From: a virus
Strand: one strand, 5' to 3'
DNA: 40,991 nt
IMG/VR virus record: IMGVR_UViG_3300031784_000069
Coordinates: 1-40,991 of that record
The notes beneath the pieces are model-generated. The model saw only the letters and a program-made list of their open reading frames with translations, ran no database searches and had not been told where the DNA came from. A program made the position numbers and the translations under genes. Shown piece after piece: positions 1 to 40,991 of this stretch. Each line of letters begins with the position of its first letter. Positions within the stretch are counted from its first letter, which is position 1.

Positions 1-634
1 ACCATCCCTTTTCCTCTAATGTAAGTTCCGCTATTAAGGCTACATCTCTTCTTCCCGCACTCTGCATCTCGCCTATTCCCGGAGAGCCAGAACCGCCAGA
101 ACCCCTATTGTTATCAGATGGATCATCATCCTGTGATGAAGAGATCATTGTGTTTCTTATAATTTGCAAGGAATTTTCCACAAAAGTATTTCCAATGTTT
201 TTTCCAACCATACTTTTTGACAAAATTTTATTCCATGCGGCGGCTCCTGTTAAGGTTGCATTATTTGAGCCAGTTGGATTACCTTCTCCGTCAACACTAA
301 AATCTGTTGCTTCCGGATTAGGTATTGAGATTGTGGCATTTTCAGGAGTAGTAGCAGATGCAGCTGCAGCTCCGCCTGTAATTAGCCCATTTAAAGATCC
401 AGATATGCTTGCATTCATCGCTGCTATTGGATACTTTTTACTTCTATTAAGAAGGTCTCCTGCCATAACTCCAGTCACATCAAATGAACTTAAGGTCCTA
501 CCCGTAGCGGGAGGAGCTAATGAAGCACTGGTATTGAGGACTGGCGATTTTCCGCCAGGATAAAAATCACCATGTATTGTTTTTGCAAAAGAGGCACTAT
601 CAGAAAGGGATTGCGCATTTATACTAAAAGACAT
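1..634 (-). CDS. Unknown tail/baseplate-region protein, partial (3' end outside window)
   Basis: An open frame begins with ATG at 634 and stays open for 211 codons to the left edge, so the C-terminus is missing. The start is supported by an AAGGAT ribosome binding site that overlaps the stop codon of the giant hub gene just upstream. The protein begins MSFSINAQSLSDSASFAKT and is rich in Ala, Ser, Gly and Asn. It has a flexible Gly/Ser stretch (RGSGGSGSPG, about residues 177-186) before a final segment, AGRRDVALIAELTLEEKGW, that looks like the start of a folded domain. I do not recognise the family. Its place directly after the hub gene suggests a baseplate, spike or fiber-attachment component. 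A cell-wall hydrolase after the linker is possible but not visible here. Confidence is high for the gene and low for any function. Confidence 0.8.
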   Translation of the reverse strand, partial: MSFSINAQSLSDSASFAKTIHGDFYPGGKSPVLNTSASLAPPATGRTLSSFDVTGVMAGDLLNRSKKYPIAAMNASISGSLNGLITGGAAAASATTPENATISIPNPEATDFSVDGEGNPTGSNNATLTGAAAWNKILSKSMVGKNIGNTFVENSLQIIRNTMISSSQDDDPSDNNRGSGGSGSPGIGEMQSAGRRDVALIAELTLEEKGW

Positions 635-643
635 AATTTATCC

Positions 644-3600
644 TTAACTACCGATTCTTCTAGGAATCAAAGCCGATTCCTCTGCACTAATCACCGCATC
701 GCCTTCTATTTGTAGCTGCTTTGCGTATACTGTAGCGAGATTATTTGTTACTAGTTCCCAGTTCAAGGTAACTGCATGTCCGTCTTCATAATACTCGTCC
801 CAGAATATAGTAGGCCACTCTCTTGTCTTATTGTAAGTAGCTTCTAGAACTTTATATTGAACTAAATCATTATATAGTTTATTTGTCTGCTGATTTGTTA
901 ATCCATATCTAACACTCGTATCAAGCAAGACGGATATTGGAGCAGTATAAACTAACCCTAATACGGACAATGCGCTCAATATAGATTCTTTTTTCACGAA
1001 AAGGGGAGAATCTTGATATATTGAATTAAAGAAAGAATCCTTAATTTTTTGCTCGGCTCCAGCACCAGTTTGGTTCCCTATAAAGCAGCTTTCTACAAAG
1101 TCCTTTGCCGACTGAACTATCGACTCTGGCTGGTAATACCATACTGTTCCAAGAGTTCTCTTTGAGTCTGTAACATCTTTGGTATAATTAGCTACAGTAT
1201 TTTGTTCAGCGCCAGCTTCAAAATCTGACTCAGATATAACAGAGCTGGACGCAGCGTTACTTATTCTTATTCTTAAAACAACCAATCTATTTTCCAATTT
1301 AGACTGAACAAATATTTTGGCTTTACCTCCAGGAGTAGTAATTGATGTCATTGTTGTTGAAGGGGTCGAAGAATCGCTATAACTTACTCCTAGATCACCA
1401 TCATTTGAGGTAACGGTAAATGTATTTGTTTCGCCTGAGTTTATGCCATCAAATCTTACGGTAAATGTTGCACCAGAGATAACATCTTCTACATCAAACG
1501 TGTCACCATCTTTGAATTTAGTTATCTTAGCGATAACGCTAAATAATGATGGCTGTAAATCAGTTCTATCTGGCCCCAAGCCACTCAACTGCAACACCCT
1601 TGCATGAACAAGAGCATTTTCATAGTCTATGTATCTAACTAGATCTGTTATCTGCTTTTCTTGCCAGCCAAGACTCTTAAGGAGATCATCACTTCTAACA
1701 AAAACATTTCCTTCTGGAGTTCTAACCTTAGTTCTTGCGCCGAGAAGTCCAGGTAGCAATACTTTAGAGTGGTGCTTGCCAACGACCATTCCCTGATTGT
1801 AGGATAAGCCTGCATCCATTGGTTGACCATTTTTATTTAGGTATTGGACATAGCAGCCGTGTTGATCTAGCACATTATCCCTAATCCATTTCCATCCCTT
1901 CCATGCCAATTGGCCAACTATCGGTACCGACAAAGCAATTCCGAAACCGGCTGCACCAGTTGCTCCAGCTCCCGCCGCCGCAGCGGCAACGCCTACGCCA
2001 CCAGTTAGCGCCGTTGTCATTCCCTGAAAAACTGTTCTACTCGCAGAAGAACCATATTGTTGAATGACAGTTTCTGCTCTTTTTGGAAGAGTCGTAGCAG
2101 TTTGATTTGCCATTACATCTTTAACTAAAGCCGTAGATCCGTGAGTAAACTGCAGACCGCCAATCATTTGTGGGCCTAAAGCGTCTGATAGTCCATCTAT
2201 AGATATATTTCCTCCTACATTTATTCCAGTATTTGAGGCCATTATATTATCCATGTAGAAACGTGTATCATTTCTAAGATTTTGCACAGTGAACCAAGAG
2301 TTGATCCAAGAAGTCAAGAACCATCTAGCGGGATCATTTACGGTCACAAGCGCATTCGGAGTAATTGATGTAATGTATCCCATTTCGGGAGTAAAATGAT
2401 GGACAACTTGCTCTACCTCAAAAATTCCATACATTCTTTCGTAAACATCTGACAAATAAACCAAGTCATGCGGACGAATATCTGCATTACCTATAACTAT
2501 GAGCTCTCCACCATATATATCTTTGATGGATTCCTTCAAGTGAGCTAAGGCTATTCTTTTTGCGGAAAGTTCATCAGGTGTTCCTTGAACATTCTTCGCA
2601 ATTCCTCTAATCGTTTCCATTGGATGCATGATTGGATGAAGTACGCCCAAGAAACCTGATCCTACAAAATTATCATAATACAAACCTGTTTCAACAGTTT
2701 TTTCAGTTTGACGCTCTGCTGGAGCACCTTTATCTAAAGCTACTGTAATTGGATATTTACCATCTGAAACTGCGGTAACTACGGTTGACACGCCATTCAA
2801 ATTCTCTTGAATCTGATTTGATATAATATGAGAAAATGAACTTAGATAATGGATTCTTTGGAAGGGCTGTCTGATTTCCAATACGGGTTCGCCATATTCG
2901 CGAGTAAACGGATTATCAACAGCCCTTAATAAGGTGCCCTCTCTTCCTAATGAATAATAAATAGAGTCATTCAGAACTTTGTTTAAAATATGTGCTTGCT
3001 TACTAAAATTGCCAACCTCTGAGATGGCATAACCCATTTGCATCATGGAAAGCTTGAACATTCCAAGAAGACCAGAAAGACCGTCACCTATTGCGGTCAT
3101 AATTGGTCCGATATTTCTATCGTAGAAATTACCAATATCTTCAAGTGTTCCAGAAATAAATGTCGTAGCACCAGTTCCCTCAGATTTTGTTGAAACTAAT
3201 AATTGAAGGAACTTATTGTCATCCTTAGCGTACTGGCTATATGGATTTATGAAAGCCTCAAATATCCTATCGATAGGTTTGAATGACCACTGACCGTCAG
3301 ATCCTCCGCCTCCACTCGTAATTAAACCTCTTTTACGGTTAGGCTTCAAAACCAACCATGCTCTGCCATAGGCTGAGTTCCAAAGCTTTTGCCTAAATAA
3401 ACCAACCATTAAAAGGAAAAGCTGTTTTGGAGTTTTAATTTTTTCATTTAGAGCAATGGCTTCTTCTGGTTTTTTGGAATTATCTAACGCGTATTCAAGA
3501 ATTGTATTAATTACTGGAGAGTCAAAAAAGTTTTCTCTAATACCATTAAGTGCATCAGCAATTGTTGAGTTAAAGTATTGAATGATTCCGGCGTCTGACT

Positions 3601-6600
3601 CGTTTTCTGCGGCTATTAAATCTATATAATTTTTTCTTATAAACTCTACTGCTTTTCTTCTTTCAATTGCATTAGTTATAGGAACGCCTTGCCCACCTAG
3701 TTGTGGATTGTTTGGAATATTAAAATAGTCAGCGCCCAGCAGGATTGCTAATTCATCGACAGCTGTATTTTCGGTATCAGCCAGTCCAGCAATTGGAATG
3801 TTCGAATCCTCAAAGTTTTTAAAACTATCCTCAATAGAAGATCCTAATATTCTAGAAAACTCTTCTGGGAAAGGATCAATGGACTCTGGATCCATTCCGT
3901 AAACTTTTGCAAATATTCCCTTAACGCTATCGTATGTGTGATATCCAAATCTAAATTGATCCCATATGTCATTTGCTTCACTAAGATTTCTTCCATCACC
4001 AGCTATGACCGAAACATTAGGGTCAAAATTCTCATCATAATAAGATCTAGCTTCTACTCCAACAGAATCCAATGGATCATACACACTTAAGAATGCAGCT
4101 CTTCCTTTGGCGGAATCTACATCTCCAGTTGTTGATAATTCTTCATCCAAAATAGAATACAAATACTGTCTAGACAAAGAGCTATCACCAATCATGTCGG
4201 CAACTTCGCCATCAAGAACAGACTGATCAATATTTGAAACATCACTAAAGCTAGATATTTCTAACAAAGTATTAAAATAACCAGAGAATGGTTTATCTCT
4301 TCCATCTGGTACGGCTAACGCATTACCGCCAAAATCAAATCTACTAGAAGAGATCTCAGCATTTACTGGAACCCATTCTGAGAATATATTTGGTGGATCC
4401 ACTAAATCTTTATCATAAATTACAAATCTTGAACTAATACCTCCACCTAGTTCATTTCTAAGATCTTGAGCATTAGCTTTCCTTGCTGTTAATTCAGCAA
4501 GTTGGCCATCTTCTGTCATTGTATAATTTCCAAATCCAAGAATCATGCTATCAGCCATTGAGGGGCCGTCTTTTGCTTTAAACTTTTTGATAGGAGCTGC
4601 AGAGGAAGATACAACGCCTACAGGAACATCATCTGGAACAAAGGCAAAGAGACACTCTACTGGTTGCGGGTTTATAGATAAGCCACTTTCGTTTTCGTAA
4701 TTTAGCTCATCTTCGTTGCCAAAAATAGATACACCTAATCTGTTAGCTATCTTACTTCCTATAATGCCGGCACCGCTGGTAAAGCTTAAAACTTTACCGG
4801 CGTAACCTATCAAATTATTTTTAAAATCACCAACAGCCTGTACTGCGCTTAGTGTAGTGTTAATCCATGACGGAAGCTGATCTAATATACTTGTTTCCTC
4901 TTCATCAGCTGACAATTTAAAACTTAGGTCTTTAGATACAAAGTTGCCCAAATACCAGGCGGCGTCGGGTGAAACAACAGCTGCTGTGTCATCATCATCT
5001 TCGCCCCAAAGGAAGTATGCCGGAGCGCATACAACAGCTCTATTAGTTCTAGGGCTAACTACTAAGACTTTTCTATTTTTATAATCTTGTGCTGTTCCAT
5101 ACAAATCTGTAAAATTATATTTTTCTTTAAACTTTTGTATGGCCTCGTCAGAAACATTGATATCATCACTACCAGGATTATATGGCCATCTCATCGCTAT
5201 GTAGAATTGTTCTGCTTCAGCAGCTGTTTGTTGAGAAGCCGGTAGGTCACCAGGTGAACCCCATTCTTCATATGATATTTGGTTTGCCAATTCATACTCG
5301 AAAGAATAATCATCTGCATTTCTTTGCGCTTCAGAAGAAGTTACAGAATACTGAGAAAGAGCAGCTTGATCAAGAGATATGCTAGGTCTATTTGCGTAAA
5401 CTGATGGTAAGGGCATTCTTACATATGTTGAGGTTGCTCCGCCAATAAATGACAAACCATCCACATCAACCATATTGTCTATAAAAGTTGAGAAGCCTAA
5501 AGGACGATCTAATTCTAATATTCCAGAAGACGGCACTAGCGTTAGTTCATTATTTAAAATGAATTTGCTTTCATACTGAAGTAGGGTGAACATATTTGCC
5601 ATAAATGTTGCACCACCGAAAGATCGTCTGTCTTCTGCCATAGCCTCATTGACAAATCCCTCAAATTCTTCGGCGTCCATGGGCACTTCGCCTTCGTTTG
5701 CCAAAAACTTTCTTCCAGATTTTCCAATATCCTTGAAGTGACTTGCAGCGTTCTCGAAGACCCCACCGTCTCTAACGGTATATGATGTCGTGTCTAATAT
5801 TACTGTTTCATTTATAGTATAGAATGGGTACCTAAATCTTGGTGGAAGATTGTCTAATTGGGCGTGATTATCGCCTGCCTGAGCTATTGTTGTTGTGGGA
5901 TCTCCAACAGGAAGGTGGAAACCAACTCTTGTTAATCCAACAACCGTTGGTAGTTTTGCAACTATTTTAGTTGAACCATCTTGCTGTGTTTCAGAAAATG
6001 TTGCAGCTAACGGTGAGTTAAAGTTAATTATTTTTTCTTTCAAAAATGCCGTAGGCTTATAGACACCTTCGGAATTCAACTGATCACTCGCAAGACTGGC
6101 CATTGTATCAGAAAGTTCATTAGACCTCTTGAACGCCTCATAGTCAGCCAATGTGTTACTGGATTTGTTGATGTTATTCATGATATTTTCGATGTCTTCG
6201 TCCGGCGAACGATACTTTGGATAGCCTGGCAAACTTAATTCAGATCCCCTCTCTGTACTAGGAAATCCTGTAGTTACAGGAACAACTCCAGAAGTATAAA
6301 GCCAGTGCGGTTTACCATAAAAAATTGTAGATCTATCTTCAAATGGTCTAATTGCAACAATATAGTTTGGAAGCAATCGGGCACAAACTTGGAAAAGATC
6401 CCAAACAGTTCTCATGTATGTTTGCGCTCTAAATGAAACCTCATCAAAACCAGGTAGGTCGTCGTCAGCATTTGGTGCGATAATTCCCATTAACCTAAAG
6501 AAGTTTGTTCCGCCTCTTCCTCTGAGAATTCCAAAAAGACCTCCCCCAGAAATTCCTGCTCCAGCAGCAAAACTTACTCCAGGTATCAATCCGATAGAAC

Positions 6601-9600
6601 CAGCTAAGCCACCCATAAGTATATTTTTTGTAGCGTTAGCTCTACCTTCAGCAGCTACGAGCTTGTTGCCAGCTGTCATTGTTCCTATGGCCGTCCTCGC
6701 TGAAACAGACTCATTTTGAGCTTCAACTATAAGTCGATTCCATGATCTATCGACACCTCTTTCAAGGTACCCTTGTCCCTTTAATTTCTTGTCATCCTGT
6801 TCCACAAGAGAGGACGCAGTAAGCCACCCATCATCTATATCTCCACCAAGGAATTGGGCAAAACCTGTTCCATTTCCAGGATAAATATTTCTCTTAAATA
6901 TTTCCAAGTCTACTTCGGCACAGAAGTTTGACATGAGTTGCCCCATGCTTGTCATAATTCTTCCATCTCCGAAAAATGTACTAACAGGGTTGTTTGTGAA
7001 AACATTTGTAGCTAATTTAAATGATGCGGCATTAGCAGCACCACCTACATCGCCTTGTCCAAGGTTAGAGTAAACACTAGCGACTACATTTCTAATTCCA
7101 TCAGCTCTTGCTCTTTCAGATTCGCTTAATGGTTCATATAACGTTGAACCAAAATGACGAATTCCAAATCTATTTTCAGAAAAAACAGTTCCATTTGTGG
7201 CTCTAGCAAAAGCTTCTCTAAATCTTGACGCACCCATAGAAAGAAGTCTCACCATAAGATCTCTAGGCTCAGAAAGATACATTCCTGTATCTATGCCACC
7301 ATCTATTTTTCCAGTGTCACCTTTTTTGTTTGTAGAGTTAACTATTGCGCCAAGCTCAATAGCGTCAGACTGCGCAGTAACTGTTACGATTTCTCCTTGC
7401 TCAACATTTGTTATGACGCCATTGAAAACTGTTTGTAGAGAATTTGGATTTGCTCCATATCCGACTCTTAGATGAACACGAACACCAGGCTTTAGTCTAA
7501 TATTGTTAATGTCAATTACATAATCGTTTCTCATTCCAGAAACAATATTTTTAGCTATATTTAAAGTTCTATCCAAGATAGATTCAATGCCTTGAGTAAA
7601 ATCTATTGGTGCATCGCTTGGTTGATTGTCTCTAGAATTAAATATTTCTGTAGAAGGACGAGTAGTCAACTTTGAATACATGTTGGACACTCTAAATATT
7701 AACGTGTCCCCTAGAAGATCTTCTGAAGATACAACAGAAAAATCTACTATAGATTGCATTCCATAAAAATTGTCAAACAGCTTAACTCCGGCAAAAAAGC
7801 CACCTTCGTCAATTAGCCACAACATATAAGTAGGAAATGCTCTAATCATTCTTCCAGAAATGTCTCGATACTGGACATCATTCATCATCTTCTGTATGTG
7901 GCCACCAAAAGATCCATCATAAGCTTTTTGATATTTATCCAGAGATTGTACGCCCTCAACTCCAGTAAGCGTATTTGTGCAACCCCTATCTGGAGTTTGT
8001 GTATCTTCTATATGATTTTCTGCTAGTCTCTTATTCCCGTTGTCATCTATATGAACATTTGAACCATCGACTGTTAGATAGAATCTTCCATTATCTTTAT
8101 TGATATAACCAAAATGGGTCCCCAATGCAGACTGCATCATTGCAGGTACTTCTGATTCTGATCCAGATTCTTGCGGATTTGTTGCCGGAATCATATATAT
8201 CACTTTATGGAAATCTACTTCATCTGGATTAAAGCTAACTTCTGTTTCGTTTGCCAAGTGTGAATCTGATAAAACTTCTTTAATTAAATTTAAAGTTTCT
8301 GCGCTTGTATATTTTAGATTACCAACAGAATAGCCTGCTCCAACAATTTCTTCAAATACTGGACTATCCTCTGTGGATTGTGCTGCAATAAAGATGTAGT
8401 CAGTTAATAATCCTTGTTTTTCTGAAGTTTCAAATTCAGAAGTTTGAGTTTGTATAACTTCTTGAAATAAAGAAACAAAATTATGAACACTTATACCGCT
8501 ACTGTTAACGTAGCTAATAATTTCATTTATTAATGTCTGATTGTTGCTAGCTCTTTGAGCTGCGGCAAATGGTTCGCTTCCAACATCCCTATAGGCGTAG
8601 CGTCTAAGGAAATCTGTAATTCTATTTTTAACTTGATTTTTTCTGATCTCTATAGCGCGAGCATCCCCGAGCTTTGCCCAATCATCACTGTAATCAAATT
8701 TGAATTCTTTTGTTATATCGGGTTGATAAATGAAGTTATTAATAACATCTTTATCGAACATTTCAAAGCTTCTAAAATAAAAATCTGGATCTAAGTTTCC
8801 AACGACTTCATCATTTTTATCGCGAACCTCCAGTGGCATATCGGGATATGCATTAAACGCTCCCCACAACTGCTTAATTCTTAAAAATGGATTTCTCTTT
8901 GAACCAAAATGTTCAATAAAATCACTTTGCTGTTTTGATGAAAGCTTTTCTCTTTGCTGCTGGAATATATCAAAGTCGACAAGGCTCAATTGCACATTGT
9001 ATACGTGCGGATAATTAGGTATAGTATCTACTTTAAAATTCAAAGGAATAACATATTTAATTCCGCACAATGCAGTAATAATATTTTTCATCCCCAAGAA
9101 ACCAATAACACCAGTTGAGTGCTCAAGTCTGGCTAAAGAGTTAATGTGATCAAAGATTGCTCTAATCTTATAAAGCTCTCTTTCGCCAAAAACAGTCATT
9201 GATATATTAACATAAGAATCTTTTCCGCCTATATATTGATAGGTCGGCTCATCCTGCATTTGAACCTGTAGCTTTGCAAGATTGTTGCCAAGACTTATGC
9301 TAACGCCGTTGACTATAGCTTTTTTAGGATCTAAATCAACCCGATTCATGGGAACTTCCCATTCCTGGAAGTGGTAATCTCCCTCTCTTAAACGCTTAGC
9401 CTCCATAAGATTCTGCACATAACCGTCTGAAAAGAAACGATTATACAAGGAAAGCATGAATGCATCAGTTACTTGCTGTCGCACCTTTTCTTCGTCAGGA
9501 ACAGCTATTTCGACACCTAAAACTTTTCTTCTTTCAACTTCTTCAATGACTAAAGTATCTATGATATTGCCTGATTGAAAAACAGAATTCCATATACTTC

Positions 9601-11764
9601 TTTTAATGAAGTTTAAGCTAACATTATCATTTTCATCATTAAAAACTGGATCATTTAAAATGTATGATCCCTCTGTTGGATATTGCGAGAAGTAATCTGC
9701 ATCGTAAGGCATCTCATCTGGACTAAGGTATTTTAGTAGCCATTCCTTTTCTTCAGCGCTTAATTTAATTAAGTTGCTGGAAATAAAGGATTGCATCTTA
9801 TACCTATAGATACCAGCCCTGTAGTCAGATTGACTAACTCCAGCGGTCATAATGTCTACTGCTTGACGAACAAATGTTGCCGTAGAAGAAGCAAATGTTG
9901 GCTCCAAAGAAAGAGACTTAACTTGGTTTATATCTTTAATTGCTGGCGTATTAGGAGAAATCTCGATTCCAAATTTTGCTAATAAGCCATTCCATAGGCC
10001 ATAACTTTGTTGATCTAGAATTTTTTCTTGTTCACTTCTAAAAGAAGTAGTGTCTGGCAAGAACATTTTTGTCTGAGTTTCAGCTGGAGTATAAAAAGTT
10101 AAGTTACTTCCATCTCTCCACTGAGAAACTATATTTGTATACAAAACATCATTCTCATAAGTATTAAGTAATTCAACTGTATCATCAGTCAAAGAAGAGT
10201 CAACAATTGCCGATTCGCTTGTCACTGAAGAACCATAAGGGCTAGTCTGATATATGTAATCCCCACTGCGAATCAAGCCAGTATTATCTTCGCTCTCTTC
10301 AGAATTTCTATTATCTGAAGTCTTCAACAAGAAAGACTCATTGGCATACTTGTGCATTGCGCCAGCAGCCTTGCCCATATACTGCCTATATTTACCCCAG
10401 TGAATGGCTTGGTTAAAATCTTTAACCATAGGTAGAAATGGCTTATGATTGTAGCTAAGTAACTCAAGATCAACCATTAAAGAAAAAGGATAATTAGGCA
10501 CTGTTGAAATAGACATAGAAGATAGGGCTACAGCGGTAATTCCATGAACAGAATTTATATAATCATTTTTTATCGGGAGTATAGGTGAATATTTAAAAGC
10601 TGCAATTAGACCTCGCAAAGAAGAAAGAAACTTATCTATTTTTTCTTCTGAATCACCACTACTCTTAAAGTCTATTTTAAAATTTTCTTTCAAATTTATT
10701 GACGAGGCATCACTTATGTGCATGCCCCATATTTCTTGATAGTTTGGAAAAAATAGTCTTAGAGAAATTGAAGTCTCTTTATATCCTGCATTATATTTGG
10801 GTGTATTTCTTTGCCTGATTGCTCCACCAGTAAGTGATCCAGTTTTGAAAGCCGAATTAACTGTAACAGAAATAGGCGGAACATAAAAGTTTGCTGCGCC
10901 TAAACGAAGATGAAATATATCGGGCTTTTTAGGAGGTATATTTGCTCTAAATGGAAAATCTTCTATAGCCTTACGAATTCTTGCCGAAGTATTCCCACCA
11001 TTAATTCTGAACGCCATTGTGAATATTGGTTCACCATTTGGCGCTACACCAAAAGCTTTCTCTAACTCTTCAATCGCGTCTTCTTCTCTATTGAGAGTAT
11101 CTTCTCTTCCCCCACCTTTACCGGCATTAGAATAGTCGCCAGTGACAGCTAGTGCATCGAAAACGAAAGTCATTAACCCTGGAAGGTAATGATTAATAAT
11201 AGAAAAAGATATTGGATCTGCTTGCAGACTGTAAACTACTTGACTCAAAAGAGTTAACCATTGGGTATCTACAGCTGGATCTACATGGTAATCCAATGAC
11301 TTTTGGGTCATGTAAACATTTTGAAGCCTTTTTTTGCCAAATTCACTTATTTCATAAGCAAATGATGCAAGATACAGTAGCCCTGTTGACTCTAGCCTCT
11401 TATATAAATTAATTAAGAGAGCGCCATCGTCAACAAGAGAAGATAATGTTCCGCCAGAAGTAAATACCCTACTGGTTGCTTCAATTCTTTTTTGATAATT
11501 GTCTGTATCGGATTTAAAATCCTCTGCTCCACCTGGATCATCAAAATTTTTTAAATCTGGAATAACATCTGGTCTTGTTATCGAGAAGAACCTTTCGATT
11601 GCCTCAAGTGGATTACCTGTAATGTCATCAATACTGCCAGTCAAGCCAAGCGGGCCAATCATCATCATATTCATAAAAGCCTTTTGGCTATAGTCATATG
11701 ACAATGGATCAGAAGAGTTTAGATTCTGTTCTCCTTCATTTTCTGACTGCTCAACATTAGACAT
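644..11764 (-). CDS. Giant baseplate hub protein (3706 aa), multi-domain fusion
   Basis: This very long protein probably forms the core of the baseplate at the tail tip. Visible parts, in order: two tube-like repeats (about 285-445 and 805-945), each ending in a PNYP...V.L.L motif; a gp27/late-control-D-like hub domain (about 1415-1470, RVHLRVGYGANPN then VFNGVITNV); a Gly-rich hydrophobic stretch (about 1709-1752); a barrel-like segment (about 2189-2274); a second hub-type segment (about 3090-3155, DLVYLSDVYERMYGIFEVE, ending in NALVTVNDPARW); an Ala/Gly-rich hydrophobic stretch (about 3249-3295); and a staphylococcal-nuclease-like domain (about 3412-3545, DGDTF at 3419). The ATG at 11764 has an AAGGTGA ribosome binding site. 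Hubs of other contractile-tailed phages are usually a few hundred residues, with these functions on separate genes. The hub assignment is fairly sure. The nuclease-like and barrel assignments rest on motifs only. Confidence 0.85.
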   Translation of the reverse strand: MSNVEQSENEGEQNLNSSDPLSYDYSQKAFMNMMMIGPLGLTGSIDDITGNPLEAIERFFSITRPDVIPDLKNFDDPGGAEDFKSDTDNYQKRIEATSRVFTSGGTLSSLVDDGALLINLYKRLESTGLLYLASFAYEISEFGKKRLQNVYMTQKSLDYHVDPAVDTQWLTLLSQVVYSLQADPISFSIINHYLPGLMTFVFDALAVTGDYSNAGKGGGREDTLNREEDAIEELEKAFGVAPNGEPIFTMAFRINGGNTSARIRKAIEDFPFRANIPPKKPDIFHLRLGAANFYVPPISVTVNSAFKTGSLTGGAIRQRNTPKYNAGYKETSISLRLFFPNYQEIWGMHISDASSINLKENFKIDFKSSGDSEEKIDKFLSSLRGLIAAFKYSPILPIKNDYINSVHGITAVALSSMSISTVPNYPFSLMVDLELLSYNHKPFLPMVKDFNQAIHWGKYRQYMGKAAGAMHKYANESFLLKTSDNRNSEESEDNTGLIRSGDYIYQTSPYGSSVTSESAIVDSSLTDDTVELLNTYENDVLYTNIVSQWRDGSNLTFYTPAETQTKMFLPDTTSFRSEQEKILDQQSYGLWNGLLAKFGIEISPNTPAIKDINQVKSLSLEPTFASSTATFVRQAVDIMTAGVSQSDYRAGIYRYKMQSFISSNLIKLSAEEKEWLLKYLSPDEMPYDADYFSQYPTEGSYILNDPVFNDENDNVSLNFIKRSIWNSVFQSGNIIDTLVIEEVERRKVLGVEIAVPDEEKVRQQVTDAFMLSLYNRFFSDGYVQNLMEAKRLREGDYHFQEWEVPMNRVDLDPKKAIVNGVSISLGNNLAKLQVQMQDEPTYQYIGGKDSYVNISMTVFGERELYKIRAIFDHINSLARLEHSTGVIGFLGMKNIITALCGIKYVIPLNFKVDTIPNYPHVYNVQLSLVDFDIFQQQREKLSSKQQSDFIEHFGSKRNPFLRIKQLWGAFNAYPDMPLEVRDKNDEVVGNLDPDFYFRSFEMFDKDVINNFIYQPDITKEFKFDYSDDWAKLGDARAIEIRKNQVKNRITDFLRRYAYRDVGSEPFAAAQRASNNQTLINEIISYVNSSGISVHNFVSLFQEVIQTQTSEFETSEKQGLLTDYIFIAAQSTEDSPVFEEIVGAGYSVGNLKYTSAETLNLIKEVLSDSHLANETEVSFNPDEVDFHKVIYMIPATNPQESGSESEVPAMMQSALGTHFGYINKDNGRFYLTVDGSNVHIDDNGNKRLAENHIEDTQTPDRGCTNTLTGVEGVQSLDKYQKAYDGSFGGHIQKMMNDVQYRDISGRMIRAFPTYMLWLIDEGGFFAGVKLFDNFYGMQSIVDFSVVSSEDLLGDTLIFRVSNMYSKLTTRPSTEIFNSRDNQPSDAPIDFTQGIESILDRTLNIAKNIVSGMRNDYVIDINNIRLKPGVRVHLRVGYGANPNSLQTVFNGVITNVEQGEIVTVTAQSDAIELGAIVNSTNKKGDTGKIDGGIDTGMYLSEPRDLMVRLLSMGASRFREAFARATNGTVFSENRFGIRHFGSTLYEPLSESERARADGIRNVVASVYSNLGQGDVGGAANAASFKLATNVFTNNPVSTFFGDGRIMTSMGQLMSNFCAEVDLEIFKRNIYPGNGTGFAQFLGGDIDDGWLTASSLVEQDDKKLKGQGYLERGVDRSWNRLIVEAQNESVSARTAIGTMTAGNKLVAAEGRANATKNILMGGLAGSIGLIPGVSFAAGAGISGGGLFGILRGRGGTNFFRLMGIIAPNADDDLPGFDEVSFRAQTYMRTVWDLFQVCARLLPNYIVAIRPFEDRSTIFYGKPHWLYTSGVVPVTTGFPSTERGSELSLPGYPKYRSPDEDIENIMNNINKSSNTLADYEAFKRSNELSDTMASLASDQLNSEGVYKPTAFLKEKIINFNSPLAATFSETQQDGSTKIVAKLPTVVGLTRVGFHLPVGDPTTTIAQAGDNHAQLDNLPPRFRYPFYTINETVILDTTSYTVRDGGVFENAASHFKDIGKSGRKFLANEGEVPMDAEEFEGFVNEAMAEDRRSFGGATFMANMFTLLQYESKFILNNELTLVPSSGILELDRPLGFSTFIDNMVDVDGLSFIGGATSTYVRMPLPSVYANRPSISLDQAALSQYSVTSSEAQRNADDYSFEYELANQISYEEWGSPGDLPASQQTAAEAEQFYIAMRWPYNPGSDDINVSDEAIQKFKEKYNFTDLYGTAQDYKNRKVLVVSPRTNRAVVCAPAYFLWGEDDDDTAAVVSPDAAWYLGNFVSKDLSFKLSADEEETSILDQLPSWINTTLSAVQAVGDFKNNLIGYAGKVLSFTSGAGIIGSKIANRLGVSIFGNEDELNYENESGLSINPQPVECLFAFVPDDVPVGVVSSSAAPIKKFKAKDGPSMADSMILGFGNYTMTEDGQLAELTARKANAQDLRNELGGGISSRFVIYDKDLVDPPNIFSEWVPVNAEISSSRFDFGGNALAVPDGRDKPFSGYFNTLLEISSFSDVSNIDQSVLDGEVADMIGDSSLSRQYLYSILDEELSTTGDVDSAKGRAAFLSVYDPLDSVGVEARSYYDENFDPNVSVIAGDGRNLSEANDIWDQFRFGYHTYDSVKGIFAKVYGMDPESIDPFPEEFSRILGSSIEDSFKNFEDSNIPIAGLADTENTAVDELAILLGADYFNIPNNPQLGGQGVPITNAIERRKAVEFIRKNYIDLIAAENESDAGIIQYFNSTIADALNGIRENFFDSPVINTILEYALDNSKKPEEAIALNEKIKTPKQLFLLMVGLFRQKLWNSAYGRAWLVLKPNRKRGLITSGGGGSDGQWSFKPIDRIFEAFINPYSQYAKDDNKFLQLLVSTKSEGTGATTFISGTLEDIGNFYDRNIGPIMTAIGDGLSGLLGMFKLSMMQMGYAISEVGNFSKQAHILNKVLNDSIYYSLGREGTLLRAVDNPFTREYGEPVLEIRQPFQRIHYLSSFSHIISNQIQENLNGVSTVVTAVSDGKYPITVALDKGAPAERQTEKTVETGLYYDNFVGSGFLGVLHPIMHPMETIRGIAKNVQGTPDELSAKRIALAHLKESIKDIYGGELIVIGNADIRPHDLVYLSDVYERMYGIFEVEQVVHHFTPEMGYITSITPNALVTVNDPARWFLTSWINSWFTVQNLRNDTRFYMDNIMASNTGINVGGNISIDGLSDALGPQMIGGLQFTHGSTALVKDVMANQTATTLPKRAETVIQQYGSSASRTVFQGMTTALTGGVGVAAAAAGAGATGAAGFGIALSVPIVGQLAWKGWKWIRDNVLDQHGCYVQYLNKNGQPMDAGLSYNQGMVVGKHHSKVLLPGLLGARTKVRTPEGNVFVRSDDLLKSLGWQEKQITDLVRYIDYENALVHARVLQLSGLGPDRTDLQPSLFSVIAKITKFKDGDTFDVEDVISGATFTVRFDGINSGETNTFTVTSNDGDLGVSYSDSSTPSTTMTSITTPGGKAKIFVQSKLENRLVVLRIRISNAASSSVISESDFEAGAEQNTVANYTKDVTDSKRTLGTVWYYQPESIVQSAKDFVESCFIGNQTGAGAEQKIKDSFFNSIYQDSPLFVKKESILSALSVLGLVYTAPISVLLDTSVRYGLTNQQTNKLYNDLVQYKVLEATYNKTREWPTIFWDEYYEDGHAVTLNWELVTNNLATVYAKQLQIEGDAVISAEESALIPRRIGS

Positions 11765-11772
11765 AATTCACC

Positions 11773-12219
11773 TTAGACAAACGCCATATTATTTTTAATA
11801 ATTTTAGATAATCTTTCACTTGAAGAATCCTTCATCGTAGAAGAACTATAGTTATCTATTATACTACTTTTTGTTTCTTTTGTAAAAGAATTAAAGTTAA
11901 AATTGCCACCTAATTTTGTATTAATATTTTTAGAATATCTAGCTTTCTGATGCCTTTTTCCGCTATATCCACTTTCATTCATGATGATATGAGCTGGAGA
12001 AGAATTTTCTAAACCTTCAAAAGAACCTCGGACCTTATCTGACTGACCTGTTGCCTGAATTTTTTGACGAGACTCAGACACTACATTTTTAGAAGGACTT
12101 TTACTAGAAGATATCTTTGCAGCATACTTGTTTGCTGTAATGCTTCTGTGAGATGTGTCTTTTGGCTGTTTTGCAGCGGAGGCTAAAGTTTTATTTTGAT
12201 CTTTAACACTTAATATCAT
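11773..12219 (-). CDS. Small basic Ser/Lys-rich protein of unknown function
   Basis: This 148-residue protein is rich in Ser, Lys and Asn, low in hydrophobic residues and probably disordered. It has no recognisable domain, signal peptide or membrane segment. The ATG at 12219 follows an AAGGTT site, and the stop lies eight bases before the giant hub gene, so it is co-translated between two giant tail proteins. Its position suggests a tail-assembly helper, a connector between tape measure and hub, or an internal basic protein. None of these can be chosen from the sequence. The gene itself is well supported by start, spacing and lack of competing frames. Confidence 0.75.
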   Translation of the reverse strand: MILSVKDQNKTLASAAKQPKDTSHRSITANKYAAKISSSKSPSKNVVSESRQKIQATGQSDKVRGSFEGLENSSPAHIIMNESGYSGKRHQKARYSKNINTKLGGNFNFNSFTKETKSSIIDNYSSSTMKDSSSERLSKIIKNNMAFV

Positions 12220-12229
12220 TTAATTAACC

Positions 12230-15200
12230 TTAAAATGAACTAGCGAGCTGCTGATATGGATCAGACGTTACACTGGGAATCCTGTTATACATAGTACTGT
12301 TAACTGATCCATTAGTAACTCCTGAAGCTGCTTGCTGAAATCTTTCTACCTCTTCCCTGGAACCATATAGAGAAACTTTATAACTCATTCCAGAAGAATA
12401 GCCCCCTCCGGCAACTTGGGGCATGGATATATTTGGGGTAGGATACCCTTCTTCGTACGCTGATCCACCTGGAAGCAATGGTGGACCAGCTGCATCTTCT
12501 GCTGTTCTATCTTTTTTGTTCTGATATAAAAAGCTTCCAGCTATTAACAAGCCAGCTCCAATGGCAGCTTTTTTGACAGATGGCTTAGAGAACTGTTCAG
12601 TTAAATAATCCATGTCTAAACGTTTAAATTTTGATGGATTTACATTTGAAGGAGATTGATCCCCCAGCTCTCTTAAAACATCTCGCACTATACCAGTTGG
12701 TCTATCTTTAGGGCCGACTACTTTATCTGCAGATATTTGCCCGTTCAAAAAGTCATCTACTGCTGGATCTAAAATCTGCGTTTCGTACAAGGCTCTAGAC
12801 CTTATCGCATTTGCTATGGTTGCAATATTTTGATCTGTAGTATCCATTACCCCTTCATTGAGGGCTGCCCTTAATTGGGTAGCATCAATGTTGATGCCAC
12901 TAGCAGAAAAAACGCTAGTAATATCACCATATTGTGATAAATCCAAAAGAGTACCTCCAACAATATCTCCTAGTAGTAGATCTCTCATTGAAGAAGTGGT
13001 GGCAAAAAAATTGTCCACCATAGACTGAACCTGTAAGTTAGAAGTAGCTTTCATATAAGCTGCTTTTTGCCTTTTAGCTATATTTACTCTAGCAAAGAAG
13101 TTTGCAAATTCTTCATTAGAATTTTCGGTTAGATCCTGTAGTCCTTCAAAAACATATGGGCTCATCCCCCTATCTAAAGCCTCTAATTGAAGCGCATTAA
13201 GTAAATTAAATCCGGTCAACGGCCTTTGCGATCTAACCTCATTAATGCCACTAAGTAAATTATCACCCAATTCAGTTTTTAGTATTTCCGCTCTTAGCCT
13301 AGCGCCTTCAAAACCTATCGACAATTCTTCTCTTCTAGCAGCACTGATAAAATTACCCTCTTCTATCCCAGAGTTAAGAATTTTTTGAGCCTCTCTATAT
13401 GCGGTAGTTGAATCATTTAACTCTTTAAAAATTTCTTTATTTGCATCCAATATAGCCCTTGCTGACTCTCTAGCCTCCGTAGCATTTTTGCCCATGCCAG
13501 CAGTTAAAGTATCTCTTAGTTCATTTAGGTTATCGGAAAATCTTTTCCTTGTTGCGTTTAAATAGTCAAATGCTTCTTTTGCCACAGAAATTGTCTCAGA
13601 TAAGTTTCCCCTTCCAATAATACCAGTTTGCGTCAACGCATCTATTAACTGGCGCTTACCAGGTGCGTCTCCCTTATTGAAAAGCGCTTTTATGGTACTT
13701 AGATCTTCTTCTATTCCTATACCTTCTGCAATCCTTTCTTCAGCACCAGCTATGTAAGACTCTGCAAAGGATCTTAAGTCTTCTGTATTAAGTTTGCCAA
13801 AATCTATTAAGGCCTTATCAAGAGTAAAGGTTTTTCCTTCTCTATTTTGCAGGTAACCAAACATTTTTCCATATCTACTAACGCTGTCTGCCCCATGCTC
13901 TTCTAGGTCAAAGTTATTTCCATACATTCTCTTAAAAATATCCATACCATATCGTAGGTCTGCTGCTGTTTCGGCTTCAGCTTTTAACGTTAGTCTTCCA
14001 GAGGTAAATGTCTGAGTCATGTCAACAGCAGTTTCTGATGCGGGGAGACCAATAACATAACCCTTACTGCGCAAAGCGTCGTTTATTGCTTGATTGGATC
14101 CAAATGCTTTTTCGAATTGATTCAAGCCATCTGCAATTACGGTGGCTCTGTTGACGTGTCTACCAAGATTATTTCCATTTTCAGTGGCTGCTTTTTCCAT
14201 TGCTTCCAAATAATATTTGTTCATTGCAATAGCTCTTTTGTCTTTATCTAAACCAAATCCATCCAGTGTTTTATAAAAGTCTTTTGAAGCTTTAGATAAA
14301 TTTGTTTGAGCCTCTTCCAGCGCAGCTACTTGTGAAGGATCGTCGTACAATGAACCAGGTATAGCTCTACCAGCATATGCTGGTTCTTTTAGTTGCTCAA
14401 TTTGATTCCTAATGGCCCCTAGTTGAGTTTTTTGCTGATCTGTCATCAAATGCTCTAAGGCTGTAAAGACGTCATTTTCAAGATTTAGAGTCATTACTTC
14501 AGTTTTTAACTTTTGAAAACCTAAAGAAGCTAAACCTGGATCAACTCCAGCAAAATCAACAAGCCTTGATCCTGCAAAAAAATTGACTGTACTTTCGCCT
14601 TGCTTTAATACGCCGAGAGCTTCAAAATATGATCTATTAAAAGTTCTAGCTTTGCCACCATACAGTCTATCTCTAACATCTATTATTGTTTCTTCCAACT
14701 GATCTAATATACCTGACTCATCAATTCGAGTCATGTCTTCAGCTGTAAGTTTGCCTGTTAAATTTTCTTTTAATATATTCAATCGCTGTAATGCCGGAGA
14801 GCCACCAGAACCCTGAAGGTATGCCAACTTTTCTTCTTCGTCTAAAATCATTTGATCCAATGTCTTAAGGAAGTCTTTATTATGACCAAATAATTCTCTA
14901 TAGCTTTCTACGTCTCTAAATTCAACAAATCCTACCATTTCTCCTGCGCCCGTAGGCTGACGAGCCATTGCCATGGCCAAACGCCTTTTACCGTTAGACA
15001 TATATGTACCAAGTACTGGTAGACCCTTGTCGTCAAGGTCGAACCCACCAAGTGCATGGTGAAATCTTATTACGTCTCTTTCGGTCATCAATAAATTGTG
15101 ATTAGAAAATCTTACCCTAGTAGTATTTATACTAAATCCTTCATCCATGGCTATATTAGAATCGGCCATATCTAGGAACATTCTTCCACCAGAAATTCCA

Positions 15201-17314
15201 ACCTGAGTTGACTCTGCATTTAAGGCAAATCTGTAAACATCGGGCATTACTGGTAGGGGAATTCCTTTCTTTAGTTTAAAAAATTCTTTCTGAGCAAAGT
15301 CTAAAATTCTATTCATGGCCCTAGGATGCTGATCCAACGGAACTCCACTCTTGTGTATTGCCAATATTTCTTGAGCCAACGTCCTGTGCATAAGCTGTGA
15401 ATATTGTTGAGTTTCTAATAGATCGCTAGACATTTCATTAGCAGCTCTTTGCAAAGACTGGAAGAAGGTGCTACTTTCGTCAATTCTATTTGCCTTCAAC
15501 ATTGCGTTTAATTCTTTTTGTACTTGCTGTGAATATTCTCTGCCCAACTTTTGCGATTGCGTTGAACCGAATACTGCAGAGTGAAATGCATCAAGCATCG
15601 GGTCTGCGTAGACTGCACCCTTGGACTCCCCAGTTCCGCTTATATTTAGTATATCTCTAACTCCAGATATTCTTGTTTCCCTCTTTGTTGTGGCTTTAGG
15701 TGCAACAATTGAATACTTGGTATACCTTCCGGTAAATTCAACATCCATTGCTGCGCCTTTTAGGGAAAATATTCTTGCAGGCCTAGTTGCATCACCCTGA
15801 TCAAATACGACGTTGCCACGAACAGTTATTTGAGATAAACCTTTTGATTCATCTAATTGGCTCATCGATTTTTGAATTTCTCTTTTCTTTAAAAGAATAT
15901 CTTCTTTTTCTAGTCTATCTTTAGCTTGTGCGTAACGCTTATCTAGCTCATCTAATTCAGCTTGATAGCCTCTTTGAATAGCTTTAGTATACGGAGTATT
16001 GATCAACATTGAGCCATCTGATCCTTTTTCAATTTCATCCAGAAGAATATCAATTATACTGAATTTTTGATCTATTGCTTTAAGAGCAGCTTCGCTGCCT
16101 CCTGCTTTTTTCTCAAGAGTTTCTTTTAACGAGCCTAATTTTTTCTTTAGAACATCTGTACCATATTTGCCTACCGTAATATCAACATCTCCACTGTCTA
16201 TCGCATCTTGCATTGCGATCTTGAGGTAGCTTGTAACGTCTGCATATATTTGACTTTCTTTTCCAGCCAACTTTTTTGAAGGACCGCTTTGGCCTTGGAT
16301 AACTTCATCTAATATTGTTTTGTAAAACTCTTTAGATCTATCAGTTCCTTTGATCATCCAGGAATCTTTTATTCTTTGTGCAGCATCTGCGGCTTTTTCG
16401 GCATTTTTCATTGTAGAAACATTTTTTAATGTATCTACATCTAGAGCCAATCCTAATGCTTCATAAACCGGATCAGTATTAAGAATTGAGTCAGCAAATG
16501 ACATCCCTGGCTTACCTACTTCATCAAGGACCCTTCTCATTGCGTCGCCAGCAATAGAAATTTCTCTTGGTGACAACACTCCGCGCAATCTCTTGTCCAA
16601 CTTTTGAATCAAGGAGGCGAGTTTTTTGTTACCAGATCTCATTGCTTCTTCTAAAACATCTGGGTCTATGATGGAAACATTCGCTGATTGCATTACCTCT
16701 AAAGTTTGCTCCAGATTTAAAACCTGTCTTTTTCCTGCAATTGTTGCAACAAGATTCATTGCTACACCCCCCTCATCAGTAGGCAGGAGTAGACCATATC
16801 CTTTTTCTTTTTGCGTTTTAAAGAAAGCCTTTAGCGCCTCATTGCCCTGCTGGGAATCCATTTGCCCTTTATGAATAGCAATGTTCATTTCTAAACCTTC
16901 TATTCCAAATAGATTTTGTGCAATAGCATTTCTTTCTATATCCTTCAAAACTTCCGCATAGCCTCTATAAACAACTGGAACATCTTGTTTAGATATTCTA
17001 TAAACTTCTGTTATCTGTAGAGAAGAAAAATACTGAATAGCATCATCAACGGTATCAAAAACTTTTCTGCCAATTGCAGGATCCGGATCATCATAAGCTG
17101 ATCTATACTTTAAAATATTATCAGAAGGATCAACAAATGGTTCTATTAGCTTTTTCTGTCCAGTAGGAATTTTACCTAAAATTCTTCTGGCGGCTCTAAC
17201 TTGTTTTTCTGGAGAAAGAGGAGACAAATAGGAGGCTAAATAATCGTTAATAGATTCATATTCCGGAATCTGTTCTCGTCTCCCTTGTAAAAAGGATGCT
17301 ATTTTTCCCATCAT
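12230..17314 (-). CDS. Large helical tail protein (1694 aa), tape-measure-like or tail lumen protein
   Basis: This is a long, charged, mostly helical protein with many Lys/Glu/Ala/Leu-rich stretches suggesting coiled coil. One clear hydrophobic segment lies near the C-terminus (about residues 1579-1596, AAIGAGLLIAGSFLY, flanked by KK on both sides). After it comes a Pro/Gly-rich linker and a short terminal domain (YKVSLYGSREEVERFQQAA). It starts at the first of two adjacent ATGs (17314), 10 bases after an AGGAG that lies inside the end of the previous gene; the two genes are two bases apart. No enzyme motif is visible. By size, helicity and place after the probable tape measure, it may be a second tape-measure-like protein or one that travels through the tail and meets the membrane. 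Function is inferred from context only. Confidence 0.8.
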   Translation of the reverse strand: MMGKIASFLQGRREQIPEYESINDYLASYLSPLSPEKQVRAARRILGKIPTGQKKLIEPFVDPSDNILKYRSAYDDPDPAIGRKVFDTVDDAIQYFSSLQITEVYRISKQDVPVVYRGYAEVLKDIERNAIAQNLFGIEGLEMNIAIHKGQMDSQQGNEALKAFFKTQKEKGYGLLLPTDEGGVAMNLVATIAGKRQVLNLEQTLEVMQSANVSIIDPDVLEEAMRSGNKKLASLIQKLDKRLRGVLSPREISIAGDAMRRVLDEVGKPGMSFADSILNTDPVYEALGLALDVDTLKNVSTMKNAEKAADAAQRIKDSWMIKGTDRSKEFYKTILDEVIQGQSGPSKKLAGKESQIYADVTSYLKIAMQDAIDSGDVDITVGKYGTDVLKKKLGSLKETLEKKAGGSEAALKAIDQKFSIIDILLDEIEKGSDGSMLINTPYTKAIQRGYQAELDELDKRYAQAKDRLEKEDILLKKREIQKSMSQLDESKGLSQITVRGNVVFDQGDATRPARIFSLKGAAMDVEFTGRYTKYSIVAPKATTKRETRISGVRDILNISGTGESKGAVYADPMLDAFHSAVFGSTQSQKLGREYSQQVQKELNAMLKANRIDESSTFFQSLQRAANEMSSDLLETQQYSQLMHRTLAQEILAIHKSGVPLDQHPRAMNRILDFAQKEFFKLKKGIPLPVMPDVYRFALNAESTQVGISGGRMFLDMADSNIAMDEGFSINTTRVRFSNHNLLMTERDVIRFHHALGGFDLDDKGLPVLGTYMSNGKRRLAMAMARQPTGAGEMVGFVEFRDVESYRELFGHNKDFLKTLDQMILDEEEKLAYLQGSGGSPALQRLNILKENLTGKLTAEDMTRIDESGILDQLEETIIDVRDRLYGGKARTFNRSYFEALGVLKQGESTVNFFAGSRLVDFAGVDPGLASLGFQKLKTEVMTLNLENDVFTALEHLMTDQQKTQLGAIRNQIEQLKEPAYAGRAIPGSLYDDPSQVAALEEAQTNLSKASKDFYKTLDGFGLDKDKRAIAMNKYYLEAMEKAATENGNNLGRHVNRATVIADGLNQFEKAFGSNQAINDALRSKGYVIGLPASETAVDMTQTFTSGRLTLKAEAETAADLRYGMDIFKRMYGNNFDLEEHGADSVSRYGKMFGYLQNREGKTFTLDKALIDFGKLNTEDLRSFAESYIAGAEERIAEGIGIEEDLSTIKALFNKGDAPGKRQLIDALTQTGIIGRGNLSETISVAKEAFDYLNATRKRFSDNLNELRDTLTAGMGKNATEARESARAILDANKEIFKELNDSTTAYREAQKILNSGIEEGNFISAARREELSIGFEGARLRAEILKTELGDNLLSGINEVRSQRPLTGFNLLNALQLEALDRGMSPYVFEGLQDLTENSNEEFANFFARVNIAKRQKAAYMKATSNLQVQSMVDNFFATTSSMRDLLLGDIVGGTLLDLSQYGDITSVFSASGINIDATQLRAALNEGVMDTTDQNIATIANAIRSRALYETQILDPAVDDFLNGQISADKVVGPKDRPTGIVRDVLRELGDQSPSNVNPSKFKRLDMDYLTEQFSKPSVKKAAIGAGLLIAGSFLYQNKKDRTAEDAAGPPLLPGGSAYEEGYPTPNISMPQVAGGGYSSGMSYKVSLYGSREEVERFQQAASGVTNGSVNSTMYNRIPSVTSDPYQQLASSF

Positions 17315-17316
17315 AT

Positions 17317-20300
17317 TTATCTAACTCCTGCACTTATGTCAACTTGTTGACCACCAAATGGATTCATCACAGGCGTTACGGAACCAGTAACCCCCATGCC
17401 ATTCATTAAAGATCGCAATCTATATGCTACGTCTGCATTGGAGTCCGAAGAGTAACCGAACCGAGGATAGCTTGGATTAGCAAGATTTGCTTCTCTTATC
17501 TGTTGTGGATAGTAACCCATTTGAGACATTTCAAGACCCATGTGTTGGCCTATTTTAATTTTAACAGAATCCATATTAGTATTGGGATGCCACCCTTCCC
17601 AGCCTTCATCTGGCAGCTCGTGTCTGCTGAAATAGTCTGTTAATTCTGGGCGCTTTTCCACCTGCATACCCCATGCAGCTTCGTATATTCTTCTTTCTAA
17701 TCTGCCAGCTGTTGAAAGTATTCTTTCTCTATCTTGCTCTGGAGCATTTATCATTGCCTTAAAGTGTTCTCTTTTTCTTTTAGGAATAGCAAGAGAAAGA
17801 GATTCAACATCTGTTCCATATTTTCCAGTGCCAATATCCTGTATGGGCGCACCATACATTGTTCTTTTTGCTGCAGAACTAAATTGGAAAGCTGCCGCTG
17901 CATCACCAGATGCTTCAGCCATATTGGCTAGTCTTGTATTTTTGACATAAGTTAAAATATCAGAATACTCTTCAAGAGCTAGTTCTTTCTTTCTTTCGGT
18001 TGGAATAAATCTATCCCCAGTTATTGCCTCCTGAAGATTTGCCCCGGCGGAAGCTGCTAGTCCAGTCACTGCACCCAAGCCAGACATAACCAACTTACCT
18101 GGCTGAGTCCTGCCAGCAAAAAGGCCTGCAGCAGCCAAGCTTGCAGAAGCAGCTATTGGATTGCGGTCTGCTGCTTTATTTATCATTGGCTCCACAAAGC
18201 TTTCAAAAGGCCTTTGCCATTCTGGGAAAGTTGCGCCATAAACATTGTTTCTTTCCCAATCCTCAACCGCAGTTTGTTTATTAATAAACTTTCTATTTAT
18301 AAAAGTATCTCTATGCGCAATATATTCTGCTGCACGAGATATATTATGAATTAAAGGATTTGTTCCAGCCTCTGCTGCTGTTTTACCAACATGACTATAT
18401 TCGGAGAAGTTTTCTTTTTGCTGTATAGAGGCTACTCTATTTCTAATGTTATCTGCCTCTAATTTTTCCGAAGGGTCGTTAAGATAACTATCTATTTTTT
18501 TATCTAAATATCTATATTGTTTAGAGTAGGGCGCAACATCTCCTAAGATCTTAAATTGATCTAATAAACCATATCTTCCAGTTTCATCAGAACGAAGTTG
18601 ATTTAGCCTTTCGTATGCCACTCCTGGCAAACGCAATTCTCCTTCTTGGACTTTAGTGAACGGATCTCCTCTAGTAAAGTCTAAGTAATATTCTGGGCCT
18701 GGTAAAAATGGATACTGTTGTCCCATTGTATTTTGTATAGGATTAAGATAATCAACTCCAGTTCTTTCTTTTGGTATAAATCTTCTAGTTATTTCAGAAA
18801 ATTCTATTGAACCAAAGTTCCTTCCACCCAACATCGGAACGTCACCAAGTCCTCCAAGGTTATAGTCCCAAAACTGTCTACTCATTCCGTAAGCTTTAGA
18901 TGCAGACTGAAGAACTGCCCTTTGGGGCTCAAAGTCACCCTGACCATAACCAAAGGATTCCCTAAATGCTGCGCCAGCAAAACCATATATACCCAAGGCT
19001 TCCTGTGTTCTATAGCCAAATTCTTGTATCTGAACCTGTGGATTACCAACAGAAATTGGCGATCCTGCACCAACTATTCTTGGTGGCATCATACCAGGAG
19101 TTTTCGGCGGACCATATGCCATTTGGGCATACTGACTATTTATCTGCCCTATGTTTTGCATCGTTGAATATTTAGCTGTATTCAAAGCTCCAGCTCTACC
19201 TGCTAGCTCGGCGTTTGATGATGCCTGCATACCCGGACCAGGTCCGCCAGAAGACATGCCCATAGACATAATTGGTCCTGCTCCCTGCATAGCTCCGCCA
19301 ATTGACGCTTGACCAAACTGTTGCTGCGGAGCCTGCCCAGGAAGCATAGGCATTGAAATTTGTCGCAAATAAGCGCTAGCATCATATGCGCCAGATTGTC
19401 CTGCCGGAGCATAATTTGATAATGCTTGAGAAACCTCTTGCTCATGCATTTTTATTTGTGGCTTTAGTACTCTTCCAACAGTAGCATTTAAGGCGGGAGT
19501 CAGCGGACCAAATGGACCAGAAAAATATTCTCCAGTAATAGGATACGGTCTATCTTCATAGTGTTTTCTTTCGAAACGATAAGGATCTAAAGGACGCAAT
19601 GGTGATATATCAGTATAGAATAAAGCTCTTTCAATAGGCGAACCATAGGTGTCAGATGTAAACATGGCGCCAGTTTCAATCTTGCGATAAATACTGGGCC
19701 TATAATACATTATCTTTCCGCCCATAAAGGGTGTATTGCCCAAGGGCCAAAAACGACCCTGTCTTATGGGAACCTCTCCTTCAAAAAGCTGCTCTCTCTT
19801 TTCTTCGTAGCTCATACCGCCGGGCATAGCTCCAGCTCCTAGGGCGTGAATTTCTCCAACAGCTTTTGCGGCAGCTCCGACAAAAAATGGAGAATAAACT
19901 CTTTCTCCTCTTGCATCTTTTTCGTTGACCATCCCGCCAATTGTTCTGTCAGCAGTCATAAAGGCCATGCCACCAGCATAAAGTGGCAAAACCCTCTTGC
20001 CTACCATGCCCCTAGCAAACAAGTCTAATGGCGAACCATACTGATTAACGTCTAGCTGTAAGCCTACTGTTCCAAAGTATTTGTTTAATCTTTCAACACC
20101 ATGAGAAACTGCGGCTGATAAATTTGAATAACTCTCTGGACTACTGTACGTATTAATACCAGCAACGCTCTTGAGGGCGCCTATTGGATTTCTAGAAAAT
20201 ACGCTACCAAAAGTAGGAACTAGTAAAACGTCAGCACCGGGGCCAGTTGCGGAACCAAGTGGGTCTGTTGCTAGATGAGATATTTTGAAAGAAGCTGTAC

Positions 20301-23300
20301 TTAATGATGGATATAATAATTTTTTAAATAAACCAAGTCTTCCTATTTCCCCAACTCGTTCAATGGAACCACTAATAAATGGTTGCGCCAATTCTGGAGC
20401 AGACTCTAAAGATTCAATAACGTTTGCTAACGCTCTTCTTTGAACTTCAATCTCTTTTAAGAAAGATCTATTTGCTCTTACCGAGTTAAGGTTAGTTAGT
20501 GCACCAAAGGCCGCAGCTTGTGCTTCAGCTAGTTCACCAGCTGGTATTTCTTTTGCCATGCTTGTCAGTGCTTGGTTTATTTTAATAAAATTTTGACCAA
20601 ATGTTTGTCTAGTGCTATTTGAAACTAATTCATTTCTTTGAATTAGAAACTTAAACATTTCATTTGTTAATTCATCTTCTCTTGAAATAATTGTTGGACT
20701 AACAGAACGAATTTGAGAACCAGACAACAGATCTGCTTCCTCTAATACTTTATTGATCCTGGATCCGCTTTGATATAGCGCAACAGGATCGATGCCCTGT
20801 CTTCTAAGAATATTTGCATCTCTGTCTACGCCTCTAAGCAGGACGTTAGCAAAATCTATTTTTTCCTGAACATTTTGAAGATCGGTAATTTTTTGTCCAT
20901 GATAAGTAGCTAATGCTGGGTCAGCTTCTTCAATTCGCTTCATTGCACGACGAGAAAAGCCAGCTGCACGAGTTCTTCTTCTGAATCCTTCAAAAGCTTC
21001 TAATAAGGCTTTTTCTGAAACCATTTCTTCGCCAGAGGCAACATCGATTACATTAATTTTTTCTACAGTTCCATCAGCGCTTTTTACTATATTTCTTTTT
21101 GCTGTACCAGCTTTGGTAGGGATTTCCTTGCCAGTCATCACTTGTGCAAGGAATCTTGGATTTTCTGGATCAATATTTCTTCTAGAGAATCTAGACAAGA
21201 AGCCAAATACAGAGTTTGGCTGATCATAGTTAATATCAAAAAATTCTCTAAACCTAAATTCTCTTTCTGGCGTCATTCCAAATCTTGATAGGCCAGAAAA
21301 GAATCTGCTTCTAAATGTACCTTCTTGATAACTTAAAGAGTTTAATGACTCAGCATCTCTTTCCGCTGCAGCGTTTCTTGCTGCCCTCGTTAACAATTGC
21401 GAGCTATTCTTAGCTAAAGGTCTAAATGTACCATCTAAAGTCCTAGAAGTATATTGCTGGGCCATGACATTATAATTAAATGCCATAACATTACCTTTTG
21501 TTCTTCCTCCGCTGTAGAACAAATAGAAATCAGCCGACTTATCAGCGCCCTGTAAAAATGGCTGAGAAACTCTACCTTGAATAAACTGGAACGGAGCCCT
21601 TCCGGACATTTCATTAAAAGATTGCTTAGCCGCCAAATCTGCCGGATTAAATCCAAGAACTGGTATTCTTAAATCGTTAGCTAAAAAGTTTCCAACATTT
21701 CTTGCAGACTGTCTTATTCCAGAAACATCTAAAATACTACCAGTCTTAGTTATAAATACATCTGGAAGAACAGAAACGCTAGCAGCGGTTGTCGTTGGAT
21801 CAGCCCTTACCATGCTGGAAGACATTTGATTTATAACGCGCTTGGTCTCATCGTCTACATTTGCAAAAACTCCGCGTTGATTTGCTTCATCAACAGTGAT
21901 TCTTCTTAATCCAAGAAGGTTAAAACCACTAGCAAAAACTCCCGAACTTATTTGTTTTTCTCTAACAAGAAAACTTCTTAATTGACCGGCATCTTTTATG
22001 TTAAGGCCGACCTTACCTAAAGACTCCCCTAATTCTCCTCTTGTTAAATCTCTGCCATCAGCTGTCTTTAGCCTCATGCCTAATCTTTGAGCTGATCTTT
22101 TAACTAAGAAATCTTTTTGTGCGTAAGAAAGATTATCTAAATCTAGGAAATCTTCAAAATCTGCTTTTTTAGTTTTTAAGACTTTTCCAGCTACCTTAAC
22201 CATTCCTTGTTCCTGGAATGCCTTATAAGCTTTGTTTGCCTTTCCTTTTAATGCTGCCTGGAATTGTGCGCCAGTGAAAAGTCTGTTAGCGTCGATAATA
22301 GAATCTTTTAGTACATCAGAATTTCCGACTTTTTGTACGAACTCATCGGCCCTAGTTTTTGCAAGAGTGCCCTTGAATCTATTTATGATTTCATCAAATG
22401 GCTCATCTCCATCGAGTAGTATTTTGGTTTCGCCTATAGTTACTCTTCTAGAGGGCTCCATTGCAGTTTTGCTAACGTCAATGTCGTCAACAAATTTTGC
22501 TATTGTTCTTGCAAACTCATCTCTATCTGAAGTTGCAGTTCTTTCCATTAAGGATTTATATAAAACTTTTTTATACTCAGTTTGTTCTATTCCCTTATAA
22601 AACTCTGATGCATAGAAGTTATCTGATCCAGCCGGACCACCAAATGTTCTAGCAATCTTGCTAGCCATAGTCGTCATTCTATTAGAGGAGTTCGCCTGAA
22701 GGTTGCCGACTATTCCCTTTAGTTCTGTTCTAAAAGCATTTGGATTAGCTGCGCCATATCTCTGCACAGCTGCATCAAAATCAATAGCTCTCGTTATTAC
22801 ATCGTAGCCGTAGCCAACTTTACGGAATTGATTTATACCCTGCCTTACGGCACTTCCAACACCTCTTAGTCCCGGAAATAAATCTAAATACCCAGAATTG
22901 CCACTGGCGTCATTGCCAAACGCATACTGCGTTGCTACGTTTCTAGCTCTTTTTAATTTTGAGCCCTTAGAATCCTCATAGATCTGTTTTGCTCTTAAGT
23001 TTCTTGTTCGCGAAAGAATTGCATTAATGTCAACTCTTTGCTGACTATACTCTGTGGTTGCAGCTTTAATTGCTCCACTAGTTTGAGCAGAAACCTTTAA
23101 ACCCTTTTGAGTTATGTCTGCCAGGTCATGACCAACCTCTGACAACATGTCGGCTAGATTGACAAATGCCCTTGAAGATCTTGTTTTTAAATCAGTTGTA
23201 CCGGTAGACCTAGCTAGGTCTGACATAGAATATCTAAAATTAGATAAGGATGACCTTGCGTTGCCAATGGCAGCGCCACCAACCTCCATTGGAATCATCA

Positions 23301-24012
23301 TGGTAACTAGGTTAATGGTAGAGTCCTTAACGAAGTCCGTAACTACGTCTACAGGATTGTACCATTTGACCTTAGAATCGTCTCTACCGCCAAAAATTGG
23401 ATCAACTATAGCTTTCTGGCCAACATACATTGCTGGCAGCTCATAGGGCATTCTACGGGCCATAGAGACCAAACGGGACTGAGCTTCTTCTCGGAAGCCC
23501 CATATTCCCGCAGTCTCGTATTCTATACCCTTACCACTTTTGCTGATTTCTCCAGCAGTCCAGTGATAGCCTCTATCTGTATGCTTAATGACGCCGGTAG
23601 TTAATTTACCTTCTGCGGTTTCAAAAACAAGTCTTGAATAAGGATCTATTTGATCAGGAGTATTCCCATCTATCATTCGGCTAACGCCAGAAAGTTCGTC
23701 GAATTCTCTTCTGATTTTAGGAAATACATTAACAATATTTGAAGCAAATCTGCTTGCTCCACTATCCGCTCTGTCTTGAACTGTTTTGGCTAGCTTTAGA
23801 CCACCTTGTTTTGTTATCTTAGACAAAACAAAAGCTGAAGCCATGGTAGTGGCTGCCGTAGATACAAATCTTAAAACAGGGTGATTATTTAAGGCCTTTG
23901 AGATAAAAGACGAATTAGGGGCATCGCCCCTTTCTTCGTCTATCATTGTAGGAACATCTCTGGATGTTACGCTATAACCTAAGTTATGAATAGGCCCTGG
24001 ATCTCTAATCAA
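17317..24012 (-). CDS. Probable tape measure protein (2231 aa)
   Basis: This probably sets tail length and occupies the tube lumen before DNA passage. It is the first giant gene after two small chaperone-like genes, the usual tape-measure position. It has an N-terminal hydrophobic segment (about 46-64), long charged helical regions, a Pro/Gly/Met/Gln-rich flexible region (about 1538-1655), and a Gly/Ala-rich hydrophobic stretch near the C-terminus (about 1948-1998). A fully helical 2231-residue ruler would span roughly 335 nm at 0.15 nm per residue. The start is TTG at 24012: an in-frame TAG lies three codons upstream, AGGAAA sits seven bases before the TTG, and the first in-frame ATG would remove 22 residues. 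No peptidase or lytic domain is visible. The middle is unusually rich in Arg, Tyr and Pro for a tape measure, so another lumen role is possible. Confidence 0.78.
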   Translation of the reverse strand: MIRDPGPIHNLGYSVTSRDVPTMIDEERGDAPNSSFISKALNNHPVLRFVSTAATTMASAFVLSKITKQGGLKLAKTVQDRADSGASRFASNIVNVFPKIRREFDELSGVSRMIDGNTPDQIDPYSRLVFETAEGKLTTGVIKHTDRGYHWTAGEISKSGKGIEYETAGIWGFREEAQSRLVSMARRMPYELPAMYVGQKAIVDPIFGGRDDSKVKWYNPVDVVTDFVKDSTINLVTMMIPMEVGGAAIGNARSSLSNFRYSMSDLARSTGTTDLKTRSSRAFVNLADMLSEVGHDLADITQKGLKVSAQTSGAIKAATTEYSQQRVDINAILSRTRNLRAKQIYEDSKGSKLKRARNVATQYAFGNDASGNSGYLDLFPGLRGVGSAVRQGINQFRKVGYGYDVITRAIDFDAAVQRYGAANPNAFRTELKGIVGNLQANSSNRMTTMASKIARTFGGPAGSDNFYASEFYKGIEQTEYKKVLYKSLMERTATSDRDEFARTIAKFVDDIDVSKTAMEPSRRVTIGETKILLDGDEPFDEIINRFKGTLAKTRADEFVQKVGNSDVLKDSIIDANRLFTGAQFQAALKGKANKAYKAFQEQGMVKVAGKVLKTKKADFEDFLDLDNLSYAQKDFLVKRSAQRLGMRLKTADGRDLTRGELGESLGKVGLNIKDAGQLRSFLVREKQISSGVFASGFNLLGLRRITVDEANQRGVFANVDDETKRVINQMSSSMVRADPTTTAASVSVLPDVFITKTGSILDVSGIRQSARNVGNFLANDLRIPVLGFNPADLAAKQSFNEMSGRAPFQFIQGRVSQPFLQGADKSADFYLFYSGGRTKGNVMAFNYNVMAQQYTSRTLDGTFRPLAKNSSQLLTRAARNAAAERDAESLNSLSYQEGTFRSRFFSGLSRFGMTPEREFRFREFFDINYDQPNSVFGFLSRFSRRNIDPENPRFLAQVMTGKEIPTKAGTAKRNIVKSADGTVEKINVIDVASGEEMVSEKALLEAFEGFRRRTRAAGFSRRAMKRIEEADPALATYHGQKITDLQNVQEKIDFANVLLRGVDRDANILRRQGIDPVALYQSGSRINKVLEEADLLSGSQIRSVSPTIISREDELTNEMFKFLIQRNELVSNSTRQTFGQNFIKINQALTSMAKEIPAGELAEAQAAAFGALTNLNSVRANRSFLKEIEVQRRALANVIESLESAPELAQPFISGSIERVGEIGRLGLFKKLLYPSLSTASFKISHLATDPLGSATGPGADVLLVPTFGSVFSRNPIGALKSVAGINTYSSPESYSNLSAAVSHGVERLNKYFGTVGLQLDVNQYGSPLDLFARGMVGKRVLPLYAGGMAFMTADRTIGGMVNEKDARGERVYSPFFVGAAAKAVGEIHALGAGAMPGGMSYEEKREQLFEGEVPIRQGRFWPLGNTPFMGGKIMYYRPSIYRKIETGAMFTSDTYGSPIERALFYTDISPLRPLDPYRFERKHYEDRPYPITGEYFSGPFGPLTPALNATVGRVLKPQIKMHEQEVSQALSNYAPAGQSGAYDASAYLRQISMPMLPGQAPQQQFGQASIGGAMQGAGPIMSMGMSSGGPGPGMQASSNAELAGRAGALNTAKYSTMQNIGQINSQYAQMAYGPPKTPGMMPPRIVGAGSPISVGNPQVQIQEFGYRTQEALGIYGFAGAAFRESFGYGQGDFEPQRAVLQSASKAYGMSRQFWDYNLGGLGDVPMLGGRNFGSIEFSEITRRFIPKERTGVDYLNPIQNTMGQQYPFLPGPEYYLDFTRGDPFTKVQEGELRLPGVAYERLNQLRSDETGRYGLLDQFKILGDVAPYSKQYRYLDKKIDSYLNDPSEKLEADNIRNRVASIQQKENFSEYSHVGKTAAEAGTNPLIHNISRAAEYIAHRDTFINRKFINKQTAVEDWERNNVYGATFPEWQRPFESFVEPMINKAADRNPIAASASLAAAGLFAGRTQPGKLVMSGLGAVTGLAASAGANLQEAITGDRFIPTERKKELALEEYSDILTYVKNTRLANMAEASGDAAAAFQFSSAAKRTMYGAPIQDIGTGKYGTDVESLSLAIPKRKREHFKAMINAPEQDRERILSTAGRLERRIYEAAWGMQVEKRPELTDYFSRHELPDEGWEGWHPNTNMDSVKIKIGQHMGLEMSQMGYYPQQIREANLANPSYPRFGYSSDSNADVAYRLRSLMNGMGVTGSVTPVMNPFGGQQVDISAGVR

Positions 24013-24025
24013 CTTTGTTTCCTAC

Positions 24026-24655
24026 CTATTTCATACCCCACAGCTTTTGAGCGATAGGATCTTCATATTGAGCCTCTCCATCTTTCTTAGAAAGATTATG
24101 CCTAGCTGCAGAAATTTTTCTCTTTTGCTCTTCCTCTTCAGGATCAATTAACTGAATCTTTAGATCAGTAGATTCCATGCCATTGGCATTCTGTTTTATC
24201 TCAATAATCTTTTCAGATAAAGCTACTTTTTCTGCTAATTCAGAAAATGTCATATCCTCCAAGTCTTCTGGAGCATATGATGTTATAGTAGCCAAAACAA
24301 AGGCTTTCATTAAATTCTTAACATCATTTGCTTCAACTCTTTTTTCTTCAAGAATTCTTTTAGCAATCGATGCGCTAAAGAAACCGGAAATATCAAGTAT
24401 TTCCGAAGAGAGATTAGCAACTATACCGGGAGGTATTGTCATAGTGTCAAAACCCTCTGGGTATATGACAGCATATTCGAGTATGATGTCTTCTATATCA
24501 GAGGAGTCAATATCTTCTAACGTTTTTAGATAAAGAATTTTATCATATTCTTTAAAAGTTAATTCTCTAAAAACAACAGTTTGATTTTTTATATCAACAC
24601 TATAAATGTTGCCGTATTTATTTTTTAAAGAAAAAATAATATCAGCTGTTAACAT
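24026..24655 (-). CDS. Tail-assembly chaperone-like protein, second of a tandem pair
   Basis: This 209-residue acidic, helical protein lies directly before the giant tape-measure-like gene, where phages encode chaperones that coat the tape measure (lambda gpG/gpGT, P2 E/E'). It is a diverged paralog of the protein encoded just upstream. Both share the pattern KxxYGxIYxxxI....VVxRxL..xEYxxI, then an acidic helix, then YP and a final xLxSxxxSxExLxxSGF motif. It starts at ATG 24655, one base after the neighbour's TAA. The ribosome binding site is weak, so translation is probably coupled. The C-terminal third, rich in charged residues, is absent from the neighbour. Chaperone function is inferred from position. 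Confidence 0.7.
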   Translation of the reverse strand: MLTADIIFSLKNKYGNIYSVDIKNQTVVFRELTFKEYDKILYLKTLEDIDSSDIEDIILEYAVIYPEGFDTMTIPPGIVANLSSEILDISGFFSASIAKRILEEKRVEANDVKNLMKAFVLATITSYAPEDLEDMTFSELAEKVALSEKIIEIKQNANGMESTDLKIQLIDPEEEEQKRKISAARHNLSKKDGEAQYEDPIAQKLWGMK

Positions 24656-24656
24656 T

Positions 24657-25214
24657 TTATAACTGTCTTACCTCTAGGGCTACGAAACCGGAAGCTTCTA
24701 GTACTTCTTGGGATATTAATGATGGCAGTCCGGCCATAAAGCCAACGGAGTTATTTTTATCAAATCTAGGATAAAGCATGCATAATTCTGCTATAGTTTC
24801 TTCGTTCCATAGATTTGCCTCTGCAGTAGAGAGCTGCCCGGATTGTACTAGCTGCTCCATTTTTTTGACGATCTGCTTATATTCTGCTCTATTTAATACT
24901 CTCCAGACGACATGCTTATCGTATGTAATTGAAGTTACATAAATGTCGCCATATTGCTTTTTCCACTCTTTAACAAGACCGGCCTTGGGACCATTTTTCC
25001 AAATTTCTTCTTCATCCGGCACTTCTTCTATGTCAGTATACTGCTTGTCTTCGTTGTCGTCGGCAATGTCGTCTAGGAATTGCTGATCATCCTCAAGCTC
25101 AACATCAATAGCATTAGGATCATCTGATCCAGTCAATGTGAAGTTAATTTCTTGAGCGCTTGTAGTGTCTTCAATCTCTAGATTTTGCAAAACAACTTTT
25201 CTTTTACTATCCAT
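24657..25214 (-). CDS. Tail-assembly chaperone-like protein, first of a tandem pair
   Basis: This 185-residue protein starts at ATG 25214 behind a strong AAGGAG site. Residues 1-75 are very acidic and probably disordered. Residues 85-178 are homologous to residues 11-93 of the next gene product (YGDIYVTSITYDKHVVWRVL here, YGNIYSVDIKNQTVVFREL there; both then have EY and a late SGF). The position before the tape measure, the small size and the acidic character fit a tail-assembly chaperone. I see no convincing slippery sequence at the junction. Because the two products are homologous, they look like duplicated genes and not a frameshift pair. Confidence 0.7.
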   Translation of the reverse strand: MDSKRKVVLQNLEIEDTTSAQEINFTLTGSDDPNAIDVELEDDQQFLDDIADDNEDKQYTDIEEVPDEEEIWKNGPKAGLVKEWKKQYGDIYVTSITYDKHVVWRVLNRAEYKQIVKKMEQLVQSGQLSTAEANLWNEETIAELCMLYPRFDKNNSVGFMAGLPSLISQEVLEASGFVALEVRQL

Positions 25215-25241
25215 GATATCTCCTTAAACTAATCATTGTAC

Positions 25242-25247
25242 ATTATA
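25242..25247 (-). promoter_or_regulatory. Possible -10 box before the chaperone genes
   Basis: The minus strand has an exact TATAAT 27 bases before the ATG at 25214, in the only short gap (39 bases) around here. The matching -35 position is poor (TTTAGC with a 17-base spacer). In AT-rich DNA this could be chance. Confidence 0.25.
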
Positions 25248-25253
25248 TCATAA

Positions 25254-26255
25254 TCATATTATAGGGGCTAAACCACCTAACGTTTGACCCCAATTTGTTA
25301 CATAATTTAAATTCTCCGCAATTGCCAAAGGAGCCAATGGACCAGAAGACACATTTGCAGCAGATGCTCTCTTTATGAAGGTCGTATCTACTTCTGTAAA
25401 ATAATGGTCTCTTGCCATAAATTGATATGTCTCCACAACTGGCTGCCCACCGGGCGCATAGACTGTCGACATGTTAATTAAATTGACTTCTTGAACAACA
25501 ATTTTCATTGGAGAACTTAAAGAAGTAGACTTTACAACTCTTTGATTAACATCTGACAACATTGTCCTAGACAAATTATCTAGGGAGCCATTAAATTCTA
25601 CATCATTTGTATCTGTTTGAAACAGATTTTTTGGCGACAAAGCCACCTCTTCCATACCGTAAACTATAACAAAGTTAAATGGCGGATGAGCACTAAAAAT
25701 ATTCTTATCGGAATCTAAAACGTTTTTAGCAAAAGGGTCCTCTGTGATTCTATCTAATTGGCCCATTTCCCAATATTTATTCATTAAAGCTTCGTCTTCT
25801 TCTGTTTCTAACTGACTTCTTAAATTAGACAATATTCTTCCAGGAGCTCTTTTGTCTGTTGCCAATTCAGATCTCGTTATTGCAGCTTTCTCTAAAAGAT
25901 CTGTCATTCTTCTGGGATATCTTGTATATAGGGCAATTTCTCCAGTTATAATTCTGGTGCCATACATTATTGCATCGTAATTGTATGACCAGAAACCATA
26001 CAGTGGTTGCTTTTCCTGGCGCACATTAAAAGCAAAAGTTGCTATATCTAATTCATCATCAGGATGGAACAAGCCATCAATAAAGATTCTAATATCTTCT
26101 CCGCTGAAATAATAATCATAATAATTACTAAATCTTTTATCGGTATTAGTTCCGCCACTCCAAGTTAAATCAAGCTTTTCGTTTACGGGATTAAATTCTT
26201 TTCTAGCGTTATTTGAAAATACCCCAGGAAAAACCTGAGCTATTGGTGCAGGCAT
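25254..26255 (-). CDS. Tube-fold tail protein (third, most diverged paralog)
   Basis: This 333-residue protein is placed third in a row of tube-like genes. It keeps the family pattern in order: a strand with RQEKQPLYGF (about 79-88), a YGTRIITGEIALYT strand (about 98-111) matching the RGIAGSLIFTVF of its neighbours, then FNFVIVYG, and finally MKIVVQEVNLIN with ETYQFMARD. It is longer than the others through an insertion (about 120-190). The ATG at 26255 has a GAAAGGT site. Likely roles are a baseplate tube-initiator or a ring at one end of the tube. The family link is inferred by eye and moderate; the exact role is unknown. Confidence 0.7.
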   Translation of the reverse strand: MPAPIAQVFPGVFSNNARKEFNPVNEKLDLTWSGGTNTDKRFSNYYDYYFSGEDIRIFIDGLFHPDDELDIATFAFNVRQEKQPLYGFWSYNYDAIMYGTRIITGEIALYTRYPRRMTDLLEKAAITRSELATDKRAPGRILSNLRSQLETEEDEALMNKYWEMGQLDRITEDPFAKNVLDSDKNIFSAHPPFNFVIVYGMEEVALSPKNLFQTDTNDVEFNGSLDNLSRTMLSDVNQRVVKSTSLSSPMKIVVQEVNLINMSTVYAPGGQPVVETYQFMARDHYFTEVDTTFIKRASAANVSSGPLAPLAIAENLNYVTNWGQTLGGLAPII

Positions 26256-26267
26256 AGCGTTACCTTT

Positions 26268-27065
26268 CTATAGGTGCAATCTTCCAGGCTGAATAACCTG
26301 GGCTGGAACTGTGGGTTTATTATATTTTGTATTATAATAAGCTGTTTCTTCAGCTTGACTTTGTAGCTGAGCAAGATCCGTTATAATCAAATCGCCAAAA
26401 ACATTTGTACTAATTTGATCCCTAGCCTTCATTTCATCTGTATAAGAAGTATCTCTTGATACAGTGCTGTCATTTGGCATTCTTACTAGTGGTTGTATTC
26501 CTCTAGCCATGTAAGTGTAGGTCTGCTCTGTAATTAAGTCGTCTACAGACAGGGTTTGGCCTTCGTCAACTATTGTTACTCCAAATATTTTCATTTTTGA
26601 ACCGAGACCGTATTCATTGAAAAATGTAATAACAATATCAAATGGCGGCAACATGTCCGCTAGAGGGGCAAAGTATCCAGTTTTTCTTGCCAGATATTGC
26701 TTAAACTCTTTTATTCTATAAAAAGCGTATTCGTTAAATACTGTAAAGATGAGGCTGCCAGCTATAGTTCTTCCACCCTTAATAAAGCCCCGAACATTAA
26801 CGTGACCAAGGGTTCTTACTGGGGAATTTTCTCTGTGGACAGAATATGATATAGTCTGTAACTCTCCTAGATTTATAGAATCGCCTTGAGACTCAACATT
26901 TCCATCTGGACCGATAATCGGCAAAACGATTGTCGCAACAGCGTCTGCCCCAGAGTATGACATTGTTGATAGATATTTTTCCCAGTCATAAAGGTCATTA
27001 CCACTTTGCTGAACTGCTTCTTCTTGTTTACTTTTTCTAAAAGTAAATGTCTTAATTTCTGCCAT
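26268..27065 (-). CDS. Tube-fold tail protein (second paralog)
   Basis: This 265-residue protein is clearly related to the tube protein encoded just upstream. Shared features are ISYSVHREN, a Gly/Arg loop, IAGSLIFTVF (101-110), PPFDIVITFFNEYG and a late TEQTYTYMARGI strand. The start is set at 27065 (MAEIKTFTF), eight bases after GGAG. An in-frame ATG 45 bases upstream lies at the edge of the terminator hairpin and has no such site. It may be a tube-end or baseplate-proximal ring, or a minor tube component. A terminator before it suggests lower expression than the main tube gene. Confidence 0.8.
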   Translation of the reverse strand: MAEIKTFTFRKSKQEEAVQQSGNDLYDWEKYLSTMSYSGADAVATIVLPIIGPDGNVESQGDSINLGELQTISYSVHRENSPVRTLGHVNVRGFIKGGRTIAGSLIFTVFNEYAFYRIKEFKQYLARKTGYFAPLADMLPPFDIVITFFNEYGLGSKMKIFGVTIVDEGQTLSVDDLITEQTYTYMARGIQPLVRMPNDSTVSRDTSYTDEMKARDQISTNVFGDLIITDLAQLQSQAEETAYYNTKYNKPTVPAQVIQPGRLHL

Positions 27066-27074
27066 TAAAATCTC

Positions 27075-27114
27075 CAAAAAATAAATAAGTGCATGGAAGA
27101 TAACTCCCATGCAC
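27075..27114 (-). terminator. Rho-independent terminator after the main tube gene
   Basis: On the minus strand an 11-base-pair stem (GTGCATGGGAG / CTTCCATGCAC, one G-U pair) closes a four-base loop TTAT at 27114-27089. It is followed by the T-rich run TTATTTATTTTTT. It lies in a 73-base gap and would end or reduce transcription after the sheath and tube genes. The next gene's ribosome binding site starts right after it. Confidence 0.8.
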
Positions 27115-27138
27115 CTATTCTTACGACACTAAAGACTA

Positions 27139-27801
27139 TCAGGGTCTGATAATTGTTGTGTTCAATCCCTCGGGTGTTATTCCTACCAAATTGGTTGGAT
27201 CAACAAGAGTGTCATTTCTGATTGTGTACATAGGACCAAGTTCACGAGCAACATAAGTCATGGTTTCTTCGATGACAATGTCGTCCATGGAAGCGCCAGA
27301 ACCTTCGTTAAGAAGTTCTACGCCGAATATTGATCTAACAGCTGCCTGACCATACTCGTTGGCAAATGTTACGGTAATGTCAAAAGGTGGAATCTGGTCA
27401 GCGTAGAAAGGAACCTTTTTTACAACGCCAGTCTTCTGTTCGTTGACATCAGCAATACCTCTTCTGTGACCATTGTCGCCAGGAAGTGTATTGTGGCTTC
27501 TGGTGTAGAAGTCCATTGGTCTATTTTGCGAATAGTTCTGATCTAACATCTTATATAGAGCTGGGCGATCAAATACTGTGAAGATCAATGAACCAGCTAT
27601 ACCTCTTTTGCCTCTTGAGAAAGAGCGAGGATTGGGTGATCCCATGGTGTAGATTGGAGCCTTTTCTCTAGTGACGGAGAAGGTGATACCCGAAAGCGCA
27701 CCTATTTCCACTCCACCAAATGTAGCTACAATGTCTGCACCTGAGAATGTGGTATAAGTATTGAGATACTTATTTACTGATGTATATTCCTCTGCGGCCA
27801 T
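27139..27801 (-). CDS. Main tail tube protein
   Basis: This 220-residue protein probably forms the stacked rings of the inner tail tube. It follows the sheath gene, the standard sheath-tube order of contractile tails. Its pattern is typical of tube-fold proteins: FSGADIVATFGGVEIG, ITFSVTREKAPIYTMG, GIAGSLIFTVF (68-78), PPFDITVTFANEYG, then FGVELLNEG and ETMTYVARELGP. The ATG at 27801 has a very strong AGGAGGG site. A terminator follows the gene. The DNA is richer in G and C at third positions than in neighbouring minor genes, as expected for an abundant virion protein. Confidence 0.88.
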   Translation of the reverse strand: MAAEEYTSVNKYLNTYTTFSGADIVATFGGVEIGALSGITFSVTREKAPIYTMGSPNPRSFSRGKRGIAGSLIFTVFDRPALYKMLDQNYSQNRPMDFYTRSHNTLPGDNGHRRGIADVNEQKTGVVKKVPFYADQIPPFDITVTFANEYGQAAVRSIFGVELLNEGSGASMDDIVIEETMTYVARELGPMYTIRNDTLVDPTNLVGITPEGLNTTIIRP

Positions 27802-27829
27802 TTTGTTTTACCCTCCTAATCGGTAATTA

Positions 27830-29092
27830 TTATAGATTAATGGCTACTCTGACTTCGATCTCTTTGAGTTCGAAGGCAGGTGTTAAAATGAGGTCTACAA
27901 TCGCCTTGTTTTCATTTGGTATGTACGAGACTGTAAAGTCACTACCAAGCAAGGCTCCTACAATTTGCATTCCTCTCAAGCCAGAAGTGATTGCTGTCTC
28001 CATCGCATTTCTTGTTTGAATGTTTGATGGTTCGCCAACAAATCTCTGGCAGGCTTGTCTTACAACTGATGTGGCGTCGTCTACAATTCTCTTTGTTGAG
28101 AGACGGGTGTAGTCTGATGTTGCCCAACCAAATGTTAAACCTTCTCCGAATACTGGAATCTTATTAAAGTTAATGACAACAGTATTAACACCCTTAGTAG
28201 CGAGAGCAGTCTGCTGAGTTCTAGAAGGGGCATAACGAACAGCCTCTACATTGTAGAGAGCCTTATTTACTAGTGAACTATATGAAGGAAGCAAGCTTAA
28301 AGCGCCAGCAACATGAGCGGCTCCGTTAGCGTAACCAAACTCTGTTGTTCCAGACTGATAGTTTACGGGCTTGATTTCCGCAGCGACTACAACCACATAT
28401 GGGCCAACTTCTTTGAAGGAAGCGCTAGCATTTCTGTCGGGAAGATTTGTCAGTGCCAAATGTGTAGAAACTTGACCAGGAGTCATAGTTTCTGTTGTTG
28501 AAACGTATGGCTTGACTCCCATGATTGCGATGCAAGGGTTGATGTTTTCAGAAATATCCTTCACCTTTGCAGCTACCTGATAGGCCCAGTTGCTTGATGG
28601 GGTTGACGTATTATCTGCAACAAAGCCAATTTTTGCGTCATCGCTAGGCGTAGCTGGGCTCTGCCAATCGTCTGGGTGAGCGCCTCTTCCCCAAGGAATA
28701 ATAATGTCGGGAATAGCAGCTTCTGCTGCAATAAAGGCAGCGTCGAAAACCGAGCCACCATAACTTACGCTAGTTACAGTTCCAGTAGATACAGGGCTAT
28801 CCGGATCAGTGTCCCACTTTGTATCAGAAGGAAGTGGTACAATATAAATTCTTCCAGCTCCAGCCAAAACTAGCTCTAGATATGCACGGTGAGCGTCTGA
28901 TCCATCTCCAAAAGCGGTGATTACATCAGCCTCGTTAGTTACTCTTACAACGTCAAGATCTGCTACTGAACCAGTATTGTTAGCCGTGCTACGACGTGCT
29001 ATCGCTACTATTCTAGGACCAACAGGTGTATCCTGACGCGACACACTGTAGAAGCGATCTCTAATTAATGTTTTTACTCCAGGTATAGCCAT
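27830..29092 (-). CDS. Main tail sheath protein
   Basis: This 420-residue protein is the probable contractile sheath subunit that surrounds the tube. It has the family layout: an N-terminal strand with GPRIVAIARRST (about 24-35), a stretch of the TNEADVITAFG type, LAGAGRIYIVPL, an AGALSLL region, GVNTV (about 300) and a C-terminal domain ending in alternating hydrophobic strands (DLILTPAFELKEIEVRVAI). Length is typical of phage sheaths. The ATG at 29092 has a GGAGG site, with a 112-base gap upstream that holds a candidate promoter. The main tube gene follows after 28 bases. Codon choice differs from minor genes, fitting high expression. Confidence 0.92.
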   Translation of the reverse strand: MAIPGVKTLIRDRFYSVSRQDTPVGPRIVAIARRSTANNTGSVADLDVVRVTNEADVITAFGDGSDAHRAYLELVLAGAGRIYIVPLPSDTKWDTDPDSPVSTGTVTSVSYGGSVFDAAFIAAEAAIPDIIIPWGRGAHPDDWQSPATPSDDAKIGFVADNTSTPSSNWAYQVAAKVKDISENINPCIAIMGVKPYVSTTETMTPGQVSTHLALTNLPDRNASASFKEVGPYVVVVAAEIKPVNYQSGTTEFGYANGAAHVAGALSLLPSYSSLVNKALYNVEAVRYAPSRTQQTALATKGVNTVVINFNKIPVFGEGLTFGWATSDYTRLSTKRIVDDATSVVRQACQRFVGEPSNIQTRNAMETAITSGLRGMQIVGALLGSDFTVSYIPNENKAIVDLILTPAFELKEIEVRVAINL

Positions 29093-29128
29093 ATTGGTTT
29101 CAATCCTCCAAATAATAAACTTTTTTGA

Positions 29129-29145
29129 ATCTTCAGTTATAGTAA
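29129..29145 (-). promoter_or_regulatory. Candidate promoter before the sheath gene
   Basis: TTACTATAACTGAAGAT on the minus strand matches 12 of 17 positions of the exact repeat found before the protease and Ig-like genes. TACTAT could be a -10 box, with TTGTTT 16 bases upstream as a weak -35. It lies in the largest gap of the tail region (29093-29204), 36 bases before the sheath start. The rest of the gap shows no ORF and no convincing terminator. Confidence 0.35.
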
Positions 29146-29204
29146 CACATAACTTATAAAAACAACTACAAAGTTAAACTGGCAGGATTTTTCTATACAC
29201 CATT

Positions 29205-30068
29205 TCAGACGTTAGGAGTTGCAGTCTGGAATAGATCGATAATATTCCCAGTTGTACCCTCGTAATTAGGGGTAGCCAACTGATCTCTAAGTAACTGCTT
29301 CTCATATGCCATCCAGGTTCTAGCGTCAACTACAATCTGCTCAATTCTTCTATTAGACATTGCAAAAGTCTTTTCCGTAGTTAACATATATGTAACAGTT
29401 CTCTTATGAACGTCTTTTCCTTCACGATTAATCTCGGAATCAGACAAACGCCTAGAATAGACCAATTCAGATGCTCCGGCGGATTTGAAAATTGATGTAT
29501 ATTCCAACATGAAATCTTCAAATGCCTCAATTACCTGATCACATAGAACTGCTGCATCTAGGTCATCTCTAGTTGTTGCTCCATTGGAACCCTGAAAGGT
29601 GCCAACTTTAGACATTACAGTAAAGCCAACAATATTCTGAAAACGTTGGCCATAAATAGTCACTGTGTTAGATAGCACATTTTGTCTCATTCTTGGCTTT
29701 GGCTCTGTTGTATGAGCCTTTCTTAACTCTAAGTGATATCCTATAATTGCAGGAAACTCATCTAGGCCAACATAGGTTGAAGACGGGGCAGAAGAGAGAT
29801 CTCCAGAAGTAACGTCGGTTCCACCATTATCTTTATAAGTTACAGAAGTTTCTCTATTTACACTTAGTGGCAATATTGGTATTGCTGGATAGCTTTCTTC
29901 CCAAAGTTTTTTAACTAAACCAATGAAATCTAGATAGCTTAGATTGCCAGAATATACTTCCTCTACACCATCTTGATCTAATCTTCTATATCCAGGGGCT
30001 TGAAGCTGAGGATAACCGTATCTAAGGTTTTCTGAAAAACTAGGAAAATCTCTATTAATGTATGCCAT
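29205..30068 (-). CDS. Putative tail terminator / neck protein
   Basis: This 287-residue protein starts at ATG 30068 behind AGGAG, one base after the stop of the first sheath-like gene. It has mixed alpha/beta character, no membrane segment and no enzyme motif. Residues 130-200 (NTVTIYGQRFQNIVGFTVMSK, with a following acidic helix) look like the compact fold of neck or tail-completion proteins, but I cannot name a family with certainty. Its place between head-closure and sheath genes fits the protein that caps the tail for joining to the head. The function is inferred from gene order. Confidence 0.6.
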   Translation of the reverse strand: MAYINRDFPSFSENLRYGYPQLQAPGYRRLDQDGVEEVYSGNLSYLDFIGLVKKLWEESYPAIPILPLSVNRETSVTYKDNGGTDVTSGDLSSAPSSTYVGLDEFPAIIGYHLELRKAHTTEPKPRMRQNVLSNTVTIYGQRFQNIVGFTVMSKVGTFQGSNGATTRDDLDAAVLCDQVIEAFEDFMLEYTSIFKSAGASELVYSRRLSDSEINREGKDVHKRTVTYMLTTEKTFAMSNRRIEQIVVDARTWMAYEKQLLRDQLATPNYEGTTGNIIDLFQTATPNV

Positions 30069-30069
30069 A

Positions 30070-31665
30070 TCAAGCTCCTGGACCAGCTGCTAAAGAAAAG
30101 TTAATCTTTTTAATAGCAAAATATGATATTAATTCAATATCAAAAATTAATTTTTCCTTTGTTGTATCAGAAAATCTTGCATTAAAAGAATAATCTAGTA
30201 TAGCTTTATTAGTTTTTAAATATTGTAAATATTTTTTAGTATCATCTATAATACTGTCAAATGCTAGCAAATCATGACCAGAAGCTGCTATTCCCTTAAT
30301 TTCGCTAACAACTGCAGCAACTAGTCTCATTTGAAAGAGCTTGCTAAACACAGATTCCTCATGGGCCATAGTGTACTCATTGGTAACATATATCTCAAAA
30401 GGAACAGCTCTTCTGGTTTTTCTTCCCCTATAGACAGTGTTCACTCCTATAGCTTCTAATCTCTCATAATCTGAATATGTTAAATCTGTCCCAAATAAAG
30501 ATAGCGCTCCTGGCACTCTAGTACGAATAATTGCCTTAGCTTGCTGATTCGCTGCGATCATGCCAGCGTATGCTGCTGCGGCACTGGAGGTATAGCTAAT
30601 TTTAATTTGTGGATGCTGGAAAACTAATTCGCCATAAATCGGAACCACGTATCTACCTTTATCAGACGCTATTTGGCCATCTAGATAAGTAGTGAATTTA
30701 TTAGTAAATAATGGATTAGCTTCCAAAATAGATATGTCCGAAGACTTTACTCCATCAGATCTTGAACCAATAACTCCCATCTGAATAAAGCCAGTAGAAT
30801 TATGAAAAGAAGAACAGTAATTAGCCAATTGAGTAACAAAATCTACTCCACCAGTATTCATAATACTAGCTTCTAATGGAACTACAATATCAACAAAATC
30901 TAAATCAATTATATCTGCGTATGCTTGCTCTAGGCGGTCATAGTATCTTTCGTAGAAAGTGCTTTGAGTACCTGGCGTAGCGTCGTTAATAGAGAATACT
31001 GTTGTGGATAAGTTTCTTTGAGCGTAGCTATCCACATATTCCGACATTGGAGCGACAGCGCAAATCATAATATCTCTAGCCCCACATGAATAGGCGTCTA
31101 AGACTCCTCTCAAAAGAGGGCTATTTGTATTGGCGCCCATCAAATCAACTGCATGTTGAATCGAATTAATTCTAATAGGATAGTTTAATCTCATGCCGTC
31201 AGCGTGACCAAGCAATAATATTGTGCTTGTGTTTCTTCTATCTAACTGCTGATAGGTTGGCTTATAGTTGACGACAGATGATTTTGGTGAAGTTATTGTT
31301 ACCGAAGAAACAGATGTTACAGAATTTTTTACCTGAAAAGTCGCTGTAGCGTTTATGTTTTGCGCAGTACTGCTTGTTCTGGCTATTATTGTATAAACAT
31401 ATTCATATAAATTTTCTGGAACTTTATATGTAAAGGTATACTCGCCAACTGCTGATCTGACTATTGAATTATCATTTTCATTTCCATTATCTAGAAGAAG
31501 GGAGAATGGACCATCAATTACGGGGCCAGAACCAGTGTCGCCTCTTAATACATAAACTACAACATCTACTGGAGTAGAAAGATTTGCTGGATCATAGATA
31601 GATCCATCATAGTCTGTAAAAATAAATTTAAATTGTGCCGTCTGACCTTTTGATAAAACTATCAT
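30070..31665 (-). CDS. Sheath-like protein with Ig-like N-terminal domain (second sheath paralog)
   Basis: This 531-residue protein has two parts. Residues 1-115 form a beta-rich Ig-like or BppU-N-like domain (GQTAQFKFIFTDYDGS, then GEYTFTYKVPENLYEYVYTI), resembling the N-terminus of the connector encoded two genes upstream. Residues 125-531 follow the sheath plan: a STILLLGHADG strand, ARDIMICAV, an AAYAGMIAA region, GVNTVYRG (about 407) and a C-terminal region of helices and strands. The ATG at 31665 lies one base after the previous stop. It could be a specialised sheath ring at the neck, a sheath with surface Ig decoration, or a sheath terminator. Sheath relationship is likely; the exact role is unknown. 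Confidence 0.75.
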   Translation of the reverse strand: MIVLSKGQTAQFKFIFTDYDGSIYDPANLSTPVDVVVYVLRGDTGSGPVIDGPFSLLLDNGNENDNSIVRSAVGEYTFTYKVPENLYEYVYTIIARTSSTAQNINATATFQVKNSVTSVSSVTITSPKSSVVNYKPTYQQLDRRNTSTILLLGHADGMRLNYPIRINSIQHAVDLMGANTNSPLLRGVLDAYSCGARDIMICAVAPMSEYVDSYAQRNLSTTVFSINDATPGTQSTFYERYYDRLEQAYADIIDLDFVDIVVPLEASIMNTGGVDFVTQLANYCSSFHNSTGFIQMGVIGSRSDGVKSSDISILEANPLFTNKFTTYLDGQIASDKGRYVVPIYGELVFQHPQIKISYTSSAAAAYAGMIAANQQAKAIIRTRVPGALSLFGTDLTYSDYERLEAIGVNTVYRGRKTRRAVPFEIYVTNEYTMAHEESVFSKLFQMRLVAAVVSEIKGIAASGHDLLAFDSIIDDTKKYLQYLKTNKAILDYSFNARFSDTTKEKLIFDIELISYFAIKKINFSLAAGPGA

Positions 31666-31666
31666 T

Positions 31667-32038
31667 TTACTTCTCTCTTGTAGCGCCCACGACCCAATAG
31701 TCTATCTTACCCATGCGTCCCCTCATTGCAGTAACAGCGTCTACTGTAAACATGGTGTAATTTTTATTTACTTTTAAAGAAAAATTTTCGTATATTCTGT
31801 CGCCCTCTTTTGGGTTAATGTGGTCTTCAAAATAATAGACTGCATCGTATTTTGTAAACAAACCATCTTGGGCCTCTGTAGTGGATAGCGAATTGCTTAC
31901 TCCAGATTGACCAACTTGTCGAGTTGTAACTCTTTCGAATTTGCTTGAATGATTACCATTTGATAATATTCTTTGTATATAAACATCATGGCCCCATTCT
32001 CGAAGAACTTTTTTAAAACTTCTTTTTATATCAATCAT
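31667..32038 (-). CDS. Putative head-closure / head-tail joining protein
   Basis: This 123-residue protein follows the connector gene, the place of SPP1 gp16-like head-closure proteins. It has the expected small beta-rich character, with MIDIKRSFKKVLREWGHDVYI at the start and an EGDRIYENFSLKVN...YTMFTVDAV core. The start is set at 32038, overlapping the connector's stop by eight bases (ATGATTGA), with AAGAAG upstream. The ATG at 32071 has no good site and overlaps more. Size and position support the call, but no diagnostic motif is visible. Confidence 0.62.
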   Translation of the reverse strand: MIDIKRSFKKVLREWGHDVYIQRILSNGNHSSKFERVTTRQVGQSGVSNSLSTTEAQDGLFTKYDAVYYFEDHINPKEGDRIYENFSLKVNKNYTMFTVDAVTAMRGRMGKIDYWVVGATREK

Positions 32039-32933
32039 ACTTCTTGAAACCTCTTCTTGGCATGGGGTCATCTTGAGGTGGGACGCTTCTTCCTGGGCCG
32101 TACAATTCTCTATCCGACAAGTAAACTATTTTGCCAGTTTCCACTTCTGGAATCTTGCCCGAAGTCACTGGGAGCCCTCCGCTGGGCAGATTCTTCATTT
32201 GGAATCCCTTTGGGCCCACTTTTCCAGCTAATATTTCCTTTCTTAAAGAAGCAGCTATTTGACACCATGTCGTTGCGTTATCTCTGGTTACCTTGGCTCT
32301 TGGCACTGATCTATTAGTTAGCGAAAAATCACCCAAACGAACAGAAACCTCATCATCTCCACCAAATCCATAAGTCCTACTAAGCTCACATGCTGCTGAT
32401 GCCTTAATGTATTCCAATACAGTAAAAGATAAACCAGAGCCATCCTCTTCGTCCAGGAGATTATATAAAGCCTTAACTTCATTAGAGTAATTATGCACTA
32501 TTTCGCCTATCTCCAATAACGAAGCGTCTGGGAAATACGGAATTAACTCTTCCGGATCTAAGTATAGCGGAGTAACATCTGGTGCAAAAATAATTGTTTC
32601 ATCAGATTTGAGGGTTATTGTTGGCTGATATTCTGTGACTGTTGAGCTAACATACAATTTTTGCTCAACAACAACCGAGTTGCCACTACTTAAAGTTCCG
32701 GTAAATTTAACAGAATACGTATCTGCAGAAGATGCCGTAAAATCATATATATAAACAGAAGAAGAACTAGCAGTAGCATTACCAGATTCAACTATGCTGC
32801 CTGCTGAATTTTTTATAACAACAGTTACAGGTGGAACTGGAGATAGGTCAACTTCATTACCTGAAGTGTCTATATCTTTAAACTTAACCGTTATTCTGAC
32901 TGTATCATTTATTACAATTCTGTCTGTAGACAT
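32031..32933 (-). CDS. Head-tail connector protein with Ig-like N-terminal domain
   Basis: This 300-residue protein appears to be a fusion. Residues 1-100 are a beta-rich Ig-like or BppU-N-like domain (NDTVRITVKFKDIDTSGNEVDL, then DTYSVKFTGTL). Residues 125-240 have the helical layout of gp6/gp15-type head-tail connectors, which form a ring under the portal: LDPEELIPYFPDASLLEIGE, VLEYIKASAACELSRTYGF, SVRLGDFSL and TWCQIAASLRKEI. The C-terminus is Pro/Arg-rich. The ATG at 32933 follows AAGGGG. Family connectors usually lack the N-terminal domain, so this one may display a domain at the neck surface. The connector part is likely. Confidence 0.72.
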   Translation of the reverse strand: MSTDRIVINDTVRITVKFKDIDTSGNEVDLSPVPPVTVVIKNSAGSIVESGNATASSSSVYIYDFTASSADTYSVKFTGTLSSGNSVVVEQKLYVSSTVTEYQPTITLKSDETIIFAPDVTPLYLDPEELIPYFPDASLLEIGEIVHNYSNEVKALYNLLDEEDGSGLSFTVLEYIKASAACELSRTYGFGGDDEVSVRLGDFSLTNRSVPRAKVTRDNATTWCQIAASLRKEILAGKVGPKGFQMKNLPSGGLPVTSGKIPEVETGKIVYLSDRELYGPGRSVPPQDDPMPRRGFKKYD

Positions 32934-32946
32934 AAAACCCCTTATT

Positions 32947-32954
32947 TATTTATA
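32947..32954 (-). promoter_or_regulatory. T4-type late-promoter-like box before the connector gene
   Basis: TATAAATA on the minus strand is identical to the T4 late promoter core and overlaps the stop codon of the previous gene, 13 bases before the connector ATG. That spacing leaves almost no leader. Only this one exact copy was noticed beside a gene start, so it may be chance. Confidence 0.2.
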
Positions 32955-33402
32955 CGTTAGATATAATAGTAACGTCTATTGTTCCAGCAGAATTTTTATC
33001 AAAAACTATAGTATCTGCAGTTGCAAATGCATAGGATTCATTTTTATCTACGGATATAGCTACATAACCAGAACTATCTGGATTAATTCCTTGCGAACCA
33101 GATATTGCATATGCGTCTGCGTTAATTTTATCAAATTCTATTGATCCGTATCCATTAAATGCAGAAAAATCTATTGATGAAGAAGTTTCTGAATTTTCTA
33201 TAACACCCGTTGGTATTATTACCGAAGGAGAAGGAACAAAAACTAATGTACTTGTTATAGAAGGTGGCTTTAATACAATTACTTTTAATAAATTTAAATT
33301 ACCAAATGTAGGAGTTAGACCAAAGGCCTGCGGAGATACTACATATAATCCATTATACTGATAATGTTCTTGATTATATGTTATATCACCATCATATTTC
33401 AT
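32950..33402 (-). CDS. Small beta-rich structural protein, unknown
   Basis: This 150-residue protein is rich in Ser, Ile, Val and Asn, with alternating strands and no helix-rich region, membrane segment or enzyme motif. It starts at ATG 33402, seven bases after AAAGGA, and follows the long fiber-like gene by 16 bases. Early residues (YNQEHYQYNGLYVV) and later ones (DFSAFNGYGSIEFDKINADAYAISG) suggest a compact beta domain. It could be a fiber tip or partner of the upstream fiber protein, or a small head decoration. I do not recognise a family. Confidence 0.7.
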   Translation of the reverse strand: MKYDGDITYNQEHYQYNGLYVVSPQAFGLTPTFGNLNLLKVIVLKPPSITSTLVFVPSPSVIIPTGVIENSETSSSIDFSAFNGYGSIEFDKINADAYAISGSQGINPDSSGYVAISVDKNESYAFATADTIVFDKNSAGTIDVTIISNV

Positions 33403-33418
33403 TCATATTCCTTTAACG

Positions 33419-35518
33419 TCAGAATGTCCCACCATCTATTGTGATTCCATCAATTGATCCACCTGTAATTGAAACGTTGTTTGAGTTTTGTGTAGCAATT
33501 GTCCCTAATCCTAGAGTTGTTCTTGCAGCAGATGCGTCTGCATCATCGACTAGTGATCTACCAAATGAAGTAAATGTAGCAAGTGCGGCTGTACCAGAAC
33601 CAGTAAAGTATGGAAGTCTATCTGCTGCTGATGTTAGTCCAGCTATGGCAGCCAGTTCGGCGTCATATGCCTGAACGTTTGTTCCAATAGCAAGACCTAA
33701 TGCAGTTCTTGCATCTGATGCATTAGTTGAGCCAGTTCCACCATTGGCTATCGCTATAGTTGTACCATTCCATGTGCCTGTCGTAATTGTCCCTAAGGTA
33801 GTAATACTCGACTGTCCGGCATAAGTTGAAGCAATATCTATTGCGTCTGAAGTTACAGATATTCTGTCAGAAGTTCCACCAACAGCAATGACGCCATTGC
33901 TAAAAGTTAAACCATTTCCAGCTATTGTGCTATTTACCTGTAATTCATCTGACGTAATTAATAAGCCACTGTTTGTAGCTAAATTGATATTAAAAGTAGA
34001 ACCATCTAATACTAATCCGGTTCCAGCAAGATATGTTCCTGCACCAGAGAATTGAATCCAGTTAACTGCGTCTGTTCCAACTGTATTAACTTCGTCTGCA
34101 GTTACCCAGCCAGTATTGGCATAATTGTCTCCACTATCAACGAATACGAAGTCGCCACCAGCAATTTCTGCTGCTGTATCAAAGTCAGTAGCTCTTGTTA
34201 GTACTGTGCCACCAGTAGCCCATCTATAAATACCGTTGTGTGCTGCGGTTGCCTGATTCTTAACTAGAATTCTGTCACCATTTTGGAGATTGTAATTATC
34301 TAATGCTGTTAAAGCAGTTCCTAAAGTAAGGGTAGCTCCAACGCCATCTGTTCCATTATCATATGTAACAGTTCCGCCAGTTATGCTGGCCAAAGTAGCT
34401 CCAGTAGCAGCCTTAACAGTAGCGTGAATATGTAAACCTTGGGTTGCAGAATCAACATAAGCTTTAGTGGCGGCATCTTGGGGATTTTCTGGATTTGCAA
34501 GATTTTCTATTCTTGCACTATTAACAGAAACGTGACCTGTTCCATTTGGGTCCAATGAAATTCCACCATTAGTATCAGTTGCGGAAATTGTATTCCCATC
34601 AATGCGAATATTGTCAATATCTACCTGCTGCAGGCCAGCAAGCGTATTGCTGGTTGAACCTAAGGATACGGATGTTGATCCAATTGTTATAGATGAATTA
34701 ACTAACTGAGAATTACTTACTCCGCTAGGCTTAATACTTACGGCGCCAGAACTAACAGAAAAGCTATCGGAACTAAAAGATGCGATTCCCTTATTTGATG
34801 TCGTTGCATCTTCTCCAGATATTGTAATAGTGTTATTTGTTACAGCTGTATCAATTCCTTCTCCGCCACTAAAAGTCAATGTATCAGTTGCTAAAGCTAC
34901 TGAATCTGCTGTTCCAGAATCTGCGCCGACAGTTAATGATGTAGAGATTGACTCATAGCTAGCTGCTGTTAATCTACCCTGTGCGTCGACTGTGAATGTT
35001 GGAATTTGAGTTGCAGAACCATATGCTCCTGCTGTTACAGTCGTATTATCTAGATTTATGGTTACAGTGTTTGTTGATGAAGCGACCGAAGAAAGGCCTG
35101 TTCCACCTGCAATTGTTACAGTTTCATTATCATCAATTGTTTGGCTAGTTCCAGAATCTCCAGCCAGAGTAAAAGTATATGATGCAGCTGTTATTGCCGA
35201 ATCTACATAAGCTGTTGTAGCAACTGCCGTGCTATTGTCTCCTGCTGATTTAGTTGTAGCGCTTGCAGATGAACCAAGTGCAACTGTGCCAGAAAATGTT
35301 TTATTTCCAGTAATAGTTTGAGTTCCGGCAAGTCCGACAAATGCGCCTTTGCCACCGATTGCTTCAACTGTAGTGGCGCTTCCGCCTGCGCCCCCAACGC
35401 CTTTACCGTAATAAAGAACATCATCAACTTCATTAAAAGCTAGTTCTGCGTTCTCCAAACTACTCGGTGCACCAGATGCTCCGGAAGCCCTTCTTTTGAT
35501 TCTAATTGTATTAGCCAT
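33419..35518 (-). CDS. Fiber-like protein (699 aa)
   Basis: This is a long repetitive Thr/Ser/Gly/Asn-rich protein typical of phage fibers. It opens with [26 protein letters not shown], a start common in fiber proteins of aquatic phages. It then has TGNKTFSG repeats, a [20 protein letters not shown] motif, and an [23 protein letters not shown] segment (about 350) followed by [19 protein letters not shown] and a DFVFVDSGD strand. Near the end are [20 protein letters not shown] and the short terminal [11 protein letters not shown]. It lies two bases after the small fiber-like gene. A trimeric receptor-binding or decorative fiber is likely. Its position between capsid and neck genes makes a head or neck fiber as plausible as a tail fiber. 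Confidence 0.85.
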
Positions 35519-35520
35519 TG

Positions 35521-35859
35521 TTAAAAGTTTCCTCCATCAACAAGATTTTCTTCATCATAATTTACCCAAGCTGAGCCGTTATAACGCAGAACATCACCTG
35601 GATTTGCTGATGTTATAGTAACATCAGTTAAACCATTTAAAACCGATTGGGCAGCTATAGCTGATTCTGCTGAAATTATTCTATCTTTAACCGTTAAATG
35701 CACTCCTGCCGGACTTAAGCCTAGGACAGTTTCTATTGCTTCGACCGCATCATTTAAATCCGTATGCTGCTGGTGGTGTGGTACTGTAACAGAATTTAAC
35801 TTATCTGTAGCAGTGGGGTTTACAAAGTTATCTAATGTTCCGGGATATGAAGTAGCCAT
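35521..35859 (-). CDS. Short fiber-associated protein
   Basis: This 112-residue protein begins [22 protein letters not shown] and continues with [20 protein letters not shown], a pattern seen in small proteins or N-terminal segments beside phage fiber genes. A predicted helix (about 28-45) could trimerise. The end ([25 protein letters not shown]) is a typical short fiber repeat, and its final DGGNF resembles the DGGTF end of the neighbouring long fiber. The ATG at 35859 has an AAGGAT site, and the stop is two bases before the long fiber gene. It may be a fiber base or hinge segment. Confidence 0.75.
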
Positions 35860-35868
35860 AAATATCCT

Positions 35869-36279
35869 TTATAGTCCAAATATTTTATAAATATCATTAC
35901 TCCAATTTATTGTAATTGAAATAATATCTGTAGTAGCGGTTACTGGTAAGCCAGTTGCCGTATCGATGTATGCAATTAGTCTAGAAGTAGAAGCGGTACC
36001 AGTATCTCTATATATAACCAAATAAGAAAAACCAGAATTGCCGTAATCTTCTATTGTTATGTTTTCTGCATCGAATATACCAAGGGAGGTAGATTTGCCA
36101 GTCAAAACATTTGAATACGCTGCAATGGCAGCACCTGATATGTCTGATAAAAATTCATGGGTGTTTAAGTTTACAGAATAAGTGCTCTTAACTAAAGCTA
36201 CCTTAATATTATTATCAGTTAGATCTAAAAGACCTTCTAATAACGCCTCTTTAGCTTTAGCGTAAAGTGCGTTAGCCAT
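35869..36279 (-). CDS. Small phage structural protein (MANALY family-like)
   Basis: This 136-residue protein starts MANALYAKAKEALLEGLLDLTDNNIKVALVKSTYSVNL and continues with THEFLSDISGAAIAAYS. Proteins with this layout are frequent in phage structural regions and are usually annotated only as hypothetical or minor tail/head proteins. The start is set at ATG 36279, sharing one base with the previous stop (TGATG). The GTG one codon upstream is less likely. It is beta-rich and lacks membrane or catalytic motifs. Next to fiber genes, it may be an adaptor. The role is unknown. Confidence 0.75.
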   Translation of the reverse strand: MANALYAKAKEALLEGLLDLTDNNIKVALVKSTYSVNLNTHEFLSDISGAAIAAYSNVLTGKSTSLGIFDAENITIEDYGNSGFSYLVIYRDTGTASTSRLIAYIDTATGLPVTATTDIISITINWSNDIYKIFGL

Positions 36280-37052
36280 CACGGACCAACTTCTGAAGAA
36301 ACAATTACCCTATATTTATATCCAGACTCAAAATATGTTTTACCATCTGTAGCATAAACTGGCGTTGCGTCATCAGATGGAAAATCTACATAGACATCTG
36401 CTCTCCATGAGTGCATTGATACCTGTGCGTCAACGGATTCCCATCTAGAAGGTGTTTTTTGTATCTTCTTTCTTTGAGCCTTAAAATACTTTGAAGTTAA
36501 AAAGTTTGATGCGGGACGGGAACTAAAGTTTATGGTAACTCTTCCATTGTTTTCGTCATTATTTAAATAGAAACTGCCGGTTGAAGGATCTGTTGAAATA
36601 ATATAAAAGTCTGGATTTTTTGCTAATATTTGATAACCAGTTTCTATATCAACTCGAACCGACTTGTCTTCAATGAGAACTTCATTAAGAACAGTTCCCT
36701 GAGTTTCCTGCAGAACTGATGGAGTAGCTGAATTTGTTTGGCTAGTAAAACTGATTTGCTCTTGCGGTACAGTGAGACCAGAGGAATCAACTAAATTAGA
36801 AACTTTTACAATATAATCTGAATTAGAAGAAAGTACAACATTCCAATAAAGAGTTAAAGTTCTGCTGATTTGATTATAATCTGTTATTGTATTTATTGTT
36901 CTAAAAGGAGAACTAATTTGAACTGGCGTTGCAGTGTCTGTAAAAAGGGTAAAATTTGCATTAACTAATGATGCTATTTTTATTGTTCTACCAAATTTAA
37001 TATTAACTGTATTAACAGTTACGGTAGCGTTGTCTATTAGATACAAGCTCAC
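36279..37052 (-). CDS. Ig-like structural protein, possible head/neck decoration
   Basis: This 257-residue beta-rich protein has residues about 15-105 shaped like a bacterial Ig-like domain of the SbsA type: KFGRTIKIASLVNANFTLF, then RTLTLYWNVVL, SDYIVKVSNLVDSSGLTVP and a closing ISFTSQ. The C-terminal half has further strands (DFYIISTDPSTGSFYLN; SWRADVYVDFPSDD; YKYRVIVSSE). It starts with GTG at 37052, immediately after an in-frame TGA, with GGAG eight bases upstream. It is the first gene after the capsid terminator and has a candidate promoter 21 bases upstream. A decoration or fiber-base role is likely; no exact family is recognised. Confidence 0.75.
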   Translation of the reverse strand: MSLYLIDNATVTVNTVNIKFGRTIKIASLVNANFTLFTDTATPVQISSPFRTINTITDYNQISRTLTLYWNVVLSSNSDYIVKVSNLVDSSGLTVPQEQISFTSQTNSATPSVLQETQGTVLNEVLIEDKSVRVDIETGYQILAKNPDFYIISTDPSTGSFYLNNDENNGRVTINFSSRPASNFLTSKYFKAQRKKIQKTPSRWESVDAQVSMHSWRADVYVDFPSDDATPVYATDGKTYFESGYKYRVIVSSEVGP

Positions 37053-37073
37053 TCAACACACTCCATCAATGAA

Positions 37074-37090
37074 ATCTATTTTAATAGTAA
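37074..37090 (-). promoter_or_regulatory. Candidate promoter, copy 2 of an exact 17-base repeat
   Basis: TTACTATTAAAATAGAT on the minus strand ends 21 bases before the GTG start at 37052. An identical 17-mer ends 20 bases before the protease gene at 40689. The same distance to a gene start, and its place right after a terminator, support a promoter or other control element. No clear -35 box is seen. Confidence 0.5.
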
Positions 37091-37104
37091 TAAACAAAAC
37101 AGAA

Positions 37105-37142
37105 TAAAAGCAGAGGGGGTGGCGGATTTCTCCACCACCCCC
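37105..37142 (-). terminator. Rho-independent terminator after the major capsid gene
   Basis: On the minus strand a GC-rich 12-base-pair stem (TCCACCACCCCC at 37131-37142 with GGGGGTGGCGGA at 37115-37126, one mismatch) closes a four-base loop. A T-rich stretch with TTTT follows within ten bases. It lies 47 bases after the capsid stop and before a candidate promoter. Confidence 0.8.
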
Positions 37143-37147
37143 AAGCT

Positions 37148-37178
37148 TTAGGGTAATTTGTAACTATAACGACCCTAA
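37148..37178. repeat. Second inverted repeat after the capsid gene
   Basis: TTAGGGT (37148-37154) and ACCCTAA (37172-37178) form a perfect 7-base inverted repeat with a 17-base loop, between the capsid stop and the terminator. It has no T-run of its own. It could protect the capsid mRNA 3' end or help termination. Confidence 0.5.
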
Positions 37179-37188
37179 GGTTTGTTTA

Positions 37189-38247
37189 TCAGGTTGCCTC
37201 GTTAGTAACCATGATTTCATAGTTACGGCTGAGTCTGACGTTCTTGGCTACGGTAATACCCTCGCCATCGCCAAGCATTACGATGTCGTAACGCTCCTTC
37301 ATCTTAAGTGAACGAAGATCACGGCTAGGATCGTCAAACTGATCGGTGCTCATGTCATCCTTGACCAAAAGTGTTCCCACTTCGTTACGGTCAATGAGGA
37401 ATAGGTCTGACTTAGCTGCTGTTGCGCCACTCTTAGCGGTGAAGCTTACGAATGGTGAAACAAGAACATTTAGACCCATTGGGGCTGTTGCGTTAAGGGC
37501 GCCGTCAGCTGACTGAGGACGATATCCCCAGCTTGTGCCAACTCCTGAAGCTGCACCACCGGCGTGGAAGATGGAATCCTTAAGGAATACCGACCACATG
37601 AGGGGGTGGAGAATGAAGTCTGTTGGTACATGATTTTCAGCCATAAGTACAGCAGCCATGTCTACAATGTCGTCCCAGGTGATTGTCTTATTGGCAACGC
37701 CATTAATGTCAAGACCTGTTGTGTCATCATATGAACCGCTATCGTTATCAAAAACGATAGTAGCTGCATCCTTGAAGCGACTAAGAGCGATTTGCTCTTT
37801 TAGGCGAGCCATAGCGCGACCGGCTGCGCGAACATGTAGACCGACAATGTCCCAAAGTGAGTCAGCGATAACTTCCTCGGTGAAAGCTAGCTTTACACCT
37901 TTCTTTGAAACCTTGCCCTCTACCTGCTTTGCGAAGGCGAGTGCTTGCTCTGGATATTCTTGGCCTTCTGGAATCTCAGCCGCTTGGATAGCATTGACTG
38001 CTGGGAACTCCAAAGAACGCCCCTTACCGAGACGAACTGTGGAAAGCAGGGGGGTCACAAGAAGCTGTGGCTCAGCTGCTTCTCTTAGCGTACGAGAGAG
38101 AACCTTGGGGAAAAGGGCTGCTGCATCTGGTGAAGCAAAAGCCTCCTTAATGGTTACTCTGTTGTCTGCATCGATATACCCGTCCTCAGTCAGTGCAGTC
38201 TCCCAAGCTGGGAGACCAGAGAGGAGCTCTTGGATTGTCTTACTCAT
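37189..38247 (-). CDS. Major capsid protein (HK97-fold type)
   Basis: This 352-residue protein is the probable main shell subunit. It follows the protease/scaffold and decoration genes, the standard order. Its layout fits the HK97-fold family: helical N-arm (about 1-60, LPAWETALTEDGYIDADN then FPKVLSRTLREAAEP), LLSTVRLGKGRSLEFPA, EEVIADSLWDIVGLHVRAAGRAMARLKEQIALSRF (spine helix region, about 123-157), WDDIVDMAAVLMAE and TDFILHPLMWSVFL. The last third, with DLFLIDRNEVGTLLV and MKERYDIVMLGDGEGI, is typical of phage capsid C-termini. The ATG at 38247 has AGGAGG 12 bases upstream, with a palindrome between. High GC codon choice and a terminator after it fit very high expression. Confidence 0.93.
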   Translation of the reverse strand: MSKTIQELLSGLPAWETALTEDGYIDADNRVTIKEAFASPDAAALFPKVLSRTLREAAEPQLLVTPLLSTVRLGKGRSLEFPAVNAIQAAEIPEGQEYPEQALAFAKQVEGKVSKKGVKLAFTEEVIADSLWDIVGLHVRAAGRAMARLKEQIALSRFKDAATIVFDNDSGSYDDTTGLDINGVANKTITWDDIVDMAAVLMAENHVPTDFILHPLMWSVFLKDSIFHAGGAASGVGTSWGYRPQSADGALNATAPMGLNVLVSPFVSFTAKSGATAAKSDLFLIDRNEVGTLLVKDDMSTDQFDDPSRDLRSLKMKERYDIVMLGDGEGITVAKNVRLSRNYEIMVTNEAT

Positions 38248-38250
38248 CTT

Positions 38251-38262
38251 AGGAATATTCCT
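38251..38262. promoter_or_regulatory. Palindrome in the capsid translation start region
   Basis: AGGAATATTCCT is a perfect 12-base palindrome lying between, and partly overlapping, the strong AGGAGG site (38260-38265) and the capsid ATG. It stretches the spacing to 12 bases, longer than usual. A translational control role is possible but unproven. Confidence 0.3.
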
Positions 38263-38280
38263 CCTGTGTTGTTGTTTTTA

Positions 38281-39051
38281 TTAGAGTGTCAAATTGACGC
38301 GGAATGCACCAATGACATTGTATACGTCCAAGTTAGCACGAATACCGAGCTTGCCACTGTAGCTTCCGCTACGGGTAAGTTCGTATACTGTCTTTAGTGC
38401 ACCTGGATCTGATGGAAGCTGCATGTAGCTGAGGAGGCCATCGTCAAAGTTTGTAGCAAACTTTTCGACTTCGACAACCTTACCTACCTGCAAGTAGCTG
38501 TAAACAGCGCTGCTATTATAGAAATCGGCAGCTGCTGCGGCTACTGGGCGTCCCATGAAGTCGGAACGGATTAGTGAACCGACTGTTACGTCGTCATTAA
38601 TGCCAGCAACCATTGGATACTCTACATAGCCGTGAGTGATAAAGCCAGCACCTTGCGATGTGCCCTTGTCAAATGGTCTGTAGAGATCATATTGTGCGCA
38701 ACCAATCGGAATTGACCGAGCTGCTACAGTAACTGTATCAGATGATCCACTCGTTGATGTTGGCGTAGCGCCATCTAGTGGGTCCCAAGAAGGCATTACG
38801 TCGCCCCAGCTCTTGCTTGAAGATGTTCCGTTAGCTGGAACAATACGAGCATCACCGTTGGCGTCGGCAACCACTGAAAGAATAGTACCCTTTGGAATGA
38901 CGATCTCAAAGCGATCATCTTCACTGTCCAAATACCATGTTGGCAAGCCGGGGTGGGGCAGTAAGTATGCACTGGGGGCTACACCCTCAGAAACAACGAA
39001 GCGACCAGCACCTGTCTTGCTATGAACCTTGCGGAACTTTGCTAAACTCAT
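38281..39051 (-). CDS. Putative capsid decoration / minor capsid protein
   Basis: This 256-residue beta-rich protein lies between the protease-scaffold and the major capsid gene, the place where many phages encode a decoration (head-stabilising) protein. It starts at ATG 39051 behind a strong AAGGAG site. Visible features are FRKVHSKTGAGRFVVSEGV, an IPKGTILSVVADANGDARIVPANG strand pair of the kind seen in decoration proteins, several Gly/Ser turns, and YVEYPMVAGINDDVTVGSLI. No membrane segment or enzyme motif is seen. Codon choice matches the capsid gene, suggesting similar abundance. An alternative is a second capsid subunit. Confidence 0.65.
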   Translation of the reverse strand: MSLAKFRKVHSKTGAGRFVVSEGVAPSAYLLPHPGLPTWYLDSEDDRFEIVIPKGTILSVVADANGDARIVPANGTSSSKSWGDVMPSWDPLDGATPTSTSGSSDTVTVAARSIPIGCAQYDLYRPFDKGTSQGAGFITHGYVEYPMVAGINDDVTVGSLIRSDFMGRPVAAAAADFYNSSAVYSYLQVGKVVEVEKFATNFDDGLLSYMQLPSDPGALKTVYELTRSGSYSGKLGIRANLDVYNVIGAFRVNLTL

Positions 39052-39069
39052 TTTTTATCTCCTTAATTA

Positions 39070-39822
39070 TTAAAGTTTACGTCTACCCATAAGGGCATCT
39101 ACTAGAACTTGCTCAAAAGAATCTACAGGAGAACCAGGCTTGCTGATTTCCTCTTCTTTGTCAAGAGTCAATACATTATCTTCGGATTCAGTTACCTCTG
39201 CTTCAGAAGTAACCTCAGGCATGCCAGCAAAATTAGAAAGTCTCTTATTTACTTTTACTGGAGTCTTAGCTAAATCTCTGAGAGTATCAGCCAATGAAGA
39301 AGCTGTGCGAGTAGCATGCTCTTCAATAAGCTTTTCGCGATCATCAACAGACTCTAAGCCCAAGCCGACCTTAGTATCAACAACTCTTTCAACTAGAGTT
39401 CTATGCAGAGCGCTTTTGAGCTTTGCATTTTCTTCTTCAAGAAGCTTAATTCTTGCCTTAAGTGTGTCAGCATCTTGCTCAACGCCCTCTTTGTTATCGC
39501 TGAGCTCACTGGCCTCTTCGGCATCTTCTTGACTCTCATCAGTCTTTTCGACCGATGACTCTTCTGGCTTTTCAGCATTTTCGGAATCTACAGTTTGTAC
39601 ATCCGCCTCTTCTGAATCGTCAGCTGAGTTCTCTTCTTCCGAGCCCGTTTCTACAGACTCTTCTGAAACCTCTTCAGTCTTTTCTTCTGAAGCCTCTTCG
39701 ACAACCTTTTCGTCAGTTGTAGCTGAAGGCTCTTCGGAAGAAGAAGCTGCTATATTAGAGAGATCCTCGCTTAGCCCTTCGGCTACAGCTAGAATATCTT
39801 CTTCTTTATTAACATCTTTCAT
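39070..39822 (-). CDS. Nested scaffold protein from an internal in-frame start (predicted)
   Basis: Within the protease-scaffold gene, codon 290 is ATG (39822), preceded by GAGGAG nine bases upstream. It is a strong ribosome binding site inside coding sequence. Starting here would give a separate 250-residue acidic protein without the protease: an acidic Glu/Ser-rich region, a coiled coil (ADTLKARIKLLEEENAKLKS) and a short C-terminal tail that could bind capsid. Other phages make scaffold this way (lambda C and Nu3). The two Glu codons forming the site are GAG while the Glu codons just before it are GAA, which hints at selection. Internal initiation is inferred, not shown. Confidence 0.6.
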   Translation of the reverse strand: MKDVNKEEDILAVAEGLSEDLSNIAASSSEEPSATTDEKVVEEASEEKTEEVSEESVETGSEEENSADDSEEADVQTVDSENAEKPEESSVEKTDESQEDAEEASELSDNKEGVEQDADTLKARIKLLEEENAKLKSALHRTLVERVVDTKVGLGLESVDDREKLIEEHATRTASSLADTLRDLAKTPVKVNKRLSNFAGMPEVTSEAEVTESEDNVLTLDKEEEISKPGSPVDSFEQVLVDALMGRRKL

Positions 39823-40689
39823 GCTATGAGTCTCCTCAGAATTATTTTTTTCAGAATCTTCATTGGATAGTAATGAATTAGCATTACTTATATAACTTTC
39901 ACTTTCCTGAAGGGCCAACGCAGTTAAAAATGCGCCCTTTAAATGTAAGTAAATGGGTTTCGATTCCTTCTTCTTCATGTCGGAAAGAATTGATCTATTT
40001 TCCTCAATTGAAATAATATCTTCATTATCCATGCTGAGGACAAACGCAGCGCTTTTTGCAATCCAACCTTCAGAGTCTGAGATTTCGGTTTTTCCATCTT
40101 GTATTTTTGTGGATCTCACTCCGGATTTTTGATCTGCCGGCTGATTTACAAAAGAGTATTCCTTGAAGGAAATATCCTGCATATCAATGTATGCTAGCTT
40201 GCCCTTGTAAACCTTGCCCTTTTTAAACTTAGGCATACGGGGACGACCTGAGTCATCTTCTCTCGCTAGATCTTCACCAGAAATACTACAAACAGCCTTT
40301 GTAGCCCTTCCTCCAACCGAACCCGTCAAGTATCTCTTATCGATAACCTTTTGGGCTGCAACAGGATCAGTGATTGCAATTTGCAATCTAACAAAAGCGC
40401 TTCCATCTGACTCTTTGTCCATCTTGGCAGCCATTACCCTGCCAATAGGCTCTGTATTTAAGTCATGATTAAGAATAATTGGCTTTGGATAAGGCTCAAC
40501 CCATGATTGGAGTGCCTTCTCCAACTCTATGGCTGAATAATGATTATAATTAGAAGTCAAGCCCTCGTGTATTGCGGCGACCTCTATAATCAAGCCGTGC
40601 CTGGAGTTAAATGATTCTGAAAAATCTATATCTGATTTTGAAAAATCAGGAAGCTGTAATGTAAAGTTTTCTACAAAATCAAAAGACAT
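39070..40689 (-). CDS. Prohead protease fused to scaffold (539 aa)
   Basis: This protein probably cleaves scaffold and capsid proteins during head maturation. Residues 30-200 form a U35/HK97-type serine protease: IILNHDLNTEPIGRV carries His75, YLTGSVGGRA carries Ser124, and ISFKEYSFVNQPADQ carries Glu177 in the typical late strand, so a catalytic set is visible. Residues about 270-420 are extremely acidic and disordered. Residues about 425-455 form a coiled coil, with a C-terminal tail ending in LVDALMGRRKL. This second half looks like a scaffold. The ATG at 40689 has AGGGG upstream and a candidate promoter 20 bases before it. Protease and scaffold often sit on separate or nested genes; here they are in one frame. 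Confidence 0.88.
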   Translation of the reverse strand: MSFDFVENFTLQLPDFSKSDIDFSESFNSRHGLIIEVAAIHEGLTSNYNHYSAIELEKALQSWVEPYPKPIILNHDLNTEPIGRVMAAKMDKESDGSAFVRLQIAITDPVAAQKVIDKRYLTGSVGGRATKAVCSISGEDLAREDDSGRPRMPKFKKGKVYKGKLAYIDMQDISFKEYSFVNQPADQKSGVRSTKIQDGKTEISDSEGWIAKSAAFVLSMDNEDIISIEENRSILSDMKKKESKPIYLHLKGAFLTALALQESESYISNANSLLSNEDSEKNNSEETHSMKDVNKEEDILAVAEGLSEDLSNIAASSSEEPSATTDEKVVEEASEEKTEEVSEESVETGSEEENSADDSEEADVQTVDSENAEKPEESSVEKTDESQEDAEEASELSDNKEGVEQDADTLKARIKLLEEENAKLKSALHRTLVERVVDTKVGLGLESVDDREKLIEEHATRTASSLADTLRDLAKTPVKVNKRLSNFAGMPEVTSEAEVTESEDNVLTLDKEEEISKPGSPVDSFEQVLVDALMGRRKL

Positions 40690-40709
40690 GTATTCCCCTA
40701 TTTATTAAT

Positions 40710-40726
40710 ATCTATTTTAATAGTAA
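40710..40726 (-). promoter_or_regulatory. Candidate promoter, copy 1 of an exact 17-base repeat
   Basis: TTACTATTAAAATAGAT on the minus strand, identical to the copy at 37074-37090, ends 20 bases before the protease ATG. TACTAT could act as a -10 box; no good -35 is seen. It lies in a 76-base AT-rich gap after the glycosyltransferase-like gene. That gap has no other feature and no clear terminator. Confidence 0.5.
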
Positions 40727-40765
40727 GTTTGTTTTTATAACATTGAACAATTTTATATAAATATA

Positions 40766-40991
40766 TCACACTTTAGTATAGTTTTCAAATATTAGCGCTG
40801 ATCTTTCATCCCCGTGCTTCAAAAATGACCCATACATTAACTCAGACATTATGTGTGGAGCATAAATGTATGAAGCGCAGAATAAATTATAACCAGCCTC
40901 TTTACACTCCCATGACCAACCTACATCCTCACCTTGCTCATGGACACTGTAATCTATATTTGAATATACTTTCTTGTTCATCATTTTTGCA
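40766..40991 (-). CDS. Glycosyltransferase-like protein, C-terminal fragment
   Basis: The frame is open from the right edge to a TGA at 40766. An ATG at 40984 is near the edge, but the frame continues past it, so the true start is probably outside. The 75 visible residues contain GEDVGWSWECKEAGYNLFCA followed by a late His (APHIMSE). This matches the last part of the catalytic domain of family-2-like glycosyltransferases, where an Asp of an ED-type motif is the general base and a C-terminal His helps bind metal. It may add sugars to phage proteins or host surface sugars. Being only a fragment, the assignment is moderate. Confidence 0.6.
   Translation of the reverse strand, partial: AKMMNKKVYSNIDYSVHEQGEDVGWSWECKEAGYNLFCASYIYAPHIMSELMYGSFLKHGDERSALIFENYTKV

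Follow-up and report, generated by a model that had tools for sequence, protein, structure and literature searches.

The stretch of DNA analyzed here (hereafter, the window) is the whole of the 40,991-nt IMG/VR virus record IMGVR_UViG_3300031784_000069 (positions 1 to 40,991), which comes from a freshwater phage with a contractile tail. A run of minus-strand genes in the window is closed by a giant open reading frame (ORF) that encodes a baseplate hub protein of 3706 aa, and beyond it lies only the start of one further ORF. The genes upstream of the hub ORF include a 148-aa ORF, two large ORFs (1694 and 2231 aa) and a gene for the tail sheath (match to a PHROG of that name, E = 4e-20). The genes considered below are:

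644–11764, minus strand: giant baseplate hub protein, 0305phi8-36/ME3-like (ORF of 3706 aa; tblastn; PHROG 20474 and 8809)
17317–24012: 2231-aa protein, homologous by blastp to MTATph1 CDS0026 (E = 1e-37) and KLEB27-3 gp031 (E = 3e-22)
27830–29092: 420-aa ORF, matching tail sheath PHROGs
30070–31665: 531-aa ORF, in a position occupied by a further sheath gene in MTATph1 and KLEB27-3; no PHROG match at E ≤ 0.001

The label of tail hub, from which the original prediction started, is correct, given the matches to annotated hubs, the gene order and the relationship to the T4 gp27 family. A part of the hub compared by tblastn with the hubs of cultured phages matched those of MTATph1 (E = 2e-18), KLEB27-3 (E = 3e-17) and ME3 (E = 2e-9), proteins that are annotated as ‘endolysin’, ‘putative baseplate protein’ and ‘baseplate hub protein’. 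The order of genes, from the sheath gene(s) through small tube-size genes and large structural proteins to the hub, is similar, if not identical, in MTATph1, KLEB27-3 and ME3, the MTATph1 order differing by a transposase gene in between. The annotation of the ME3 hub, ME3_37, gives the 0305phi8-36 hub (YP_001429638.1) as its homologue, and the latter (gp147) is placed, in the sections of the 2007 paper dealing with the hub, in the T4 gp27 family, with gp27-like hub domains (PMC2147016). By these similarities, the window hub belongs to the 0305phi8-36/ME3-like family. Among the environmental relatives, tblastn detected hub genes that extend over two or three reading frames, divided at varied places (L066, L068, L070, L071, L077, L086 and L091); the cause may be natural fission of the gene, introns or errors of assembly.

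The C-terminal ~290 residues of the hub comprise a domain that resembles staphylococcal nuclease (SNase). Its elements are given here by window coordinates, with hub residues in brackets; single residues come from the domain residue table and are equated with SNase positions in SNase numbering (R35/D40/E43):

713–1546, minus strand: SNase-like domain with two insertions (~3407–3684), delimited by comparison of AlphaFold2 model 2 with SNase crystal structures (model residues 15–292)
1502–1510, minus strand: DGD (3419–3421), equivalent to D19/D21
1454–1456, minus strand: R3437, equivalent to R35
1430–1441, minus strand: N3442-S-G-E3445, equivalent to D40-T41-P42-E43
1295–1333, minus strand: helix (3478–3490) equivalent to alpha-1, followed by the beta-4 strand (3494–3501); secondary structure of model 2
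1157–1159, minus strand: R3536, equivalent to R87, at the start of beta-5
800–1129, minus strand: helical insertion (~3546–3655) between beta-5 and alpha-2, family-wide (model 2 helices 155–255; alignments)
725–772, minus strand: VTLNWELVTNNLATVY (3665–3680), read as the alpha-2 segment (alignment by eye and structural match to model 289–292)

The presence of SNase motifs is confirmed. When rechecked in the 3706-aa ORF, all three lie where they had been placed: DGDTF at hub residues 3419–3423 (window 1496–1510), VRFDGINSGET within TVRFDGINSGET at 3435–3446 (window 1427–1462), and the late-Arg motif, SKRTLGTVWY, at 3534–3543 (window 1136–1165). As originally read, both Asp of DGD, R3437, E3445 and R3536 are retained, with Asn in the place of Asp40 and Gly in that of Pro42, and the spacing of R3437, N3442 (+5) and E3445 (+8) matches that of R35, D40 and E43. 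Thus, R3437, E3445, R3536 and D3421 supply the R35, E43, R87 and D21 of a canonical thermonuclease; because the second metal ligand, D40, is replaced by N3442 in the window, and the activity is predicted from sequence, we do not class the domain as one. In SNase, D40 is a Ca2+ ligand, and its replacement by Asn may weaken or retune metal binding.

The insertions and the C-terminal border differ from the initial description. The interval from E3445 to R3536 spans 91 residues vs 44 in SNase, so that the extra segment between the ET motif and the late Arg is ~47 rather than ~70 residues long; the main insertion, helical and ~119 residues in length, follows the late Arg (R3536 to N3668 is 132 residues vs 13 in SNase). 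The domain does not end at ~3545: an alpha-2-like segment is located at 3665–3680, and the structural match reaches hub residue 3684. This segment, VTLNWELVTNNLATVY, was recognized because alignment with the divergent relatives L017 and L021 (30–33% identical), which have DGTPYTLNWDLVEKGLAKVY and DGTPATLNWELVANGLAKVY there, exposed it; the assignment was made by eye and by structure match, not by hhalign, where the first ~150 columns align well and the bacterial alpha-2 ran into the insertion with low confidence. Compared with staphylococcal/micrococcal nuclease (PF00565; PDB 1SND, 1STN), the window domain has the same OB-fold order, beta1-beta2-beta3-alpha1-beta4-beta5-alpha2, and D19, D21, R35, E43 and R87 at matching places, and differs in its fusion to a 3706-aa tail hub, the changes of D40 to Asn and P42 to Gly, the ~47 and ~119 additional residues (E43 to R87 and R87 to alpha-2, respectively), and two family features, an invariant beta-4 Arg and a W-P-x3-W-D motif before alpha-2. 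The Arg (3498, model 106, window 1271–1273) and W-P-x3-W-D (hub 3650–3668, window 761–817) both fall among the 15 columns that never vary across 43 divergent domains. To our knowledge, classic SNases lack this motif; Arg 3498 and W-P-x3-W-D may anchor the insertion on the barrel or be part of the active site.

Relatives were collected in two domain scans, which yielded 22 viral loci, and in a scan by hub-core alignment, which covered 80 of the 171 relatives; several of these 80 loci are on contigs of the 22-locus scans, and several are near-copies of each other. For profile-profile comparison, the C-terminal domains of 43 phage homologues were aligned and, as the same set, realigned (40 were used after the hhalign filter) and matched to 18 bacterial SNases. 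The result was a strong match (Prob 96.5, E = 7.3e-10, score 67.3), well above the controls: no score exceeded 23.2 in 30 column shuffles, and the reversed query scored 20.7. An HMM of the bacterial SNases recognized the longest hub ORFs of 65 of the 80 loci at E ≤ 1 and of 53 at E ≤ 0.01, with no match outside the C-terminal part of the 80 hub ORFs; the 15 misses are the degenerate L050 and 14 loci whose longest ORF stops before the domain. In the window hub, the same HMM produced a single match, to residues 3413–3453 (E = 0.0079 in a small hub set), and no match at E ≤ 0.01 in a larger ORF set. Pfam SNase (PF00565) matched 6 of the 43 family members at E ≤ 1 (best, 0.0011), and was not found at E ≤ 10 for the window domain or at E ≤ 1 for a longer piece. 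PHROG 452 (‘endonuclease’) matched the window domain at E = 0.093 and 29 of the 43 members (best, 6.9e-9) as well as the SNase domains of MTATph1, KLEB27-3 and ME3, and PHROG 20876 (‘nuclease’) matched 13 of the 43. The window piece alone gave chance-level matches only among PDB sequences and no tblastn match in the phages collection. Because single-sequence searches are weak or empty, the case relies on the family profile and the fold, and the window copy is one of the divergent copies in the family.

Two AlphaFold2 models were examined. The first, built from 12 sequences, was poor (pLDDT 56): the 50 Foldseek matches listed for it were all SNase or Tudor-SN, at E = 0.087 or worse, and the 50 VIA matches listed, all with Z of 5.3 or below, included no SNase. 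Conclusions on the fold therefore use the second model, built from 43 sequences (pLDDT 79.5, pTM 0.77, barrel-strand blocks about 79–95), in which model residue i is hub residue 3392 + i. It consists of strands 15–25, 30–35 and 41–46, a helix at 86–98, strands 102–109 and 144–150, the helical insertion at 155–255, and a helix at 275–281. The 50 Foldseek matches listed in the PDB were without exception SNase or SND1 entries (E = 1.1e-3 to 5.1e-3, prob 1.00); the E-values, weak taken alone, did not fall below 0.001, perhaps owing to the insertions. VIA-align placed 1SND at Z 12.1 (107 residues, rmsd 3.2) and the other 49 matches listed at Z 10.8–11.1; the matches listed span the model from 11–15 to 289–292, with 102–111 residues aligned and 23–26% identity for SNases. 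Tudor-SN/SND1 (PDB 4QMG, 7KNX), among the structural matches listed, shares the SNase-fold domains and, unlike the window protein, is eukaryotic and multi-domain. The top BFVD match was a ‘Baseplate hub protein’ of uncultured origin (E = 3e-24), with a TNase-like protein next (E = 2e-3).

With the five-stranded OB barrel, alpha-1 between beta-3 and beta-4, alpha-2 after beta-5 and the profile homology, the domain belongs to the SNase fold superfamily; we regard the fold as near certain, and neither of the two refuting outcomes named along with the original prediction, a fold lacking the OB barrel and the lack of a profile match, was observed. The weak or empty searches with the window sequence would suit a scatter of chance motifs in a beta-rich tail domain of other ancestry. 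This reading, which we consider scarcely credible, is at odds with the shuffle-controlled profile match, the fold matches, the HMM and PHROG 452 matches, and the canonical IDTPEL members within the same alignable family; in our view, the profile and fold results already rule it out.

SNase domains recur across this hub family, which rules out the window domain as a unique case. Three distinct phages in the phages collection have an alignable hub (ME3 is present twice), and all three hubs contain an SNase domain detectable with the bacterial-SNase HMM: near the N-terminus in MTATph1 (Moorella; residues 142–249, E = 6e-13) and KLEB27-3 (Bacillus; residues 161–287, E = 2.8e-6), and internally in ME3 (Acinetobacter; residues 1102–1225, E = 2.5e-15). 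Pfam at E ≤ 0.1 confirmed the SNase in only one of the three, ME3 (PF00565 at 1126–1241, E = 4.7e-14), where an M23 peptidase domain follows (1301–1401). An SNase domain, intact, retuned or degenerate, is present in 77 of the 80 environmental loci, the other 3 being cut off. The finding of a nuclease in a hub stands; that it is unexpected, as originally remarked, does not fully hold, in view of the ME3 match and of the 2007 paper, which noted an N-terminal SNase domain in the hub homologue of BtI1, a phage-like region of B. thuringiensis israelensis, and called the reason for it not obvious in the part concerned with the hub (PMC2147016). The BtI1 protein, compared by description only, resembles the window protein in the fusion of an SNase to a 0305phi8-36-like hub, and differs in the terminus that carries it (PMC2147016). 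For the 0305phi8-36 hub itself, the same part reports peptidoglycan-degrading domains and makes no mention of an SNase (PMC2147016), which suggests that hubs of this family can do without the nuclease. Thus, it seems that the same hub protein carries an SNase N-terminally, internally, C-terminally (in the window clade) or not at all. In the portions of the open-access full-text literature covered, nothing was found on the C-terminal form.

Several further SNase-like sequences were noted in relatives. Homologues of the 2231-aa protein in L146 (MTATph1 CDS0026, ~1410–1520) and L144 (a 2202-aa ORF), the latter a phage-like contig placed in the bin of an Acholeplasmataceae MAG, contain an SNase-like insert that lacks the usual catalytic motifs (HMM domain E about 0.004 each, the rest by eye); the window protein (17317–24012) lacks the insert, and the blastp alignment breaks at its residues ~1872–1896. 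A 399-aa ORF near the tail genes of L144 (467–1663, plus strand) has a clear SNase domain (E = 2.7e-12 and 5.2e-11). In L081 (~16377) and L084 (~12219), the frame changes at a similar place within the hub SNase domain, between beta-4 and beta-5, so that the domain halves are in different ORFs; L083 appears alike.

Two more elements precede the domain in the window hub:

1778–1855, minus strand: conserved module CYVQYLNKNGQPMDAGLSYNQGMVVG (3304–3329), ahead of the SNase domain (alignments)
1901–2017, minus strand, borders approximate: glycine/alanine-rich hydrophobic stretch, upstream of the module (hydropathy peak 1.47 at residue 3266)

The hubs of MTATph1, KLEB27-3 and ME3 have, as judged by eye, a module-like stretch close to their C-terminal end. 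Behind this ‘NGxxxxAG’-like module, there is a VanY-like stretch in MTATph1 (E = 0.0026, below the Pfam cut-off), a short tail in KLEB27-3 and the SNase in the window clade; the position may therefore be an exchangeable enzyme slot. MTATph1 and KLEB27-3 share with the window an alignable hub core and an SNase domain, and differ from it in having the SNase near the N-terminus and, in MTATph1, the VanY-like C-terminus; similarly, ME3_37 of vB_AbaM_ME3 shares the hub family and the SNase domain, and differs in the internal location of the latter, followed by the M23 peptidase. In the window hub, as in those of the three cultured relatives, the hydrophobic peak begins 39–46 residues ahead of the module. 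In the cultured hubs, it is the whole-hub maximum; in the window, it is the fourth highest peak, the highest (3595) being inside the SNase insertion; and among 13 hubs tested by hydropathy, it is outside the top four in L036 and L041, which makes a membrane-delivery signal only suggestive. Conceivably, after tail contraction, the C-terminal part of the hub (hydrophobic stretch, beta module and SNase) enters or crosses the inner membrane and degrades nucleic acid, of the host or of a competitor, in the cytoplasm. The conserved placement of the peak and, in the window clade, the location of the SNase after it fit this proposal, whereas the L036 and L041 hubs, the SNases at the opposite end of the MTATph1 and KLEB27-3 hubs, and the Ca2+ requirement of SNases, which speaks against action in the cytoplasm, do not; we consider such delivery improbable.

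The conservation of the active site was assessed for 65 hubs with 53 distinct domains, that is, 84 hubs less 19 left out of the residue table (2 truncated at a contig end, 12 whose hub ORF stops early and 5 in which the script missed the motif). D21 is present in all 53 distinct domains, D19 and R35 in 52 each and E43 in 50; R87 is found in 48 of the 51 that extend that far. In the available text of PMC8436206, catalytic roles are attributed to R35, R87 and E43 of SNase. Position 40 is Asn in 47 of the 53, Asp in 3, Ile in 2 and Glu in 1, with Asn somewhat over-represented because L068, L070, L072 and L076, which have the D40-type, canonical IDTPEL, were left out. This position is Ala in L071 and, as read from the sequences of the cultured hubs, Asn in MTATph1, Gln in KLEB27-3 and Asp in ME3. 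Bacterial SNases have Asp at this position in 17 of 18 cases, an approximate baseline because these 18 were picked out of 35 loci (L109–L143) by a motif in which D, N or Q was accepted there (the count pattern missed L118, with D at 40 when read by eye).

Of the 80 loci, 66 retain all five other residues, D19, D21, R35, E43 and R87, within a single frame (62 by script; L070, L071, L072 and L076 by eye). The catalytic set is split over two ORFs in three loci (L081, L083 and L084; R87 was read by eye in L081 and L084, and L083 is assumed to be L081-like given the same ORF length and motif), and the domain is cut by the contig end in three more (L035, L048 and L077). In the remaining eight, from two lineages, several catalytic residues are lost: in L050, positions 19, 35, 43 and 87 are G, K, R and N, and in the L096 group (L086, L091, L092, L096 and L103–L105), DGD and R35 are kept but positions 40, 43 and 87 read I, S (or N, K) and K. 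In a tree of 49 domains, degenerate domains appear in two places and D40 in three, within an N40 background; the placement of L050 is unsure because of its long branch. The dN/dS ratio is 0.03–0.50 over 17 close pairs, several of the values being rough because dS exceeds 1, and 0.06 for L096/L103, the one degenerate pair tested. The domain is therefore under purifying selection, even where catalysis looks lost, and the constraint on L096/L103 indicates that it has some use without catalysis.

These observations bear on the two options raised originally, a nuclease acting on entry and a fold reused for binding. Catalytically dead domains of Tudor-SN, in which the SN domains have lost catalytic residues, provide a precedent for the second option, under which the SNase fold of the hub would bind nucleic acid, such as the leading genome end waiting in the tail, or cap the hub. 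Judging from the two degenerate lineages, such reuse can occur, and it would accord with the Asn in 47 of the 53 distinct domains, the constraint on the degenerate pair, the SNase-like insert without the usual motifs in a neighboring large virion protein of two relatives, and SND1 among the structural matches listed. As an account of the window domain, we deem it possible, if on the unlikely side: the other five catalytic residues persist together in the 66 very divergent loci, and the exceptions, L050 and the L096 group, lose several at once, both of which suit catalysis better. The conserved catalytic residues would thus favor the nuclease-on-entry option.

On balance, we believe that the hub C-terminus is a divergent, insertion-bearing SNase-fold domain that most likely works as a metal-dependent phosphodiesterase (nuclease) on the tail tip, although our confidence in this is only slightly better than even. 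The fold, homology, near-complete co-conserved catalytic set, constraint and recurrence in the hub family are computed; nucleic-acid cleavage, metal use and the timing of action are what we infer from them. SNase-type enzymes need Ca2+ at extracellular levels, which are absent from the bacterial cytoplasm; from this need, it would follow that the enzyme is silent while new tails assemble and becomes active once it meets the host surface or the periplasm. The domain would then act outside the cytoplasm, during adsorption and envelope crossing, clearing extracellular DNA or cutting nucleic acid encountered at the surface or in the periplasm. Phage tail tips carry peptidoglycan hydrolases, and the role of the nuclease would parallel theirs. 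Several considerations go against this explanation: position 40 is Asn in the window, as in the majority of its relatives; the two degenerate lineages have lost several catalytic residues, with constraint persisting in the pair tested; the window sequence gets no Pfam SNase match; and no SNase is mentioned for the 0305phi8-36 hub in the text on the hub (PMC2147016). In addition, a nuclease would endanger the phage itself if the C-terminus were placed beside the DNA exit.

A broader scheme, bold and in our view unlikely, casts the hub as a general enzyme-delivery platform, with SNases acquired or relocated more than once (in slots at the N-terminus, internally and at the C-terminus, and as inserts in a neighboring large virion protein). 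At entry, the contractile tail would then inject or present an active nuclease that attacks nucleic acid of the host or of a rival, making it the phage equivalent of contractile secretion systems with nuclease effectors on their spikes. Because SNase domains recur across the tail-tip protein of relatives, these phages may carry a tool for cutting DNA or RNA at the point of host contact. The C-terminal SNase of the window clade is a variant of the kind of hub SNase noted in 2007 for BtI1, in the text on the hub (PMC2147016), and the question posed then, why a hub carries an SNase, is now directly testable, with the natural homologues providing both active candidates and built-in dead controls. 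If active, these domains would represent a little-explored kind of phage entry tool.
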